Assembly (NCBI GenBank): GCA_947625775.1
Contig: CANQPM010000012.1
Coordinates: 1-64,000, forward strand
Length of the DNA: 64,000 nt
Direction: 5' to 3'
Origin: an uncultured Lachnospiraceae bacterium
GTDB taxonomy: Bacteria > Bacillota > Clostridia > Lachnospirales > Lachnospiraceae
A program made the position numbers and the translations under genes. The stretch's first letter is position 1, and every line of letters begins with the position of its first letter. Under the pieces are notes generated by a model. That model was not told the DNA's origin. It saw only the letters and a program-made list of their open reading frames with translations, and ran no database searches. Shown in pieces: positions 1 through 64,000 of the stretch.

Positions 1-1026
1 GAAAAGGTTACTGTAGCTGAACTTCTTCCTGCATTGGAAAAATCTGTTTTTATACTTGACGAACAGCCTTATTCTTCTCTTTTCAAAATTTATCAAAAAG
101 AGTTCCTTAATGTTTCTGTTTCCAAGGGACTTATCCATACTGATGCCTTAGCATTGGCTGGTGACGGAACTCCCGTTGTTACTTCACACAGAGAGCGCAA
201 AAAGCGTATCTGCAACTGCAAAGAGAAAGGTATCTATGACTGCAAATGTGACCGTTACTTTTCTCAGCCTGACTGTGATATCGGATGGGATTCCTCTCGT
301 GACTGTTTTTATCATGGTTACGATTTATACATGCTTGTGGATTCTCAGTGCGGTCTGCCTGTGTTTCCCCATTTTTCCTGTGCTTCAAAACATGATTCAC
401 ATGGATTCCTGCTTGCCTTTTTCAGAATGAAAGCTTTTCTTCCTGATTACACAGTTTCTAAAGTACTTTTAGATTCTGCCCATGATGCCATGCCTTATTA
501 TCAATACTTCAAACGGGAAAATATAACACCTTTTATTGACCTCAACGGAAAAGGTGGCAGACCATCCGTTTACAAAAATGACTTTACCATTGATAACGAT
601 GGTGTTCCTGTCTGTCCTTCCGGTTTTCGTATGCGTCGGGATGGTATTGAAGCTGCAAAAGGAAGAATGAAATTCAAATGTCCTAAAATCAGTAAGAAAA
701 ACGGATGTGTTTCCTGCACCTGTGACAATCCCTGCTCAGATGCAAAATACGGCCGCACAGTTCATTTGGTAACGAAGGACAACCCAAGATTGTTTAACAA
801 CCCGCCAAGAAGCAGCAAGGAATGGAAACTTGAATACAATGCAAGAACTTCTGCTGAACGTTCCAATAAGCGTGAGAAATTAGACTTTAAGCTGGAAGAC
901 GGCAGACACCGCTCAACTAAGATGTGGTACTGCCGCCTCTATCACATCCTGATGTTACAGCATCTGGATGCCTGGGATTTGCCATCTGAATCTCCCCTAA
1001 GAAAGCTGATTTTGGATGAAGCATAA
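1..1026 (+). CDS. DDE transposase, 5' end outside window
   Basis: The reading frame is open from base 1, so the gene begins before the window. The visible 341 residues carry what look like the three acidic residues of a DDE transposase: D in GDGTP near visible residue 55, D in LLDSAHDA near 158, and E in TSAERSNK near 286. A Cys-rich stretch (CNCKEKG...CKC, later CVSCTCDNPC) sits between them. The WYCRLYHILMLQHLDAW tail is typical of insertion-sequence transposases common in Lachnospiraceae; the IS family (IS1182/IS4-like) is a guess. It is one of only two well supported plus-strand genes here and marks the left edge of the glycosylation island. Terminal inverted repeats could not be assigned. 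Confidence 0.85.
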   Translation, partial: EKVTVAELLPALEKSVFILDEQPYSSLFKIYQKEFLNVSVSKGLIHTDALALAGDGTPVVTSHRERKKRICNCKEKGIYDCKCDRYFSQPDCDIGWDSSRDCFYHGYDLYMLVDSQCGLPVFPHFSCASKHDSHGFLLAFFRMKAFLPDYTVSKVLLDSAHDAMPYYQYFKRENITPFIDLNGKGGRPSVYKNDFTIDNDGVPVCPSGFRMRRDGIEAAKGRMKFKCPKISKKNGCVSCTCDNPCSDAKYGRTVHLVTKDNPRLFNNPPRSSKEWKLEYNARTSAERSNKREKLDFKLEDGRHRSTKMWYCRLYHILMLQHLDAWDLPSESPLRKLILDEA

Positions 1027-1130
1027 TCCTATAGATTATTATACCTCATTTTTTCTAACATAGCGACAGTTATGTTTATTTCTTGCGCTTATTTTTGCAT
1101 TCAAGAATAATATTTACTTTTCAAAGGACA

Positions 1131-1151
1131 ATGCCAGAGTTTTGCTGGCAT
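1131..1151. repeat. Short hairpin downstream of transposase
   Basis: ATGCCAG (1131-1137) pairs with CTGGCAT (1145-1151) around a 7-nt loop. It lies about 100 bases past the transposase stop. No T-run follows, so a terminator role is unproven; it could belong to the insertion-sequence end. Confidence 0.4.
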
Positions 1152-1275
1152 GATTACTCATGATTCCGAGAGATCATTAAACTGTTTACAGATACGAATA
1201 AAAGGGTTATCACCTTCCTGATATTACAACATCTGCAATTTTCCATTCACCACAAATGAGCCAGCCGCATATGTT

Positions 1276-1327
1276 GTATTTTAGCAGATGCACATTTCCG
1301 CTAAAATACAGCGTTTTACGGAAATGT
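1276..1327. repeat. Two overlapping, mutually exclusive hairpins
   Basis: GTATTTTAGC (1276-1285) pairs perfectly with GCTAAAATAC (1300-1309). The next arm, ACATTTCCG (1292-1300), pairs with CGGAAATGT (1319-1327) and extends inward by TAAAA/TTTTA after a one-base bulge. The two stems share bases and cannot form together. They lie in the 378-base gap (1027-1404) between the transposase and the end of the cytidylyltransferase gene, where no coding sequence is evident. They could be an IS end, the 3' end of the long minus-strand operon, or a small structured RNA. Confidence 0.45.
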
Positions 1328-1404
1328 TTACATCTACAGTTCACAACATATCACATCACTTATATAAAATATGAGTGTTAAATACGTGAAAGCAATGTGT
1401 ATCA

Positions 1405-2124
1405 CTACGATTTGCCAGCGCACACTACGCTGCGGAAACGTTCCAGATCCTGCTGTGTTGTAACCTTAAAATTATTTTCATCACCTGGAATCATCACAAT
1501 ATCCATCCCCGCCATTACCGCAGGCTCTGTGGAGCCATTAATGGCTGCCAGACGTTCCGACGTTAGTGCCATATTAGCCTGATAATATTCCTTAAAGCGG
1601 AACAGCTCCGGCGCCTGTCCCGCAAAAAGCTGCTTTCTGTCAAGCAGCTCCGACACAGACTCCCCGTCGTGGCTCAGATATACCGTGTCTTTCATCGGAA
1701 GCACAGGCAGCACGCCCTCATGCCCGGCAAGCGCGTTGAAACAGTCTGACACCTGCTTTTCAGACAGTAAGGGGCGGGCGGCGTCATGAATGAATATGGT
1801 ATCAGTATCCGTGATGCAGCTGTCTTTTGTTTGACGCAGTATCTCCTGTAGCCCGTTTATGATGGAAGCTTGGCGGTTAAAGCCAGACAATGCAAAGCCT
1901 ATAATTTTATCGGCTGGCACATTGTTTACTGCTGCATCTGACAGGATAGGCTCCCGCCATTCTTTCTCTGCTACAATTATTATCTGATTAATAAAAGGAG
2001 AGTTCGCAAGCGTTATAAGTGAATATGTAATCAGCATCCTGTTGTTGATACATATGTACTGTTTTGGTACATCTGAATGTAAGCGGCTGCCGATACCACC
2101 TGATAGCAGGATTGCCGTGTTCAT
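1405..2124 (-). CDS. IspD/TarI-like cytidylyltransferase
   Basis: Predicted to transfer CMP from CTP to a sugar or polyol phosphate. The 239-residue protein is normal IspD-family length. The nucleotide-binding loop LLSGGIGSRL (6-15) diverges from the usual LAAGxGxRM, IHDAARP (112-118) is intact, and ENNFKVTT (216-223) matches the C-terminal family motif. An AAGGAGG ribosome site lies just before the ATG and begins inside the end of the upstream epimerase gene, 12 bases away. Pairing with a pentulose-phosphate epimerase in a glycan island argues for a CDP-pentitol or CDP-pentulose product (TarI-like) rather than the isoprenoid reaction of IspD. The substrate is inferred. Confidence 0.8.
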   Translation of the reverse strand: MNTAILLSGGIGSRLHSDVPKQYICINNRMLITYSLITLANSPFINQIIIVAEKEWREPILSDAAVNNVPADKIIGFALSGFNRQASIINGLQEILRQTKDSCITDTDTIFIHDAARPLLSEKQVSDCFNALAGHEGVLPVLPMKDTVYLSHDGESVSELLDRKQLFAGQAPELFRFKEYYQANMALTSERLAAINGSTEPAVMAGMDIVMIPGDENNFKVTTQQDLERFRSVVCAGKS

Positions 2125-2136
2125 GCGTCCGCCTCC

Positions 2137-2799
2137 TTAAAATTTCAATTCTCTGATATTGGCTAACGTTTCTCCATAGGGCTTGTCCTTGCCAAACAAG
2201 AGCGTCGTGCCTAGGACAAAGCCTTTTACGCCTTTGGGGGCATATTCGAGAATGCGCTCTGCGCTGCAGGCGCCGTCCCAGTATATTTCAAAATCCATGT
2301 CCTCTTTGATTGCAAGCAGCTTTGTGATTTTCTTGCCGACATACGGGAGGTACATCTGCCCGGCATTGCCCGGATTTACTGACATCACCAGTACCTTTTT
2401 TACTATGCGAAGCATCTCCATGACCGTTTCAACTGAGGTGCCAGGATTGATTGCTATGCCTGGTATCATGCCTGCGTTGATGATCTTTTGTAAAGTTGTG
2501 GACGGGTGGTATTCCGCTTCTGGGTGGATGTAGATTGTGTCGCCTTTGCGGAGGTTTTCGAGGAATAGCGCGATTGTGTTGTTGGGGTGTTCAATCATAA
2601 GGTGAACATCAAGCGGTTTTGTTGTCGCTTTTGCTATGTAGCGCATGTCGTTTAGGGACATAGCATAGTTGGGGACATAGCGTCCGTCCATAATGTCGAT
2701 GTGGAAGGAGTCGATGCCACCTTCCTCTAAATTTTTTACTTCTGTCTCCAGATGGGCGTAGTTGGCGCACATCATTGAGGCTGTTAGTTCGAAGTTCAT
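2137..2799 (-). CDS. Ribulose-phosphate 3-epimerase family protein
   Basis: A TIM-barrel epimerase of 220 residues, the usual length. Metal-binding and catalytic positions can be read: H33 and D35 in FHIDIMDG, H66 in DVHLM, and D175 in YWDGAC. The phosphate loop is NPGNAGQ (142-148). Divergence from housekeeping Rpe, for example SMMCANY in place of SxLxAD and WDGAC in place of VDGG, suggests a specialised copy. It sits between a HAD protein and an IspD-like cytidylyltransferase, so it probably supplies a ketopentose or ketohexose phosphate for an activated glycan unit. A role as the cell's main Rpe is less likely from context but not excluded. Confidence 0.85.
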   Translation of the reverse strand: MNFELTASMMCANYAHLETEVKNLEEGGIDSFHIDIMDGRYVPNYAMSLNDMRYIAKATTKPLDVHLMIEHPNNTIALFLENLRKGDTIYIHPEAEYHPSTTLQKIINAGMIPGIAINPGTSVETVMEMLRIVKKVLVMSVNPGNAGQMYLPYVGKKITKLLAIKEDMDFEIYWDGACSAERILEYAPKGVKGFVLGTTLLFGKDKPYGETLANIRELKF

Positions 2800-2814
2800 T
2801 TTTATAATTCACCA

Positions 2815-3186
2815 TTACCTCTCTCTGACAATTTCAGGTAGCGTAAATCTGTCCCTGTCCAAATTCAGCGCAACCGCCATATCAAGACCTGACGGTTTCC
2901 TGTCGTTCACCATAATCCTCTCGCCCATCGGCATGTCAAACAAAATAACATCATAACGTATTCCTGCTGTTTTAAGGAAATCAACTGTCATCTGCCTGTA
3001 TTCTTCTGTTCTCGATGTAAAGAGGACTATCTTGTCATTTTCAGGAAGCTTATGAAGATATTCTGCAGCTCCATCCAAAACAGTATCATATCCATCAATC
3101 TTATATCCATTGTGCTTGAGCAATGTACCGTCTAAATCAAATACCCATGTCTTAGGCAATGTAGATAAAATTAATTTTTCTTCCAT
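2815..3186 (-). CDS. Small HAD-superfamily protein
   Basis: A minimal 123-residue HAD fold with no cap domain. Motif I DLDGT is at 17-21, motif II FTSR at 56-59 and a motif IV-like VNDRKPSG at 93-100, where only one acid (D95) is clear. Likely a phosphatase acting on a sugar phosphate, although the short length and thin motif IV leave room for a binding role. Its start overlaps the preceding glycosyltransferase-like gene by 16 bases and has an AAAGGATG ribosome site, so translation is probably coupled. The neighbours downstream are the epimerase and cytidylyltransferase, suggesting one three-enzyme module. Confidence 0.7.
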   Translation of the reverse strand: MEEKLILSTLPKTWVFDLDGTLLKHNGYKIDGYDTVLDGAAEYLHKLPENDKIVLFTSRTEEYRQMTVDFLKTAGIRYDVILFDMPMGERIMVNDRKPSGLDMAVALNLDRDRFTLPEIVRER

Positions 3187-4409
3187 AGAAAATCATCCTT
3201 TACCACAATATTTTCCCATCCCTCCAGCGCATACATATCTATCGCTTTCCATTTGGTATCGCAATAGTTATAGTCCGGATAAAGCGCTGTTTTTTTACAG
3301 GCCGCGTACCGCAGGACATCACACAAGCCGCTGCGAATTCCGATAAACGTGCCGGCATGTTCGGCAAGCGGTTGGACTTGGGCAAGCTTAGGGCTGACCG
3401 GAAGCGTCCCGGGAAGCGGTTTTTCATCCCCTGCCACATTTGTAAAGCACTTATAACCGCGCTCAATATAGTATTCCACGATTTGTTCCCATACATTATT
3501 GGACAGAGCGGTTACGGATTTTGCGTATGGCGACAGTATAACGGATTTACCTTTTGGGATTTTGTCCAAATCCGCATACGGCTTCCAAAGCGTCGGCTTG
3601 TATGGTTTTGTTTCCTTTGGCAGTCCAAACACACCGCAACAATAAATTTGTTCCAGAGGAATACATTTGATGTAAAGAGCTTTATGTAAATTAACGACAT
3701 ACGGTCTGTCCTGATGCGCGATAAATGAATTTTTGTCTTCCGTGTATATTACTGCCTGTATGGTTTCATCCATCTCTTTTTGTGAAAAAATTTCTGTGGG
3801 ATAATCCCCAAACAGCCCCACAACCTGTGCACACGCCTGTCCTATAACGCATACTACACACTCGGCAATCCCATGCCTGGCAAGAAAATAAGGAAGATAT
3901 GACATGGCAAAGCAAATGTCGCCAAGCGCATTAAACGGACAGAATATTTTCATATAACCTGAATATTTCTCAGACAGGTTATTATGACGTGCAAGCCCAC
4001 GCTCAAGCCTCTCGCGTTTTCGCTTAATCGTTTCTTCCGAAAGCGAGTATTCTGCAAAACTGTCGTACTCTACCATTTTGTATATTCTGTCGGTATAGCC
4101 CATGCTTCTAAGCTGCTGAGCCATTGCTTCATAGGCGCGGGCTGCAATGCAGACGGCAGAGCTTCCCGAAGTCTCCTGCAAAATCTCACGGGGTGCTGTT
4201 ATTGGAATGTCATGATAAAATTTTCCATGTTTTTCCTCATTATTGTCAAGAATTGCGCATACCCTTATTCCCTTTTCCATCAGAGCATCTGACAATGCTT
4301 CTGTGGCATTGCAGTGTCCGAACAAATATATCTTCCTTCCTGCAAACACGCCCGATTGAAACATATTTTCGAGATTTTCACACATTTCTTTATAATGAAC
4401 TTTGTCCAT
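3171..4409 (-). CDS. Rossmann module plus GT9-like glycosyltransferase
   Basis: About 412 residues. The first 110 form the small Rossmann-like module that recurs across this island (IYLFGHCNATEALSD, then ILDNNEEKHG). The rest resembles GT-B transferases of the heptosyltransferase (GT9) type: a first half with FNALGDICFAMSYLPYF and a second half with ILSPYAKSVTALSNNVW and FIGIRSGLCDVL, matching the donor-site region where GT9 has VGxDTGPxH. The second ATG (4409) is preferred because GGAAGGA lies 7 bases before it. It is a paralog of the protein at 4816-6099, and a small unknown gene lies between them. Donor and acceptor are unknown. Confidence 0.65.
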   Translation of the reverse strand: MDKVHYKEMCENLENMFQSGVFAGRKIYLFGHCNATEALSDALMEKGIRVCAILDNNEEKHGKFYHDIPITAPREILQETSGSSAVCIAARAYEAMAQQLRSMGYTDRIYKMVEYDSFAEYSLSEETIKRKRERLERGLARHNNLSEKYSGYMKIFCPFNALGDICFAMSYLPYFLARHGIAECVVCVIGQACAQVVGLFGDYPTEIFSQKEMDETIQAVIYTEDKNSFIAHQDRPYVVNLHKALYIKCIPLEQIYCCGVFGLPKETKPYKPTLWKPYADLDKIPKGKSVILSPYAKSVTALSNNVWEQIVEYYIERGYKCFTNVAGDEKPLPGTLPVSPKLAQVQPLAEHAGTFIGIRSGLCDVLRYAACKKTALYPDYNYCDTKWKAIDMYALEGWENIVVKDDFLWKKN

Positions 4410-4426
4410 AGGCATTTCCTTCCGTG

Positions 4427-4786
4427 TCAGTCCAATAAAGCAGATGCCGCTGCCTCCAAAGATAGAAGCCCTGTATTTACATAGTTAAGTATTGTGCCGA
4501 AATTGCTGCCTGCGGAAAGCATTGTGAATTTGTTAGAAAATTCATATGTATGGTACAGCTTCCGGATAGCATCACCGCTTTCCGTATCCAAAAGAGTACA
4601 GTCCATACCATTTAGGCAAATTCCCACTTTTTCTTTTGGCAGAAGAAGAACACTCTTTTTGATCTGCTTATCAGAATAACGAGAAAATAATCCATTAATT
4701 TTTGGCAAGTCACATCTCAGGAACAGGATTCTGTCATAACCCTGAATCATGTCCTGCATATCTCTTATAAGCTCCTGTTTTTCCAT
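4427..4786 (-). CDS. Unknown protein between two GT9-like genes
   Basis: A 119-residue protein I do not recognise, with no signal peptide or membrane segment. The ATG at 4786 is chosen because AGGAG sits 8 bases upstream. It lies between two paralogous glycosyltransferase-like genes with short spacers, so it is almost certainly co-transcribed and may work with one of them. Its C-terminal part (about 70-115) can be loosely aligned with the C-terminal half of the protein at 6113-6568, which sits in the same relative position beside the other paralog. That relationship is tentative. Confidence 0.6.
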   Translation of the reverse strand: MEKQELIRDMQDMIQGYDRILFLRCDLPKINGLFSRYSDKQIKKSVLLLPKEKVGICLNGMDCTLLDTESGDAIRKLYHTYEFSNKFTMLSAGSNFGTILNYVNTGLLSLEAAASALLD

Positions 4787-4815
4787 CGCCAGTTCTCCTA
4801 TCAAAACAAATCAGA

Positions 4816-6099
4816 CTAAAAATACCCCAGAATTTCTTCCCTGCACTGATCCAGCTTCTGATTGTCAAACTCAATCTCTATGGCATCATCGCACAGCCCC
4901 ATATGGTTCAGGCTGAAATACTCATATGCCTTGCAGTTGTAAAACCAGTTGTCCCTGTCATACAGGATGATCTTTTTTGCCTTTGCCGCGCTGATCACAT
5001 CACAAAGCCCGCTGCGGACGCCAATAAAATACCCTGCCCTCTCGATGAACTGCGGCGCTACCGTCAGCGAAAAGAACACTGGCACTGTCCCCGCCAGAGG
5101 CGGCTCGTGCTTTCCTCCGCAGTTCGTGCAGACGGCATACCCATTTTCCTTTAAGTAATCCACTATCACAGACCAAAAGCTATCGGGCAGATCTGCAAGC
5201 GTATTGGCATACGGCGATATCACGACAGTGCGCGAAGCCTTCAAGCCGTTTTCGCGGAAAAGCTTTTCCACTTCCTCTCCTGCGTCGGCAAGGACGGGTG
5301 TCTGCGGACGCGCTTCATCTGGCAGATTAAAGACAAATGTGCGGAACAGCTCCATAAAATTCCAGCCGTTGTATCCCCTGAACCATTCCAGCTTGTTGGC
5401 GTGTACTCTCTTCCAGCTGTCATTTAAGATTTTAAGCGGTATGCGACTGGGACACAGGCGATAATAATCTATAAGCCAAATGCTTTCCTCTATAAAACGA
5501 AGCGTTTCTACATTATCAATCTGAAATATGCCTGCCACTTTCCCACAGGCATTATTCACAACGAGAAAAACAAAATCCCGTATTTCCTCCTGTCTGATAT
5601 ACTGTTCCAAAAATGTGCCACTCAAATAAACATCGCCTGTACCAGTATAGGGGCAGAATAAAATCGGTAAGTCACCATACTTCTTTAACAGACGCCTGTA
5701 TATTTGCTTACCTTTATAAGCATTATATATAAGCGCGAAAAAAGACTCCTCCCATACATTGAAATAAGCTATATGCCCTTTGCCTACCCCGCAATCCATA
5801 AGCTGTGTTCTCATCTCACGCCAAAATGGCGAACATATCAGATACACATATTTCTTATCTGAAGGATTTTGGACATCCTCCGGCAGAATCACTTTTACCC
5901 TCGCGCAGTATTCATTCCTCTTTTTTTTGTCATTATCAAGAATCCCTTCTGGCTCTATTTGATACTCACGCAGGCTTTGAATGACCTGCCTTGTATGGTC
6001 ACTCGCCCCGAAAAAAAACACTTTTTTGTCCTGAAAAAAACCTTTTTTTACTAAACGCTTCAATACATGTTCCGCTTTTTTCTGTTCTATACTATCCAT
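4816..6099 (-). CDS. Rossmann module plus GT9-like glycosyltransferase, second copy
   Basis: 427 residues, same architecture as the protein at 3171-4409. The N-terminal module reads KVFFFGASDHTRQVI then GILDNDKKKRNEY. The GT-B-like part has FCPYTGTGDVYLSGTFL, VISPYANTLADLPDSFW and YFIGVRSGLCDVISAA. The conserved RSGLCDV block is shared by both paralogs and probably lines the donor site. The 5' coding region is rich in homopolymers (runs of A and T of 6-8 bases between 5930 and 6052) encoding KKGFFQDKKVFFF-type sequence; slippage there is possible but the frame is intact. Enzymatic specificity is not known. Confidence 0.65.
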   Translation of the reverse strand: MDSIEQKKAEHVLKRLVKKGFFQDKKVFFFGASDHTRQVIQSLREYQIEPEGILDNDKKKRNEYCARVKVILPEDVQNPSDKKYVYLICSPFWREMRTQLMDCGVGKGHIAYFNVWEESFFALIYNAYKGKQIYRRLLKKYGDLPILFCPYTGTGDVYLSGTFLEQYIRQEEIRDFVFLVVNNACGKVAGIFQIDNVETLRFIEESIWLIDYYRLCPSRIPLKILNDSWKRVHANKLEWFRGYNGWNFMELFRTFVFNLPDEARPQTPVLADAGEEVEKLFRENGLKASRTVVISPYANTLADLPDSFWSVIVDYLKENGYAVCTNCGGKHEPPLAGTVPVFFSLTVAPQFIERAGYFIGVRSGLCDVISAAKAKKIILYDRDNWFYNCKAYEYFSLNHMGLCDDAIEIEFDNQKLDQCREEILGYF

Positions 6100-6112
6100 A
6101 TTTATCCATCGC

Positions 6113-6568
6113 CTATGATTTATTTTTACCCGGGACTATGCGCAGATTGTAAAGCCCCAGGCATACTATTTCTTCCTCGTCAACCCCTCCCCGCAGGAGC
6201 AGCTTGCCCAGTTGATTGTCCTTTGGCTGGTTTATATATGTAAACACTGGATTCGGAAAAAATCTGTAGAAGCAGTAATAATCAAACAAAAGCCGCAGCT
6301 GCTTTTCTGTCATACGAAACCTCCTGACTGGAATACTGCACGCTTTCCTGGCTTTTTCAAATAAGCCTCCTTGTCCTGTCCAGACATACACGCGATCCGC
6401 CTTGCACCTTTGTACATATGCCTGCAGATATTGCACTGCATAGCTGTCAACCTTCTCATTTTCTCCTGTCAGTATGAGCAGCGCCGAGCGCTCGCCTATC
6501 CCGTGCCTTGCTTTCAGATAATGCCATAAAAAATTTCCCTTCAATACATGCAGCGTCTCTCTAAACAT
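6113..6568 (-). CDS. Unknown island protein
   Basis: A 151-residue protein not recognised as a family member. It has AGGAG before its ATG and short spacing to both neighbours, so it is a real gene in the operon. The sequence is mixed alpha/beta in appearance (ALLILTGENEKVDSYA, RVYVWTGQGG) with aromatic-rich FDYYCFYRFFPNPVFTY near 114-130. Its placement directly upstream of a GT9-like gene mirrors the small gene at 4427-4786, with which it may share distant C-terminal similarity. It could be a partner subunit or an additional small transferase domain. No catalytic motif can be named. Confidence 0.6.
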   Translation of the reverse strand: MFRETLHVLKGNFLWHYLKARHGIGERSALLILTGENEKVDSYAVQYLQAYVQRCKADRVYVWTGQGGLFEKARKACSIPVRRFRMTEKQLRLLFDYYCFYRFFPNPVFTYINQPKDNQLGKLLLRGGVDEEEIVCLGLYNLRIVPGKNKS

Positions 6569-6582
6569 ACCTATCTCCTAAA

Positions 6583-7896
6583 TCAAAACAGCCCGTCAAA
6601 ATCGGCACGCGGAAATACCTCCAACATACCGCCTCTGGTCGCATTGTAAATTTCTATTCCTCTTTTTTGCGCAAGCTTTAATATGTACTCATAGTTCTCT
6701 GTCACGACATCCGCGTAAAACGGGCTGTACACCTGGCTGTTTGCCTTTCCCACAGTGTCCCTGTCCCTGTAAAAATGATTGTCCGCATTGCTGAAGTCCT
6801 TGGAATATCTGAGATCCGCCCCTATGATATAGATCGGCGAAAATCCCATATACATAGCCAGATACAGGCAGCCGACAGCCACGGAATACCCGCACATATA
6901 TCCCTGTGAAAAATCTTCGCCGCCGCTTATGCGCCTATTCCTGTCCGAAAACGAAACATGAAACCTGAAGCACTGCTCCTGCGCGTCTGCATGGTACTCA
7001 TATGAGTCTGCCAGAAATTTAACAGCCTGTATCTCATTTTTTATTTCCGAGGCATAGTGCTTCAATAGATTAAAATCTTCCCCGACATAATAATCAGGAC
7101 GCCAGTCTGTCTGGTCAAACGCATAAAATATCTTGTTCATGCTGATGCACAGCTCATGATGCCTGCAAAGCATATCCAGATCCGCGATCCTTACGCTCGG
7201 TCCAGTCGCGACGATAAAGCAGCGCTGGTTTTTGTGCTTATCCTTAAACTGGCATATCCCTGAATCGACAAAGCTTTCAGGCAGAAACCTGCCAAGGTAA
7301 AACAAATCCTCCCATTCGCCTGACAGCACCTTATCAGTGATGTACGCGTTCTTTTTGCCTGATGCCGCAAAAATCCTGGCATCAGCCTCATGCTCCAAGC
7401 TGCCTATATCCTTTACCTGTATTCCTTCCTGCTCATATATGCTCCTGCAGAATCCATTACCGCATGTTTCCTCGCTGACGAGCAGACATTCGCAGCCTGT
7501 GCGCCTCAATATGCGTGCCACGAGAATACCGTATATTGACAGCCCCGCCACATAAGCTTTCCCGATCATCTCACTGCGCATATATTCTTCGATATTGTCC
7601 AAAATCTCTGGCTGGTACGCCTCAACAATCTCAGACGGACACTCGTTTGAACGAAGGAAAGAGGAAATGCCCCTCTGTCGCAGGATCTCAAGGATATCCT
7701 TGTCATCTGCGGGCGAGACAATCAGCATGTCCTCTGCATACTTGCCGAGATAGTCCTCAAAGCTGATGACTGGCTTGCCCATATATACACTGCCGATTTT
7801 TTCCTGATTTGATTCTATAAAAGCATTTACGCTATCCTTGAAGTATCTGCACAGATTAGTCCCCCTGTTCCCTGCTCCCCAGATCACATAGCCCAT
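6583..7896 (-). CDS. Rossmann module plus DUF115/MptE-like transferase
   Basis: 437 residues. The N-terminus (1-100) is the island's Rossmann-like module (YVIWGAGNRGTNL, FIESNQEKIG). A second Rossmann-like stretch follows near 110-190. From about 222 it matches DUF115 (6-hydroxymethylpterin diphosphokinase MptE-like) and motility accessory factors: CFIVATGPSV, a loop ending in DYYVGEDFN, and IIGADLRYS with HFY near 360-375. DUF115 proteins of this kind are often found with nonulosonic acid genes and are linked to flagellin glycosylation; GT42 sialyltransferases share a similar GPSL motif. AGGAGG precedes the ATG. Transfer of the local keto-sugar acid is an inference. Confidence 0.75.
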   Translation of the reverse strand: MGYVIWGAGNRGTNLCRYFKDSVNAFIESNQEKIGSVYMGKPVISFEDYLGKYAEDMLIVSPADDKDILEILRQRGISSFLRSNECPSEIVEAYQPEILDNIEEYMRSEMIGKAYVAGLSIYGILVARILRRTGCECLLVSEETCGNGFCRSIYEQEGIQVKDIGSLEHEADARIFAASGKKNAYITDKVLSGEWEDLFYLGRFLPESFVDSGICQFKDKHKNQRCFIVATGPSVRIADLDMLCRHHELCISMNKIFYAFDQTDWRPDYYVGEDFNLLKHYASEIKNEIQAVKFLADSYEYHADAQEQCFRFHVSFSDRNRRISGGEDFSQGYMCGYSVAVGCLYLAMYMGFSPIYIIGADLRYSKDFSNADNHFYRDRDTVGKANSQVYSPFYADVVTENYEYILKLAQKRGIEIYNATRGGMLEVFPRADFDGLF

Positions 7897-7953
7897 TGCT
7901 TCCTCCTAAATACTTCTATCTAAAAAATCCTATTCTTTCTAAACTCTTGCAAA

Positions 7954-9909
7954 TCAGTTTTTATTATAATCTATTTTCCAGAAAGCCTCCTCTAAGAAAT
8001 GATTTTCTGTCTTATAAAATTCAAACATAATATCTGGTCTTTTTTCTTTCAATTCTTTCTTCAAAGCAATTAAATTATTGCACACATTCAATGTATAGCG
8101 GGATTTATTAGGAGTACCCCCATAATTTGTACTGCTAAACTCCACCCCACACATCTGTATATGTGAAAAACCCATAAACACAGCTATAATGACTGCACTG
8201 AACAAAACAGATTGTGCATCCTGCACATAATCCGTTTCACTGTTCATCAGAAATGAATCAACTCTATAATCATATGTATTCGGTGTCAATTCATATCTAA
8301 AAATACTGTTTTTGACATATTCAGGTATTCCTTCCAAATTACCCAAACCTTTCACTTTAATATGCGGGTTAGTTATGATGCCGTAAAATTTCTCGCAATT
8401 ATACAGATTAAAATCCTCCAGAGTATATGTACCATCTGTAGGATCGTCCTGCATAAACAGAAAATCAAACTTGATATGCGGATAAAACAATGCCCTGTTA
8501 AGCGCAATATAAATGCAGTCCTTGTCCATTTCCTTAATAGCTTCAAGCGAAGCACCGGAACCGCATATAACGCACCTTCTGCCCTGATATCGGTTTTTCC
8601 ATGCTTTCAGCTTCTCATTGATCTTTGAAGAATAATCATTATACATACCGCAGTCAAACAATGCCTTTTTTATCTCCCGTGCATATCGCTTGACAAATTC
8701 TTCATTGTTAAAGGCGCTGCGGTATGCCTTGATATTGGCATTTTCCCAGCTGCCATTGTCCTTGCCGCATATTGTTTTTACCGTTTTTGCTTCATCGCCA
8801 TCATAAATTACAATGTTGTCCAAAACATTAAATTCCTTGTTAGCAATACAGTCCGAAAGTATGATCTTCTTTCCCATTTGCATTGCCTCCAGAATGGAAA
8901 GGTCAAAAATTGATTTCCTGTGGAGCATAATATAAAAATCGCATTTCTCTATCAACCCCAGAACCTCTGCGTGCGAAATCCGCCCCTCAACAAGCTGGCT
9001 GTTTATATCATATGTCTTGCACGCTTCTTGTATAGCCTCATACAATTTTCTGTTGATCACATTCCCTACGGCGATCCATACGATTGATTTCTTTGTCTGC
9101 CTCTTATACTCCGACAGAAGCTTTGGTATTCTGTCAAGCCCTTTGTCCTCATTATAATCGCTAATGCTCAAAAAAATCTCCGTGTTTCCATCCGCACTTT
9201 GGACATCCTTTAATATGCCAGGCTCAACGGCATACGCATAAGTCAGCTCCTCTATCGTATTATATAGCGGAAGCTCTGAAAGCTTTGCGCTAAACGCATC
9301 CTCCGAGTTTTGAGATGTGTCAATAAACGCCCGCCTTGCCCCTTTTGACGGAAAATACATCTGTATGCAGTGCGCTATAACAATCCTCTCAGCCTCCTTC
9401 AATACCTCCTGCTCAATTTCGGATGCCGTTTCCCCAGACGATATTATCTCATTCATTATGCTCCCCTGCTGGTGATAGATAATTATGTAATTCAGCCCCA
9501 GCAGATACGCGCCGAACGCGCATCCTAGGTCATGACATATCAAAAGGGGATTGTCCCCTTTGTCAATACTTTGCCTTATTTCAGAATTTTTGCCTATATA
9601 TCCTGCCCCTGCAAGGACAAGCCTCGTTTTCATTGAAAAGGGAGCAAATGCCTCCCAAATATCATCTGGCACTCGGTAGCTGCCATCTCGGTATATGTAT
9701 CGGGTGACAATTCCCTTAAATCTGTCGCCCATCAGTTCTTCCTGCATATGCAACATTCCGCCAGGACCTCCCGTGGCGCCTGCATGCACGTCATAAGTGC
9801 GGTAGGCACAGGCAAATATCCGTTTGCACTCGCCTTTGCACTGGCATCCCGCACGCGGGATGCTGTAATGCTCCCTCATCCATTCCTCGATATCGTGAAA
9901 ATCGTTCAT
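7954..9909 (-). CDS. GT4 glycosyltransferase fused to DUF115 domain
   Basis: 651 residues with two recognisable enzymes in one chain. Residues 1-200 form a GT-B acceptor half (ATGGPGGMLHMQEEL, DLGCAFGAYLLGLNY). Residues about 245-390 form a GT4 donor half (FLSISDYNEDKGLD, EKCDFYIMLHRKSIFDLSILEAMQMGKK, with the expected ExE-like region). From about 440 to the end it is DUF115-like (CVICGSGASLEA, FLFMQDDPTD, MGFSHIQMCGVEFS). GGAGG lies upstream of the ATG. A single protein that adds a sugar and also carries the Maf-like domain is uncommon and may assemble two consecutive linkages. It follows the poly-G methyltransferase gene by 59 bases. Confidence 0.75.
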   Translation of the reverse strand: MNDFHDIEEWMREHYSIPRAGCQCKGECKRIFACAYRTYDVHAGATGGPGGMLHMQEELMGDRFKGIVTRYIYRDGSYRVPDDIWEAFAPFSMKTRLVLAGAGYIGKNSEIRQSIDKGDNPLLICHDLGCAFGAYLLGLNYIIIYHQQGSIMNEIISSGETASEIEQEVLKEAERIVIAHCIQMYFPSKGARRAFIDTSQNSEDAFSAKLSELPLYNTIEELTYAYAVEPGILKDVQSADGNTEIFLSISDYNEDKGLDRIPKLLSEYKRQTKKSIVWIAVGNVINRKLYEAIQEACKTYDINSQLVEGRISHAEVLGLIEKCDFYIMLHRKSIFDLSILEAMQMGKKIILSDCIANKEFNVLDNIVIYDGDEAKTVKTICGKDNGSWENANIKAYRSAFNNEEFVKRYAREIKKALFDCGMYNDYSSKINEKLKAWKNRYQGRRCVICGSGASLEAIKEMDKDCIYIALNRALFYPHIKFDFLFMQDDPTDGTYTLEDFNLYNCEKFYGIITNPHIKVKGLGNLEGIPEYVKNSIFRYELTPNTYDYRVDSFLMNSETDYVQDAQSVLFSAVIIAVFMGFSHIQMCGVEFSSTNYGGTPNKSRYTLNVCNNLIALKKELKEKRPDIMFEFYKTENHFLEEAFWKIDYNKN

Positions 9910-9968
9910 ACCTTAATCCTCCAGCTGGCATTAAAGCATCTGAATTGATTTGTTTTTATTCTTCCATT

Positions 9969-11294
9969 TCATTGAGCAGATCCTGTATAGTAAACAATAC
10001 CCCCCCCTGTATTCTTCAAGGCATTGCGTATCGCCCTGTATTCGCCTGACGTAGCAATGACTACGGCATCTGCTTGCGGAATATCTTCATCAGGGGCATA
10101 TGTTTTAAGATTTTTTACCTTCACATTTTTATTCCTGTCGATAAAGCATATTACCTGTATATGTGAGTTCATAAGTTCCTCATACAGCTGGCATCCCAAA
10201 ACTCCGCCGCCGTATATTGCAATTTTCCCTATATGCCTGTCTTCCAAAACACGGCTTATGCTTTTTCCTTTTCTGGCACATTCAAGCCAATGCGTCAATA
10301 TCTCAATATTATCGCTTGCCCTCCGTGCCTCTGTATTTTCTGGCTCTCTATATATTTTTCTGTTTTCATCCTTCTCTAAGCTGTTCAGATAATCCATCTC
10401 TAGCTGATAATAACTCTTTATATCACCTTTGCATACAGAGCCTTTCTTGTACAGTCCTCTTACTTCTTCATCACCGCATATCTCAGTAAAACCATTCCAA
10501 GACATAAGCTGCTGCAGCGTTCCCCTGCAGAAATGCCTGATATGCGCGTTCTGCAAATACATCAGAAAATCATTGCCATAAACATCTTTCAGATTTAGAA
10601 CGCCAGGAACACAGATATAAACCATTCCTTCATCAGTGAGCAGTTCTTTTATAACCAACAGCTCTTTTCTTATATCCAAAAAATGCTCAAGCACATGGTT
10701 TAGAATAATCAGATCATACTTTTCTTTGCGGGCAGCTAATTTGGCAGAGCTTCCTATTTCCAAGTCAAGCCCCTTTTTCCTTCCGTATTGGACATACTCC
10801 GAGCCTAAATCTATCCCCTTACATTTCTTAATCCCATATTCCTTAAACACGCTCACAATGCCGCCGGAAGAACATCCTATCTCTAAAATGCTGCTAATGC
10901 CATCAACATTTATATGCTCCTGTAAATACGCCAGTATATCCTTTCCTCTTTTGCGCTGTCTTTCGTAATAGACTTCCCCAGCTATACTCCTTCCGACATA
11001 TAACTGGCGGTACAATGTATCATAAAATTTGTCATAATCCTTTTGCGTCATTCTCGGATTTGTCATAATCATTCCGCATTTAGGACAGATTTTTGTGCTT
11101 ACAGCTATCCCATAGCGATCTTTTTCCGCTATAGTAACAAGCTGTCCGTATTCACACCCGCACTCGCACGGATATTCCTCAAACTGGACTTCCCCGCTTT
11201 CCATCCAATCCATAAAATGGTACAGTGCATTACGACGCACTGCATTTAAATACATATTTGGTTTTCCGTCATTTAAAAAGCGTTTGCTGATCAT
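9969..11294 (-). CDS. SAM methyltransferase with C-terminal Rossmann module, poly-G near 3' end
   Basis: 441 residues. An N-terminal zinc-ribbon-like part (CECGC and CPKCGMIMTNPRM) precedes a class I methyltransferase core (SILEIGCSSGG, YDLIILNHVLEHF). The C-terminal 90 residues form the island's Rossmann module (KIAIYGGGVLGC, CFIDRNKN, AVVIATSGEY), an arrangement seen in sugar C-methyltransferases. The ATG at 11294 has AGGA 7 bases upstream. A run of eight G on the coding strand (10000-10007) lies 13 codons before the stop. With eight G the tail reads NTGGGIVYYTGSAQ. With seven it would read NTGGVLFTIQDLLNEMEE, a more natural helical end that stops at 9956-9958. The present allele may therefore be shifted. 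Confidence 0.8.
   Translation of the reverse strand: MISKRFLNDGKPNMYLNAVRRNALYHFMDWMESGEVQFEEYPCECGCEYGQLVTIAEKDRYGIAVSTKICPKCGMIMTNPRMTQKDYDKFYDTLYRQLYVGRSIAGEVYYERQRKRGKDILAYLQEHINVDGISSILEIGCSSGGIVSVFKEYGIKKCKGIDLGSEYVQYGRKKGLDLEIGSSAKLAARKEKYDLIILNHVLEHFLDIRKELLVIKELLTDEGMVYICVPGVLNLKDVYGNDFLMYLQNAHIRHFCRGTLQQLMSWNGFTEICGDEEVRGLYKKGSVCKGDIKSYYQLEMDYLNSLEKDENRKIYREPENTEARRASDNIEILTHWLECARKGKSISRVLEDRHIGKIAIYGGGVLGCQLYEELMNSHIQVICFIDRNKNVKVKNLKTYAPDEDIPQADAVVIATSGEYRAIRNALKNTGGGIVYYTGSAQ
10000..10007 (-). repeat. Poly-G tract (8) inside methyltransferase gene
   Basis: Eight consecutive C on the plus strand, G on the coding strand. Apart from the G9 tract at 16140, I saw no mononucleotide G/C run longer than six. 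Length change by one base switches the C-terminal reading frame of the methyltransferase, as described for that gene. Confidence 0.9.
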
Positions 11295-11338
11295 ACCTGT
11301 TTTCCTCACTTAAATTTGACATGTGTGTCATATGCATA

Positions 11339-12424
11339 CTAATTTTTATAATCATTATCCTCATACAGCACATACTCAATAAGATTTTTTAATTCCAAGT
11401 ATCCCTCCTGTATTATCCTTTCCTTAAAGCTGCACATATATTTTTCAGCATTTATATACTCTTTTGCGTTTTGAGGATACATAATTCTTTTTGTTCTTAT
11501 GCAAAGCGATTTACAGTCAAGCAAAATTAACTCATTTTTGCTGCCTTCAAATCCCCATATTGTATTTTCATCATATATTCCAGCGTTTATAAAATATATT
11601 TGCGAATCTTCAATGAACCTGTGAACGCAGACAGCATTCCCTGTTTTCATATCCAGGCGCAAAATCATATTGCTGTAAAATGGAAAAATCCACACAAAAC
11701 CGCAATGGCTTACAGCCGTGCAATACCATCTGTCTCCATTTTTGCCTTTTATGTCCTCTGGCAAAAATACTTCTTGTATATTTCCGCTTTCAATATCATA
11801 TATTTCAATTCTTTTGCCTGTAATTGGCACGCAGCACAGCTTATTGCCCTCAATACACAATGCAATACAATTCTCTCTGCCAACGTTCTGTTTCTCACAA
11901 TAATCACTTTCCATATGATAGATAACCATTTCATTTTTATTGCGAATAGGAATATATACTTTCCCACCGCAAATCCCTACGCCTCTGCCAAAAAGAGAAT
12001 CTGCGTCAAGCGGTACGTTAATGCACTTTCCTTCCCATGTTTTTGTATCTATCTTGGCTATTCCTGAATATCCTGCACCAACAAAATACACTTTATCCCC
12101 ATAGGAAAACGATGTCTGAAATTTACCATACTTATCTTTTCCCCGCAGAAAACATTTCTGATAATCCTCTATATACAGCTTACTGCCTATCCCGCTGTCC
12201 AGATTATATCTATAAAAGCCTTCCGCAAATACTGGCGCTATAACAATATCCGAACCTATTTTTTGAATAGGTCCAAACTGATTAGAAGATAAAATAACCT
12301 TGCCTTTATTTTGACCAATAAACTGGCTGCATTCAGAATCCAAATCAGCTTCAATTAATCCTGTCACATCAGCAGGAATAAACCATGCTTTTGGGCTTTC
12401 TATAATGATATCTGCAAACCTCAT
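11339..12424 (-). CDS. Probable beta-propeller protein of unknown function
   Basis: 361 residues with repeated beta-rich units containing Gly-Lys-Val-Tyr-Phe-like strands, for example DKVYFVGAGYSGIAKIDTKT, GGKVYIPIRNKNEMVIY, GNKLCCVPITGKRIEIYDIES and FVWIFPFYSNMILRLDMKTG. This resembles a Kelch- or WD-like propeller. No signal peptide is visible, so it is probably cytoplasmic. The ATG at 12424 is preferred; an earlier start would overlap the upstream methyltransferase gene by 50 bases. It sits among modification enzymes of the glycosylation island. It could bind sugars or scaffold the enzymes, or be a carbohydrate lyase-like propeller, but no catalytic motif is recognisable. Confidence 0.6.
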   Translation of the reverse strand: MRFADIIIESPKAWFIPADVTGLIEADLDSECSQFIGQNKGKVILSSNQFGPIQKIGSDIVIAPVFAEGFYRYNLDSGIGSKLYIEDYQKCFLRGKDKYGKFQTSFSYGDKVYFVGAGYSGIAKIDTKTWEGKCINVPLDADSLFGRGVGICGGKVYIPIRNKNEMVIYHMESDYCEKQNVGRENCIALCIEGNKLCCVPITGKRIEIYDIESGNIQEVFLPEDIKGKNGDRWYCTAVSHCGFVWIFPFYSNMILRLDMKTGNAVCVHRFIEDSQIYFINAGIYDENTIWGFEGSKNELILLDCKSLCIRTKRIMYPQNAKEYINAEKYMCSFKERIIQEGYLELKNLIEYVLYEDNDYKN

Positions 12425-12443
12425 ATTTATTTCCCCAATCTTC

Positions 12444-13520
12444 TTACCGTTTTTGTATGATGCAGGCACCATATATAAGCGTGATACAGTCAAGCTCCCT
12501 TTCTATCTGCTTTACCTTATCAGGCAAATGGTTAAAGTGATAATGATTATATTCAGGATTCCAGTCCTTGCAAAAATTCAAAATTTTTGCTCTTGACAAT
12601 ACATAATCAAATATAGACTGTGAATCATATACTACTGGCGGATATTGCGCAAAAGCCCCCTGCGATCCGCAAAAACAATCTTCCAGAATGTATATTCCGC
12701 CACTTTCCAATAAATCCCAGAGCTTTTCAAAAGATACGCGCATATCTCCCCATGCGTGGGAGGCATCATCTATAATAGCATAAAACTGTCCCTTATCTCT
12801 CAGCTGGCTGATTGTAGCTTCATCAGTGCTATTACCACAGATAACCTCTATCCTTTCTTCCTCAAATCCTTTTGCCCTCGGGTTTATGTCTACACCTATA
12901 ATATCTGCTTGCGTGAAATATTCCTTCCACATTTTGAGAGATGCTCCATTTCCGCAGCCCAATTCACATATTGTCTTTTTCTCATTTCTGGCATTTTGAA
13001 ACAGCCTATCATAATGCCGCAAATAATCGTGCGTCAGCCTGATTCCGTTTTCCACAATCATAATTGATGCCTTATCTGTTCCATATTTTATTCCTATGCT
13101 GTTTAAAATGCCTTCGCTGGCTTTTAATTCTTCTATTACATTTTTTATGTACTCCAAATTTTCTGATAAAGGCATAAAACGAATATTTTCCTGCCTGATT
13201 GCCGGATGCATCTGCAGACCGCTTGGCCACGATGTCTTCACAAATAAAATTCTTTCCTCTGGAAAATTATATTTTTGAACTGCTTCCGTGCCAATTTCCT
13301 CATAATAATTACTGCTGCATATGATTAGCAAGTCTACCCCTTTTGCAACATCTAGCCCGCTCTCTGGGGGTTCCACTGGACATCCTAAAATTTCTATTTT
13401 TTGTGCGTCTGGATTATTATCTATCACAGAAACAATTTCCCACTCTTTAAAATATCCCTTGATTTGCTTGATAACCAGCTGGCCTATATCCGCTATTCCC
13501 CATATAGCTATCTTTCTCAT
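12444..13520 (-). CDS. Rossmann module plus TylF-like O-methyltransferase
   Basis: 358 residues. The first 110 are the island's Rossmann-like module (KIAIWGIADIGQLVI, SVIDNNPDAQ, LLIICSSNYYEEI). The C-terminal part is a class I SAM methyltransferase of the macrocin/TylF type: CELGCGNGASLKMW for SAM binding, VDINPRAKGF, and IDDASHAWGDMRVSFEKL followed by SGGIYILEDCF, the metal-site region of that family. It probably methylates a sugar hydroxyl. GGGAGAA lies upstream of the ATG. It is the second methyltransferase of the island and lies between the propeller gene and the GT8 fusion. Confidence 0.75.
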   Translation of the reverse strand: MRKIAIWGIADIGQLVIKQIKGYFKEWEIVSVIDNNPDAQKIEILGCPVEPPESGLDVAKGVDLLIICSSNYYEEIGTEAVQKYNFPEERILFVKTSWPSGLQMHPAIRQENIRFMPLSENLEYIKNVIEELKASEGILNSIGIKYGTDKASIMIVENGIRLTHDYLRHYDRLFQNARNEKKTICELGCGNGASLKMWKEYFTQADIIGVDINPRAKGFEEERIEVICGNSTDEATISQLRDKGQFYAIIDDASHAWGDMRVSFEKLWDLLESGGIYILEDCFCGSQGAFAQYPPVVYDSQSIFDYVLSRAKILNFCKDWNPEYNHYHFNHLPDKVKQIERELDCITLIYGACIIQKR

Positions 13521-13552
13521 TTTAACATTTCTCCCATCATAATTTTTTTAGA

Positions 13553-15403
13553 TCATTTTGCGGCATCCGCATATAAAACCGTCAATTCAAAGTTCGGCGA
13601 ATGATGCGCTAAATATATATTGTAGTCTGGAACAATCTTTTTCAGAAAAATAGGCACGCTCCATAAATCTGAATAATCGCACGAAACGCATATTGCCAAT
13701 TTGGGCTTATTATTTTTAATCAGCTCTTTTCCCCCCTCTAAAACAGACATTATGCCATTTTCATAAATTCTTATAAAAGTGGCATTCGTTTTTTGAAGCC
13801 TTTCATCCAAGCTGACCTCTTGAAGCATAGCTCCATCATAATGTATAATTTCTTTATATTTTCCCCTCGTGTATTCCCTAAATTTTTTAACTACAAGCTC
13901 TTTTTCCTCACCCACATCCACATATATCTCATCATCTGTTATATGATAAAAGTCATCCCTAAAATATGTGCCCCCCTCATACAAATCAAGATATTTTATA
14001 TTGCGGTCATATAGCACGTTCTGCCTTTTCTTTATAAGCTCTAAGTACAGTCTTTTTGAGCGCTCATCTGCAAACAAGCTTACTGCATATTCAATATCAG
14101 CAAGATCCCTTGTGTCTGGATGCCATGATTCATATTCCCTCTTTTCAAGGCATCTGTACGAAAACAGATTATTAAAGCCTTTATCCCTCAGTTGTGCCAC
14201 AATATCACTGTAACTGTCGGGCGATATGACAATCCCGTCATTTTTGCCAATCCTGCATAGCTCTGCAAACGGAATGTCAGTACATTCCTGCTTTTTACTC
14301 GGATTCTGGTCTATAATTCCCGCAATAGTAATGTCTTTATGTGACTGCAAAAAATCCTTTCCTCTTTGCCCATATCCATACAGATACAGCTTTCCTTCAG
14401 CCGCACATACCCTTACTTCTTCCCATGTTCTTTTTGAAAGGCTCTCATAATTTTTCTTTTCTTTCTGAAACTGCTGGAATTTTTGTATGTAATATTCGCG
14501 GAAAGGCAAATCTATTGCATACTTCCAAAACAAGGAGGCAGCATATGTATATTCCCCAAAAGGTTCTAACCACGGCTTTACTTGTATAGTATAATGAATA
14601 TTCTTTGGACGAGCGTATCCTTGCTGGTAATACGCTGAGTATTCGTCTGATATTAACTTGCTCAAATTTCCAAATTCTTTTTCCGTATAAGGATACCAAT
14701 TCCATCCAGCATCAATGAATTTTACTTGCCCCGCACACAGTACATTCAAGGCATCCTGATCCTGAAGAAGATACTTTTGTCCTGCAATGAACTCTAACAT
14801 CTGTGCTTCTGAATAAACATTTCTAAACTTCCTCAGGTTCATCAGCATAACACCCGCGTTAAAATATTCTTCTTGAGATACCTCAGGCAAAAAATTCTTA
14901 TGATAGACATATGTCCTGCAAAACATATCATTCTGTTCTATCACTACGCGTCCGCATAACCGCACCGCACCAAGCAGATAATCTTTCACATCTATGGAAT
15001 ACATTTCCGCAATATCGCAAAGATTTATAATATCACAGTCAATATATATAGCTTTTTCATACTTGTCCAAAATATATGGCACTAACATTCTATAATATGT
15101 TGCCTTAGACCATTTTTCACGGTTATGCACATTCCAGTTTTCCGAAATATCTCCCAAGTACTCCTGCATATCAACAAACCGTATTGAAACATTACGTTTT
15201 GTATTGATTTTCTTAATAATATTTTTATTCTTATCAAAAATGCCGTCCTCCAATATCACAATGTCATAATTATTTTCTGCTGATATATGTGAAAGCAATG
15301 ATGCAAGCATAGTCGCAAGAAATGTCACATATCTGTCATCAGAGCTGCACACGACAGCAACATTATTTTTTGAGTACGCAGGCTCTATCCCATATATACG
15401 CAT
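13553..15403 (-). CDS. GT8 glycosyltransferase - Rossmann - degenerate FkbM fusion
   Basis: 616 residues with three parts. Residues 5-280 are a GT8 transferase: CSSDDRYVTFLATML for the nucleotide, YIDCDI as the DxD metal motif, YFNAGVMLMNLRKF and QDQDALNVL. Residues about 340-430 are the Rossmann-like module (LYLYGYGQRGKDFL, GIIDQNPSK). The last 180 resemble an FkbM methyltransferase, ending in the family-like NFELTVLYADAAK. The SAM motif is eroded: DVGAYxGDT has become DVGEEKELV, and the usual MDIEGAE is IYENGIM. That domain is probably not catalytic. The ATG at 15403 is preferred over an upstream GTG because of AAAGG spacing. Confidence 0.75.
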   Translation of the reverse strand: MRIYGIEPAYSKNNVAVVCSSDDRYVTFLATMLASLLSHISAENNYDIVILEDGIFDKNKNIIKKINTKRNVSIRFVDMQEYLGDISENWNVHNREKWSKATYYRMLVPYILDKYEKAIYIDCDIINLCDIAEMYSIDVKDYLLGAVRLCGRVVIEQNDMFCRTYVYHKNFLPEVSQEEYFNAGVMLMNLRKFRNVYSEAQMLEFIAGQKYLLQDQDALNVLCAGQVKFIDAGWNWYPYTEKEFGNLSKLISDEYSAYYQQGYARPKNIHYTIQVKPWLEPFGEYTYAASLFWKYAIDLPFREYYIQKFQQFQKEKKNYESLSKRTWEEVRVCAAEGKLYLYGYGQRGKDFLQSHKDITIAGIIDQNPSKKQECTDIPFAELCRIGKNDGIVISPDSYSDIVAQLRDKGFNNLFSYRCLEKREYESWHPDTRDLADIEYAVSLFADERSKRLYLELIKKRQNVLYDRNIKYLDLYEGGTYFRDDFYHITDDEIYVDVGEEKELVVKKFREYTRGKYKEIIHYDGAMLQEVSLDERLQKTNATFIRIYENGIMSVLEGGKELIKNNKPKLAICVSCDYSDLWSVPIFLKKIVPDYNIYLAHHSPNFELTVLYADAAK

Positions 15404-15433
15404 GAATATCACTACCTTTCACTGCTTCATTTA

Positions 15434-16362
15434 CTACAAATATTTTTTTATAAACTCATCTATATCCAAGAAAAAGTCATCATACCGCTCGGCAATCTGT
15501 TCGTCTGTCCAGTCCCACCATTTTATCGCATTCAGTGCCTTTATCTGTTCCTTTGTATAACGGTATTTAATAACCCTTGCTGGCACTCCCACTGCAACAG
15601 CATAATCAGGAATATCATGTGTTACGATTGCCCCAGCGCCAATAATAGCGCCATTTCCGATATTTGCACCATTTGTTATGATAACATTTCGTCCAATCCA
15701 TACATCATTTCCAATACTGATCCTTTTAATTTCTTCTGTTCTCTTATATCCATTTTCATTAATGCCCTCAATATACCATGGATAATTTTTATATTTTTCC
15801 TTCTTATCCTGTTCATTAATAATTTTTAGCAATGGCGTATACATAACAGGATGCGTTGAAATAAGATTTAATGGATGATTCGGAACTACATCAGCTCCAA
15901 ATGCTATACTGCAAAAACTTCCAATCGATTCAATATGCTGATGATTTCTAACAATCGGTCCATAACTATGCTTTCCTATGCTTGTTTTGCTTTGCGGCTG
16001 TAAACGACTGTCCAGTATAACTGAAGGCAATGAAATAATCTGTTCATCCTTAAAATATTTGCCTATTTCATTTTTTAATTCTAAATACAAGTCTGGGTTT
16101 GCCGTCGCAATTAACACACTGTAATCTGGGCAGTATATACCCCCCCCCTGTATAAATAATTTACAGGTTTTATATTACTGTTATATTTGCACAAGTGATT
16201 ATCAAGAATTAATTTAGGTTTTATATTATATGCCTTTTCCATAATCTGCACTGTTTCCATCCCAATATCACCATATGGGCATACTACAATATTATCCTGT
16301 CCTCCCGAAGCAATTATGGACTCTATGCAAAATTTTATTTGATTTGTAACAGATATTGCCAT
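15434..16362 (-). CDS. CatB-type O-acetyltransferase, frameshifted at a poly-G tract
   Basis: Two frames together encode one protein of about 309 residues. The 5' frame (16362 to 16111) starts [12 protein letters not shown] with GGAG upstream, carries the first half of a Rossmann module ([22 protein letters not shown]) and stops in VYTAQITVC. The 3' frame (to 15434) continues the same module ([19 protein letters not shown]) into a left-handed beta-helix acetyltransferase with hexapeptide repeats ([32 protein letters not shown]) and the [16 protein letters not shown] tail of CatB-related enzymes. The frames meet at nine G. Seven or ten G would join them. In this copy full-length enzyme is off, unless a minor product starts at the GTG at 16117 or slippage occurs. 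It probably O-acetylates a glycan sugar. Confidence 0.85.
16140..16148 (-). repeat. Poly-G tract (9) at frameshift point
   Basis: Nine consecutive C on the plus strand, G on the coding strand, exactly where the two halves of the acetyltransferase change frame. Frame arithmetic: upstream codons reach the tract as TAC-Agg and the downstream frame needs ggT-ATA-TAC, which requires a tract length of 7 or 10. Confidence 0.95.
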
Positions 16363-16379
16363 TGTACCAATTTCTCCAA

Positions 16380-18047
16380 CTACTCCTTGCTATCAATCAT
16401 AATTCCTCGCTCCAATAGATATTTTTTGTGATGCTCCTTATTCGGATATAGCAGGCATTCATTTTTACGAATTTCAATCTCATCTGGCTCACTAAGCTCA
16501 TATATGCCATTTCTCAGCTTTCTTCGGTCTATCGCATTATTTACAAATCCTTCTCCCATATTTTCTATGCTGTAGGAAATATCAAACTGGTATATCAAAA
16601 AACCCATATATTCTATCCTGATTTTTGTTCTGTCATTTTCTCCCAGTGTTCTAACTGCCAGATCATTATTAGAGGCATATGTGTATGCATAGCCTTTTAT
16701 TCTTTCAGATAATTCTCTATAATCCTCTTTTTTGCACAGCATATCGGCATCTTTATGTATTGGAAAACTTTTTGGAAAATCATTTACCATATATGGCACT
16801 TCCAACTTACATAAAGCATATTTCAAATCCTTTATCTGCTCAAAACATTCACTAATATCAAGCGGAAGCTTTAGAATTTTATCCATCAGCCTGCTCTGGT
16901 AACAGTTATCAGCTATGTGCAGGATATTGTCATAAAAATAATCATCTACTCTGTCTTTAAATCTACTTCTTATAATTTTCTTTATTTCTTCTACTTTAAT
17001 GGATATCGGCAGTGATGTTGATGCCTTTAACCTATACCTTGGATTGTCGATTGACAGAAACATAACTTCCACCATATCGCCAAATCCCCGCATATGCTCT
17101 ATTTTCTTTTCGACCTTCCAGCTCTCTATGTCATCTACTGAATAGACAGCCCTAATAAATTCTGGCAGCTTTCCTTCTTCCAAATGCTTCGTTTCTGTTT
17201 TCTTTATATGTGCAAATTCCGAAATCTCTGCTTTTATCTCCTCGCTGAATTTTATAGCCGGCGACCAAATGAAAGCTGCAAACTCCTTCTGAGCAAGTTT
17301 CATGATTTTTTGCTTTTTATGTTCTATAGCCTTAATCTCGCCCACCGAAAACCTATGATTCCAAAACCATTCTGTCCTGTAGTCGCAGCTGTATTCCTGT
17401 GGCGTTATTTTGACAGGCAGCAGCATAATATGGAAATATAAGCAAATAGCGACACGATGCGCTCCATCCATAATCCGCATTTTCTCATCACAGACAATGC
17501 ATGAATCTTCTTCATATCCATTTTGCCTAATTGCCTCTATCAGTTTTTGAAACTTATCCCATTCCTCACTCGCCTGTTGTGCCGTCAGCTTCAGCCTCTC
17601 CTGCTGCATTTTTTTGTAGAGTATAATTCCTTCATCTGTTCCCGCCATATAGGATTCTATTGCAAAATATTTCACGGCAATATCCACTCGATTAAAATCG
17701 CCGTAAAAATCCACTTGCATATGCAGAAAGTCATAAATATAAACCCTGGCTCGCCTGCACACAAAGTCCACAATGATATTGTGTTCCTTAATCCCCAGTC
17801 CCAAAAGCTGCGTATACATTTGCGCGGCATAATTCGTACTCGCCAGAACTACCTTGTCAAATTGAAGGCTGCAATGCTCACTTGGAGCATAAATCTTCCA
17901 TCCTCCCGACTTCCAATATTGATGCTGTTTCTCTGCTGCGTTATCTAAAAAGCCCACAATCTGATATTTTTCCGCCACTTGACCGATTATTTTTTCTGCC
18001 ACATTTCCAGTGCCAAAAATAAGCACCCTCTGCCGACCAGCCTCCAT
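16380..18047 (-). CDS. Rossmann - ParB-like - nucleotidyltransferase-like protein
   Basis: 555 residues with an unusual layout. Residues 1-105 are the island's Rossmann-like module (RVLIFGTGNVAEKI, GFLDNAAEK, KVVLASTNYAAQ). The middle (about 120-250) has the ParB/sulfiredoxin-like signature IMDGAHRVAICLYF, the DGxHR-type loop used for nucleotide handling. The C-terminal part (about 400-520) resembles a nucleotidyltransferase fold (FPIHKDADMLCKKEDYRELSERI), with spaced acids that could bind metal. Related ParB-domain proteins occur in polysaccharide loci, but the reaction is unknown. It lies 6 bases after the CMP-sugar synthetase gene, in the same transcription unit. Confidence 0.6.
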   Translation of the reverse strand: MEAGRQRVLIFGTGNVAEKIIGQVAEKYQIVGFLDNAAEKQHQYWKSGGWKIYAPSEHCSLQFDKVVLASTNYAAQMYTQLLGLGIKEHNIIVDFVCRRARVYIYDFLHMQVDFYGDFNRVDIAVKYFAIESYMAGTDEGIILYKKMQQERLKLTAQQASEEWDKFQKLIEAIRQNGYEEDSCIVCDEKMRIMDGAHRVAICLYFHIMLLPVKITPQEYSCDYRTEWFWNHRFSVGEIKAIEHKKQKIMKLAQKEFAAFIWSPAIKFSEEIKAEISEFAHIKKTETKHLEEGKLPEFIRAVYSVDDIESWKVEKKIEHMRGFGDMVEVMFLSIDNPRYRLKASTSLPISIKVEEIKKIIRSRFKDRVDDYFYDNILHIADNCYQSRLMDKILKLPLDISECFEQIKDLKYALCKLEVPYMVNDFPKSFPIHKDADMLCKKEDYRELSERIKGYAYTYASNNDLAVRTLGENDRTKIRIEYMGFLIYQFDISYSIENMGEGFVNNAIDRRKLRNGIYELSEPDEIEIRKNECLLYPNKEHHKKYLLERGIMIDSKE

Positions 18048-18053
18048 TCCTGC

Positions 18054-19205
18054 TCACCACTTCCCGCCAATAATTTTTTCAATGATTTCCCGCACTGCAC
18101 CGTCTCCGCCTTTTCGCTTGGCGACATAATCCGCCTGTTCTTTCACTTCCTCCGACGCGTCCGCGGGACAGGCGCTAAAGCCTACGGCTTTCAGGCATTC
18201 CAAATCATTACAGTCATCACCTACATAAGCGGTTTCCGACAAATCAACGCCATATTTTTCGCATATTTTCTTTACCACTGACAGCTTATCGCTGATGCCC
18301 TGGTAAATTTCATCCGCCTTTATCTTTTTGGCTCGCGCTTTGTTCAGCGCCCTGTCCTCGCCTGTGATGATCCCTGTCTTGATCCCATTATTACTCAGAA
18401 GCCGAAAACCCATTCCGTCCTTAGCATTAAACTTCTTTAATTCGTCACCCTGCTCCGAATAGTACATCCCGCCATCTGTCAGGCATCCGTCACAGTCTGT
18501 CAGAAAAATCTTTATTTCCTTTTTCCCGCGCCCTGCCCTCAGGCGGCTCTCCAGCAGCTTTTCTGAAATTATCCAGTCGGAAGGCTCGTCAATCTCAAAA
18601 TATGTGTCTTCTGGCATCACATATGCTCTTATTCTTCCTGATATCCTGCTGCCTGTCTGCATAAGCCTGTCCTTGCCCGTAATATAAAAAGCCCCATTTT
18701 CGACAAAGCTTCCGCTAAATTCCTGTCTGCGCGGGCGGCTGTAATAATCATAATTTACAGGGGCGGCAATCCCCGCCTCGTCTATGCTCCAGTAAAACCG
18801 CTTCTGTTCTACTACTGAAAGCACGCTGTCAGTGCCTTGCGTGCGGTACAGCCTTATGCCTCCAGCCAAGTCATCGCCTGTCAGAAGCGGCGAGGTTGCC
18901 TGAATCAGCACAATATCATCAAACTCATGAGCCTCGGCAAATTCCAGCATGGCAGCCTCCGTAGATGCCGTGTCTGATGCCGTGTCTGCGCTCCTGTCCA
19001 CGACTTCTGCTTTGGCAAGCTGCAGCTTGCATACCTTATCCTTTATCACTTCGCTGTCCGTTGACACATATACCCTGTCTATTGCAGGACAGTCGCACGC
19101 TGCTTTTACTGCCCAATAGACTAGGGGCTTGCCCGCCATCTCTTTGATATTCTTCAGCGGTATGGATTTGCTTCCTCCCCGCACTGGGATAAATGCTACA
19201 GTCAT
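18054..19205 (-). CDS. CMP-sugar synthetase fused to KdsC-like phosphatase
   Basis: 383 residues. The N-terminal 215 are a CMP-acylneuraminate/CMP-Kdo synthetase: FIPVRGGSKSIPLKN (CTP loop), VYVSTDSEVI, and IQATSPLL near residue 95. The C-terminal 160 are a HAD phosphatase of the KdsC/N-acylneuraminate-9-phosphatase type: LTDCDGCLTDG (motif I), IITGE, and YVGDDCNDLECL (motif IV). A fused synthetase and phosphatase implies that the upstream NeuB-like enzyme makes a phosphorylated keto-sugar acid, which is dephosphorylated and then activated with CMP. This matches Kdn-type or Kdo-type logic rather than the phosphate-free NeuNAc, Leg or Pse routes. The exact sugar is unresolved. Confidence 0.85.
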   Translation of the reverse strand: MTVAFIPVRGGSKSIPLKNIKEMAGKPLVYWAVKAACDCPAIDRVYVSTDSEVIKDKVCKLQLAKAEVVDRSADTASDTASTEAAMLEFAEAHEFDDIVLIQATSPLLTGDDLAGGIRLYRTQGTDSVLSVVEQKRFYWSIDEAGIAAPVNYDYYSRPRRQEFSGSFVENGAFYITGKDRLMQTGSRISGRIRAYVMPEDTYFEIDEPSDWIISEKLLESRLRAGRGKKEIKIFLTDCDGCLTDGGMYYSEQGDELKKFNAKDGMGFRLLSNNGIKTGIITGEDRALNKARAKKIKADEIYQGISDKLSVVKKICEKYGVDLSETAYVGDDCNDLECLKAVGFSACPADASEEVKEQADYVAKRKGGDGAVREIIEKIIGGKW

Positions 19206-19220
19206 ATGCTTCTCTCAATC

Positions 19221-20087
19221 TCATTTCTTATATTTCAATTTCTGCCTTTGAACCTGTTCCACAGGAAGTATTTCTTCTTTTTTATACTGCAGGGAGCTGT
19301 AAACAGCATCCAGATTCCTTTTCAGCTTCCTGATCCCGTCTGGCTCAAGCGATGCGGCATGATCCGTTCCTTTCCATGTCCTGTCGAGCGTATAATGCCT
19401 TTCGATATATTCCGCTCCCAGCGTATATGCTGCGATATCCACCGCTATCCCCAGATGATGCCCTGAAAAGCCGATCGCCTTCACTCGCCCGCCATACTGC
19501 TGCTTCATCCTAAGAATCTCCAGCAGGCATACATCCTCAAATGCCACTGGATAGCCCGAAGTGCAGTTATATAAGATCAGGTCTTTATTGCGCTGCTTTC
19601 TCTCAAACAGGCGGACGATCTCCTCCTCCTCGCCGTGCGTCGTCATACCAAATGAAAGCTGTATTTCCCCGCCATAGTTGTCGCACAGCCATTCCAACAT
19701 CTGATAGTTGTTGTTGCACGCAGACGGTATTTTTATGAATCTGGGATCAAGCTGCGCGATTTCTTTTGCGCTCGTCATATCCCACACGGACGTAGAATAA
19801 GTAATGCCCATTTCCTCACACCAGCGTTTCAGCTGCGCGTGCTGCCCTAAGTCAAATTCCAGATATTCCCTGTGTTCTCCATATGTGCTGCCGTACGCAT
19901 TCTGCGGGTTAGGATGCGGCGCATCATACTGTTCCTTCGTCAGCAGTTCCCTGGGACAGCGCTTCTGGAATTTAATCGCATCTGCCTTGCAGAAAACCGC
20001 CGCCATATTGATAAGCTCGTGCGCGATCTCCATCTTTCCCATATGATTGCACCCTGCTTCCGCTATCACATACGCTCTCTTATACAT
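19221..20087 (-). CDS. NeuB-family keto-sugar acid synthase lacking SAF domain
   Basis: Condenses PEP with an aldose (phosphate) to give a nine- or eight-carbon keto acid. 288 residues hold the TIM barrel: VIAEAGCNHMGKMEIA, DAIKFQKR, STSVWDM, FIKIPSACNNN, GMTTHGEEEE, GFSGHHLGIA and ERHYTLDR with GTDHAASLEP. The C-terminal SAF (antifreeze-like) domain found in typical NeuB/SpsE of about 340 residues is missing; the gene stops after a short Lys-rich tail with no sign of frameshift. GHHLGI replaces the common SDHTxGI. AGAAGG precedes the ATG. With a phosphatase-fused CMP synthetase next door, a 9-phosphate or 8-phosphate product is likely. Confidence 0.85.
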   Translation of the reverse strand: MYKRAYVIAEAGCNHMGKMEIAHELINMAAVFCKADAIKFQKRCPRELLTKEQYDAPHPNPQNAYGSTYGEHREYLEFDLGQHAQLKRWCEEMGITYSTSVWDMTSAKEIAQLDPRFIKIPSACNNNYQMLEWLCDNYGGEIQLSFGMTTHGEEEEIVRLFERKQRNKDLILYNCTSGYPVAFEDVCLLEILRMKQQYGGRVKAIGFSGHHLGIAVDIAAYTLGAEYIERHYTLDRTWKGTDHAASLEPDGIRKLKRNLDAVYSSLQYKKEEILPVEQVQRQKLKYKK

Positions 20088-20125
20088 AATTTCCCTTCTT
20101 TTCCGGCAAATATTTTTTCTGCCTT

Positions 20126-20710
20126 TTATCTGCTTTTCATGAGCTTGCCAATCGCCCCGCCTGGGTGGTTGCGCTTAAAGTCCTCTATCGGCAGCTCCAT
20201 TTTTTTGGCTATCATCATTGCAAGCCCCTGCAGCACGATCAGGTTTACGGTGGTGGAATTGTTCGGCATTATGTTCCACAAGTCACCTTCATGCCCAAGC
20301 GCCAGTACTACGCTGTTTTTTATCTCCCTTGTCAATGTGCTGTCTTTTTCAAATGTCAGCAGCCACAGGTTTACATTTCTTTCCTCTAGCAACCTCGCCA
20401 GATAGATAGACTCTTCTGTCTCTCCACTTTTTGTGAGAATAATCACCATGTCGCCGTCCTTGACAATTCCCATATCGCCATGCACTGCTGAATTGGTGTG
20501 AAGGAAATACGCTTCCAGCCCCATAGACACCATAGAGCCTACAAATTTATCACAGATAGGGACGTTTTTCCCGAGTCCTGAAACAATTATCTTCTTTCCA
20601 TCCTGAAGCGTTTCCACAGCTTCATCCACCCATCTGCTGAATAGTTTCTCGTCTAAGGAATGAATAGAACGATCAAATTCTGCCAATTGTTTTTCAAAAT
20701 AAGCAATCAT
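20126..20710 (-). CDS. SIS-domain isomerase, KdsD/KpsF-like
   Basis: 194 residues, a single SIS domain without the CBS pair of full-length KdsD. It has SGLGKNVPICDKFVGSM, the HGDMGIVKDGDMVIILTKSGETEE segment that matches arabinose-5-phosphate isomerases (HGDLGM...SNSGET), and NHPGGAIGKLM near the end. It probably isomerises or binds a ketose/aldose phosphate and, by position, feeds the adjacent synthase. If it makes arabinose 5-phosphate the pathway product would be Kdo-like; another sugar phosphate would give another keto acid. The gene lies 38 bases upstream of the synthase gene and 9 bases after the NTP-transferase gene. Confidence 0.75.
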   Translation of the reverse strand: MIAYFEKQLAEFDRSIHSLDEKLFSRWVDEAVETLQDGKKIIVSGLGKNVPICDKFVGSMVSMGLEAYFLHTNSAVHGDMGIVKDGDMVIILTKSGETEESIYLARLLEERNVNLWLLTFEKDSTLTREIKNSVVLALGHEGDLWNIMPNNSTTVNLIVLQGLAMMIAKKMELPIEDFKRNHPGGAIGKLMKSR

Positions 20711-20719
20711 GCTTTTACC

Positions 20720-22243
20720 TCACAAAACTTCTTCTAAATAGTACAATCCATTATAAAACGCTCCGCATACAGAATCATAATCCTGCCACGCATAAGTCGT
20801 AAGTGACAACCAAATGAGGGCATGCAACAGCCGTACCTCGCGCTCATCCGCGCCAGTCAGCGCAAAGAACTCCTTTTCCATGTCCTCCCAATGGTTTGAC
20901 GCTATCTCAAGGCTTACGCCTTCCTCTGCTGATTCCCCTATCCCGAGCTTAAATTCCTTCAGGTTAAACCTGTCATAATTGCCGACGATAGAGTAGTACA
21001 TCTTCGCCCAGTCATAGCGGACATCCCCGTAAAGCTCTGTATGCCCGAAATAGCCGCGCGGGTCAATCAGCACAGGCTCGCCATTTTCCCGCAGCATCAT
21101 ATTTGAGAATGTGCAGTCGCCATGTATGAATGAAAACTGCCCGCAGGACAATGCCAGCCGCTGCACTTCACGTTCCAGCTCAGGCTTATGGTAAAAGACA
21201 TTCCTGCACCTTCGCCCGTTCACCAGGATTTCCCTGTCCCTTGCAAATGGCACTAAGTCCTGTATTTTGCCGATCCTGTCAAATGTCTTGCTAAAATACG
21301 CTTCCCTTATGCTGAATGTGTCCGCCGCCCTTGTCTCCGACAAATGGAGCTTCTTCAGCGAATGTATTAGCTGCTCCAGAATGTCCTTTTTCTGTGCGTG
21401 CGAGAGGTCACACTCGTATATATTCCTGCCGTGTATGTATTCCATTTGCAGGGGGTTAGTGCCATATATCTGCGGCAGTATGCTTATCCCCTTTTCCCTT
21501 GCTTTCGCATACCATGCGCACTCCCTGGCGGCAAGCTTTTCACCCTGCCTGTCTATGGGTTCTTTCGTCAGGATGCCGCCCTCTACTGTAATCCTGTTGA
21601 ACGGCCTGCATTTTTCTTTTTCCAGCTTCTCATATTCTTCAAGAATGCCAAATTCCCTTGTCCCTGCAAGCCCGACTGTGCTGTAGGACATTTTTTTCTG
21701 CTGCATCCATCGCACCAGCTCGCCGCTCTCAGGAATTTCTGCCAGGCACTCCTTATCCCTGAAAAGGAAAAATCCTGCCACTCCGTATTCCTCGGATGAT
21801 TCTTCTTCAAATTCGCCGTTTTCATATTTCCATCTGCATGGAAATGTCTGTGAAAGCCCTATGTAATTTTTGTCTGGGATATCCCCGCTGTCTTCATATC
21901 CCTGCGGAAGCGCGAATTTTTCGGGCAGGATCAGATCAGACCACACAAGCATGAACGGCTCTTTGTCCGGGATCAGCTGCAGCGCCTGTCTGATGCCTGA
22001 GCATGTCCCGCTGCCCTGTGCATCGACGACCTGATATTTTACATCCGCAAATACATCCAAATATTGGCGCATGACCTCTTTTTTGTAATCCGCTATAATG
22101 ACAAATCGCTTGTCCGGGTACTTCCTGAAAAGATGAAAAAGCATTGGAAGGTTATCCACAGGGACAAGGGCTTTGGGTTTGTTTTTTGTCAGATATTTTA
22201 GGCGCGTGCCTTTTCCGCCCGCCTGTACAATGATATACTCCAT
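20720..22243 (-). CDS. Sugar/choline-type nucleotidyltransferase fused to APH-like kinase
   Basis: 507 residues. The N-terminal 230 are an NTP transferase: IIVQAGGKGTRLKYLT with NKPKALVPV, and a metal site in LVWSDLILP. The C-terminal 270 are an aminoglycoside/choline-kinase-like fold: FIHGDCTFSNMML (catalytic HGDxxxxN) and LIDPRGYFG (metal-binding D). One polypeptide could phosphorylate a small substrate and then activate it with a nucleotide, as LicA plus LicC do for choline; the substrate here is unknown. The ATG at 22243 is chosen because the upstream ATG has no ribosome site. It is the first gene of the long leftward island operon. Confidence 0.75.
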   Translation of the reverse strand: MEYIIVQAGGKGTRLKYLTKNKPKALVPVDNLPMLFHLFRKYPDKRFVIIADYKKEVMRQYLDVFADVKYQVVDAQGSGTCSGIRQALQLIPDKEPFMLVWSDLILPEKFALPQGYEDSGDIPDKNYIGLSQTFPCRWKYENGEFEEESSEEYGVAGFFLFRDKECLAEIPESGELVRWMQQKKMSYSTVGLAGTREFGILEEYEKLEKEKCRPFNRITVEGGILTKEPIDRQGEKLAARECAWYAKAREKGISILPQIYGTNPLQMEYIHGRNIYECDLSHAQKKDILEQLIHSLKKLHLSETRAADTFSIREAYFSKTFDRIGKIQDLVPFARDREILVNGRRCRNVFYHKPELEREVQRLALSCGQFSFIHGDCTFSNMMLRENGEPVLIDPRGYFGHTELYGDVRYDWAKMYYSIVGNYDRFNLKEFKLGIGESAEEGVSLEIASNHWEDMEKEFFALTGADEREVRLLHALIWLSLTTYAWQDYDSVCGAFYNGLYYLEEVL

Positions 22244-22271
22244 CTTTTTCTTACCCCGCATTTGCTGTGAC

Positions 22272-22300
22272 GCATAAAATATTTTTCATTTTAAGCACAA
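22272..22300 (-). promoter_or_regulatory. Weak candidate promoter for glycosylation operon
   Basis: On the minus strand TTGTGC (22295-22300) and TTATGC (22272-22277) are separated by 17 bases, just after the T-run of the preceding terminator and ahead of the NTP-transferase gene. Match to sigma-A consensus is modest, but it is the only paired -35/-10 I could see in this gap. Confidence 0.3.
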
Positions 22301-22352
22301 AAAATCCCGCCATAATATAAAATGAACCATTTCATACTTATAACGGGATTTT
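22300..22352 (-). terminator. Terminator after Rpn-like gene
   Basis: AAAATCCCG pairs with CGGGATTTT (22301-22309 with 22344-22352), with an inner ATGAA/TTCAT stem. Read on the minus strand the hairpin ends in six T. It lies 55 bases after the Rpn-like stop codon and separates that gene from the glycosylation operon. Confidence 0.8.
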
Positions 22353-22407
22353 CCTTATTTTTATATTCAGTTGTCATCATATGCTGATGCGCCTGCATTC
22401 CGTGCTT

Positions 22408-23412
22408 TTATGCTTCGCTGGCGAACATATCATAATAATGCTCCGCTTTCTCCTCCGTAAGCTTGAAGTACCTCTGCAGCTTGTCAATGATGCGCTCCCT
22501 TGATACCTGTTCCGCAATACCGTCAAGCACCAAAACACGTATTCCTTCTTCTCTGCCTTCTTCTATTCCGTCCATCCTTCCATCATTATATACACATTGC
22601 CCCAGTCCTGTCACCCCGGATACCTCCTTCCACAGCTCCTCAGTCTCCGAGAAGTCAATATATTCCGACACAGTTTCAATAAAATCTGCCTTATGGGGGT
22701 ACATTACCGTATTCAGGAAATGCAACAGGTCATAATTTTCCTCCCCCTTTTCACCATTATACACTATATTGCCAAGTTTGATAACCACCAAAGTCATTAA
22801 ATCATAATTTTCTTTTGGTGCTTCCTTCAAGCTTGTGTTTTGGGTATTGACTGTCTCGTAGACTGACACACTGTATTGCTCGTTTTTCGGGATGTTATCC
22901 CGGCATATCCATATGCTGTAGCATTTCTCCAACTGCCCATAGTCAGTCTGCTCCGTCGCAAGCGAGAGCTGCGACGAAAGTTTCCTTGCCAGATAATACA
23001 TCCCCCTCTTTTCAACAGGATACGGCAGCGAGTAGTCTTTCTGCGGCTCTATGTCTATGTGCAGCTTCACTGTAATTCTCGATTTTGTCAGCATTGGGTT
23101 CAGTGCCCGAAAATCAATGTCAAACTGAGTCACCTTCTCATTGAGCAGCTTATACTCTGCACTGTCACCCGTTATGGCGGTATTTGTCCTGCCCGGTGAC
23201 ACCTCTGTATCTTCGCTGATCGAGTCGGCCTCTATAAAGCCCATGATTTCCTTCTTGGAATATCCTTTATATTCACTAACCGTACCCTGCAGGATGACCG
23301 AAAGAACTTCCTTACTGTGTAAAAGAAGCTTGCTCTGGGCGTCCAGCCCCCGCATGTCTTCTGTAAGTTGGAATGAATTTAATGTTTCCATGCTTCCTTT
23401 GACTGTATCCAT
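22408..23412 (-). CDS. Rpn family nuclease / PD-(D/E)XK transposase-like protein
   Basis: 334 residues similar to a Lachnospiraceae group annotated as Rpn recombination-promoting nuclease or PD-(D/E)XK transposase-like. The N-terminus has LLLHSKEVLSVILQGTVSEY and RTNTAITGDSAEY. The core FDIDFRAL, then HIDIEPQKDY and KRGMYYLARKLSSQL, fits the D...ExQ/K pattern of a PD-(D/E)XK nuclease. A helical tail rich in EEGREEGI follows. It has its own promoter with a flanking inverted repeat and its own terminator, so it is an independent unit between the tnpB-like gene and the glycosylation operon. Whether it moves DNA or has been domesticated is unknown. Confidence 0.7.
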   Translation of the reverse strand: MDTVKGSMETLNSFQLTEDMRGLDAQSKLLLHSKEVLSVILQGTVSEYKGYSKKEIMGFIEADSISEDTEVSPGRTNTAITGDSAEYKLLNEKVTQFDIDFRALNPMLTKSRITVKLHIDIEPQKDYSLPYPVEKRGMYYLARKLSSQLSLATEQTDYGQLEKCYSIWICRDNIPKNEQYSVSVYETVNTQNTSLKEAPKENYDLMTLVVIKLGNIVYNGEKGEENYDLLHFLNTVMYPHKADFIETVSEYIDFSETEELWKEVSGVTGLGQCVYNDGRMDGIEEGREEGIRVLVLDGIAEQVSRERIIDKLQRYFKLTEEKAEHYYDMFASEA

Positions 23413-23427
23413 ATAGCCTCCGTTTCG

Positions 23428-23473
23428 AATGTATGTTTATATATACTTTACACTCAAAACATACGTTTGTCAA
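23428..23473 (-). promoter_or_regulatory. Promoter with operator-like inverted repeat for Rpn-like gene
   Basis: Minus-strand TTGACA (23468-23473) and TAAAGT (23445-23450) are 17 bases apart. An inverted repeat, AATGTATGTTT (23428-23438) and AAACATACGTT (23457-23467), one mismatch in eleven, brackets the -10 box. A protein bound to it would block RNA polymerase, so autoregulation or a dedicated repressor is plausible. Confidence 0.6.
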
Positions 23474-23589
23474 GACATATATAGGCGTCTTTCAACTTTT
23501 CCATCTATCACCGTTTAAGTATGAAATTTTCAAGGTGCATTGTCAGCTATTATGCTGCTAAATTCTTTATTTCCTCCCGCGATACAAAA

Positions 23590-23879
23590 AATAATGACTT
23601 TATTTCAAATCATCATAAGTATTAGCTTGGCATTCCGCCTCCGCGCAAAAAGCGTTCCTCGCGCCTTCCACACAGTTCGCTCCGCATAAAGCTGCGGTCC
23701 TGGCGTACAAGCAGAGCCTCGTAAGCTCCTGATAACGCCGTCTGGACAGTTGCCTGTCCGACTTATATCATAAACGCTGTTTCCTGCGATACGGCTGTGC
23801 CGTTCAAACAGTCTCCTGTTCATTCTCAGGGCATACAGTTTTATCACTATTTCTTCATATTCATTTTCTTTTTTACATG
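23590..23879 (-). ncRNA. Candidate omega-RNA (reRNA) of the TnpB-like protein
   Basis: Active TnpB proteins use a guide RNA made from the 3' end of their gene and the transposon right end. Directly after this tnpB-like stop the sequence becomes GC-rich and strongly structured while its flanks are AT-rich. Visible stems include GGACAG-TTGC-CTGTCC on the plus strand (23744-23759; a GCAA tetraloop in the RNA), CGGC-ACA-GCCG, and CCGCA/TGCGG around GCTTTA. An 80-codon open frame at 23605-23847 has no ribosome site or recognisable domain and is probably a by-product of this structure. The 3' scaffold boundary, and hence the guide, cannot be fixed by eye. The rest of the gap (23474-23589) is AT-rich with nothing else seen. 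Confidence 0.55.
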
Positions 23880-25262
23880 TCAGTCCGCATCTTCATCATG
23901 CTTTCCCCCGCTTTTTGCAATCCTCTCTATATTCCTAGCCGAATTGACCGCTATCGTACTGTGATACCCACAAGCTTCACAGACAAAATCCGCTTTAACG
24001 CGCTTCCCCTCACTTCCACAACTTGAACAGATACCCCCAGTCCCCTTAGAACTAATCTCTACCAGTTCCACCGTATTAAGCCGACATTTAAAAGCAATCT
24101 GATCTCGTATATACCCCCGAAAACTCCTCGACATCTTACGGTTAAGCGGCTTGGAATAATTCTTCGCCCTGTTTTTTGTAACAGGTTTGGTAATCACTAT
24201 CCTTTCAGGCTTCTCCTCACGGAACATGCGATTCAATTCTGCATTGATAAAGTTCTGTGTTTTCTCGCGCATACGCCGTTTCTGTTCATCATATTTCACC
24301 CTGCCGAAATTGTTTTCCCGAAGCTTTTCCAGCCATTCATCCTGCATTTCTGTATTCTCACTGGCCGCTTGCTCAGCCTTCTTTCTATATGCGGCATAAA
24401 TCCTACCGCGCTCATTATTTTTCTCCGAAAGCCGCTCTGTCTCCGGCGTGACCAGACTGCCCAGCTCTTTTCCATAGACATTTCCATTAGAAAGCGTCAG
24501 CATATCGCTATAGCCAATATAGGCATAAACCGTATTTGTATAATCTCCCCTTTTCCGCGCCTCCACATCGACAGGAAACGTAATCCTTACATCATCTCCC
24601 CTAACAATTATCCTAAGCTGCCTGTCCGCTTCGCCTATCCCTTTTACAGGAACAAAAACACGCCTGCGCGGAGTTCTACTTGCAAGATACAGACCATTCT
24701 CATCCGCACGATAGCCGTTCGACGATACCAGAAAGCAATCAGCTTTCTGCTGCTTTGGTGTTTTCAGATGGCGCCTTACCAGCCTGCAGAGCAGGTTATT
24801 TAACCTCTTGATGTCAAGCTCTATATCTTTTGTCTTTTCGGGCATTTCATATTTCTGACGGTTCAACACCGCCGCAAATACACTGTTTATCTTTAATACT
24901 GTCCTAAGATACAGCCTGTCCTCTTCACTTAAATTTTCATTTTCATTGATAAGACTGCGGAGCTTATTTTTCAGCATACTCCACATTCCCTTGATATCTC
25001 CAACTGCTTCTGAAATGGCAAGCTCATAATAAACCGTCGGCATATTTAGCTGCTGTCGGAGTCCGCAGTAACGCATCTCATTTAAAATTCCGTAAACCGG
25101 CGTCAACCTGTTTACATATACGATTCCTGAATATCGACCATACACATAATTTTTTACTTTGCAATAGTCCTGTGCAATTCCACGTAGAAATTCCATAGTT
25201 TCATCCGTAAGCGATCTGCTGTAAAGTGCAGCAGTCTTAGTAATAATTTCTTCTGTTTTCAT
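23880..25262 (-). CDS. Nuclease-dead TnpB-like protein
   Basis: 460 residues. A helical N-terminal half leads into a RuvC-like domain and zinc ribbon that align with IS605-type TnpB: a RuvC-I region (VYAYIGYSDMLTLSNG), a bridge with NNFGRVKYDEQKRRM, a RuvC-II region (ERIVITKPVTKN), PLNRKMSRSFRGYIRDQIAFK, a CxxC...CxxC ribbon (C412, C415, C428, C431) and a RuvC-III region (IAVNSARNI). By that alignment the three catalytic acids are gone: D to Y248, E to T358, D to A438. RNA and DNA binding parts look intact. The ATG overlaps the upstream stop (ATGA), so translation is coupled to the transferase gene. No TnpA is nearby. This resembles TldR-type RNA-guided repressors derived from TnpB. Confidence 0.8.
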   Translation of the reverse strand: MKTEEIITKTAALYSRSLTDETMEFLRGIAQDYCKVKNYVYGRYSGIVYVNRLTPVYGILNEMRYCGLRQQLNMPTVYYELAISEAVGDIKGMWSMLKNKLRSLINENENLSEEDRLYLRTVLKINSVFAAVLNRQKYEMPEKTKDIELDIKRLNNLLCRLVRRHLKTPKQQKADCFLVSSNGYRADENGLYLASRTPRRRVFVPVKGIGEADRQLRIIVRGDDVRITFPVDVEARKRGDYTNTVYAYIGYSDMLTLSNGNVYGKELGSLVTPETERLSEKNNERGRIYAAYRKKAEQAASENTEMQDEWLEKLRENNFGRVKYDEQKRRMREKTQNFINAELNRMFREEKPERIVITKPVTKNRAKNYSKPLNRKMSRSFRGYIRDQIAFKCRLNTVELVEISSKGTGGICSSCGSEGKRVKADFVCEACGYHSTIAVNSARNIERIAKSGGKHDEDAD

Positions 25263-26620
25263 ACGTCCACATTCTGTATCATGACAGGCATTCCGCGCTT
25301 CCTGCAAAGCTGCACCACGCTGCTCCCATCGCCATAATAGGCATCACTCAAAACCACAGCGCGGTCAATGTCCGTACTGTCATCGTAAATGCCCCAACCC
25401 TCCTGCTTGTATCTTTCAACAATACTGCTGTATTCCTCCCAAAGCTGTGGGCGCATGGCGCGGATAGTAGACGGAATCAATGGATGCGGACGCCATAAAA
25501 GCGCCACATCGTCTTTATGCTCCTTAAATACCACAAAGGCGCGTTCCATTTTGTCCAACATCTTATCCCCACAATCCAAAAGCGCGCCAACGCTCGTATT
25601 ATAAAAAATAACTTTTTTGTCCGTGCCGTCAGGTTTCTTGATTATTTTCTGCCAGTCCTGCGGTATCTCTAAATCTTCTTTCCTTATCCTCTGCACTCTC
25701 TCAAGCTTCGGCGAACCCGCGCCGCTAAACTTCTGTTCCAGATATTTCCTGTCCAGATGCTCTCCCGCCAAACCATTTGCCTTCGCCGCTTTCAGGTATT
25801 CATTAACATAAATCTGCTTCATCTTTTCAGACTGGACTATCACTTTATCCGCATAAATAACGCCTGGTATCCAGATAAAATGTTTCATAGACTCAATTGC
25901 TGCCTGATTGTCTGGCTCAATCTCACCCAAGACAAAGTATGGAATATATACAAGCTTGTCCGTATATTTTTTCAGATTCCGCGAATAAAAGCGCGGATGG
26001 ACGCTTGTGACAAGGTTGCAGTCATCATACCCGTTATGGATATAAATCTCATCCGGCATCCGTTCTTCAAAGTCATAAGTCTGCCAGTCCACGACCTCAA
26101 TGTCTTTAGGGTACTGATTCCCTTCATAGTGCATTTCTTTAAAGCTGCGGTCAGTATTCAAATCATAATATGGTATAGGAACACAATAGGCATCATATTT
26201 CGGATCTGCCTTCAATGCCAGATACACGCTTTCCAGCGAATCCCACATGCTTGCCTTATACGGAAAGAAAACCGCTTCTTTTTTGACAGGAATGTCATTC
26301 TTTACGATATTCTCAACTTTTATAAGCTGTTTGTTCAGAACCTTATATGCCTTATTAGGACTACAACTGCCCGCCTCCAACGCCTCATATATGCTAAATG
26401 CCGTCTCACAATATTCCTCAAGGCAGGAAACCGCCATATGCCCTTCTCCCTCAGACTGCTCGATACCCGTGCCCGCCACGACAGCATTCTGCTGGCATTC
26501 CGCCAATATATCATGTGCTTCCTGAATGCTTCCCCTATCAGCGGCAGCCTTCACTTTCTCATGCGCTGCCTTGAGCGTATTCAGGATTCCCAATATCTCC
26601 TGCTTCTGTTTGTTCCTCAT
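25259..26620 (-). CDS. CDP-glycerol glycerophosphotransferase-like protein
   Basis: About 453 residues, GT-B-like, resembling the CDP-glycerol:poly(glycerophosphate) transferase family of teichoic-type polymers. Seen: an N-terminal helical region, FFPYKASMWDSLESVYLAL and PIPYYDLN (acceptor half), YIHNGYDD, VIFYNTSVGALLDCGDKML, VALLWRPHPLI and SDAYYGDGSSVVQL with PVMIQN at the end, the usual CDP-binding region. ATG 26620 is preferred (AGGA upstream); 26647 is possible. It is the first gene downstream of the invertible promoter, so its expression should be phase variable. It could use the CDP-activated product of the cytidylyltransferase at the far end of the island. Confidence 0.75.
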   Translation of the reverse strand: MRNKQKQEILGILNTLKAAHEKVKAAADRGSIQEAHDILAECQQNAVVAGTGIEQSEGEGHMAVSCLEEYCETAFSIYEALEAGSCSPNKAYKVLNKQLIKVENIVKNDIPVKKEAVFFPYKASMWDSLESVYLALKADPKYDAYCVPIPYYDLNTDRSFKEMHYEGNQYPKDIEVVDWQTYDFEERMPDEIYIHNGYDDCNLVTSVHPRFYSRNLKKYTDKLVYIPYFVLGEIEPDNQAAIESMKHFIWIPGVIYADKVIVQSEKMKQIYVNEYLKAAKANGLAGEHLDRKYLEQKFSGAGSPKLERVQRIRKEDLEIPQDWQKIIKKPDGTDKKVIFYNTSVGALLDCGDKMLDKMERAFVVFKEHKDDVALLWRPHPLIPSTIRAMRPQLWEEYSSIVERYKQEGWGIYDDSTDIDRAVVLSDAYYGDGSSVVQLCRKRGMPVMIQNVDV

Positions 26621-26767
26621 ATCAATCCATTTCCTGACAGCAGGCATGCACTATCTATATTTTCCTGTGTATATTGCTTGATAAGATAGCGTATTCTGCT
26701 GATAATAATATCTGTACAGCTTTTCTTTTAATAAATTCTCTAAAAACTGACAATTATCGAAAATATA

Positions 26768-26794
26768 TTTCACAGATTGCGCACGTCTGTGAAA
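26768..26794 (+). repeat. Left recombination site of invertible element
   Basis: Arms TTTCACAGA (26768-26776) and TCTGTGAAA (26786-26794) are perfect inverted copies around a 9-base spacer TTGCGCACG. This is the layout of a tyrosine recombinase core site. Twenty-one bases (26774-26794) recur in inverted orientation at 28234-28254. The site lies in the 5' leader of the transferase mRNA, where it can form a hairpin. Confidence 0.85.
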
Positions 26795-26837
26795 AGGAAT
26801 TACAATACCTGTAGTCAATTATTTATAAACCTTAATT

Positions 26838-26866
26838 AGTATAACATTATTTTTTTGACGTATCAA
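26838..26866 (-). promoter_or_regulatory. Invertible outward promoter
   Basis: Minus-strand TTGATA (26861-26866) and TATACT (26838-26843) separated by exactly 17 bases, near the sigma-A consensus. It sits inside the invertible segment, 44 bases from the left site, and reads out across it toward the ATG at 26620. I see no terminator in the leader of about 200 bases. The rest of 26621-27050 is AT-rich and non-coding, holding this promoter, the left site and presumably a recombinase promoter on the plus strand that I could not define. Confidence 0.75.
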
Positions 26867-27050
26867 CATTTTTGCAGAAATTTTTATGTATATTATTTAT
26901 ATTTCTGTAAATTTTTTCCTGTTAATCCTTATATAAGTACGGTAAAAAGTCTAGAAAATATGAATATGTTCTTTGATATGGTAAAATTATGAGGTTTTTT
27001 ATGGTCAGATATGTGGTCAAAAATAAGTGGAAAAATGGAGGGCTGATAGA

Positions 27051-28199
27051 ATGGGAAGACATGGCGAAAATATTAGAAAACGCAGTGACGGACGCTGGGA
27101 GGCGCGTTATATGTCATACGACACAGGAAAGGGAGAAAAAATCTGCCGTTCTGTATATGGACATACATATGAAGAAGTCAAGAAAAAACGTATTGAAGCA
27201 TTAAGAAAGCCTGCAGCTTTAGCTGGAACAGGAAGTGATTCAGGACAGGCAGAAAATACATTGCAGGATATTGCTTTTGTGGCAGCGGCTCAAGAGTGGC
27301 TGGCGTCTGTAAAAGCAGAGCACAAACCGTCTACTTTTGAGAAATACAGCTTTATTTACCATAGCTATCTTGAAACACCATTTGACGGCATTATGCTTTT
27401 TCAGATTACAGAAAAGCTTGTCCAGGACAGGCTTGAAGCCTGCAAGGCGGTATCGGAAAGCCTGCAAAAAAGCATTTATGGCGTATTAAACGGAATTCTG
27501 CGGTATGCATCAAAGCGGTACTGTATAATGCTTCCCGAAATAAAAAGAAAAACTGTAAAGTCGCATAGGGAAGAAGCGGAAACATTCACTAAATCTGAGC
27601 AGGCAAAGCTTTTATCATTTCTTGGAATAAATATCGACTGCTTCAAGCTGGGGGTGCTCTTATGCCTGTTTACAGGTCTGCGTCTGGGAGAACTCTGCGC
27701 CCTGAAATGGTCAGATATTGATTTTACAAATAAGACACTTACTATAAGAAGAACTGTTCAGAGGCTTTACGTAGAGAACGGCGGCACAAAGACGGCCTTG
27801 GTGGAAACTTCTCCTAAAAGCGGCAATTCAAAACGCGAAATTCCGCTGCAGGATGCCATAGTCGTATTGCTTATGGGCTTCCAAAACGGAAAAGAATATG
27901 TATTCGGCGGTGACAAGCCGCTTGATCCGAGGACTATGCAGAATCATTACAAGAAGATACTTCAGGAAGCAGGAATATCTTATAAAAATTTTCACACTCT
28001 GCGCCATACATATGCCACGAACTGTATCGAAGGCGGAACGGATGTAAAATCGTTGAGTGAGATGCTGGGACATTCCAGTATTAAAATCACATTGAATTAT
28101 TATGTACATCCGTCTATGGATACTAAGCGCATGTATGCCGATAATCTGTACCGATTTTATGCAGGGCTTAATGGTCAGGTTATGGGTAGGGCTGGTTAG
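27051..28199 (+). CDS. Tyrosine recombinase of the invertible element
   Basis: 382 residues, a tyrosine recombinase. An N-terminal arm-type domain (GRHGENIRKRSDGRWEARY), a SAM-like core-binding domain (AAQEWLASVKAEHKPSTFEKY) and a catalytic domain are present. Catalytic residues seen are R near 211 (FTGLRLGELCALKW), H315-x-x-R318 (FHTLRHTYATN), H341 (MLGHSSIKIT) and the Tyr in NYYVHPS at 350/351. The ATG at 27051 has GGAGGG 8 bases upstream. The domain order resembles conjugative-element and phage integrases, but here it is enclosed between two inverted sites, so it most likely catalyses inversion of its own locus. It is the only convincing plus-strand gene in the right 60 kb. Confidence 0.9.
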   Translation: MGRHGENIRKRSDGRWEARYMSYDTGKGEKICRSVYGHTYEEVKKKRIEALRKPAALAGTGSDSGQAENTLQDIAFVAAAQEWLASVKAEHKPSTFEKYSFIYHSYLETPFDGIMLFQITEKLVQDRLEACKAVSESLQKSIYGVLNGILRYASKRYCIMLPEIKRKTVKSHREEAETFTKSEQAKLLSFLGINIDCFKLGVLLCLFTGLRLGELCALKWSDIDFTNKTLTIRRTVQRLYVENGGTKTALVETSPKSGNSKREIPLQDAIVVLLMGFQNGKEYVFGGDKPLDPRTMQNHYKKILQEAGISYKNFHTLRHTYATNCIEGGTDVKSLSEMLGHSSIKITLNYYVHPSMDTKRMYADNLYRFYAGLNGQVMGRAG

Positions 28200-28214
28200 A
28201 AAAATCCTGTAATA

Positions 28215-28229
28215 ACGGGGGATTCCCGT
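28215..28229 (+). terminator. Small hairpin after recombinase gene
   Basis: ACGGG (28215-28219) pairs with CCCGT (28225-28229) just past the recombinase stop. No T-run follows, so it is at best a weak terminator. In the inverted orientation it would lie between the recombinase gene and the transferase gene and could limit read-through. Confidence 0.35.
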
Positions 28230-28233
28230 GTAC

Positions 28234-28260
28234 TTTCACAGACGTGCGCAATCTACGAAA
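28234..28260 (-). repeat. Right recombination site of invertible element
   Basis: TTTCACAGA (28234-28242), spacer CGTGCGCAA (28243-28251), then TCTACGAAA (28252-28260). The spacer is the exact reverse complement of the left spacer, so the sites are inverted and inversion-competent. The outer arm differs from a perfect repeat at two positions, unlike the left site, which could affect binding strength. Confidence 0.85.
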
Positions 28261-28298
28261 AAAAGGCATCCGACTTTTACTTTGTCGAATACCTTTTT
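28260..28298. terminator. Terminator abutting the right recombination site
   Basis: A 15-bp stem (28260-28274 with 28284-28298) around a 9-base loop, with A-rich and T-rich ends. On the minus strand the two imperfect positions become G-U pairs and seven T follow, so it should stop transcripts from the exopolysaccharide operon before the invertible segment. On the plus strand it ends in five T and should stop the recombinase transcript, or the promoter when inverted. Confidence 0.75.
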
Positions 28299-28377
28299 AA
28301 CTGCAGATAAATAACTGCGCATATGACAACACATCAATCTGCCAATATCATATTTCAATCATTCATCCCCATATTTA

Positions 28378-28402
28378 AAGGCAATAGAACTCCTATTGCC
28401 TT
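28378..28402. terminator. Perfect 10-bp hairpin downstream of exopolysaccharide operon
   Basis: AAGGCAATAG (28378-28387) pairs with CTATTGCCTT (28393-28402) around AACTC. It lies 200 bases past the last gene of the minus-strand operon. The following T-run is short, so it may act as a first terminator or RNA-stabilising stem ahead of the one at 28260-28298. The rest of 28200-28600 holds the right recombination site and AT-rich spacer. Confidence 0.5.
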
Positions 28403-28442
28403 ATAATAATGTTCACCTATACTCCTTTTTAACCAATTTAAG

Positions 28443-28625
28443 ATGATATGCAATCTTAACAACTATACAGACACGCTGCATTACCGTAAAAATGTTTGCG
28501 ATATCATATTAAATTCCATGGCAGCACATCAAGGTCTGCTCACACAAGACAATTATACAGCTTATATGGCGCAAATACGTTACTTTTATAATGAACTAAA
28601 CTATGAAGGCTTCCTATTTAACTGA
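28443..28625 (+). CDS. Possible small protein, doubtful
   Basis: A 60-codon frame with protein-like composition (MICNLNNYTDTLHYRKN, ending in NELNYEGFLFN). It lacks a convincing ribosome site and its last 25 bases overlap the convergent glycosyltransferase gene. It lies beyond the two hairpins to the right of the invertible segment. It may be chance. Confidence 0.2.
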   Translation: MICNLNNYTDTLHYRKNVCDIILNSMAAHQGLLTQDNYTAYMAQIRYFYNELNYEGFLFN

Positions 28626-29827
28626 TAAGTCCTTGTGTACTCATACCCCTTCCACGGCGCAATACTAGGCGCGGGACTCAGCGGGCCATGCTCCTGTACC
28701 CTAACTTCCCCGCACAAAAGCCCCGCGCAGAAATCATAAAGCCGCCTTGCCGCCTCCTTTGGCGTCCATTCATCCATTATAGTATTGTACGCACTAACAC
28801 CAAGCCTGCGTCTCAGCCCTTCATCTCTGCAAAGCTCCGCCACCTGCCGCCTAAACTCACTAAAATTCCCATTCCTGTACACAAGCCCATTCCGCCTATG
28901 CCTCACCAGAAACGGCACCGCTCCAATCCCATGCCCCGCGACCACCGCGCAGGCGCTGTTCATAGCCTCATTAAGCACCGCTCCCCACCCTTCCAGATAA
29001 TTACTGGTAAACAAAAAAATATCCGCCCTTTCCATAAAGCGTCTTACCTCGCTTGGCGGCTTAAATCCATGAAAAGTAACGCAATCACCTAACCCGTACT
29101 TTTCTACAAGCCTGCAAAGCTCACCCTCGAGCTCCCCTCCGCCAACCATATCCAGATGAAAGCATATGCCCTTTTTCTTTAAATACTTTGCCGCCCTAAT
29201 CGCATATTCAGGGTGCTTAAGCTTCAAAAACCTCCCCGCCCACAAAAGCCGTACCTGCGCATTGCCGCTGCCGTCAACATGCCGCTTTTCCAGAAACAGC
29301 TCATCAAGGTTATATGTGTATGTTTGCGGAAAATACCCCCACACATATTTTTTATTTGGATAAGCCTTCACTATATCAAAATCCGATGCCACATACGCTC
29401 CGTGGCAGAGCAGATACACCTGCGCGTCAGCATACTGCGTGTGGTCCTCATATTTCTTTTTCCTGCCGCGCGGCGATATTGATTTCCACTGCCCTTCGCG
29501 GTAAAGCCGCTCGCTCGCGCGAATCACTATCTTGCCAGCGTTCAGCCGCGGCTTGATATAGCTCTCGTCCTCCACGCCGCCAAACACTATGATATCACTG
29601 TCCATAATAAGCCTTTGGCACGCCTTTTCATCAGCGCGGTAAAGTTTCAGATATGGAATGTCACTGACCTCGCTTCCCCAGCCCATTCTCACCCTGTCCT
29701 CCTCCATCTCGTATATCTGGACAAAGGAAAAATTCCCGCCAAGCAAAGCGTAAAGCTCATTTGACATCGGTATCTGGTGGTGGTTTATATAATTGGAAAC
29801 TATCGTTAATGTAAAGCCCTTATTCAT
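28601..29827 (-). CDS. GT4 glycosyltransferase
   Basis: 408 residues, retaining GT-B type. Visible: the N-terminal FTLTIVSNYINHHQIPMSNEL and the donor half RLLWAGRFLKLKHPEYAIRAA, FHLDMVGGGELEGEL, VTFHGFKPPSEVRRFM and NYLEGWGAVLNEAMNSACAVV, where the last segment is the ExxxxxxxE catalytic region of GT4. The ATG at 29827 overlaps the preceding gene's stop by 8 bases and has AGGAG ahead of it, so translation is coupled. It is the last gene of the exopolysaccharide operon. The donor sugar is not predictable. Confidence 0.85.
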   Translation of the reverse strand: MNKGFTLTIVSNYINHHQIPMSNELYALLGGNFSFVQIYEMEEDRVRMGWGSEVSDIPYLKLYRADEKACQRLIMDSDIIVFGGVEDESYIKPRLNAGKIVIRASERLYREGQWKSISPRGRKKKYEDHTQYADAQVYLLCHGAYVASDFDIVKAYPNKKYVWGYFPQTYTYNLDELFLEKRHVDGSGNAQVRLLWAGRFLKLKHPEYAIRAAKYLKKKGICFHLDMVGGGELEGELCRLVEKYGLGDCVTFHGFKPPSEVRRFMERADIFLFTSNYLEGWGAVLNEAMNSACAVVAGHGIGAVPFLVRHRRNGLVYRNGNFSEFRRQVAELCRDEGLRRRLGVSAYNTIMDEWTPKEAARRLYDFCAGLLCGEVRVQEHGPLSPAPSIAPWKGYEYTRTYQLNRKPS

Positions 29828-31133
29828 TACCGCTCCTGCCCGTGACGATTTCATTGTAAATCTCCAGCAGCCTCCTGTAATTTTTCTCCGCATCATGCGT
29901 GCTAAGCGCATGCTCGCGCGCGTTTGACGACATTGACAGCGCAAGCTTGTCGTCGGCAAATATCCGCAGAATTGCCTCCTCCAGCTCCGCAGGCTTATCG
30001 GCGCGGTAAAGTATGCCGTCCCTGCGGTCAGTCAGGAGATTATGTATGCCGCCTACGTCTGCCGCGACCGTGGGCACGCCCAAAAGCATCGCCTCGCCCA
30101 CGGAGTTTGGCGAATTTTCTATGGCCGACGGGCATAAAAAAACATGTGTTTTTAACATTCGCGCGCACATCTTATCAGCGCTCAGCCGACCAGTAAACTT
30201 GACATGCTTTTCAAGCTTATTGCGCTTAATCTGTCCGAGAAGATATTTCCCGTAGCCTGAGAGCTTTATCTTATCCTTTATGCTGCTGTTCGCCGTGATT
30301 ATATCACCCGCGACATAAAGCATCGCATCTTCGTACTCCTCCACTATGTCAGGCAGAATATCAAGCACGTAATGAAGCCCCTTTATAGGATAATTGCCCT
30401 GGCTTAAAAATAACGAGTGATGTTCAATCTGGTCTATGTTCCAGCAGTCATCATAAAACTCAGCACGGAGCGTTTCGTTCATAAAATGGTACTTCGCATT
30501 CGGGGCAAGCTTTTTAGTCATCTCCCTGTCAAAATCTGTCCTGCCTGTCACATTTCCGACAAGCGAAAGCGCCTCCTTTTCATATTCGCCGCGTTTTCTG
30601 AATTTCTCCTGCTGTTCAAAAAGCCCGTCTTTTTTCAGAATATCCCTAAACGTCTTTTTCTTCTGCGCCTCATACGGCAGATCTGCCATATAAACGTCAG
30701 CTATCGCGCTGCAAAGTCCCTGTATGCCTATAAGCGTCTTATCATACCTGTTAAACGCCCTTACACATGCCAGAGTATGAGGATATTCAGTGCCGAATAT
30801 ATGAATAACATCTGGTATGAAATCCTTTATCACCGCGTCGAGCCGCTTTTCAAGCTCAGCATCATAGTTTTCAGGATGTACAGTGTCCTCCTCGAAGACA
30901 TAATAGTCAATGCCGTTTGCCTTTCCCTTTACAAAAAATGCGTTGTCACCCTTTAGGGCAGCGATGGGCTTATCCGTCGGGAAGCAAATAGCAAGTGTTA
31001 TATTATTCTGCTCCTTGTTTTCAGACAGCTTATCGACAAGCCCTGAAATCCACCCTTCCTTTACTACTATTCTCTGCCCTAAGCTTTTTGCAATAAACGG
31101 AAGCATAATGTTACATAGCCATAAAATTTTCAT
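29820..31133 (-). CDS. GT4 glycosyltransferase
   Basis: 437 residues of GT4 type. N-terminal half: MKILWLCNIMLPFIAKSLG, a GGxx-less variant of the acceptor domain. Donor half: HSLFLSQGNYPIKGLHYVLDILPDI, AMLYVAGDI, HVKFTGRLSADKMCARML and CPSAIENSPNSVGEAMLLGVPTVA, which contains the paired Glu residues. GGGGA lies 8 bases before the ATG. A 101-base spacer separates it from the upstream GT2 gene, while the downstream GT4 gene overlaps its stop. Part of the exopolysaccharide assembly line; donor and linkage unknown. Confidence 0.85.
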   Translation of the reverse strand: MKILWLCNIMLPFIAKSLGQRIVVKEGWISGLVDKLSENKEQNNITLAICFPTDKPIAALKGDNAFFVKGKANGIDYYVFEEDTVHPENYDAELEKRLDAVIKDFIPDVIHIFGTEYPHTLACVRAFNRYDKTLIGIQGLCSAIADVYMADLPYEAQKKKTFRDILKKDGLFEQQEKFRKRGEYEKEALSLVGNVTGRTDFDREMTKKLAPNAKYHFMNETLRAEFYDDCWNIDQIEHHSLFLSQGNYPIKGLHYVLDILPDIVEEYEDAMLYVAGDIITANSSIKDKIKLSGYGKYLLGQIKRNKLEKHVKFTGRLSADKMCARMLKTHVFLCPSAIENSPNSVGEAMLLGVPTVAADVGGIHNLLTDRRDGILYRADKPAELEEAILRIFADDKLALSMSSNAREHALSTHDAEKNYRRLLEIYNEIVTGRSGNE

Positions 31134-31234
31134 TTACATTTCCCCGTTCCGCCATATTTTGATTTTTGGCAATTATGATATCCAAGCATACGCAAATGAT
31201 GCCTGATAACGCGGATTTTGATTATTTTCCGCAC

Positions 31235-32191
31235 TCACTTCAAATTTTTCAGCTTATATATAAACGTCTTTACCTTATTGTATATTCCCGAAAAATACCT
31301 GCTCTGCGCCATGGCGCTCCTTATCGGAGACAGGGTAAGCAGCATTATCAGCCTGTATTTAAAGACCTTTCTCCTGCCCATATATTTAACCGTTATCTCC
31401 CTGTGCTGCGCAGCGGAAAGCCTTTTGTTACGCTTAGTTTCCGAATACCCTCCGCCCTCATACGCCGCCACTATGACTGGCAGATAAGCTATATCCGCCT
31501 TTTTTTCATAATAGCACCAGAGAAAATGTTCATAGTCCGCCCTTACATTATATGATGTATTATAACCTCTTTCCTCAAACATAGCCCTGCGGTAAAAGCA
31601 GGTCTGATGGCACGGGACATTTCTATAGCATGTGAAGTCATTAATCTGCGGCGCGGAATAAATCACGGTGTCAAGCGCCTTGTGGTACATATTTCCATAT
31701 ATAATATCTGGTGTTTTTTTATTTTCCGTCTTATACACAGCCGCAGCTTTTTTCTGAGCATCTCTGCTTTCGCTGTTTATACAATCTGATTTTTTTTCAG
31801 CGTCTTTATTTTCGCTGCATGCGCTATCCGTTATTGTTTCAGCAGCTCTACTTATGCCATATATACCGTCTGTTATTTTATTTAAAACCATTTCATCATA
31901 CAGGCTGTCACCCGCATTAAGGAACAGGATATAATCCCCTTCCGCAAGCTTTACAGCCTCATTCATAGCGTCATATATACCACTGTCGCCTTGAACATAA
32001 ATATGAAGACGGCTGTCGGAATACAGCCCTTTTAGCTTCTCCACAGAGCCGTCTTTTGAGCCGCCGTCCTTGACAATTATCTCATATCCGCCATATTTCT
32101 GCGAAAGCACGCTCTCCACCGTGCTTACCAGCCTGTCGCCCGCATTAAGGCACACAATTATAATACTGTAAAAAACAGGATAATCCATCAT
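31235..32191 (-). CDS. GT2 glycosyltransferase with Lys/Asp-rich repeat insertion
   Basis: 318 residues, GT-A fold: YSIIIVCLNAGDRL, EIIVKDGGSKDGS, LFLNAGDSLYDE as the DxD-like site, and a C-terminal acceptor part with CHQTCFYRRAMFEE. This matches WcaA/WcaE-type enzymes that begin colanic-like repeat units. Between about residues 116 and 144 lies an insertion of two similar units (ACSENKDAEKKSD and CINSESRDAQKKAA) that looks like a duplicated, low-complexity linker. The ATG overlaps the upstream polymerase stop (ATGA). The insertion lies outside the catalytic core and probably does not abolish activity. Confidence 0.8.
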   Translation of the reverse strand: MMDYPVFYSIIIVCLNAGDRLVSTVESVLSQKYGGYEIIVKDGGSKDGSVEKLKGLYSDSRLHIYVQGDSGIYDAMNEAVKLAEGDYILFLNAGDSLYDEMVLNKITDGIYGISRAAETITDSACSENKDAEKKSDCINSESRDAQKKAAAVYKTENKKTPDIIYGNMYHKALDTVIYSAPQINDFTCYRNVPCHQTCFYRRAMFEERGYNTSYNVRADYEHFLWCYYEKKADIAYLPVIVAAYEGGGYSETKRNKRLSAAQHREITVKYMGRRKVFKYRLIMLLTLSPIRSAMAQSRYFSGIYNKVKTFIYKLKNLK

Positions 32192-33336
32192 TTAAAAATA
32201 TACCTCTCAGCCGTAAAAAGCCAGCTCCTGTACGGCAGCAGCTTTATTCCGCTTCTATGCGCCTGCAGCAAAAACACCATAAAAAACACAATGCATATTC
32301 CCGCCACGGCAAGCTTAATTTTTCTCCTCAGCGCCCCGTCGTCAATCAGGCTTATCATCAGGGGAATCATAAAAAGCTGCGAAACGCTGAAATAATACGC
32401 AATTCTCGTCACCACTGGCAGAAATGAAAAAAACGTACACACGGCAAACGCCAGAATGTTCAAATGCCCATACAGGCACAGCTCCCTCTTAGCCCTCTCC
32501 GAAAAACGTCCATTAAGCCTATCCCTCGAATACCACATAAACCAGCAGTAAAACGCAACCACTACGGATATCCTGATTACGCTCACCATATTTATGGAAT
32601 TGCCAAGAAACTCCGTATTTTTGTACGACGGATAAAGCGCAAGCGCAAGTTTCATCACCAAATCCCTGCCCACAAAGCAGGCTGCGCCAAAAATAACTCC
32701 TGCTATTATATAAACCCTTTTCCATTCAAATGACGCCGCCCAATATACAGGTATCACAAGCAGCGCCGACTTGTGAAAAAACGCCGCAAAAACAATCAAA
32801 AATATAAATTTGAGCCAGTCCCTTTCAAGCACATACCTCATAGAATACAGCGCAATTGCAAGCGCCAGGTAATACCTGACTGTATTATACGTCTGAAAAT
32901 AAAATCCCAGCGTCATAAACAAAAAAAATGACTGCTCAAATGATACGCTCTGCTGATACAAGGACTTTAAAAAAATATATATTGTGGCAAACGCAAACAC
33001 GGCAAACATAAGCTCATAACACTCAAACCCGACAAGCCCATATACAAGCCGCACCAGAATATTAAACCCTGCCTCCGTGACAACGTAACCGCCGACGTAA
33101 GCCTCATGCGCCGTCTGGGCATACTGCCCATAATCATTTCCTATTCCAAATCTAAGCGCCGAACAGGCAGACAGTATCACAAATATTCCGCATAAAAGCA
33201 GCCTGTCCTGCGCGCTTTGGCGGATACGCTGCCCATTTACAAAGCTGTATGCGCATGGAGCGCCTGTTTTTGCTGCCATAACACATGTTATTATCGCAAT
33301 TGCCAGATAAAATATTATAGACAATGCCCTGTCCAA
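32188..33336 (-). CDS. EpsG-like polysaccharide polymerase
   Basis: 382 residues, about 10 membrane segments, matching the EpsG family of Wzy-like polymerases that join repeat units outside the membrane. Visible: an N-terminal anchor (IIFYLAIAIITCVMAA), LRFGIGNDYGQYAQ (the conserved RxxxGxDY block), GFYFQTYNTVRYYLALAIALYSMRYVL and FHKSALLVIPVYW (conserved HKSALL). The only in-frame start near AAGGAGG is TTG at 33336, 11 bases away; an ATG closer to it is out of frame and opens only a short frame. The stop overlaps the downstream GT2 start. It is the best polymerase candidate of the operon. Confidence 0.8.
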   Translation of the reverse strand: MDRALSIIFYLAIAIITCVMAAKTGAPCAYSFVNGQRIRQSAQDRLLLCGIFVILSACSALRFGIGNDYGQYAQTAHEAYVGGYVVTEAGFNILVRLVYGLVGFECYELMFAVFAFATIYIFLKSLYQQSVSFEQSFFLFMTLGFYFQTYNTVRYYLALAIALYSMRYVLERDWLKFIFLIVFAAFFHKSALLVIPVYWAASFEWKRVYIIAGVIFGAACFVGRDLVMKLALALYPSYKNTEFLGNSINMVSVIRISVVVAFYCWFMWYSRDRLNGRFSERAKRELCLYGHLNILAFAVCTFFSFLPVVTRIAYYFSVSQLFMIPLMISLIDDGALRRKIKLAVAGICIVFFMVFLLQAHRSGIKLLPYRSWLFTAERYIFK

Positions 33337-33352
33337 CGCGCCATAATCCTCC

Positions 33353-34150
33353 TTATTTAAACTGTTTTACCGACTCAATGCCCTTTTTCATCAGCTTAAG
33401 CGCCGCCTCTTTAGGTATCTCCACGCACATTTCCTTTCCATGCGCGGCGATAAACCTCACCGCCATAGGATAGGCCAACACACCATAAAGGAAATGGTAC
33501 AAAACCCCTCTGTCAATAAAAAATTTCTCAGTGTAGCCCTTAAACCATGTCGATTCACGCTCGCGCTCATATCCAAGCTCCACAGGCACCGCGTACACCT
33601 TAAGCCCATGCTTTAAACAGTCCCTCAGAAACAGGCTGTCCTCCCCGTTGCTGTATTTAGCGCCGCCGCCAAACAGCAGCGAAAACGTAATGTTTTCCGC
33701 CACAAGCTTTTCACGCTTTACGGCAAATGAATAAGTCGGATAACGCCCCGCATTCCAGATGTGAACCCTATGGTATCTCCTCGTGTAGTATGTAAAGCGG
33801 CTGTCGGCAACCCTCATATTGAACAGCAGGAAATCCGCCTCGGGGTGCTCCTTAAACTGGTTTAAAATCTTCTCCTCATATCCGCTGTTGTACACGATAT
33901 CCTCATCGGCAAAGAGCACGATATCGCCGCTTGCCCTCATCAGCGCATTGTTGCGGCTAAGCCCCACGCCTCTTTCCTCAAAGCTGTAGCACTTGACCTG
34001 CTTTCTGCCCGTCTTGCAGCTCCGCTCATATTCCCTGTAGCCAAAATGCTCTGTCTGGTTAATTATTATCGCGTCGCTTTCAAGCCCCATGCGCTCAGCC
34101 AATGTAAAAATATCCTCATTCACAGCCGATATCAATACCTGTAATCTCAT
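33353..34150 (-). CDS. GT2-like glycosyltransferase
   Basis: 265 residues, GT-A type: LQVLISAVNEDIF, a binding loop with RGVGLSRNNALMRASGDIVLFADEDIVY (the ADED acids probably coordinate metal), and FGGGAKYSNGEDSLFLRDCL, where ED is the usual base region. The ATG at 34150 has GGGAGG upstream; an upstream extension would run into the neighbouring gene. The start overlaps the Wzz-like stop region by only a few bases of spacing. It is part of the exopolysaccharide operon, between the chain-length protein and the polymerase. Confidence 0.8.
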   Translation of the reverse strand: MRLQVLISAVNEDIFTLAERMGLESDAIIINQTEHFGYREYERSCKTGRKQVKCYSFEERGVGLSRNNALMRASGDIVLFADEDIVYNSGYEEKILNQFKEHPEADFLLFNMRVADSRFTYYTRRYHRVHIWNAGRYPTYSFAVKREKLVAENITFSLLFGGGAKYSNGEDSLFLRDCLKHGLKVYAVPVELGYERERESTWFKGYTEKFFIDRGVLYHFLYGVLAYPMAVRFIAAHGKEMCVEIPKEAALKLMKKGIESVKQFK

Positions 34151-34154
34151 CAAC

Positions 34155-35192
34155 CTACCTCCCAAAATACAGCCTTGTCCAGCCCTTGTCCGCCTCGGCA
34201 AGCACGGCGCCGCTGACATTATATCCCAGCAGCCCAAGCTGGTTTATTTCGTCCGCAATGCGCTGCCTGCAGGGCACTCCAAACGGAATGGCAATTATTA
34301 CCTCCTGTCCCTTCATGCCGCCCTTTTTATCAAGCGTTTCCACACATGTTTTATCATCTAATATATTAAGCCCGCTAAGCTTTTTTACAAACTCGCCCGC
34401 AATCCGATTGTCAAAGGCATCGGCAAACACAAGCTTTTTTGCCGCCCCAGATGCAGCCGCAAGCGCCTCAGTGAGCATTTTTTCCTGCCGCCCGTCAGCA
34501 TTATTCTTATCCGAATAGAGCAGCCCGTATGCGGGTATAGCAAAATATTTGCGTATATCCTCTTTAGTGTATATGCAGTCGCCCATGCAAAACCTGAATA
34601 CAAACACAAATACACCGACGCAAAGCAATACCGCAGCTCCAAGCAGCGCCGCGCGCCAGGCAAAAAACTGCACCTGCGCCTCTTTTATCCCTAAATCCTC
34701 TATCTGATAAATACTGTCAAATTCCTCCATCATCGTGCCAAAACGTTCAAGCGAAGCCTTCAAAGCCTTGCTCACCTTATCTACTGTTTCAGAGTCCTCG
34801 CCCTCAACCGTAATCGTCAGGTAACGCACATCCGATAAAATATCTGCCGTTATCATATTTTTGACGGCATCACGCTCATACCCTGCGCCAAGAAGCTCCA
34901 TCGCATTGCCCAGTATAAGGTCTGTCGCAACTACATCATTCCACGTAAAATCATTGTAATAATCCTTAGCCTCAAGCCTTCCGTCAGCAAAATCAATGTA
35001 ATATTCCGTCTCCGATATATATGACGGCGATGCCAGATCAATAAATGCTAAAAGCAAATTAAGACCGCTGCCTATCACGGCACCAGTCACAGCCAGCGTC
35101 AGCATAAGCGGCAGACGCTTTACAAAGCAGGTAAACAGCGCCCTGCTGTCTATTCCCTCGTGCTGTATTCTTTCGCTATCAGTATAAGCCAT
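34155..35192 (-). CDS. Wzz/CpsC-like chain-length protein with degenerate kinase-like tail
   Basis: 345 residues. Two membrane segments (about 26-50 and 180-203) flank an extracytoplasmic loop, the layout of Wzz/YveK co-polymerases. After the second segment about 140 residues resemble the start of a CpsD/EpsB tyrosine kinase (KYFAIPAYGLLYSDK, KKLVFADAFDNRIAGEF, EVIIAIPFGVP, YNVSGAVLAEADKG). No Walker A GKS/GKT loop and no Tyr-rich tail are present. It may be a pseudo-kinase that only modulates chain length. The ATG at 35192 follows AGAGGA closely; 35204 is the alternative. Confidence 0.75.
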   Translation of the reverse strand: MAYTDSERIQHEGIDSRALFTCFVKRLPLMLTLAVTGAVIGSGLNLLLAFIDLASPSYISETEYYIDFADGRLEAKDYYNDFTWNDVVATDLILGNAMELLGAGYERDAVKNMITADILSDVRYLTITVEGEDSETVDKVSKALKASLERFGTMMEEFDSIYQIEDLGIKEAQVQFFAWRAALLGAAVLLCVGVFVFVFRFCMGDCIYTKEDIRKYFAIPAYGLLYSDKNNADGRQEKMLTEALAAASGAAKKLVFADAFDNRIAGEFVKKLSGLNILDDKTCVETLDKKGGMKGQEVIIAIPFGVPCRQRIADEINQLGLLGYNVSGAVLAEADKGWTRLYFGR

Positions 35193-35212
35193 TTTTCCTC
35201 TCATTCCGCTGA

Positions 35213-36604
35213 TTAATTTTCAAGCTTGTCCTCGTTTTTTATGGCAGTCACCTGATTTTCGTCAATTCCCTCAGTGCTGTCAGCCTGGAACAAAATCTTG
35301 AGCGTAAGCAGCATCAGCTTTAAATCAAGCCATACGCTGTAATTTTCAATGTAAAAAAGGTCAAGCTTCAGCTTGTCATACGGCGTAGTATTATACTTTC
35401 CGTAAATCTGCGCGTAGCCCGCAAGCCCCGCCTTAACCTTTGTCCTGAACACAAACTCGGGCATGTCCTCCTGGTACTTCTTTATGATCTCAGGCCGCTC
35501 AGGTCTTGGCCCGATAAATGACATCTCACCTTTGAGTATGTTAAAGAGCTGCGGAAGCTCGTCAATCCTTACCTTTCTTATAAATTTTCCTATCGGCGTG
35601 ATACGGTTGTCATTTTTGGACGCAAGCCTCGCCACGCCGTCTTTTTCGGCATCCGTCCTCATGCTCCTGAATTTGAGTATCTCAAACTCCTTCATATCGC
35701 GCGTACAGCGCACCTGCTTGTAAAGCACCGGTCCTTTGTCATACAGTTTGATAATAACAGCCGTTATCAGCATAATGGGCGATGTTACCACAATCAGTAT
35801 CACCGAACACACAACATCAATGGCACGCTTAACTACCCTCTGTTCAATAGTCATAGAGTATTCTCTCGTCAAAAGTATAGGCGTATCAAACAGATGAAGC
35901 TTATCGGCTCCCTGAATCATAATGTCAGGAATTTTAGGCATCATATAAATTCTTATGCTTTTGCTGTAGCAGAATTTTAAAAGCCTGTTCCTGAGCTTCG
36001 TATTTATATCCCAAAGCACTACGCCATCATAGCCCCTGACAATCTCCCTCTCAAGCGCCTCCCTGCCCTCGTCGTCACGCATGCAGCGCACTATATTATA
36101 CTTGTCCCTGCGAGTGGCAAATTTCCCCAGAATATCCTCTATCGGTCTGCCGCCGCTTATAAGCAATAGCTTTTTGGGCGGGAAAAACTGCTGGTAAAGC
36201 CTGTTGCTTATAAAAATCCACACCGCCGAAATCAAAATCTGCGCAATAAACATCAAAATAAGCGGATACGCCGTCACAAACCCCAGCGACAGCAGCGCTA
36301 TCTGAAAATAAGAAATAACGTTCACAAATACAAGCGAAATAACCTGTGAAAAAAACACGTCCATCGCCTTTAAATATCCGACACGCAGACCGCCATACGT
36401 ACCCATGAAAAACAAAAGCAGCAGAAAATATTCCACGGCAAGCAATATAAAGCCGTTCCTGTGGAAGCTTCTCCACATATGGAGCTGCATAATGTCATTG
36501 TAAACATTTATCCACACATAGACATAGACTGCCGTATGAAAAAGCAGCCCAATCAATGACATCTGCAATATAATTGTCCTCTTTGCCGCCTCTAAACGCT
36601 TCAT
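35213..36604 (-). CDS. Polyprenyl glycosylphosphotransferase (initiating enzyme)
   Basis: 463 residues, WbaP/EpsE type. Transfers a sugar-1-phosphate to undecaprenyl phosphate at the membrane and starts the repeat unit. Four N-terminal membrane segments (within 1-145), a CoA-binding-like middle (LLISGGRPIEDILGKF), a membrane-inserting helix (VVCSVILIVVTSPIMLITAVII) and the catalytic domain: ILKFRSMRTDAEKDG, RKVRIDELPQLFNILKGEMSFIGPRPERPE (catalytic DE and basic GPRP loop), and FRTKVKAGLAGYAQIYGKY. GGAGG precedes the ATG. It defines the gene set as a Wzx/Wzy-type pathway. Confidence 0.92.
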   Translation of the reverse strand: MKRLEAAKRTIILQMSLIGLLFHTAVYVYVWINVYNDIMQLHMWRSFHRNGFILLAVEYFLLLLFFMGTYGGLRVGYLKAMDVFFSQVISLVFVNVISYFQIALLSLGFVTAYPLILMFIAQILISAVWIFISNRLYQQFFPPKKLLLISGGRPIEDILGKFATRRDKYNIVRCMRDDEGREALEREIVRGYDGVVLWDINTKLRNRLLKFCYSKSIRIYMMPKIPDIMIQGADKLHLFDTPILLTREYSMTIEQRVVKRAIDVVCSVILIVVTSPIMLITAVIIKLYDKGPVLYKQVRCTRDMKEFEILKFRSMRTDAEKDGVARLASKNDNRITPIGKFIRKVRIDELPQLFNILKGEMSFIGPRPERPEIIKKYQEDMPEFVFRTKVKAGLAGYAQIYGKYNTTPYDKLKLDLFYIENYSVWLDLKLMLLTLKILFQADSTEGIDENQVTAIKNEDKLEN

Positions 36605-36635
36605 CCGCAGCCTCCAAAGTCACATTAAACCTAAC

Positions 36636-37397
36636 CTAAATCCGCCTTAACACCGCCCGAATCGCCCAAAAACACATACAGTAAAGGCTTTTTATTATCG
36701 AAAGCCCCTCCTGGCTCCTGTACAAATTCCAAATGCGCCTTATGGCTACCAGCTTATTTGATGACAGAGTGCCCTCGCTTCTCCTGTATTTTACAAGTGC
36801 CCTGTCCAAGCCGTACCCTGCACCGTATTTTTTAAGTATATGCCACCATGTCGCCGTGTCCTCGCTCTCAATCTGCGGCATATATATATCTTCCCTGTCT
36901 ATCTTATCCGTGTCAATCATCACAGTGGAGGTAAAAATTGTCGTATTTTTCAGCGCCTGCCTGTAGCTAATCGTCTGCGGCACATGGACTGTCTTACCAA
37001 GCCCTATTCCCTGCTCGTCTGCAAACTCATAGCCCGTAAAAGCAAAACCCGCCTCACGCTCCTCCATAAAGGCAAGCTCGCTTGAAAGCTTATCGCTTTC
37101 CCACAAGTCGTCAGCGTCAAGAAAGCAGATGTACCTGCCCCTTGCCTTCAAAACTCCTGTGTTTCTTGCCGCTGCCGCACCGCCGTTTTTTTCCTGCCTT
37201 ATAAGCTGTATGCGGCTGTCCAATGCCATATAACGTTCAATTATATCACAGCTGTTATCATTGGAACAGTCGTCAACCAGCAAAAGCTCCCACTCAACAA
37301 GGCTCTGCGCCTGTACTGTCCTGATTGTTTCTTCTATAAATTCAGCAGCGTTGTAAACGGGCACTATTACGCTTACAATACACCTGTTATTTTCCAT
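36636..37397 (-). CDS. GT2 glycosyltransferase
   Basis: 253 residues, EpsH/WcaA-like: VSVIVPVYNAAEFI, LLLVDDCSNDNS, GAAAARNTGVLKARGRYICFLDADDLWE with the DADD metal motif, and IESEDTATWWHIL in the acceptor part. The C-terminal YCMCFWAIRAVL helix may touch the membrane. AGGTTAATGAA lies ahead of the ATG. It is separated from the GT2-DPM gene by 9 bases in the same operon. Confidence 0.88.
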   Translation of the reverse strand: MENNRCIVSVIVPVYNAAEFIEETIRTVQAQSLVEWELLLVDDCSNDNSCDIIERYMALDSRIQLIRQEKNGGAAAARNTGVLKARGRYICFLDADDLWESDKLSSELAFMEEREAGFAFTGYEFADEQGIGLGKTVHVPQTISYRQALKNTTIFTSTVMIDTDKIDREDIYMPQIESEDTATWWHILKKYGAGYGLDRALVKYRRSEGTLSSNKLVAIRRIWNLYRSQEGLSIIKSLYCMCFWAIRAVLRRI

Positions 37398-37406
37398 TTC
37401 ATTAAC

Positions 37407-38348
37407 CTAAAATTCTTCCTTCACAAGATATTTCGGCCTGTCCTTGACCTCCATATATAGCTTGCTCATATACTGCCCCATTATGCCGATGCACAAAAGC
37501 TGTACTCCCCCAATAAGCGATATTATACATATAGTCGAAGGCCACCCCGCCACGGGATCGCCATATATAAGCGCCCTCACGAAAATAAACACCATAAACG
37601 CAAACGCCACCACGCAGAATAAAATCCCAAATATCGACGCTATGGAAAGCGGCGCCGTCGAGAAAGCCATAATTCCGTCAAGCGAATACAAAAACAGCTT
37701 CCAGAACGACCACTTCGTCTCGCCAGCCGCCCTCTGCACATTTTCATACTCTATCCATTTAGTGTCATATCCAACCCAGCCGAATATTCCCTTTGAAAAG
37801 CGGTTGTACTCGCGCATGGAAAGTATCGCGTCAGTCACCTGCCTTGTCATCAGGCGGTAATCCCTCGCCCCGTCTACAATCTCCGTCTTTGATATCTTAC
37901 GCATAAGCCCGTAAAAACGCCTTGCAAAAAATGAACGTATCGGCGGCTCGCCTTTCCTGTCGACACGCCTTGTCGCCACCGAGTCATACCCTTCCTCAAT
38001 ATAACCGTACATTTCAGGCAGAATAGACGGCGGATCCTGCAAATCAGCGTCCATAAGCACCGTAAAATCGCCTGTCGCCTTTTCAAGCCCCGCGATAATA
38101 GCCGCCTCCTTGCCGAAATTCCTTGAAAATGATACAAGATGAACCCTCGCATCTTTTTCATGGAGCAGCCGCACAGCCTCAACAGTACCGTCTTTTGATC
38201 CGTCATTTACGAAGATAAACTCAAATTCCACATCTTTATTGTGGAAAAAAGCCTCCTGCTTGACAGCCTCCGCATAAAAAAGCGGCACACTCTCCTCCTC
38301 ATTGTAGCAAGGAACGATAATGCTTAATGTCTTGGTATATTCTTTCAC
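37407..38348 (-). CDS. Bactoprenol-sugar synthase (GtrB/DPM1-like GT2)
   Basis: 313 residues. A GT2 domain of the dolichol-phosphate mannosyltransferase type: LSIIVPCYNEEESVP, IFVNDGSKDGTVE, RNFGKEAAIIAGLEKATGDFTVLMDADLQDPP (DAD motif, LQDPP signature) and DYRLMTRQV. Two membrane helices follow (about 230-250 and 265-290), as in GtrB. It probably loads a sugar on undecaprenyl phosphate for side-branch addition. The GTG at 38348 is chosen: GAGG is 5 bases upstream and it shares a base with the Spo0A-domain gene's TAG, so the two are translationally coupled. Confidence 0.88.
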   Translation of the reverse strand: MKEYTKTLSIIVPCYNEEESVPLFYAEAVKQEAFFHNKDVEFEFIFVNDGSKDGTVEAVRLLHEKDARVHLVSFSRNFGKEAAIIAGLEKATGDFTVLMDADLQDPPSILPEMYGYIEEGYDSVATRRVDRKGEPPIRSFFARRFYGLMRKISKTEIVDGARDYRLMTRQVTDAILSMREYNRFSKGIFGWVGYDTKWIEYENVQRAAGETKWSFWKLFLYSLDGIMAFSTAPLSIASIFGILFCVVAFAFMVFIFVRALIYGDPVAGWPSTICIISLIGGVQLLCIGIMGQYMSKLYMEVKDRPKYLVKEEF

Positions 38349-38743
38349 TACTGCCTCGTTTCCGCGCCGCAACGCGCATTCTCACTTAATATAACACTTT
38401 TCACAATCGCCTCTATGACTTCTGTATTTGTCGGTCTTTCATCAGTGTTTTTGTACATACTTCCAAATACAATCTCCATAGCTTCCTTCTTGCCTCTTGC
38501 CCAGGCTGTTTCGATTGAATTTCTGATAGCCCCCTCAATCTGCTTATCCGTCGTGTCAAACCTGCGGGCTAATTCAGGATATAACAGCTTTGTAACTGAA
38601 TTCAGCGTTTCGGGCTCCATGCATGATATTAGCACTGCCTCCCTGAGATAGCGATAACCTCTCTGCCTTGCCTGAAAGCCAAGACGCAGAAGCAGATACG
38701 TAGAATTCCTGAGAATATCTACCCGTGAATATTCCCGTTCCAT
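38348..38743 (-). CDS. Orphan Spo0A C-terminal DNA-binding domain
   Basis: 131 residues that match only the effector domain of Spo0A. After a short lead (REYSRVDILRNSTYLLLRLG) come ARQRGYRYLREAVLISC, LNSVTKLLYPELARRF and the recognition region DTTDKQIEGAIRNSIETAWARG, which lines up with the Spo0A [21 protein letters not shown] pattern; RPTNTEVIEAIV ends it. The phosphorylated receiver is absent, so activity would not depend directly on the phosphorelay. The gene sits in an exopolysaccharide operon and is coupled to the next gene by TAGTG. It could act as a local regulator at 0A-like boxes or compete with Spo0A. Confidence 0.85.
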   Translation of the reverse strand: MEREYSRVDILRNSTYLLLRLGFQARQRGYRYLREAVLISCMEPETLNSVTKLLYPELARRFDTTDKQIEGAIRNSIETAWARGKKEAMEIVFGSMYKNTDERPTNTEVIEAIVKSVILSENARCGAETRQ

Positions 38744-38771
38744 TTCCAGCACCCCATTCAGACACCAAAAA

Positions 38772-38821
38772 TGTCAAAAAACTTAATACAGCTTCCGAAT
38801 CATAGTCGAGCACTTTCGACA
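38772..38821. promoter_or_regulatory. Two 0A-box-like heptamers ahead of Spo0A-domain gene
   Basis: TGTCAAA on the plus strand (38772-38778) and TGTCGAA on the minus strand (38815-38821) resemble the Spo0A box TGNCGAA. They lie 29-78 bases upstream of the orphan Spo0A-domain gene; the second is inside the end of the fucose synthase gene. Short motifs, so only suggestive. Confidence 0.3.
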
Positions 38822-39741
38822 TTTTCCTTAAACCATTCATACGCCAGACGTATTCCCTCGTCAAGCTCAACCTTATGTGTCCACCCCAGCTTGTGAAGCT
38901 TGCTGACATCCGTAAGCTTTCGCGGCATACCGTCTGGCATATCCTTATTCCATATAATTTCTCCCTCATATCCCACTGTACGCTGCACAGCCTCGGCAAG
39001 CTCTTTTATCGTTACCTCTTTGCCCGTGCCTATATTGACATGCTGCTCGCCTTCATAATTTTCAAGCAGGAAAACACAGGCGTCAGCCATATCGTCAACG
39101 TACAGAAACTCCCTTAAAGGAGTGCCTGTCCCCCACAGCTCCACACTTGGGCTGTTGTTGATTTTGGCGTCATGAAATTTTCTTATCATAGCGGGCATTA
39201 CATGCGAGCCTGACAAATCATAATTGTCATACGGTCCGTACAGATTAGTCGGCATGCAGCTTATGAAATTGTCGCCGTACTGCCGCTTAAAATACTTGCA
39301 CATCTGCATTCCCGAAATCTTGGCGATGGCATACGCCTCATTTGTCTGCTCAAGAGGTCCTGTAAGAAGCGCATCCTCTGGTATCGGCTGCGGCGCAAGC
39401 CTTGGATATATGCAGGTGCTGCCCAGAAACAGCAGCTTTTTTACCCTATAGTCATGCGCGCACTTAATGACATTGCACTGTATCTGCATATTTTCATACG
39501 CGAAATCAGCGGGAGCCGTGTTGTTGGCGTTTATACCGCCTACCTTCGCCGCCGCAAGCACTACAATATCAGGGCGCTCCTTATCAAAAAACTCCCTCAC
39601 GGCAGCCTGATTTGTCAAATCAAGCTCGCTGTGCGTTTTTCCTATAATATTTGTATAGCCCTTTTCCTTTAAGTTTCTTACTATGGCAGAGCCTACAAGT
39701 CCTCTGTGCCCCGCCACATATATTTTGTCCGATTTATTCAT
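38800..39741 (-). CDS. fcl: GDP-L-fucose synthase
   Basis: 313 residues of the short-chain dehydrogenase fold. Converts GDP-4-keto-6-deoxymannose to GDP-L-fucose with NADPH. NADP loop [29 protein letters not shown], catalytic YAIAK (YxxxK), [13 protein letters not shown] and [15 protein letters not shown] all match the family. The ATG at 39741 has AAGG upstream and overlaps the gmd stop by 8 bases, so the two enzymes are coupled. It gives the operon a fucose donor. Confidence 0.95.
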
Positions 39742-40819
39742 TGCCTTCTCCATTTTTTCTCTTATTTTTATATTCCTCGCAGGACATTCCCGCGATAGAC
39801 CTCAAATCGGCATCCATCATCATTGCGACAAGGCTTTTAAAGTCTACCTTTCTTTTCCAGCCAAGCGCCTTCTCAGCCTTGGCAGGATTACCCCACAAAA
39901 ATTCTACCTCCGCAGGGCGGTAAAATTCAGGATTCACGTCAACAAGAAGCCTGCCTGTTTCGGCGTCATATCCCTTCTCCCTGACGCCCTCGCCCTCCCA
40001 GCGGATGCCAATGCCAAGCTCTGCAAACGCCGCCTCCACGAATTGGCGCACCGTATGCGTCTCATTTGTGGCAAGGACATAATCGCCTGGCGCGTTCTGC
40101 TGCAGCATAAGCCACATGCCCTCCACATAATCGCCCGCAAAGCCCCAGTCCCTTTTAGCGTTCATATTGCCGAGCGAAAGCTTATTCTGCTTTCCCGCTA
40201 TTATATTCGCTATCGCAAGAGTAATCTTTCTCGTGACAAAGTTCTCGCCGCGCCTTGGGGATTCATGGTTAAAGAGAATACCGTTGCAGGCAAACATGTT
40301 GTAAGATTCCCTGTAGTTGACCGTTATCCAATAAGAATAAAGCTTTGCCACACCGTATGGGCTCTTTGGATAAAACGGCGTAGCCTCGCTCTGCGGCGCT
40401 GTCTCGGGAAGACCGCCAAACAACTCAGAGGTCGACGCCTGATAGTACCTGCAGTTGCCGCCGTTTACCCTTATCGCCTCCAAAAGCTTTAATGTGCTCA
40501 CTCCCGTAGCGTCAGCAGTGTATTCAGGCACCTCAAAGGAAACTCCTACATGCGACTGCGCCGCAAGGTTGTACACCTCTGTCGGCCTTATCTCGCCTAT
40601 AATGCGCATAAGGTTTGATGAGTCCGTAGTGTCTGCAAAATGCAGAAAAAACTTTACCTTATTATAATCCGAATTAATCAGATGGTCTATTCTCATAGTG
40701 TTAGATATGCTGTGCCGCCTGATAAGACCGTGCACCTCATATCCCTTCGCAAGCAGGAACTCCGCAAGATAAGAGCCGTCCTGTCCTGTTATGCCTGTAA
40801 TCAACGCTATATTATTCAT
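39734..40819 (-). CDS. gmd: GDP-mannose 4,6-dehydratase
   Basis: 361 residues. Forms GDP-4-keto-6-deoxymannose from GDP-mannose, the first step to GDP-L-fucose. Seen: [21 protein letters not shown] (NADP loop), [34 protein letters not shown] (catalytic Thr/Ser, Glu), [10 protein letters not shown] (YxxxK), [19 protein letters not shown] and [15 protein letters not shown]. Length and motifs are complete. Mannose-side enzymes (ManB, ManC) are not in the window and must be encoded elsewhere. Confidence 0.96.
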
Positions 40820-40853
40820 TTTTCCTCCCGTTCCGCCTCCCTGGCAGCTGTGA

Positions 40854-41705
40854 TTATTTTAAATATTCGGCAATCGCCTTTTCCCAGTCCGCAAACATAA
40901 AATCCGTCGTAAGCTTAAGCATATAATTTTCAAGTATTGAGTATGCGGGGCGCGGAGCTGATATTCCCGATACGTTTTTGTTGTATTCCTCCGTCGTAAC
41001 TGTCTCCACGACAGTGCTCTTGCCCGCAAGCCTGTATATTTCGCGTGTAAAATCCGCCCAGTTCGTGGAGCCCTCGCAGGTGCCATGGAATAAGCCAAAA
41101 TTATCCGTAGGCAGCAGATACGCTATCGCCCTTGCAAGCTCGTCCGCGCTTGTAGGAGAGCCGAACTGGTCGCCCACGACTGTCACACTGTCATGGTTTT
41201 CGCTCAGCCCGAGCATTGTCCTTACAAAATTTTTGCCGTCGCCGTATAGCCACGCCGTGCGTATGATAAAATATTCTTTCGCAAATTCCTTTACAAAATT
41301 CTCTCCCGCAAGCTTTGTCCTGCCATATACCGCTTGGGGGTTAGGCATATCAAACTCCGTATAGGGCACGCTCGCGCTTCCGTCAAAAACATAATCCGTA
41401 GAGACATGCATAAGCTTTGCCCCGTATCTGGCGGCAGCTATGCTCAGATTTCTCGGTCCGATTGCGTTTATTTTGTACGCATTGTCAATATCCGTCTCGC
41501 AGCCGTTGACATTCGTATGAGCCGCGCAATTTATAATGGCATACGGCTTCACCTCGCCCACAAGCTTATTTACCGCATTGATGTCCGTTATGTCGAGCTG
41601 TCCGACATCCGTATTCACGCACTCATACTCCCTGTCAGCCTCATAAAGCTTATTAATCGCGCGCCCAAGCTGGCCGTTGCAGCCCGTTACGATAATCTTT
41701 TTCAA
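40854..41705 (-). CDS. rfbD: dTDP-4-dehydrorhamnose reductase family protein
   Basis: 283 residues if started at TTG 41705, which has GGAGGAG 5 bases upstream and gives the usual [16 protein letters not shown] start; ATG codons further up lack a ribosome site. Other motifs: [21 protein letters not shown] (catalytic Thr), YGRTKLAGE (YxxxK), IIRTAWLYG. It reduces dTDP-4-keto-6-deoxy-L-mannose to dTDP-L-rhamnose in the canonical pathway. RfbA, RfbB and RfbC are not in this window. It is the most upstream gene of the exopolysaccharide set. Confidence 0.85.
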
Positions 41706-41791
41706 ACCAAACTCCTCCATTTCGCGGTATATGAACATTTCGCAGATCTTAGACGGCGTCTTTTACCGTCTTAGCTGCCTGATGTTTTGTT

Positions 41792-42055
41792 TTATTCGCC
41801 CAAACCGTCTTCTATCAGCTTTACAAGCTTCTCCAAAGCCTCATTTTCGTCCTTGCCATCACAGAAAAGCTCAATCTCATCTCCGCTCTTTACGCATGCG
41901 CCTAAAACGCTAAGCACGCTTTTAGCGTTCGCCGTAGCGTCATTGAAGGTAAATGTTATGTGCGATTCAAACTGCAATGCCTCCTTGCACAATGTCCCAG
42001 CGGGGCGCAGATGCAGCCCTGTAGGGTTTTTAATTACTACCTTTCGGCTTACCAT
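41792..42055 (-). CDS. ptsH: HPr-like phosphocarrier protein
   Basis: 87 residues. The active-site loop TGLHLRPAG keeps the His phosphorylated by Enzyme I, and NAKSVLSVLGACVKSGDEIE keeps the regulatory Ser for HPr kinase. The start MVSRKVVIKN at 42055 has a GGGGGGA ribosome site. Size and spacing are standard for HPr. The G in place of the usual A after RP is a minor change. It stands between the exopolysaccharide genes and glmM, with gaps of about 86 and 108 bases. Confidence 0.9.
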   Translation of the reverse strand: MVSRKVVIKNPTGLHLRPAGTLCKEALQFESHITFTFNDATANAKSVLSVLGACVKSGDEIELFCDGKDENEALEKLVKLIEDGLGE

Positions 42056-42163
42056 TTGTATCCCCCCATTCTTTTGATTTAAAACTAATACTCTGACTCT
42101 CATCTGCCTGTCTTGGCAGGCCTTCAAATATAAGAACGGTAAATTTTAATCTGCTGCCAGCCG

Positions 42164-43513
42164 CTACAGCATTACATTCTGAATAAGCTCGGCCAGCTCC
42201 TTTGCTTCCTTCTCAATCATTGCCTGATCCTTGCCCTCTATCATTACGCGGACAAGCGGCTCGGTGCCTGACGGCCTTATGAGTACCCTGCCTTCTCCCT
42301 CAAATTTTTTGCTCACGCGGTCTATCGCCTCTGCAATCTCGGGGTATTCCATATAGCTGTTCTTTTTGTGGTTAGGCACGCGCGCGCCGACAAGCGCCTG
42401 CGGCAGCACTGTCATTATGCTTGAAAGCTCTGACAGCTTTTTGCCCGTATCCACCATTACCTCAAGCAGATGAAGCGCGCTCAGAAGACCGTCACCCGTC
42501 GTATTTTCATCGAGGAAAATAATATGTCCCGACTGTTCGCCGCCAAGATTTGCGCCGATATCAAGCATGCGCTCAAGCACATACCTGTCGCCCACCTTTG
42601 TCTGCTCTATATTAATGCCCTGCTCCTTGCCCATAATGAAAAATCCAAGATTGCTCATCACAGTGGCTACAATTGTATTGTCCTTAAGCCTGCCCTTTGA
42701 CTTCATATGGCTGCCTACTATCGCCATAATCTCATCGCCGTCAACGCTGTGCCCGTTTTCGTCAACCGCAAGCAGCCTGTCGGCGTCGCCGTCAAACGCA
42801 AGCCCTATGTTCGCCTTCTCATATACAACACGCGCCATAAGCTCTGACATATGCGTAGATCCGCAATTTGCATTAATGTTTGTGCCGTCGGGCGAATTGT
42901 GGATAGCCACCACCTCCGCGCCAAGCTCCTTCAGCGTTTCAACAGATGTATAGTATGACGCGCCCTCCGCGCAGTCCACCACTATCTTCATACCTTTCAG
43001 ATTGACAGGCACGGCGCGCACGGCATGGTTTATATACTCCTCCCTGGCGTCTGTCCTGTACTTAATTTTTCCCACGCTTGCCCCCGTAGGGAAATTTATG
43101 TCCTTCATGTTGTTTCTGATAAGCGCCTCTATCTCGTCTTCAAGCGCGTCGGGAAGCTTAAAGCCGTTGCCATTGAAAAATTTAATGCCGTTAAACTCCA
43201 CAGGATTATGCGACGCTGAAATAACAACGCCCGCATCCACCCTGTATTTCCTTGTCAGATAAGCTATCGCGGGAGTAGGTATAACGCCTACATATACTAC
43301 GTTTGCCCCCACCGAGCATGCGCCCGCCATAAGCGCATTCGCAAGCATGTCACCCGAAATGCGCGTATCGCACCCTACCATTATGGTCGGCTTATGCTCC
43401 GTCTCCTTTGAAAGCACATATGCTCCCGCCTGCCCAAGCTGCATTGCAAGTAACGGCGTCAGCTCGTCATTTGCAACGCCCCTTACTCCATCAGTACCAA
43501 ACAGTCTTGCCAT
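42164..43513 (-). CDS. glmM: Phosphoglucosamine mutase
   Basis: 449 residues, complete. Interconverts glucosamine 6-phosphate and 1-phosphate for peptidoglycan precursors. Start [15 protein letters not shown], the phosphoserine loop [17 protein letters not shown], metal loop [16 protein letters not shown] and phosphate site [15 protein letters not shown] are all present. GGAGGA precedes the ATG. It follows cdaR by 19 bases in the conserved cdaA-cdaR-glmM order of Firmicutes, where GlmM is known to inhibit CdaA. Confidence 0.97.
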
Positions 43514-43532
43514 CTGTTAAATCCTCCATACT

Positions 43533-44864
43533 TTATTCTTCTTCATCAACTTCGTTATCAGTCTCCTGCTCCAGAATAATGTTAAGCACATACGTCTGCG
43601 AAAGCGTCACATTTTCGGGAAGATTAAACGTCAAATCGCCCTGATAGCCGCCCGCTGCCCATTCAGTAAGCCCATACTTATTTAATACCGCGTCCATATC
43701 AACAACGCCTATTATGGAATCCTCATCTATCGAATTAACTGCCGACTCAATTCCAGACACCCTTATATTATAAGTAGCATGGCTGCCGTCCGGAACATCC
43801 TGCTTTATAAGCTTATAGCCCGTCGGCGCATTTGATACCGCAATTTTCGCCGCAGGTATGTTAAACGTCTTTTCAATTATCTTTTCAATATTTACTGTAA
43901 CATTTACGTTGCCGTTAAAACTGCTGTCCGCAAGCTGTATATTGCTCGGCAAATACTTGCGTATATTGACAGTCTGCGTAAAGCTTTCGTCCCTGTCTGT
44001 CAGGTCAATTGCAGAATCGTTCACGGAAAGCTTTGTTATTGCGTCAAGCGCAGTTTTTCTTCCCGCAACTTTGACAGTAGCAGGATCTGATGTGATGTCG
44101 CCGCTCACTCCATATCCGTCCTTGGGCGTGCCCGCCGCGGCAAAGCTCAAGGGCACCTCCTTTGTCGCAAGTATGGTGACGGCTATATTTACCGTCGATA
44201 TATTCATCGTGACTGAGTTGTTCTTTATCTCCTTATCGTCAGCATCATAAAGCTTAAGCTCAACATTTGTATTTATGTCTGTTGAAAAGCCAGTGACGCT
44301 TGTCGTCGCCTCAACGCGCTTTATGCTGCTAATAACAGACTCAGGACCTGAAAGCCTTACAATATTCTGGCTTGGAGTTGTTGAGCCTACCACATACCCC
44401 TCCGCCGGCTCACCAGTTACATAAGCAATTATAGGCAGGCTGATGTTCTTCATATCCTCTATCGAAAGCTGCAGAGTCTCTACGCTGCTCCTGAATTTAA
44501 GCTCGGAGTTGTTGCGCGTACTTGATACCTTGATGCTGACCGTATTCATAAAAGTAAGCTCGGACATATCCGCCACAGCCCTTATGTCATCTTTGGCGAG
44601 CTCATCAAGCACCTTGCTCCTTCCCTCCACAGACACATTCACTGTTTCAGTGCCGCCCACTATGTCATAAACCTTGCCCTCGCTTGTTATGGAGCTTGCA
44701 TTTATTATTTCCACAGGCACATTATAAAAGGTTTTTGTCTCAAAAGGATTATTGATATTATTTATGACAATCCACAGGCCGCACGAGAAAGCGACTGCCA
44801 AAAACTTAAGCCCGATATTATTTGTAAAAAGGTTTATAATTCTGCGTCCAAGATTATTTTTCAT
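43533..44864 (-). CDS. cdaR: CdaR (YbbR-domain) regulator of CdaA
   Basis: 443 residues: an N-terminal membrane helix (IGLKFLAVAFSCGLWIVINN) and about four YbbR repeats on the outer face (for example VPVEIINASSITSEG, SLPIIAYVTGEPAEGY, VPLSFAAAGTPKDGY, FNIPAAKIAVSNAPTGY). The tail is acidic (EQETDNEVDEEE). Known to bind and modulate the diadenylate cyclase CdaA. Its ATG overlaps the cdaA stop by 11 bases. Confidence 0.93.
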   Translation of the reverse strand: MKNNLGRRIINLFTNNIGLKFLAVAFSCGLWIVINNINNPFETKTFYNVPVEIINASSITSEGKVYDIVGGTETVNVSVEGRSKVLDELAKDDIRAVADMSELTFMNTVSIKVSSTRNNSELKFRSSVETLQLSIEDMKNISLPIIAYVTGEPAEGYVVGSTTPSQNIVRLSGPESVISSIKRVEATTSVTGFSTDINTNVELKLYDADDKEIKNNSVTMNISTVNIAVTILATKEVPLSFAAAGTPKDGYGVSGDITSDPATVKVAGRKTALDAITKLSVNDSAIDLTDRDESFTQTVNIRKYLPSNIQLADSSFNGNVNVTVNIEKIIEKTFNIPAAKIAVSNAPTGYKLIKQDVPDGSHATYNIRVSGIESAVNSIDEDSIIGVVDMDAVLNKYGLTEWAAGGYQGDLTFNLPENVTLSQTYVLNIILEQETDNEVDEEE

Positions 44865-45723
44865 CTTTAGCCCTACCTTTCCAGAGCCCGCGTTTCTTTT
44901 CCTCCGCTTCCTTGTTCTGTATCATAGTAAGCTTCTCCCTGAGCCCGTTCGCGTCGAGATTCCTGTACAGCTCTCCCTCATAAGTGACGCTGACATTTCC
45001 CGTCTCCTCGGACACAATGATAGTAAGCGCGTCTGTCACCTCGGATATTCCCACGCCGGCGCGGTGGCGCGTGCCAAGCTCCTTGCTTATCTGCATATTA
45101 TCCGACAGCGGAAGGTAGCAGGTCGCCGACACTACCCTGTTGCCGCGCACAATCACGGCGCCGTCATGCAGCGGCGTATTATGCTCAAAAATATTGATTA
45201 AAAGCTGGCTTGAAATAAGTCCGTCAACCTCTATGCCCGTTCTCTCATACTCCGTCAGCGCCACGTCCTGCTCTATGACTATAAGCGCCCCAGTCTTTAC
45301 CTTGCCCATCTCAAAGCTTGCTTTAATAAGGTCATTGACAGTCTTGTCAGAAAAGCGCTCGTCAGACGGTTTATCAAAAGCAACGAAGTTCGTAAGAATA
45401 TTTTTCCGCCCCAGCTCCTCAAGCGCGCGGCGAAGCTCGGGCTGAAGTATTACCACAATCGCTATCACCGCTATGCTGAACACGTTTTCCACTATCCATA
45501 CTATGGTATGCATATTAAATAAAATCGCAAGCAGAATAAACACCAGAATAATGACAATTCCCTTCATGAGCTGCCATACCTTCGTATGCTTAGCCCACGC
45601 CATAATATGGTACACCAAAAAGGATATAATGATTATTTCCACTATATCCTCCCATCTGATGCTGAATCTGTGCAAAGACAGAGATACAATATATGAATTG
45701 AGAAAATCCATAATCCTATTCAT
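44854..45723 (-). CDS. cdaA: Diadenylate cyclase CdaA
   Basis: 289 residues. Makes cyclic di-AMP from ATP at the membrane. Three N-terminal membrane helices (within 25-90), then the DAC domain: ALEELGRKN, GALIVIEQDVALTEY, LHDGAVIV (catalytic DGA) and LGTRHRAGVGISEVTDAL (RHR motif). The Lys/Glu-rich C-terminal tail is cytoplasmic. First gene of the cdaA-cdaR-glmM set, preceded by GGAATTAG. Confidence 0.96.
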   Translation of the reverse strand: MNRIMDFLNSYIVSLSLHRFSIRWEDIVEIIIISFLVYHIMAWAKHTKVWQLMKGIVIILVFILLAILFNMHTIVWIVENVFSIAVIAIVVILQPELRRALEELGRKNILTNFVAFDKPSDERFSDKTVNDLIKASFEMGKVKTGALIVIEQDVALTEYERTGIEVDGLISSQLLINIFEHNTPLHDGAVIVRGNRVVSATCYLPLSDNMQISKELGTRHRAGVGISEVTDALTIIVSEETGNVSVTYEGELYRNLDANGLREKLTMIQNKEAEEKKRGLWKGRAKDEK

Positions 45724-45729
45724 GTAATA

Positions 45730-46686
45730 CTAATTCCTTTTCTGCTGTTTTACCGCCTTTTCGGGCACCCTTATAGTTTTTACTCTCTTTTGAGGCATGG
45801 CAACCGTATTTTTGGGCACTGCCTTTACATAATAATAATACTCGTCATCTTCAAACTGGACAAGCTCTGTCCTCGAATAATCCACATTAAATACAAAAAA
45901 TTCCAGCACCTTGGCGATTGCAACCGACGCAACGCTTCCAAGTATCACGCCAAGGATTGACACGTTTGTGCTGTACATCAAATCGCCGAAAAGCAATACA
46001 AGAATATCCAGCAAAGCGCCTGTTATCATAGCAACAGTCCACGCGTAATCAATGCTTAACCTTCTTATGAAATATACCACAAGGAGAGTCAGCACAAAGC
46101 CCGCTATGGCTATAAACATCTCCTTATTTTTCATCATTCCGTCGATGACATATTTGAATTTTTCCAGAGAGCCGTCCTCCTCAAAGGTGCCAAGGATTGA
46201 AGCGCTCTGCGTCATATATCCTACAGTATAGTACACCACCACTCCGCTTGCTACGGATACCGCGGAAACGGGCGTACCGACAAGCCCCATGGCAATGGGC
46301 ATAATATACGGTATCTTCAATATAAAGCATATCGGCGTCAAAAGTACGGCAAGCGTATCTTTCGGTGAAAATCTTATATACAATATAAATAATATCAAAA
46401 ACTCCGCCAGCGCCACAACCGCACATTCCATCGAAAGCTCATACAGATGCCCGAGCGTAACCGCCGCCGCCACAAATACAATAAAATTCATCGGCATGAA
46501 CGAACATATCAGTGACAAAATCAATACCACGGCGCCGCCCTTAAGCTTTCCCATATATCCTATCTCACTGTTGATCAGAAGTATCGCGGCGGCTGCAAGC
46601 AGGAACTTGCCTACAGGAGTTATATATGCCTCATACTTGCTGTAAAACCGTTTCAGATGTTCACGCATAACCAATAGGTTCGTCAT
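45730..46686 (-). CDS. Polytopic membrane protein, function unknown
   Basis: 318 residues with about eight membrane helices (for example FLLAAAAILLINSEIGYM, GAVVLILSLICSFM, FIVFVAAAVTLGHLY, SVASGVVVYYTVGYMT) and a basic C-terminal tail (KRVKTIRVPEKAVKQQKRN). No family motif recognised; it resembles conserved Lachnospiraceae membrane proteins next to cdaA. It lies 6 bases upstream of cdaA and 24 bases after a two-helix protein, so all are probably one operon. A transporter or a scaffold for CdaA are both possible. Confidence 0.75.
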   Translation of the reverse strand: MTNLLVMREHLKRFYSKYEAYITPVGKFLLAAAAILLINSEIGYMGKLKGGAVVLILSLICSFMPMNFIVFVAAAVTLGHLYELSMECAVVALAEFLILFILYIRFSPKDTLAVLLTPICFILKIPYIMPIAMGLVGTPVSAVSVASGVVVYYTVGYMTQSASILGTFEEDGSLEKFKYVIDGMMKNKEMFIAIAGFVLTLLVVYFIRRLSIDYAWTVAMITGALLDILVLLFGDLMYSTNVSILGVILGSVASVAIAKVLEFFVFNVDYSRTELVQFEDDEYYYYVKAVPKNTVAMPQKRVKTIRVPEKAVKQQKRN

Positions 46687-46710
46687 AATAAATTCCTTTC
46701 TGATAAGGCG

Positions 46711-47109
46711 CTACTTTCTTGTTTCCTTATCATAGAGATAAGAAAGCTTTTTAAGATTATTGTAGTACCTTTTTAAGCTTTTCTTTGCCTTTGTATAACG
46801 GTATGTATATATGGCGTATGAAACTGCCGCATACAGCAAAATAAAGATAAGATAGGCTATTATAACCCTCCTGCCGAACTGAAGCAGATCCATTTTGTAA
46901 ATATCCGCCATAAGCGTCTCAAAATTGTACAGTATATACACTCCAAAGACAATAAAAAATCCAACCGTGCCGCTGATAACCGCCCTGATTACCTGCAGCC
47001 CGATATAATCCCCTCTAAAGTAGCTTCCTATGGACACATTTTTTTTGCCCTCATTTGCCTCATAGGAAGCCATCTTTGTCATCAATCTGATTCTTTCCTC
47101 GTTTAACAT
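46711..47109 (-). CDS. Two-helix membrane protein, function unknown
   Basis: 132 residues. Two hydrophobic segments (about 36-65 and 85-107), with a basic C-terminal tail predicted in the cytoplasm (RYTKAKKSLKRYYNNLKKLSYLYD). AGGGAATT precedes the ATG. It lies in the operon between yvyF and the polytopic protein. No domain recognised; the N-terminal ERIRLMTKMASYEANEGKKNV is probably cytoplasmic. Confidence 0.75.
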   Translation of the reverse strand: MLNEERIRLMTKMASYEANEGKKNVSIGSYFRGDYIGLQVIRAVISGTVGFFIVFGVYILYNFETLMADIYKMDLLQFGRRVIIAYLIFILLYAAVSYAIYTYRYTKAKKSLKRYYNNLKKLSYLYDKETRK

Positions 47110-47137
47110 AACAATTCCCTGCTGCCTTAATGCGCCT

Positions 47138-47554
47138 TTATCTGTCTAAGAATCTCATCTTGTTGCCATCGCCGCGGTTCTTTTTGACGGGCTCCTCAAT
47201 AATGCGCTTGGGCTTTTCAATGGCATGCGAAAGATTTGATGCGAGCTGGCTTTTGCACTTCTCGCACAGCTTACCCGAACGGATCATAGTGCCGCAATTC
47301 TCGCAGGGAAGCTTTACGGGCGAATCCGCCGTGAACTCAAGGCGTTCCTCCCTTATCCACTGCTGAATCTGTCCCGGCTCAACCTCGCAGGCCTCCGCAA
47401 CCTCCTTTATATCTGTATGAGGATTCTCACGTATATATTTTTTTACTGCCTGAAATGTTTCCTCCAGCTGTGCCCTGCATGCGGGGCAGATTGGCATACC
47501 CGAAATATGGTTAAAAAGTTTCCCGCATTTTCTGCAATTTCTTACGTCGCTCAT
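47138..47554 (-). CDS. yvyF: YvyF/TIGR03826-type flagellar operon protein
   Basis: 138 residues. An N-terminal CRKCGKLFNHISGMPICPAC zinc site, a helix-turn-helix-like middle (DIKEVAEACEVEPGQIQQWIREERL), a second zinc site CENCG...CEKC and a basic tail. This matches the YvyF family found after comFC in Bacillus and near flagellar genes. The start MSDVRN at 47554 has GGAGG 7 bases upstream, inside the end of comFC. Probably a regulator of late flagellar genes. Confidence 0.85.
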   Translation of the reverse strand: MSDVRNCRKCGKLFNHISGMPICPACRAQLEETFQAVKKYIRENPHTDIKEVAEACEVEPGQIQQWIREERLEFTADSPVKLPCENCGTMIRSGKLCEKCKSQLASNLSHAIEKPKRIIEEPVKKNRGDGNKMRFLDR

Positions 47555-47568
47555 CCGCTTTTCCTCCA

Positions 47569-48294
47569 TTAAATTCCCTCTCCTATGCAGAGAGTAATAA
47601 AATAAATTTTTCCCACACCATGACGCTTTAACTCCGACGCGACCGCATCCAGGGTGCTTCCCGTCGTGTAAATGTCGTCAATAATTATGGTTTTATTTAA
47701 TTTTACAACATCTGAGCCAATATTAAAAGCTTTTTTCAAATTATTTTGTCTGGATATTGCATTTAATTGCTTTTGGGGCAGTGTTTTTTTGGTTCTTTTC
47801 ACTATATCGGTTCTCGTAGGAACGCCAAAAAGCCTTGAAAGCTCCCTTGCCAAAAGCTCCGCCTGGTTATATCCGCGCTTATCCTGCCTTGTCCTGTGAA
47901 GCGGCACAGGGATAAACGCGTCCGCATCCATAGCGCATATCTCCTGCCTTAAATTCCTGTAAATATCCCTTGCGTAAAACTGGGCATACTCACCCCTATG
48001 TCCGTACTTGAATCTGTAAACGCTCTTTTTCATGCTCTGATAATCATAAAGCGCAAAGCCATAATCAAACACATGCTCCCTGCGCATACAGTCGCTGCAG
48101 TATATTTTTCCCTCATCATAAAGCTGCTTACCGCATTTTCTGCATGTTGGAGGCTTTATATACTGTATTTTTGCCGCGCACCCGCCGCACACAAGCTGCT
48201 CCCCAAACGGCAGGATATCATCACACACCGGGCAATGGCGCGGGAAAAGCAAATCCTTAATTCTGCCGCCAAGGCTTATATTACTATTTCGCAT
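47569..48294 (-). CDS. comFC: ComFC phosphoribosyltransferase-like protein
   Basis: 241 residues. Double-zinc-ribbon N-terminus (CPVCDDIL, CGGC, CRKCG, CSDC) and a type I PRTase-like domain with QDKRGYNQAELLARELSRLF and the PRPP loop IIIDDIYTTGSTLDAVA. In Bacillus ComFC is needed for DNA uptake. AAAGGA precedes the ATG. The start overlaps the recD2 end by 19 bases and its stop overlaps an ATG upstream of yvyF. Confidence 0.92.
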   Translation of the reverse strand: MRNSNISLGGRIKDLLFPRHCPVCDDILPFGEQLVCGGCAAKIQYIKPPTCRKCGKQLYDEGKIYCSDCMRREHVFDYGFALYDYQSMKKSVYRFKYGHRGEYAQFYARDIYRNLRQEICAMDADAFIPVPLHRTRQDKRGYNQAELLARELSRLFGVPTRTDIVKRTKKTLPQKQLNAISRQNNLKKAFNIGSDVVKLNKTIIIDDIYTTGSTLDAVASELKRHGVGKIYFITLCIGEGI

Positions 48295-50525
48295 ATTCTG
48301 TCCTTTAATCCTGTATATCTTTTCTGCTCACTTTCATTTGCTATCATCTGCCTTACCGTATCTCGGCTGCCCAGAATAACCACACAGCTTTTCGCCCTCG
48401 TGACCCCCGTATATAGAAGATTTCTGTTGAAAAGCAGCCTCGGCCCCGTCAGGAGCGGCATAATCACGGCGGGATATTCGCTGCCCTGTGATTTATGTAT
48501 TGTAATGGCATAGGCAAGCTCTATCTCATCAACTCCGTTAAACGGATATGTCACCCTGCGCATATCGTCATATTCCACCACTACCGTCTGGGCTGTCTCA
48601 TTTATTTCACGCACTATGCCTATATCACCGTTAAAAACGCCCTGCCCGCTGTCCACCGCGATACCGTATTTGCTGACTACCTCCCATTCAAGCTGGTAAT
48701 TATTTTTTATCTGCATAACCTTGTCGCCAGCCCGCAGAATGTCATCGCCGTGGGCAAGCTCTGGCTTTTGGCTTGAAGGAGGATTCAGATACTGCTGAAG
48801 TATTTTATTCAGCGTATCTACTCCCAGCGGACCGCGCCTCATAGGCGTGAGCACCTGTATGTCATATATGCCCGCATTTACATATTTGGGCAGCTTTTCA
48901 GTTATCAATATAATCATATGCTTGTATATGACGTTTATATTATTCCTTTCCAAAAAGAAAAAATCCCTGCTTTTGTTGTCAAGCGAAATCTCCCTGCCCT
49001 CGTTTATGCTGTGGGCATTTATGACAATGTCACTCTCGCCCGCCTGTCGGAAAATTTTTGACAGTGAGACACCTGCAAATTTCCCGCTTTCCATTATATC
49101 CTTCAGCACCTGCCCCGCGCCTACTGACGGCAGCTGGTTCCTGTCTCCCACCATTATAAGCCTTGTCCCTGGCATGACAGCCTTAAGAAGCGCCTGGAAA
49201 AGATATATGTCAACCATCGACATTTCATCTATGATTATAACGTCAGCCTCCAGCGGATTGAGCTCGTTTTTTTCAAAATGCGCGCCCGAAAAGCTTTTTT
49301 CGTCGTCTGAAACCGCGCCGTTAATCTCGAGCAGACGGTGGATTGTCCTCGCCTCAAAGCCCGTCGCCTCGGTCATGCGTTTAGCCGCGCGCCCCGTCGG
49401 CGCCGCCAGAAATATATCAAGCCCTTCATTTTCAAAATAGCGCAGAATCATATTTATTGTCGTAGTTTTTCCAGTGCCTGGCCCTCCTGACAGTATAAAT
49501 ATGCCGTTCTGAATCGCCTCCGTAACCGCCAGCCGCTGCTGCTCATCAAGCCGCACGGAATTTGCCTCTTCAAGCCTTTTAAGCTTTTCCGAAATCCTGT
49601 CAAGCTCAGCCCCTGTAAGCCTGTCCGCATCGCCAAACGCCTGCTGCAGCTCGTACAACATTCTCGCACAGTTGAGCTCCGCGTAGTACGCACTCATACC
49701 ATATATGCATCTGCCGCCGTCCTTTTCCTTTATTACGATTTTTTTATCTATCGCAAGATTTGGCAGCTGGGGCGAAAGCACCTGGGGCGAAAGTCCGAGC
49801 ATATCAGCCGACCTTTCAAGCAGAAGCTCCTCGGGAAGGTAAGTATGCCCCTCCGCGCCTGCCTGCAAAAGGATATAAAGCATGCCGCTGCGCATTCTAT
49901 AGTCCGAGTCTACGTGTATGCCGATTTTTGACGCAATCTCATCTGCCGTGCGAAAGCCCACACCCGCTATGTCCTCCGCAAGCTTATACGGGTTTTCGCG
50001 CATTATCTTGTATAAGCCCATTCCGTAATAGTTGTATATTTTGACAGCGAGCGCATTTGATATGCCGTATTTTTGGAGAAAAACCACCGCTTCCCTCGCG
50101 TCTTTTTTCTCCTCCACCTGCTCCGCTATCTCACGCGCCTTTTTTTCGCTTATGCCCTTTACCTCGGCAAGCCTGTGCGGCTCCTCCTCTATTATCCTAA
50201 AGGTGTCGTTCCCAAAGCGCCGCACTATGCGCGCCGCAAGCGCCGCCCCTACTCCCTTTATCGCCCCCGAGCCAAGATAACGCTCCGCAGCGGCGGCATC
50301 GTCAGGCGCCGCCGCGTGAAAGCTTTTTACGTTAAACTGCGTTTCATTATACTTGGCATTATCCTCATATTCGCCCTCCGCCTCTATAAATTCGCCCTCG
50401 TCAAGCTGAACCAGTGTTCCCTTGCAGGTTATCTCAGTCTCCTCTGACACAAGCTTAAAAATAATATATCCGTTCTGCGGGTTTTTGAATATGATATGCT
50501 TTACAAAGCCCTTGATGGTTTCCAA
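48276..50525 (-). CDS. recD2: RecD2-type helicase
   Basis: 749 residues, an SF1B 5'-3' DNA helicase of the RecBC-independent RecD2 class. N-terminal OB-like region (ETIKGFVKHIIFKNPQNG), tandem helix-hairpin-helix repeats (LGSGAIKGVGAALAARIV, LAEVKGISEKKAREIA, LAEDIAGVGFRTADEIA), Walker A LSGGPGTGKTTTI, Walker B VIIIDEMSMVD, and C-terminal motifs VMQIKNNYQLEWE, AYAITIHKSQGSEYPAVIM and LYTGVTRAKSCVVILG. TTG at 50525 is chosen as start: GGGGGA is 5-6 bases upstream, and the ATG codons further up lie in a terminator-like hairpin. Confidence 0.93.
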   Translation of the reverse strand: METIKGFVKHIIFKNPQNGYIIFKLVSEETEITCKGTLVQLDEGEFIEAEGEYEDNAKYNETQFNVKSFHAAAPDDAAAAERYLGSGAIKGVGAALAARIVRRFGNDTFRIIEEEPHRLAEVKGISEKKAREIAEQVEEKKDAREAVVFLQKYGISNALAVKIYNYYGMGLYKIMRENPYKLAEDIAGVGFRTADEIASKIGIHVDSDYRMRSGMLYILLQAGAEGHTYLPEELLLERSADMLGLSPQVLSPQLPNLAIDKKIVIKEKDGGRCIYGMSAYYAELNCARMLYELQQAFGDADRLTGAELDRISEKLKRLEEANSVRLDEQQRLAVTEAIQNGIFILSGGPGTGKTTTINMILRYFENEGLDIFLAAPTGRAAKRMTEATGFEARTIHRLLEINGAVSDDEKSFSGAHFEKNELNPLEADVIIIDEMSMVDIYLFQALLKAVMPGTRLIMVGDRNQLPSVGAGQVLKDIMESGKFAGVSLSKIFRQAGESDIVINAHSINEGREISLDNKSRDFFFLERNNINVIYKHMIILITEKLPKYVNAGIYDIQVLTPMRRGPLGVDTLNKILQQYLNPPSSQKPELAHGDDILRAGDKVMQIKNNYQLEWEVVSKYGIAVDSGQGVFNGDIGIVREINETAQTVVVEYDDMRRVTYPFNGVDEIELAYAITIHKSQGSEYPAVIMPLLTGPRLLFNRNLLYTGVTRAKSCVVILGSRDTVRQMIANESEQKRYTGLKDRICEIVI

Positions 50526-50546
50526 GAAAAATCCCCCAAACATTAA

Positions 50547-50580
50547 AAGCCAACCCATTTATCATATAAAGAGTTGGCTT
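50547..50580 (-). terminator. Hairpin between flgJ-like and recD2 genes
   Basis: AAGCCAAC (50547-50554) pairs with GTTGGCTT (50573-50580). On the minus strand it ends in four T and lies 22 bases before the recD2 start. Likely a terminator for the flagellar genes or an attenuator for recD2. Confidence 0.6.
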
Positions 50581-50761
50581 AATACTTTTGAAATTTCCAC
50601 AGCTATTCAGCGCCTTTATATTTATAAGCATCAGACTATATAAAAGCAATTCTTTCTCTGCCTGATGCGCTGCCGCCGCATTTTTACAGATTTTGCAGCG
50701 AGTGAAAATCACGCGCCTGACAGCTGCCGTTTACCCTTGCATAATCAGATTATGTTTTCAT

Positions 50762-50805
50762 GAAATTATAATTTCTGAAATTACAATTTCTGAAATTACA
50801 ATTTC
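50762..50805. repeat. Three tandem 15-bp palindromic repeats
   Basis: Three copies of GAAATTRYAATTTC-like 14-mers at 50762-50775, 50777-50790 and 50792-50805 with a strict 15-base period; each is a palindrome (GAAATT/AATTTC). The last copy includes the flgJ-like stop codon. Even spacing and dyad symmetry suggest an array of protein sites or an unusual 3' end. Confidence 0.85.
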
Positions 50806-51167
50806 ATGGCTTCATTCTGGCGCTTCATCTGCTCATACAATGTCCTTGCCAAGCCTACGCTGCCGCTGTCCGCCACCTGGCTGCTGAGCTGGTGCAGCGC
50901 TGTCTCCTTGAAAACGTCTACCATTTTATTTCCATATGAGTTTTCGTCTTTGTCATCTGAAAACATCTTGGTCGATTCAAGCATTGTGTCAAAAATCTTC
51001 TCTACAAAATACGCCTCAAACTCCTTGCACGCGTCCATCAATTCCTCGTCTGATTCACTGCCCGCGCTATTCTCAAGCTTGCTCTGGAGCGCCGATGCCT
51101 TATTGCTCTGCGCCGCCTGTGTAGATAAATAATCCGAATACGCCGAACCCATACCGCCAATATCCAT
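50796..51167 (-). CDS. flgJ: FlgJ-like rod-binding protein
   Basis: 123 residues, only the N-terminal rod-capping domain of FlgJ without a peptidoglycan hydrolase part, as usual in Firmicutes. Visible: DEELMDACKEFEAYFVEKIFDTMLEST, KMVDVFKETALHQLSSQVADSG and LARTLYEQMKRQNEAM. The ATG at 51167 has GGAGG 6 bases upstream. It follows two rod genes and probably helps assemble the flagellar rod through the wall. Confidence 0.88.
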   Translation of the reverse strand: MDIGGMGSAYSDYLSTQAAQSNKASALQSKLENSAGSESDEELMDACKEFEAYFVEKIFDTMLESTKMFSDDKDENSYGNKMVDVFKETALHQLSSQVADSGSVGLARTLYEQMKRQNEAMKL

Positions 51168-51261
51168 AATAATCCTCCATTCCTGATGCGCCCGCAAATT
51201 TGTGCCCTAAGCGCAAATTTGCCGCCTTATTCAGCCCTGCAAAAGCATTGCAATTACGTTT

Positions 51262-52077
51262 TTATCTCTTCAACTGATTAGCCTGCTGGAGCATCTCGTC
51301 AGAGGTTGTGATAACCTTTGAGTTCATCTCATATGCCCTCTGCGCGATAATCATGTTGACCATCTCATCAGCCACCTGCACGTTTGAGCCCTCAAGATAC
51401 CCCTGCACAAGCGCGCTTTTCTCCAAATCGTCCGTGTCAGCCTCATTCATCGCCGCGCCGCTCGCTTCAGCTTCCTGATACATGCTGTTGCCAACCTTAT
51501 CCAAGCCTGCGGGATTGTTAAACTGCCACAAGCCGATTGCCATGTCAAGGCTCTGCGCATGTCCTTCCTCGTCAGGATAGAAAAGCTCTCCGCCGTCGCC
51601 TACAGTAATCTTGCTGACCTTTGTATCGCCGTCAACTATTATAGGCTCTCCCTCCGTGCTGAGCACTGGAAGACCGTCTTTGTCAGTAAGCATCAGGTCA
51701 TCGCCATATACGGCAAACACAAACTCGCCGTTTCTCGTATAATATGTATTGCCGTCAGTGCCGCGTATGCCAAAAAATCCGTCTCCGTCAATGGCAAAAT
51801 TAGTAGCGCCAGGCGTTTCCAGAAAGCTTCCCGTCGTGAAAATAGACGTGACCGCCGTATTCCTCGTGCCAAGTCCAACCTCCGCGCCCACTGGCTTGTT
51901 TGCCATATTGGCTGTGGTGGATTTTGTCTGTATAGTCTGGTAAAGGAGCGATTTAAACTCCATTACCTCTTTTTTGTAGCCTGTAGTATTTACATTTGAA
52001 AGATTGTGCGCCACATTGTCAAGATTTAACTGCTGCGCAATCATGCCTGTCGCGCCCGTCCACAATGACCTTACCAT
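51262..52077 (-). CDS. flhP: Flagellar rod protein, FlgG/FlhP-like
   Basis: 271 residues, complete. Start MVRSLWTGATGMIAQQLNLD, the flagellar rod signature NLSNVNTTGYKK, FAIDGDGFFGIRGTDGNTYYTRNGEF, and the C-terminal VQGYLEGSNVQVADEMVNMIIAQRAYEMNSKVI. The family forms the distal rod. It is second after mbl, the position of flhP in Bacillus. Confidence 0.92.
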   Translation of the reverse strand: MVRSLWTGATGMIAQQLNLDNVAHNLSNVNTTGYKKEVMEFKSLLYQTIQTKSTTANMANKPVGAEVGLGTRNTAVTSIFTTGSFLETPGATNFAIDGDGFFGIRGTDGNTYYTRNGEFVFAVYGDDLMLTDKDGLPVLSTEGEPIIVDGDTKVSKITVGDGGELFYPDEEGHAQSLDMAIGLWQFNNPAGLDKVGNSMYQEAEASGAAMNEADTDDLEKSALVQGYLEGSNVQVADEMVNMIIAQRAYEMNSKVITTSDEMLQQANQLKR

Positions 52078-52103
52078 AAATTAATCCTCCTTAACGACTG
52101 CGT

Positions 52104-52883
52104 TTATATCCTGCTGAGCTCCATCGACTTCTCAAGGCTCTCGTCATAGCTTGTTATAAACTTCTGGTTTGCCTCATACTGCCTTGAAATCGTAATCATA
52201 TTTACCATTTCCTTGACTACGGAAACATTTGACATTTCAAGCCAGCCCTGATATATATTGGGATACTCCACGTCTACCGCCTCTGCGCCCTCTTTTGTGT
52301 CCCACATAGTCTCGCCGTAGTGCGTGAGGTAATCCGTATCCGTAAAGTTCGTAATCTTGATGCTGCCCACAAGCACATCGTCCTGATATATATTTCCCTG
52401 GGAATCTATCACAGTATTAGCCGCCGTAGTGGAAATCTGTATTCTGTTGCCGTCTTTCCCAAGCAGATAATCGCCGTCCTTCGTCACCATGTAGCCGTCT
52501 CTAGTGAGGTTAAACTCGCCGTTTCTCGTGTACTTAGTGGACACCTCGCCCGATTTGCTTGTAAACTCTATATTGAAAAAGCCCTCGCTGCCAATCGCCA
52601 AATCATAAGTATTATCAGTGTTCCTAAGCGAGCCCTGTGAAAAATCTGTGTAGGTCTCGCCTATCTTCACTCCAAGGCTCATGCCGCCAAGACGCTTGGG
52701 AACGTTCGGATTTTCCGTAAGATCCTTGATTTTGACCGCCATAACCTCATCATACGCCTGGCTCGTAGAGCCTTCTTTTTTAAATCCCGTAGTGTCGGCA
52801 TTTGCAAGGTTGTTTGCCATAATGTCCATTCTGTACTGCTCATTCAGCATGCCTGTGTAAGCCGTGTATAAACCTCTAAGCAT
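52104..52883 (-). CDS. flhO: Flagellar rod protein, FlgF/FlhO-like
   Basis: 259 residues. MLRGLYTAYTGMLNEQYRMD, NLANADTTGFKK, LAIGSEGFFNIEF, YTRNGEFNLTRDGYMVT and the C-terminal EMSNVSVVKEMVNMITISRQYEANQKFI identify a rod protein paralogous to the next gene. In Bacillus the order mbl-flhO-flhP is the same. The mbl-flhO gap is 45 bases. Confidence 0.92.
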   Translation of the reverse strand: MLRGLYTAYTGMLNEQYRMDIMANNLANADTTGFKKEGSTSQAYDEVMAVKIKDLTENPNVPKRLGGMSLGVKIGETYTDFSQGSLRNTDNTYDLAIGSEGFFNIEFTSKSGEVSTKYTRNGEFNLTRDGYMVTKDGDYLLGKDGNRIQISTTAANTVIDSQGNIYQDDVLVGSIKITNFTDTDYLTHYGETMWDTKEGAEAVDVEYPNIYQGWLEMSNVSVVKEMVNMITISRQYEANQKFITSYDESLEKSMELSRI

Positions 52884-52928
52884 ACATAACCTCCATTCTC
52901 TAAGCTGTGTTTTGATTAAACGTCGTTT

Positions 52929-53912
52929 TTACCTGTTATATAAGAACTCCACATACTTGCCCGTGCCTATGGCAACTGCCGTCATAGGATCCTCGGCTGT
53001 CATCGTGTTTATGCCTGTCCTTGATTCAACCAGATCCTCCAGACCGCGAAGGAGGCTTCCTCCTCCCGTGAGGACTATGCCCCTGTCCGCTATATCCGCC
53101 GCAAGTTCAGGCGGAGTCTTCTCAAGCACGCTGTGTATAGTGTCTATAATCTGAGAGGTTGTCTCCCTAAGGGCCTCCTCCGTCTCCTCCGACGAAACAC
53201 GAATAGTCTTTGGAAGTCCAGTGACAAGGTTGCGCCCCCGCACATCCATGTAGTCAACCTCCGCTCGCTTAAACGCTGAGCCTATCTTAATCTTTATATC
53301 CTCTGCCGTGCGCTCACCAATCAGAAGATTGTGTTTTTTCCTCATATAGCGCACAAGCGCCTCGTCAAAATCGTCGCCCGCTATCTTGATTGACGCGCTC
53401 ACAACCGTGCCTCCAAGCGATATAACGGCTATATCAGAAGTGCCACCGCCTATATCGACTATCATATTACCGCAGGGCTTTGAAATGTCTATCCCTGCGC
53501 CTATCGCCGCGGCTATGGGTTCCTCTATAATGCTGACGCTTCTCGCCCCTGCCTGATAGGTAGCGTCCTCAACTGCCTTTTTTTCAACCTCGGTAACTCC
53601 GCTCGGCACGCATACGGCTATCCTCGGCTTTCTAAATGTCTTTCTGCCAAGCGCCTTTTGTATGAAGTGCTGCATCATCTGCTCTGTCACCTTATAATCA
53701 GAAATAACGCCCTGACGCAGCGGTCTGATTGCTACAATATTGCCAGGCGTCCTGCCCAACATCAGCCTTGCGTCCTCTCCTATTGCTTTTATCGTATCCG
53801 AATCCCTGTCAAATGCCACTACTGAAGGCTCCTTCAGCACGACGCCTTTTCCTCTAATATATACTAATATACTTGCGGTTCCAAGGTCAATTCCAATATC
53901 CGTGTACTCCAT
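52929..53912 (-). CDS. mbl: MreB/Mbl-type actin homologue
   Basis: 327 residues. Bacterial actin guiding cylindrical wall synthesis. ATP-binding motifs: GIDLGTASILVYIRGKG (phosphate 1), MIVDIGGGTSDIAVISLGG (phosphate 2) and GIVLTGGGSLLRGLEDLVE (adenosine); also AVCVPSGVTEVEKKAV and IEEPIAAAIGAG. Context with flhO and flhP favours Mbl. AAAGGGG lies ahead of the ATG. Confidence 0.93.
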   Translation of the reverse strand: MEYTDIGIDLGTASILVYIRGKGVVLKEPSVVAFDRDSDTIKAIGEDARLMLGRTPGNIVAIRPLRQGVISDYKVTEQMMQHFIQKALGRKTFRKPRIAVCVPSGVTEVEKKAVEDATYQAGARSVSIIEEPIAAAIGAGIDISKPCGNMIVDIGGGTSDIAVISLGGTVVSASIKIAGDDFDEALVRYMRKKHNLLIGERTAEDIKIKIGSAFKRAEVDYMDVRGRNLVTGLPKTIRVSSEETEEALRETTSQIIDTIHSVLEKTPPELAADIADRGIVLTGGGSLLRGLEDLVESRTGINTMTAEDPMTAVAIGTGKYVEFLYNR

Positions 53913-54031
53913 GGCTCTGTGCCCCTTTCTATTTAAAATAGCGGCTTAATCCCATCTATAAATAATTATCAAAAAATAGTTTGCCCAATAAGAATATAAC
54001 TATTAAATAAACAAGTAAAGCATACTAAGTC

Positions 54032-54037
54032 ATTATA
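54032..54037 (-). promoter_or_regulatory. Possible -10 box upstream of mbl
   Basis: TATAAT on the minus strand about 120 bases before mbl, with only a weak TTTAAA 17 bases further up. The rest of 53913-54161 is AT-rich spacer between uvrA and mbl. Confidence 0.35.
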
Positions 54038-54104
54038 ACCTAATTCAGCCATTTTTTAAAGGGGGTTCACACTTTTTTTAGAAAAATTAAAATAATACGC
54101 CTAT

Positions 54105-54146
54105 CACTAAATAGTATATCGGTAATTTTGCGATATTTCTTTAGTG
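54105..54146. terminator. Hairpin after uvrA
   Basis: CACTAAA (54105-54111) pairs with TTTAGTG (54140-54146), with an inner ATATCG/CGATAT stem. It lies 15 bases past the uvrA stop. The T-run is weak, so termination is probable but unproven. Confidence 0.45.
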
Positions 54147-54161
54147 ACAGACGCTGTTTAT

Positions 54162-57041
54162 TTATAAGCTTTTGCCTAAACCCTTCGCCTTATCAAGCAT
54201 TTTTTTGATATAAACGCCCGTATATGATTTTTTGTCCTTGGCAATCTCCTCGGGCGTGCCTTCGGCGATTACCGCGCCGCCGCCGTCGCCGCCCTCAGGC
54301 CCCATATCTATAATATAATCCGCCGTCTTTATCACATCAAGGTTGTGCTCAATCACGACCACAGTATTTCCACCCTCCGCAAGCCGCTGCAGTATCTCCA
54401 CAAGCTTATGCACATCAGCGAAGTGAAGTCCTGTCGTCGGCTCGTCAAGTATATATATTGTCCTGCCTGTACTCCTTCGGCTAAGCTCCGTGGCAAGCTT
54501 TATCCGCTGCGCCTCGCCGCCTGAAAGCGTAGTTGACGGCTGCCCAAGCTTGATATATGAAAGCCCCACGTCATAGAGGGTTTCTATTTTTCTTTTTATT
54601 GAGGGTATCGCGTCAAAAAACGTAAGGGCTTCCTCAACTGTCATATCAAGCACGTCAAATATGTTTTTCCCTTTATATTTGACCTCCAGCGTCTCACGGT
54701 TGTAGCGTTTCCCACCGCACACCTCGCATGGAACATAGACATCGGGCAGAAAGTGCATTTCGATTTTTATTATGCCGTCGCCGCCGCACGCCTCGCAGCG
54801 CCCGCCCTTTACATTAAAGCTGAAACGTCCTTTTGAATAGCCCTTCGCCTTGGCATCCGTTGTCGCCGCAAACAAATCCCTTATCTGGTCAAAAACTCCC
54901 GTGTAAGTGGCAGGATTGGAGCGCGGCGTCCTGCCTATGGGCGACTGGTCTATATTTATCACCTTGTCGAGCTGCTCTATGCCCTCTATGCTTTTGTGCG
55001 CTCCTGCTATGGTGCGCGCCCTGTTAAGCTTCCTTGCCAGATGCTTGTACAGTATCTCGTTTACAAGGGAAGACTTTCCCGAGCCTGATACGCCCGTCAC
55101 GCAGGTAAACACGCCCAGCGGGAATTTCACGTTTATATTTTTCAGGTTGTTCTCCGCAGCGCCCTTTACCGTAAGCCAGCCCGTGGGTTTGCGGCGCGCT
55201 GCAGGCACTGGTATGAAAAGCTTCCCGCTAAGGTACTGTCCCGTGATCGACTCAGGGATTTTCATTATCTCCTCCGCCGTGCCCTGCGCGACAACCTCGC
55301 CGCCATGACCGCCCGCCCCAGGCCCTATATCGACAATATGGTCGGCTTCAAGCATCGTGTCCTCGTCGTGTTCCACCACAATAAGCGTATTTCCCAAGTC
55401 GCGCAGCTCCTTAAGCGCATTGAGCAGCTTGTCGTTATCCCTCTGGTGAAGCCCTATGCTCGGCTCATCAAGTATATAGCACACGCCGACAAGCCCCGAG
55501 CCAATCTGCGTGGCAAGCCTTATCCGCTGCGCCTCGCCGCCCGAAAGCGACGACGTGCCCCTTGAAAGGCTGAGATATTCAAGCCCCACATTTTCAAGGA
55601 AGCCCACGCGCGCCCTTATCTCCTTTAATATGCGCTTTCCAATCAGCTGCTGCTGCTTTGTAAGCTCCAATGTGTCAAGGAACTGGTAAAGCCTGCCTAT
55701 CGACATTGACGTGATCTCATATATGTTTTTGCCGCAGACCGTGACGGCAAGAGAGCTTTTTTTAAGGCGCTTCCCGCCGCACTCCGTACACGGCGTAATG
55801 CGCATAAAGGTTTCATACTCCTGCTTCATTATCTCAGAAGCCGTTTCCTTATAGCGCCGCTCCACGTTTTTTATCAGTCCCTCAAACGCTATGGGGTATC
55901 TGCCTTCTCCGCGCTGTCCTTTATAATAAACTATGACCTCTCTGCCGCCCGTGCCGTTTATGAGCATATCCTGTACCTCGTCGGAAAGCTCCTCAAACGG
56001 AGTATCGAGCGAGAAATCATACTCCTTGCAAAGCGCCTGCAGGATAGCATTTGTAAAGCTCGTCTTGTCCGTGCAGGACTGCCAGCCTATCGCGGTTATC
56101 GCGCCATCGTTTATGCTGAGACTCCTGTCAGGTATCATAAGATCGGCGTCAAACTCCATCTTGTAGCCCAGCCCCATGCATTGCGGGCACGCGCCGAACG
56201 GATTGTTAAACGAAAAACTCCTCGGCTCTACCTCCTCTATGCTTATCCCGCAGTCAGGGCACGCAAAGCTCTGTGAAAAATTCATCGGCTCTCTGCCTAT
56301 CACGTCCACTATCAGCAGGCCGTCAGAAAGCGACATAACATTTTCGATGGAATCGGTAAGACGCCTTGCTATGCCGTCTTTTACCACAAGTCGGTCAACT
56401 ATTATCTCTATATTATGCTTTATATTTTTGTCAAGCTTTATCTCCTCCGAAAGCTCATACAGGCTGCCGTCAATGCGCACGCGCACGTAGCCCGCGCGCT
56501 TTGCGCGGTCAAGCACCTTTACATGCTCGCCCTTGCGTCCGCGCACCACTGGCGCAAGAAGCTGCAGCTTAGTCCCCTCGGGCATGTCCATTATCTGGTC
56601 AACCATCTGGTCTATCGTCTGCTTCTTTATCTCGCGTCCGCAGTTCGGGCAGTGTGGAATGCCTATCCGCGCATATAAAAGCCTGAAATAATCATATATC
56701 TCCGTGACCGTGCCCACTGTAGAGCGCGGATTCCTGTTTGTGGATTTCTGGTCTATGGAAATAGCGGGAGAAAGCCCTTCTATGCTCTCCACATTCGGCT
56801 TTTCCATCTGTCCTAAAAACATGCGCGCATATGATGAGAGCGACTCCATATACCGCCGCTGCCCCTCCGCATAAATCGTGTCAAACGCAAGCGAGGATTT
56901 TCCCGAGCCAGACAGCCCTGTAAGCACTACCAGCTTGTTTCTGGGTATGTCAAGGCTTATGTTTTTAAGGTTGTGCTCGTTTGCGCCCCTTATTCTTATG
57001 AGCTCGCTCTTTGGAAGCATTTTTAACTGTTTTTCGTCCAT
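54162..57041 (-). CDS. uvrA: Excinuclease ABC subunit A
   Basis: 959 residues, full length. Damage recognition ATPase of nucleotide excision repair. Two ABC modules: Walker [18 protein letters not shown] (near 40) and [17 protein letters not shown] (near 660), signatures [19 protein letters not shown] and [17 protein letters not shown], zinc sites CPNCG/CPDCG and CEACGG...CEVCGG. GGGGAAAAA precedes the ATG. It follows uvrB by 69 bases and is presumably in the same SOS-controlled unit. Confidence 0.98.
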
Positions 57042-57110
57042 TTTTTCCCCTTATTCCGTTTATCACGCGGCTTGCGCCGCATTTTGAAGTTTTATTGTTT
57101 TACGCTGAAA

Positions 57111-59126
57111 TCATTCCATGCCGCCAGTCATATCATTCAGCATCTTCTTTAGCTGCATCATCTTGTCGCGCAGCTCCATAGCCGCCTCGAAATTGAGGTC
57201 CGCGGCCGCCTTGCGCATATTCTTTTCAAGGGAAGCGATAAGCTTTTTAAGCTCCTTTTCGTCCATAGACTCAGGATCCTTTGCAAACTCCTGTTCTTCC
57301 TTGGCTACCGCCTTTGAAATGCTGATGAGGTCGCGCACGGCTTTTTTTATCGTCTGCGGCGTAATGCCGTTTTCATCATTGTATTTCTGCTGTATGGCGC
57401 GGCGCCTCGCCGTCTCGTCAAGAGTGGCGCGCATTGAGTCCGTAATCGTGTCGGCATACATTATGACGTGCCCTTCCGCGTTTCTCGCGGCGCGCCCTAC
57501 CGTCTGTATCAAGGATGTCGCCGAGCGAAGGAAGCCTTCCTTGTCTGCGTCAATAATCGCCACAAGCGAAATTTCGGGAATGTCAAGCCCCTCTCTCAAA
57601 AGATTGATGCCGACAAGCACGTCAAAAACGTCGAGGCGCATATCGCGTATGATTTCAGCGCGTTCAAGCGTGTCTATGTCCGAATGCAGGTATTTGACGC
57701 GGACTCCCGCCTCGCTCATGTATTTTGTCAAATCCTCCGCCATCCGCTTTGTGAGCGTGGTGACAAGCACTTTGTTATGCTTTGAAGTTTCTTCGTTTAT
57801 CCTTGATATGAGATCGTCAATCTGTCCCTCGACAGGGTGTACCTCAATATTGGGATCGAGCAGCCCCGTAGGTCTTATAATCTGCTCGGCGCGCAAAAGC
57901 TCATGCTCCTCCTCATATATGCCAGGCGTCGCCGACACAAAGAGCATCTGGTCTATTTTCTGCTCAAACTCCTCAAATTTGAGCGGTCTGTTGTCAAGCG
58001 CCGACGGCAGGCGGAAGCCGTATTCGACAAGCGTAGTCTTGCGTGAGCGGTCGCCCGCATACATTCCCCTAATCTGGGGTATCGTCATATGCGACTCATC
58101 TATTATAATAAGGAAGTCATCTTTAAAAAAGTCAAGCAGACAGTACGGCGGCGCGCCCTCCGCAGTGCCGTTTAAATGGCGCGAGTAATTCTCAATGCCA
58201 GAGCAGAAGCCTGTCTCCCTAAGCATCTCGACATCAAAATTTGTGCGTTCGGAAATGCGCTGCGCCTCAAGCAGCTTGTCCTCGCCCTTGAAATAGCTTA
58301 CCCGCTCCTTCATCTCCGCTATTATGTTGTCGCACGCCTGCGCTATCCTCTCGGGCGCAACCACATAATGAGACGCAGGGAAAATAGTAATATGCTCCAG
58401 CAGCGCGTTTACCTTGTTTGTCACTGCGTCAACCTCCGCTATGCGGTCAATCTCGTCTCCGAAAAATTCTACGCGTATGAGGTAATCTCCGCCCTGCGCG
58501 GGATTTATCTCCACCACATCGCCGTGAACCCTGAAACGCCCTCTTTCCAAGTCAATGTCATTTCTGTCATACTGCATCTCTATCAGCGCGCGGATTACCT
58601 CGTCTCTGTCCTTTATCATATGGGGGCGCAGTGACAGCATCATTCCCTGATATTCTTCGGGGCTGCCCAGTCCGTATATGCATGACACGCTTGCCACCAC
58701 GACAACGTCGCGGCGCTCCGTAAGCGATGCCGTCGCGGACAGACGCAGCTTGTCTATCTCCTCATTTACCGCGGAATCCTTCGCTATATATGTGTCGGAG
58801 GAGGGAATGTATGCCTCGGGCTGGTAGTAATCATAATAGCTCACAAAATATTCCACCGCGTTTTCAGGGAAAAATTCCTTAAATTCACCGTAAAGCTGCC
58901 CCGCAAGCGTCTTGTTGTGCGCAATCACAAGAGTAGGTTTGTTCAGGGCGGCGATTATGTTAGCCATTGTAAAGGTCTTGCCCGAGCCTGTGACGCCGAG
59001 CAGCGTCTGGAACTGGTTGCCCGCCCTAAAGCCCCTGACAAGCTCATCTATCGCCTGTGGCTGGTCGCCTGTAGGCTGGTATTCGCTGTGCAATTTAAAA
59101 ATCCCGCCTGTATCAGCTGCCCGCAC
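57111..59126 (-). CDS. uvrB: Excinuclease ABC subunit B
   Basis: 671 residues. Helicase-like damage verifier. GTG at 59126 is the start: GGAGGTGA lies 5 bases upstream and the protein then begins close to the usual [17 protein letters not shown]. Walker [17 protein letters not shown], beta-hairpin region [38 protein letters not shown], helicase motifs [24 protein letters not shown] and QTVGRAARN, and a C-terminal UVR motif. The frame stays open upstream of the GTG but lacks family similarity. Confidence 0.97.
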
Positions 59127-59271
59127 TGCCCTCACCTCCTGAATATTAAGACAAAATTTAATCATGCCGCAAACATCGCCGATAGCAAATGATAAACTGT
59201 GCATTTCCCAGCATATGCCGCATATGCACAAATAGTATGTACTCATGCGAAATCCGCTAAACGTAATTCTG

Positions 59272-59300
59272 ATTATATCACACAGACATTTATTTGTACA
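59272..59300 (-). promoter_or_regulatory. uvrB promoter
   Basis: Minus-strand TGTACA (59295-59300), 17-base spacer and TATAAT (59272-59277) preceded by TG one base upstream (extended -10). It gives a leader of about 140 bases before the GTG start. Confidence 0.7.
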
Positions 59301-59320
59301 GAGAACAGAAGAAATTTTTA

Positions 59321-59332
59321 GAACTTTTGTTC
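59321..59332. promoter_or_regulatory. LexA-type SOS box
   Basis: GAAC-TTTT-GTTC, matching the Gram-positive LexA core GAACN4GTTC, 20 bases upstream of the uvrB -35 box. It supports SOS control of uvrB-uvrA. The remaining part of the 59127-59489 gap holds this promoter and the terminator of the next gene. Confidence 0.7.
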
Positions 59333-59452
59333 TCTTTTGTTCCCATATATGGTTTTAAATGCCAGCGCCCAACAAAACTGCAAGGCAGCCGACACTCGCG
59401 GCGCTTATCAAGCATTCGCGCAGGCACGGCACTCGTTATTTCCCGTGAGAAT

Positions 59453-59483
59453 AAAAAACGCCCCGCCACAGCTTTGTGGCGGA
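59453..59483 (-). terminator. Terminator of aldo/keto reductase gene
   Basis: CCGCCACA/TGTGGCGG stem (about 59463-59482) with a 4-base loop; on the minus strand it is followed by GGCG and six T. It lies directly after the reductase stop codon. Confidence 0.9.
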
Positions 59484-59489
59484 GCCGCT

Positions 59490-60479
59490 TTATTTCAAAA
59501 TATCGTCAATCCTGCTGCGTTCCTCCTCGCTGAAGCTCAGGTTTGACAGCATGCCGACATTGTCGATAATCTGTGAAGGCTTTGACGCGCCAATCAGCAC
59601 GCTTGTTATGTCGTCGTCTCTCAATATCCACGCCAGAGCCATCTGCGCAAGGCTCTGCCCGCGCTGTTTGGCAATATCATTCAGCGCGCGGATTTTGGCA
59701 ATCGTATTTTCATCAATCGCATCTTCTTTAAGGAAACGCCCGTCTGTGCGGATTCGGCTGTCCTGTGGGATACCGTTAAGGTATCTGTCCGTAAGCAGCC
59801 CCTGTGCAAGCGGACAGAAGGTAATGATGCCTATTCCGTTCGCCTTCGCGTATGCCTTTAAGCCGTCGGTTTCAATGTCGCGCACAAGCATTGAATACTT
59901 GCGCTGATTTATAATAAACGGCGTGCCCATATCCTTAAAAAGCTTTGCAATCTGGATAGTCTGCTCCTTATTATAATTTGATATTCCCACGTAAAGCGCC
60001 TTGCCGCTCCTCACGATATCGTCAAGCGCGCGCGCCGTTTCTTCAAGCGGAGTTTCGGGATCAGGCCTGTGATGATAAAATATATCGACATATTCAACGC
60101 CCATGCGCTTTAAGCTCTGGTCAAGGCTTGCGACAAGATATTTCCTGCTCCCCCAGTTTCCATAAGGTCCTTCCCACATATCATATCCCGCCTTGGTCGA
60201 AATAACAAGCTCATCACGGTAACGCCCAAGCCCTTTGGCAAGTATTCTTCCAAAATTTTCCTCAGCCGCGCCCGCAACAGGGCCGTAATTGTTTGCCAAA
60301 TCAAAATGCGTGATTCCATTGTCAAACGCTGTATAGCACATATTCTGCATATTCTCAAAGCTTGCGCCCGAGCCGAAATTGTGCCACAGCCCCAGTGAAA
60401 CCGCAGGCAGCAGCAATCCGCTCCTGCCACACCTGTTATACTTCATGCTGTCGTACCTTTTTTCATCTGCCGCGTACAT
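59490..60479 (-). CDS. Aldo/keto reductase
   Basis: 329 residues, an NADPH-dependent reductase of the YghZ/glyceraldehyde-3-phosphate reductase type. Catalytic tetrad regions are visible: FDLANNYGPVAGAAEENFG (D, Y), STKAGYDMWEGPYG (K) and VDIFYHHRPDPETPLEE (H). C-terminal cofactor site SVLIGASKPSQIIDNVG. GGAGGG lies ahead of the ATG. It is the last gene of the ftsEX-ctpA unit, with its own terminator. Confidence 0.92.
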   Translation of the reverse strand: MYAADEKRYDSMKYNRCGRSGLLLPAVSLGLWHNFGSGASFENMQNMCYTAFDNGITHFDLANNYGPVAGAAEENFGRILAKGLGRYRDELVISTKAGYDMWEGPYGNWGSRKYLVASLDQSLKRMGVEYVDIFYHHRPDPETPLEETARALDDIVRSGKALYVGISNYNKEQTIQIAKLFKDMGTPFIINQRKYSMLVRDIETDGLKAYAKANGIGIITFCPLAQGLLTDRYLNGIPQDSRIRTDGRFLKEDAIDENTIAKIRALNDIAKQRGQSLAQMALAWILRDDDITSVLIGASKPSQIIDNVGMLSNLSFSEEERSRIDDILK

Positions 60480-60496
60480 AAAAATCCCTCCATTTA

Positions 60497-61786
60497 TTAC
60501 TGTCCCAGCTTCTGCGCCAGCACTTCCTTCGCCTTTTCAAGCTGGTTGTCAACTCCGTTCTGGTACTGCTCGGCATCAAACGGCACTTCTATGTCAGGCT
60601 CTATGCCTATGCCGTGTATATTGTTTCCGTTAGGCGTGAAATATGTGCTGACCGTGAGCTTCAGCGCCGAACCGTCTGAAAGGTTTATAACCTTCTGGAC
60701 TATACCCTTACCATATGTGGTAGTGCCTACTATCGTGCCTATTCCGTAATCCTTTACCGCGCCTGTGAGTATCTCCGACGCGCTTGCGCTGTAGCCGTCT
60801 GCCAGCACCACAAGCGGCACGTCTATCTCATTGCTGCCGTCGCACTTGTATTCCTCACGCTTGCCGTATTTGTCTTCTGTATATACAATCAGGCCCTCGG
60901 GCAGAAGCATGCGCGCTATATCGCACACCGTGGAAAGGTTTCCGCCTGGGTTGCTCCTCAAATCAATTATAAGCCCTTTCATGCCGTCAGCCTTCGCCTG
61001 ATTATACGCTTCCTCAAACTGGCCTGTCGTAACAAGGTCAAACTCCGTTATCTGTATATACGCCATGCCGTTGTCATACATCTCATACTCAACAGTCGGG
61101 CTCTCTATCCTGCGCCGCTCGACATCTATGTCAATGGGATCCGCCTCGCCCTCACGCAAGACGGTAATCGTGACAAAAGTGCCCTCCTCACCCTTTATCT
61201 TGCTGACTACATAATCGCTCTCCTTGCCGTACATGCTCTCGCCCTCTATTGCGTAAATGTAATCACCCTGCATAAGGTCGCTCTCCTCGGCGGGAGTGCC
61301 CTTTATAATTCTGCTTATCTGGACATAGCCCGTTTCCAAATCCTTGCTGATATACGCGCCTATGCCGTAATAAATGCCTTCCGTCTGCTGCTGCAGGCTT
61401 ATAAGCTCCTCCTTGGTGTAGTAGACGCTGTACGGATCGTCAAGCGCCGCGAGCATTCCTTTGTAAATGCCGTCCTGCAGCGTTTCCTCCTCCACGTCCT
61501 TCCAAAAATATTTATCCACCGTTTCCTCAAGCACGCCCAGCTTTTCGACAACGACGTCATCAGTCACGCTCTCGGCGCTCTCTGCCTGGGCTTTGTTGCG
61601 CATCAGCCCTATATTTTTGTAAAACCTCACAACACTGACAGTCATAAGCGAAACTATCATTGACAATGCAATTCCCGTCGCCAGTCCGAGCAGATAATAC
61701 TTTGTCTTGTTTTCGTTTCTGCCATTTCTCGGCGGATATCCGCCCGCCATATTGTTAAAGCCGTTAAAGTCGCCTTGATTTTGCAT
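60497..61786 (-). CDS. CtpA-like S41 peptidase with PDZ domain
   Basis: 429 residues. One N-terminal membrane helix (YLLGLATGIALSMIVSLMTVSVV), an S41 N-terminal part, a PDZ domain (GAYISKDLETGYVQISRIIKGTPAEESDL) and a protease domain with GLIIDLRSNPGG, the catalytic Ser in ADGYSASASEILTGAVKD and Lys in VGTTTYGKGIVQ. Secreted-side, membrane-anchored. It follows the M23 peptidase gene by 24 bases and may process wall hydrolases or their regulators. Confidence 0.93.
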   Translation of the reverse strand: MQNQGDFNGFNNMAGGYPPRNGRNENKTKYYLLGLATGIALSMIVSLMTVSVVRFYKNIGLMRNKAQAESAESVTDDVVVEKLGVLEETVDKYFWKDVEEETLQDGIYKGMLAALDDPYSVYYTKEELISLQQQTEGIYYGIGAYISKDLETGYVQISRIIKGTPAEESDLMQGDYIYAIEGESMYGKESDYVVSKIKGEEGTFVTITVLREGEADPIDIDVERRRIESPTVEYEMYDNGMAYIQITEFDLVTTGQFEEAYNQAKADGMKGLIIDLRSNPGGNLSTVCDIARMLLPEGLIVYTEDKYGKREEYKCDGSNEIDVPLVVLADGYSASASEILTGAVKDYGIGTIVGTTTYGKGIVQKVINLSDGSALKLTVSTYFTPNGNNIHGIGIEPDIEVPFDAEQYQNGVDNQLEKAKEVLAQKLGQ

Positions 61787-61810
61787 TTATAAGCCATTTC
61801 CTTCCTGTTA

Positions 61811-63055
61811 CTACTTTAAATAATTCCAGGGATTTACATATGTCCCGTTTAATCTCACGCCAAAGTGAAGATGATTGCCTGTCGAATTGCCCGTAGTGCC
61901 TACAGCCGCTATCTTTTCGCCTTTTGATACATTCTGCCCGCTTTTCACATACAGCGCGGAAGCATGCATATATATAGTGGTAAGCCCGTCGCCATGGTCT
62001 ATCATAATGTAATTGCCCATGCTGGAGCTGTACGCCGCCGCTATCACTGTGCCGTCATATGCCGCAAGTATCGGAGAACCGCCAGGCGCAGCCATATCAA
62101 CGCCGTTGTGCATTTTCTGTACCTTATATATCGGGTGAACCTCGCGCATTCCAAAATCATCTGAAATACGCGTATATGACGGGGCAGGCCATGCAAACAT
62201 GCCGCCGTCGTATGTATTCTTTTTGTTGTTTGCCTTTTCAAGCGCCGCCTGCTGCTCCTGCATAGCCTTTTCAAGCGCCTTTATCTCGGCGTCACGCGCC
62301 GCCATCTCATCTTCATACGCCTTCAAAACCTGCTCCTGACTGTTTATGTCAGCCTGATACGCAGCCATCTGCTGCTCCTTCTCGGCAATCAAAAGCTCTA
62401 ACGAATGCTGCTCCTCCTCAGCCTCGCTCTTTGCCTCCCCTAAAAGCTCCTGCTCTGCCTCCAGCTGCTGTTTGCAGGTCTCAACGTATTCCCTCGTTGT
62501 CTTAAATTTATCAAGGAGCCGTTTGTCAGCAGCGGTAAGACGCTCAACATAATCGGCGCGGTTAAGCATATCGCCAAACGACCTTGCGGAAAAGACAATC
62601 TCAAAATAAAAGCTGTCGCCCCTCTCGTACATGCTCTTTATTCTGTCCTTCATAGCCGCATACTGCTGCTGCTCAGTTTTCTGCGCCTCCTCAAGCTCCG
62701 CCTTTGTCTTTGTAATCTCCGTCTCCTTTTCGCTTATCATTTCCGTAAGCTCATTTATCTTTGCCTGGGCTGCCGAGAGCGTGGCGTCAAGCTCGCTCAC
62801 ATAAGCCGCGAGGTCATTCTTGCTCTTTTCAAGACCTGCAATAACGCTTTTTACGTCGGTAAGCCCTGACTGAAGCTCATTTTTCTGTCCCTTGGCTGCC
62901 TCTATCTCTTTTTTCTTCTGGTCTATGCTGTCCTGAAGATCGGAAATCTCATCTGCCCAGCTTACCACAGGACACATATACGCCGCTGCCGCAGCCAGCA
63001 CGGCAAAAGCAAGGACAGCCGCAAGCGCCCTTCGTATTTTTATCTGATGCCGCAT
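61811..63055 (-). CDS. Coiled-coil M23 peptidase, EnvC/PcsB-like FtsEX partner
   Basis: 414 residues. Signal-like helix (ALAAVLAFAVLAAAAAYMCPVVSWADE), a long coiled coil (about 35-270) with DLQDSIDQKKKEIEAAK-like heptads, and a C-terminal M23 domain: FGMREVHPI, HNGVDMAAPGGSPILAAYDG (HxxxD), MIDHGDGLTTIYMHAS and GNHLHFGVRLNG (HxH). ATG at 63055 is preferred for the signal sequence. Directly after ftsX, the layout fits a wall hydrolase activated by FtsEX. Confidence 0.92.
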   Translation of the reverse strand: MRHQIKIRRALAAVLAFAVLAAAAAYMCPVVSWADEISDLQDSIDQKKKEIEAAKGQKNELQSGLTDVKSVIAGLEKSKNDLAAYVSELDATLSAAQAKINELTEMISEKETEITKTKAELEEAQKTEQQQYAAMKDRIKSMYERGDSFYFEIVFSARSFGDMLNRADYVERLTAADKRLLDKFKTTREYVETCKQQLEAEQELLGEAKSEAEEEQHSLELLIAEKEQQMAAYQADINSQEQVLKAYEDEMAARDAEIKALEKAMQEQQAALEKANNKKNTYDGGMFAWPAPSYTRISDDFGMREVHPIYKVQKMHNGVDMAAPGGSPILAAYDGTVIAAAYSSSMGNYIMIDHGDGLTTIYMHASALYVKSGQNVSKGEKIAAVGTTGNSTGNHLHFGVRLNGTYVNPWNYLK

Positions 63056-63069
63056 ATTCTTTTGCCTTT

Positions 63070-63966
63070 CTAAACGCTCAAATGCTTTCTGACTGTCGTA
63101 TAGCTGCCTATAAAGCCAATCCCGACGCCTATGCCTATGCAAATCGGCAGCAGCGTCTCAAATACCTCCTGCACTGGCAGGAACTGGATAATCGACGACA
63201 TAAAGGAATAGCTGGTCGCCGCGTAAACCACTGCCTCATTATACAGGAAATATATGACCGTCAGCGGTATGAGCGAGCCGATAAAGCCTATGATTATTCC
63301 CTCAATGACAAAGGGCGCCCTCGCAAAAAAGTCTGTAGCGCCTATATACTTCATTATCTGAATCTCGCCCTTACGCATCTGTATTCCTATCGTGACAGTA
63401 TTGCTTATAAGAAAAATCGACACCAAAAACAAAATCAGTATAATACCTATTGACACATAGCCTATTATTGAGTTTACTCCCGTAAGCACCCTCGCCGTGA
63501 GCGCCGACTGATTTACCTTCCTTATGCCCTCAACCGACTCCAGAAAGGAAACAAGCTCAGACTGCTTTGAGACGTCATTCATATATATGTCAAAATGGGC
63601 GCAGTCCTCAAGCGGATTTTCTGTAAATATGCTTATATCGCCAAAATCATTTTCCTCAGCGAACTTTTCCCATGTCTCATCTGCCGATAAATATGTTACC
63701 TCCTTTACCTCGTCACGGTTCTCAATCATAGACCTTATCTCGCTGACGCGTTCGTCGGAAACGCCAAGCTCCAAAAGCGCCGTCACCGCAACGCGCTGCT
63801 CAGCGCTTTTTACCATATGGTCAAAATTCATGAGTATCGAATAAAACAGGCCGAACAAAAACAGACACGCCGATATTGTGGCAACCGTCGCAAGAGTAAC
63901 CCATTTATTTCTGAAAATGTTTTTCAAGCCCTGCAGCATGCAATAAAAAAGCGTATTAATCCTCAT
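63070..63966 (-). CDS. ftsX: FtsX cell-division protein
   Basis: 298 residues with four membrane helices (about 22-45, 170-195, 220-245, 265-290) and a large outer loop between the first two, the FtsX topology. Start with LQGLKNIFRNKWVTLATVATISACLF; the GEIQIMKYIGATDFFARAPFVIEG block is conserved in the family. The ATG overlaps the ftsE stop by 11 bases. Confidence 0.95.
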   Translation of the reverse strand: MRINTLFYCMLQGLKNIFRNKWVTLATVATISACLFLFGLFYSILMNFDHMVKSAEQRVAVTALLELGVSDERVSEIRSMIENRDEVKEVTYLSADETWEKFAEENDFGDISIFTENPLEDCAHFDIYMNDVSKQSELVSFLESVEGIRKVNQSALTARVLTGVNSIIGYVSIGIILILFLVSIFLISNTVTIGIQMRKGEIQIMKYIGATDFFARAPFVIEGIIIGFIGSLIPLTVIYFLYNEAVVYAATSYSFMSSIIQFLPVQEVFETLLPICIGIGVGIGFIGSYTTVRKHLSV

Positions 63967-64000
63967 CTATATAGCCACCCTTCTCCTCGTCGCTCACAAT
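63956..64000 (-). CDS. ftsE: FtsE C-terminus, partial
   Basis: The last 14 codons before the stop at 63956-63958 read IVSDEEKGGYIDED, the typical C-terminal tail of Lachnospiraceae FtsE. The body of the ATPase lies beyond the window edge. Overlap with ftsX supports the call. Confidence 0.8.
   Translation of the reverse strand: MVSDEEKGGYIDED

Follow-up and report, generated by a model that had tools for sequence, protein, structure and literature searches.

Prophage TldR-FliC cassettes of Enterobacter were reportedly described by Wiegand in 2024. In another account, phage TldRs silence host fliC and use a seed of 6 nt (PMC13418256). It also covers csrA-linked TldRs on chromosomes, whose targets are fliC ORFs; cross-targeting is predicted for them, and hin-linked promoter inversions accompany them (PMC13418256). 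Of the systems compared, the csrA-linked TldRs are the closest precedent for the locus described here. Those of Oscillibacter and Flavonifractor are, like ours, chromosomal nuclease-dead TnpB proteins with a gRNA; their targets lie inside ORFs of alternative isoform genes, several predicted cross-targeting loci occur per genome, and an invertase and a promoter inversion lie upstream (PMC13418256). They differ in that they target flagellin and carry csrA (PMC13418256), whereas the likely target here is a GT-B glycan gene, and in that the switch at our locus is a 1.4-kb tyrosine-recombinase segment, other loci of the family having a serine-recombinase-like gene and a short inverted-repeat segment. 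The prophage system of Enterobacter is similar in that the cassette brings its own isoform and the guide silences the host gene; it is phage-borne and directed at a flagellin promoter (PMC13418256), whereas the target here lies in an ORF and only 3 relatives are on viral contigs.

The TnpB proteins of IS200/IS605 and IS607 elements (ISDra2, ISFba1) share with the present protein the fold, the zinc ribbon and a 3' RNA scaffold with an adjacent guide. Here, in contrast, the RuvC acids are lost, and no Y1 transposase or TnpA was recognised among the window proteins scanned with Pfam, which comprised part of the ORFs. In Bacteroides, capsule promoters are invertible and the loci are placed in a hierarchy by UpxY and UpxZ. 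The inverted-repeat promoter switch on glycan operons and the one-at-a-time logic are common to both systems, but cross-silencing depends on protein inhibitors in Bacteroides and would be RNA-guided here. None of the literature matches listed concerned a glycan-targeting TldR or dead TnpB; an earlier mention in the 2024 TldR work or the 2023 TnpB survey work is possible.

The window analysed here is a 64,000-nucleotide stretch of DNA from an uncultured Lachnospiraceae bacterium. It probably encodes a TldR-like RNA-guided repressor within a phase-variable accessory surface-glycan operon, which would silence a resident glycan gene when the operon is ON. The putative repressor is a 460-aa, apparently nuclease-dead TnpB homologue (23880..25262, minus strand). 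Its ORF has 460 codons and no internal stop, and its ATG overlaps the stop codon of the gene upstream (ATGA overlap). Pfam detected the zinc-ribbon domain Cas12f1-like_TNB (2e-9); the NCBIfam model guided_TnpB gave 3e-10, yet only 39.9 bits against a cut-off of 100. An AlphaFold model (pLDDT 82.6, pTM 0.52) aligned with Cas12f and TnpB structures along almost the full chain, with moderate TM-scores (0.46/0.53 for ISFba1 TnpB, 8iaz; 0.48/0.61 for ISDra2 TnpB, 8exa). By Pfam, NCBIfam and structure comparison, TnpB homology spans the full protein.

The initial annotation had read this gene as a TnpB with an intact frame and a kept zinc ribbon in which all three RuvC acids were replaced, by Y248, T358 and A438. 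Both parts of this reading were confirmed, and the structure prediction and alignment that it proposed gave a TnpB/Cas12f fold with acids absent from the RuvC columns. In the alignment, Y248, T358 and A438 fall exactly in the D, E and D columns of 8 active TnpBs from Lachnospiraceae, one of which has N at RuvC-III. All three acids are missing in 93 of 96 family rows, a set pooled from genus genomes and wider relatives that includes some near-duplicates; the other three rows are the truncated L016 and L028, and L254, which has D, E and D intact. In a quick tree L254 lies outside the dead group, with a support of only 0.43. Judged by these alignments, loss of the RuvC acids is old and family-wide. 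Among 16 sequences, the acids conserved in the C-terminal half are D240 and E350 (invariant) and E342 and E402 (near-invariant), and none lies in the three RuvC columns. Frequent frame disruption in relatives, named in the initial annotation as evidence that would count against its reading, was rejected: frames are mostly intact, and 1 of 35 close places is cut short (L016, the same as L055). L005 and L017 were flagged with a stop, yet their ORFs run to 446 and 448 aa; the tnpB of L064, a member of the distant group, is split.

The GC-rich, hairpin-rich stretch noted earlier beyond the stop codon was substantiated, with the correction that the guide ends near 23609. The guide-RNA-like structured region, scaffold plus guide, lies at 23609..23829 (minus strand); its start, CUGAGAAU, is conserved and its 5' end is approximate. 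From 23829 to 23609 the minus strand folds at -79.1 kcal/mol (z = -3.9), and none of 200 shuffles was equally stable. A scaffold helix formed by GGCGU (23739-23735) and ACGCC (23706-23702) encloses, within 23702..23739, a hairpin and the pseudoknot strand GCUUG (23712-23708). The latter pairs with CAAGC at 23625..23629, and the 16-nt predicted guide TAATACTTATGATGAT (23624-23609) follows directly. This structured RNA 3' of tnpB is conserved in relatives. In 52 distinct sequences the pseudoknot is a 5-bp helix between the strand before UAUGCC and the strand just before the guide; it pairs in 236 of 260 cells, against 80-169 when slid, and fully in 33 of the 52 sequences. The pairs include GC, CG, UA and AU types, that is, they covary, and because the pseudoknot abuts the guide, it suggests where the guide starts. 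Rfam gave no match in the window at gathering thresholds. From its sequence, folding and covariation, the 3' RNA appears to consist of a scaffold and a guide encoded after tnpB. Guides were recovered in 33 of 35 close loci, those of L043 and L055 being missing. At L179:4890-5056 there is an extra 3' tnpB remnant with its own guide RNA and a different guide, apparently an orphan guide in the same operon.

The gene upstream of tnpB (25259..26647, minus strand), which makes the ATGA overlap, is the operon's own copy of the putative target family and encodes a GT-B-fold protein of 462 aa with no Pfam family. Its model (pLDDT 92.1) had UDP-GlcNAc 2-epimerases and capsule synthases as top structures, with TM about 0.34-0.43 by query length; "GT-B" is our own name for the fold of these matches. 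Pfam returned a single weak EzrA line for the window copy (E 0.17) and no line for its relative L158. Since neither had a match above the cut-offs, only a GT-B fold is claimed for the target family, and its identity as a CDP-glycerol glycerophosphotransferase was dropped. A family member stands beside tnpB in 43 of 47 loci, downstream in 41 and upstream in 2 (the window and L033); the linkage recurs in 69 of 83 loci of a second set, which partly overlaps the 47. The downstream genes (7954..22261, minus strand) encode an NTP transferase/kinase, SIS, NeuB, a cytidylyltransferase with HAD, GT8, and GT1 with a weak MptE-like part. Because NeuB, cytidylyltransferase, SIS, glycosyltransferase and sugar-transferase genes are neighbours, we read the cluster as a surface-glycan operon. 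The guide RNA is separated from the glycan genes by a PD-(D/E)XK gene of Rpn type (22408..23412, minus strand), which is also found in L174 and L179 and is possibly a later insertion. Neither visual inspection of the ORF lists nor the set of scanned proteins revealed a recognisable csrA or fliC.

In 33 of 35 close loci the 16 nt after the pseudoknot resemble TAAYNCNTAYGATAAT, the sense sequence of a site coding for HNxYDN in the GT-B gene family. At these 33 loci the guide matches, in sense and with 0-4 mismatches, the HNxYD-coding site of a standalone GT-B gene elsewhere in the genome; three guides match at 16/16, and a standalone family member is present in all 22 genomes with such a guide. 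The standalone gene fits the guide better than the operon's own copy in 29 of 30 comparisons, with one tie, and 20 of 20 genomes agree on average; these comparisons cover 30 of the 33 loci (L038, L054 and L172 are without a readable site), and in 4 of the 30 the better-fitting of two standalone genes was taken. On both strands of about 1.5 kb no other site matches as well in 32 of 38 guide-standalone pairs; a second standalone gene is involved in five of the 6 exceptions (L156 three times, L163, L165), and the sixth is the pair L046-L152. At most one mismatch was seen in 15 of the 38 pairs, against 0 of 4940 control 16-mers from the RNA scaffold. In 38 genus genomes the TAAYNCNTAYGATAAT pattern has 56 matches and its reversed control 4; 47 of the 56 fall in retrieved genes or guides and 9 outside. 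The nine include G024:C48, G008:C6, G012:C123 and G023:C12, and some are in genomes without tnpB.

Guide base 5 varies together with the resident gene. G at guide base 5 co-occurs with an HNA-type resident gene in 8 of 11 cases and C guides in 0 of 18 (Fisher 3.8e-5), and the association with the operon's own gene is weaker (6 of 11 and 0 of 15, Fisher 0.002), p-values that overstate independence because the gene sets share ancestry. In L053 and L153 the own gene is of HNP type, yet the G guide goes with an HNA resident. The N, Y and D codons keep their first two positions unchanged in all 33 guides; variation is confined to the Pro/Ala codon, third positions 4, 7 and, once, 10, and the last three bases. 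There is no tnpB homologue on the same contig in 29 of 31 standalone genes, although the contigs of L143, L149, L152, L155, L157, L165 and L168 are short, with little or no upstream sequence; in L144 and L156 the distance to such a homologue is about 19 kb and 44 kb. The family's guides, as far as sequence comparison can tell, match a motif-flanked target elsewhere in the genome. In a distant group, the guides of L060, L062 and L063 (TATGCCTTATT or TGTGCCTTATT) resemble TATATACCTTATT of a standalone gene at a Y-I-P-Y motif, a likeness that is suggestive and was kept out of all counts. One resident target gene, L158:3865-6405, encodes 846 aa with a long extra C-terminal part and adjoins a PfkB-type kinase; a nearby gene is presumably an HtrA-like protease, and no glycan cluster was found in the 7 kb examined around it.

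The synonymous sites of the two gene classes differ. T is the last base of 118 of the 124 H, N, Y and D target codons in 31 standalone genes, against 88.6 expected from the 72% elsewhere in the same genes. No such bias was found in own copies (86 of 120; 84.0 expected from 70% elsewhere) or in 13 cassette genes of other guide groups (35 of 52, against 73% elsewhere). Likewise, the Ile codon before the target is ATA, which gives ATACA, in 24 of 27 standalone genes (7.2 expected from 31% elsewhere) and in 9 of 24 own copies (7.0 expected from 32%). Shared ancestry of the genes inflates these figures. The pattern led us to propose an ATACA-like target-adjacent motif and a need for the own gene to be spared. 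None of the 30 own copies combines ATACA with a full match to the first six guide bases. In the best resident gene ATACA is found for 30 of 33 guides, and ATACA with a perfect 6-nt seed for only 19 of 33, the seed length being borrowed from another TldR (PMC13418256). By codon usage, standalone genes keep synonymous bases that fit the guide and ATACA, and own copies do not.

Upstream of the operon, inverted repeat arms of 27 nt that are 93% complementary (26768..26794 and 28234..28260) bound a presumed invertible segment. Between them lie a tyrosine recombinase gene (27027..28199, plus strand) and a promoter-like TTGATA-17-TG.TATACT (26838..26866, minus strand) directed into the glycan-tnpB operon; the segment is presumed to be in the ON orientation. 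Repeats of at least 17 nt flank 27 of 29 recombinase genes near dead tnpBs, L226 and L230 being without them. Their sequences are mostly TTTCGCAGA..TCTGCGAAA-like, and those of L220, L235, L237 and L242 differ. Both orientations occur: of the 29 recombinases, 20 face the operon and 9 have the opposite direction seen in the window. An outward sigma-70-like site between the recombinase start and the repeat was found in 17 of 17 loci, and an inward one in 0 of 17 at the same threshold, the 17 having been hand-picked from the 27 repeat-flanked recombinases before scanning. A wider consensus scan of the window gave 13 sites in 2.1 kb against 7.5 expected by shuffling; since promoter-like sites are common here, the argument rests on direction and position rather than on the match alone. 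At L218:3033-5894 two tandem repeat-flanked recombinase segments, in opposite orientations and with identical repeats, lie upstream of one dead tnpB.

Other loci carry a small gene that we take, from its sequence, to be serine-recombinase-like. In 11 of 13 such rows (10 of 12 places, since L194 and L040 coincide) inverted repeats spaced about 105-160 bp apart lie between this gene and tnpB, a count without a shuffle control. The second dead-TnpB glycan operon of the window's genome, at L002:1477-3613 (G000:C11), is of this type: it has the small serine-recombinase-like gene, 20-nt inverted repeats 123 nt apart and a guide that fits the resident gene over 14 nt.

We propose that the tyrosine recombinase flips the 1.4-kb segment with its outward promoter. 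In the ON state the operon would be transcribed, yielding its own GT-B protein, the dead TnpB, the guide RNA and the remaining glycan pathway. The dead TnpB and its RNA would locate an ATACA-type motif and then a guide match inside the resident GT-B coding sequence, blocking transcription; the predicted site of occupancy and repression is ATACATAATCCTTATGATAAT. The own copy would escape through a differing motif or seed, as the pattern in the 30 own copies suggests, and the cell would exchange one coat for another instead of mixing them. RNA-guided binding without cutting, as suggested earlier for this gene by likeness to TldRs, is supported by the family-wide acid loss, the kept fold, the mostly intact frames, the conserved 3' RNA and the fit of the guides to targets in trans. 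Flagellin, cited then as the target of some TldRs, gives way to a surface-glycan gene as the likely target.

At the level of the genome this circuit is well supported by sequence comparison, but the target of the window copy itself is less certain because its guide has two mismatches to the resident gene. The search of the genome for a guide target proposed in the initial annotation did find a resident GT-B gene (G000:C29), but TAATACTTATGATGAT fits it at only 14/16, with mismatches at nt 5 (in the seed) and nt 14 and with ATACA present, and chance-like sites fit equally: two unrelated places in this genome agree with the guide in 16 of 18 nt. The operon's own gene fits at 11/16 (5 mismatches). 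No better target was found in this genome, where the remaining sites differ from the guide at 2-3 of 18 nt (two sites at 2), and a site of the exact type is absent from the 38 genus genomes. These points would fit a window copy that is drifting or has been retargeted, a TldR-like gene that once worked but has no fitting target for its guide left in this genome. We regard this as rather unlikely. The same guide is kept in L033/L174, L173 and L176, and TAATTC forms of it in L175, L177, L178 and L180 (L177 and L178 look alike); L224 has ATACA with a 16/16 site for the TAATTC form, and the window ORF, RNA and promoter-like site are intact. For motif plus target, ATACATAATNCNTATGATRAT, the genome has a single exact occurrence, which lies in the resident gene at G000:C29; the genome's second guide (L032) matches that gene with its first 14 nt.

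A different role for the RNA would be that of a cis-acting leader or antiterminator of its own operon, with the dead TnpB as a processing or antitermination factor and the 3' likeness to the GT-B gene as a fossil of an ancestral insertion. The GT-B gene is downstream of tnpB in 41 of 43 loci, and the RNA, where found there, lies between the two, which is a leader position. The window type, however, has its GT-B gene upstream of tnpB and its RNA on the downstream side; moreover, a fossil would not predict codon-patterned variation among 33 guides and would leave the synonymous constraint in standalone genes only unexplained. We consider this explanation quite improbable. Still harder to credit, and in our view very improbable indeed, is RNA-guided homing or recombination, in which the dead TnpB would steer a linked recombinase or the cassette to glycan genes like Cas12k in CAST. 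Recombinase genes are linked and the cassettes adjoin members of the target family; but the recombinases, of two unrelated kinds, have their own inverted-repeat sites around a promoter-like site, the adjacent GT-B gene is the one that mismatches the guide, and neither TnsB nor TnsC was recognised among 14 proteins scanned with Pfam. The TldR-like repressor is our preferred reading.

Homologues of tnpB occur in 28 of 38 genus genomes, with up to four genes each (G024, where matches are listed in pieces), and in 5 of 150 genomes of the wider family, the window's own included. Of 135 wider relatives 80 were kept. The relatives' sequence records are mostly of Lachnospiraceae, with Selenomonas/Selenomonadaceae, Veillonellaceae and one Oscillospiraceae; the source named for several is the rumen, and "Lapin" in the records presumably means rabbit. 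At L235:5938-8185, dead-TnpB-like genes from two different subgroups lie side by side, and the contig ends within the second. A viral origin was rejected, only 3 relatives being on viral contigs. One of these, L254:5992-7383, is the nuclease-intact (D, E, D) relative, about 33% identical, beside which no GT-B gene was found. Another, L253:1-3988, has a GT-B gene together with a dead tnpB and a guide RNA, and phage-like elements may therefore be a vehicle for the cassette.

For the lineage as a whole, we hold it evenly balanced whether there is an RNA-guided mutual-exclusion circuit in which several inverton-gated glycan operons per genome silence the resident gene, and sometimes each other, with the resident gene selected at synonymous sites to stay targetable. 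If the repressor acts as proposed, natural RNA-guided transcription control would extend from flagellin to surface glycans, which are among the main determinants of phage and immune interaction in gut bacteria, and DNA inversion and RNA-guided silencing would be joined in one operon. The guides, the motif and the escape rules are given exactly and are hence testable, and natural targets of dead TnpBs can be sought more generally by their synonymous-site signature. A guide family that matches a rival resident gene and not the cluster's own suggests a programmable coat swap. If the circuit is real, the flip of one DNA segment would set coat identity through RNA base pairing.
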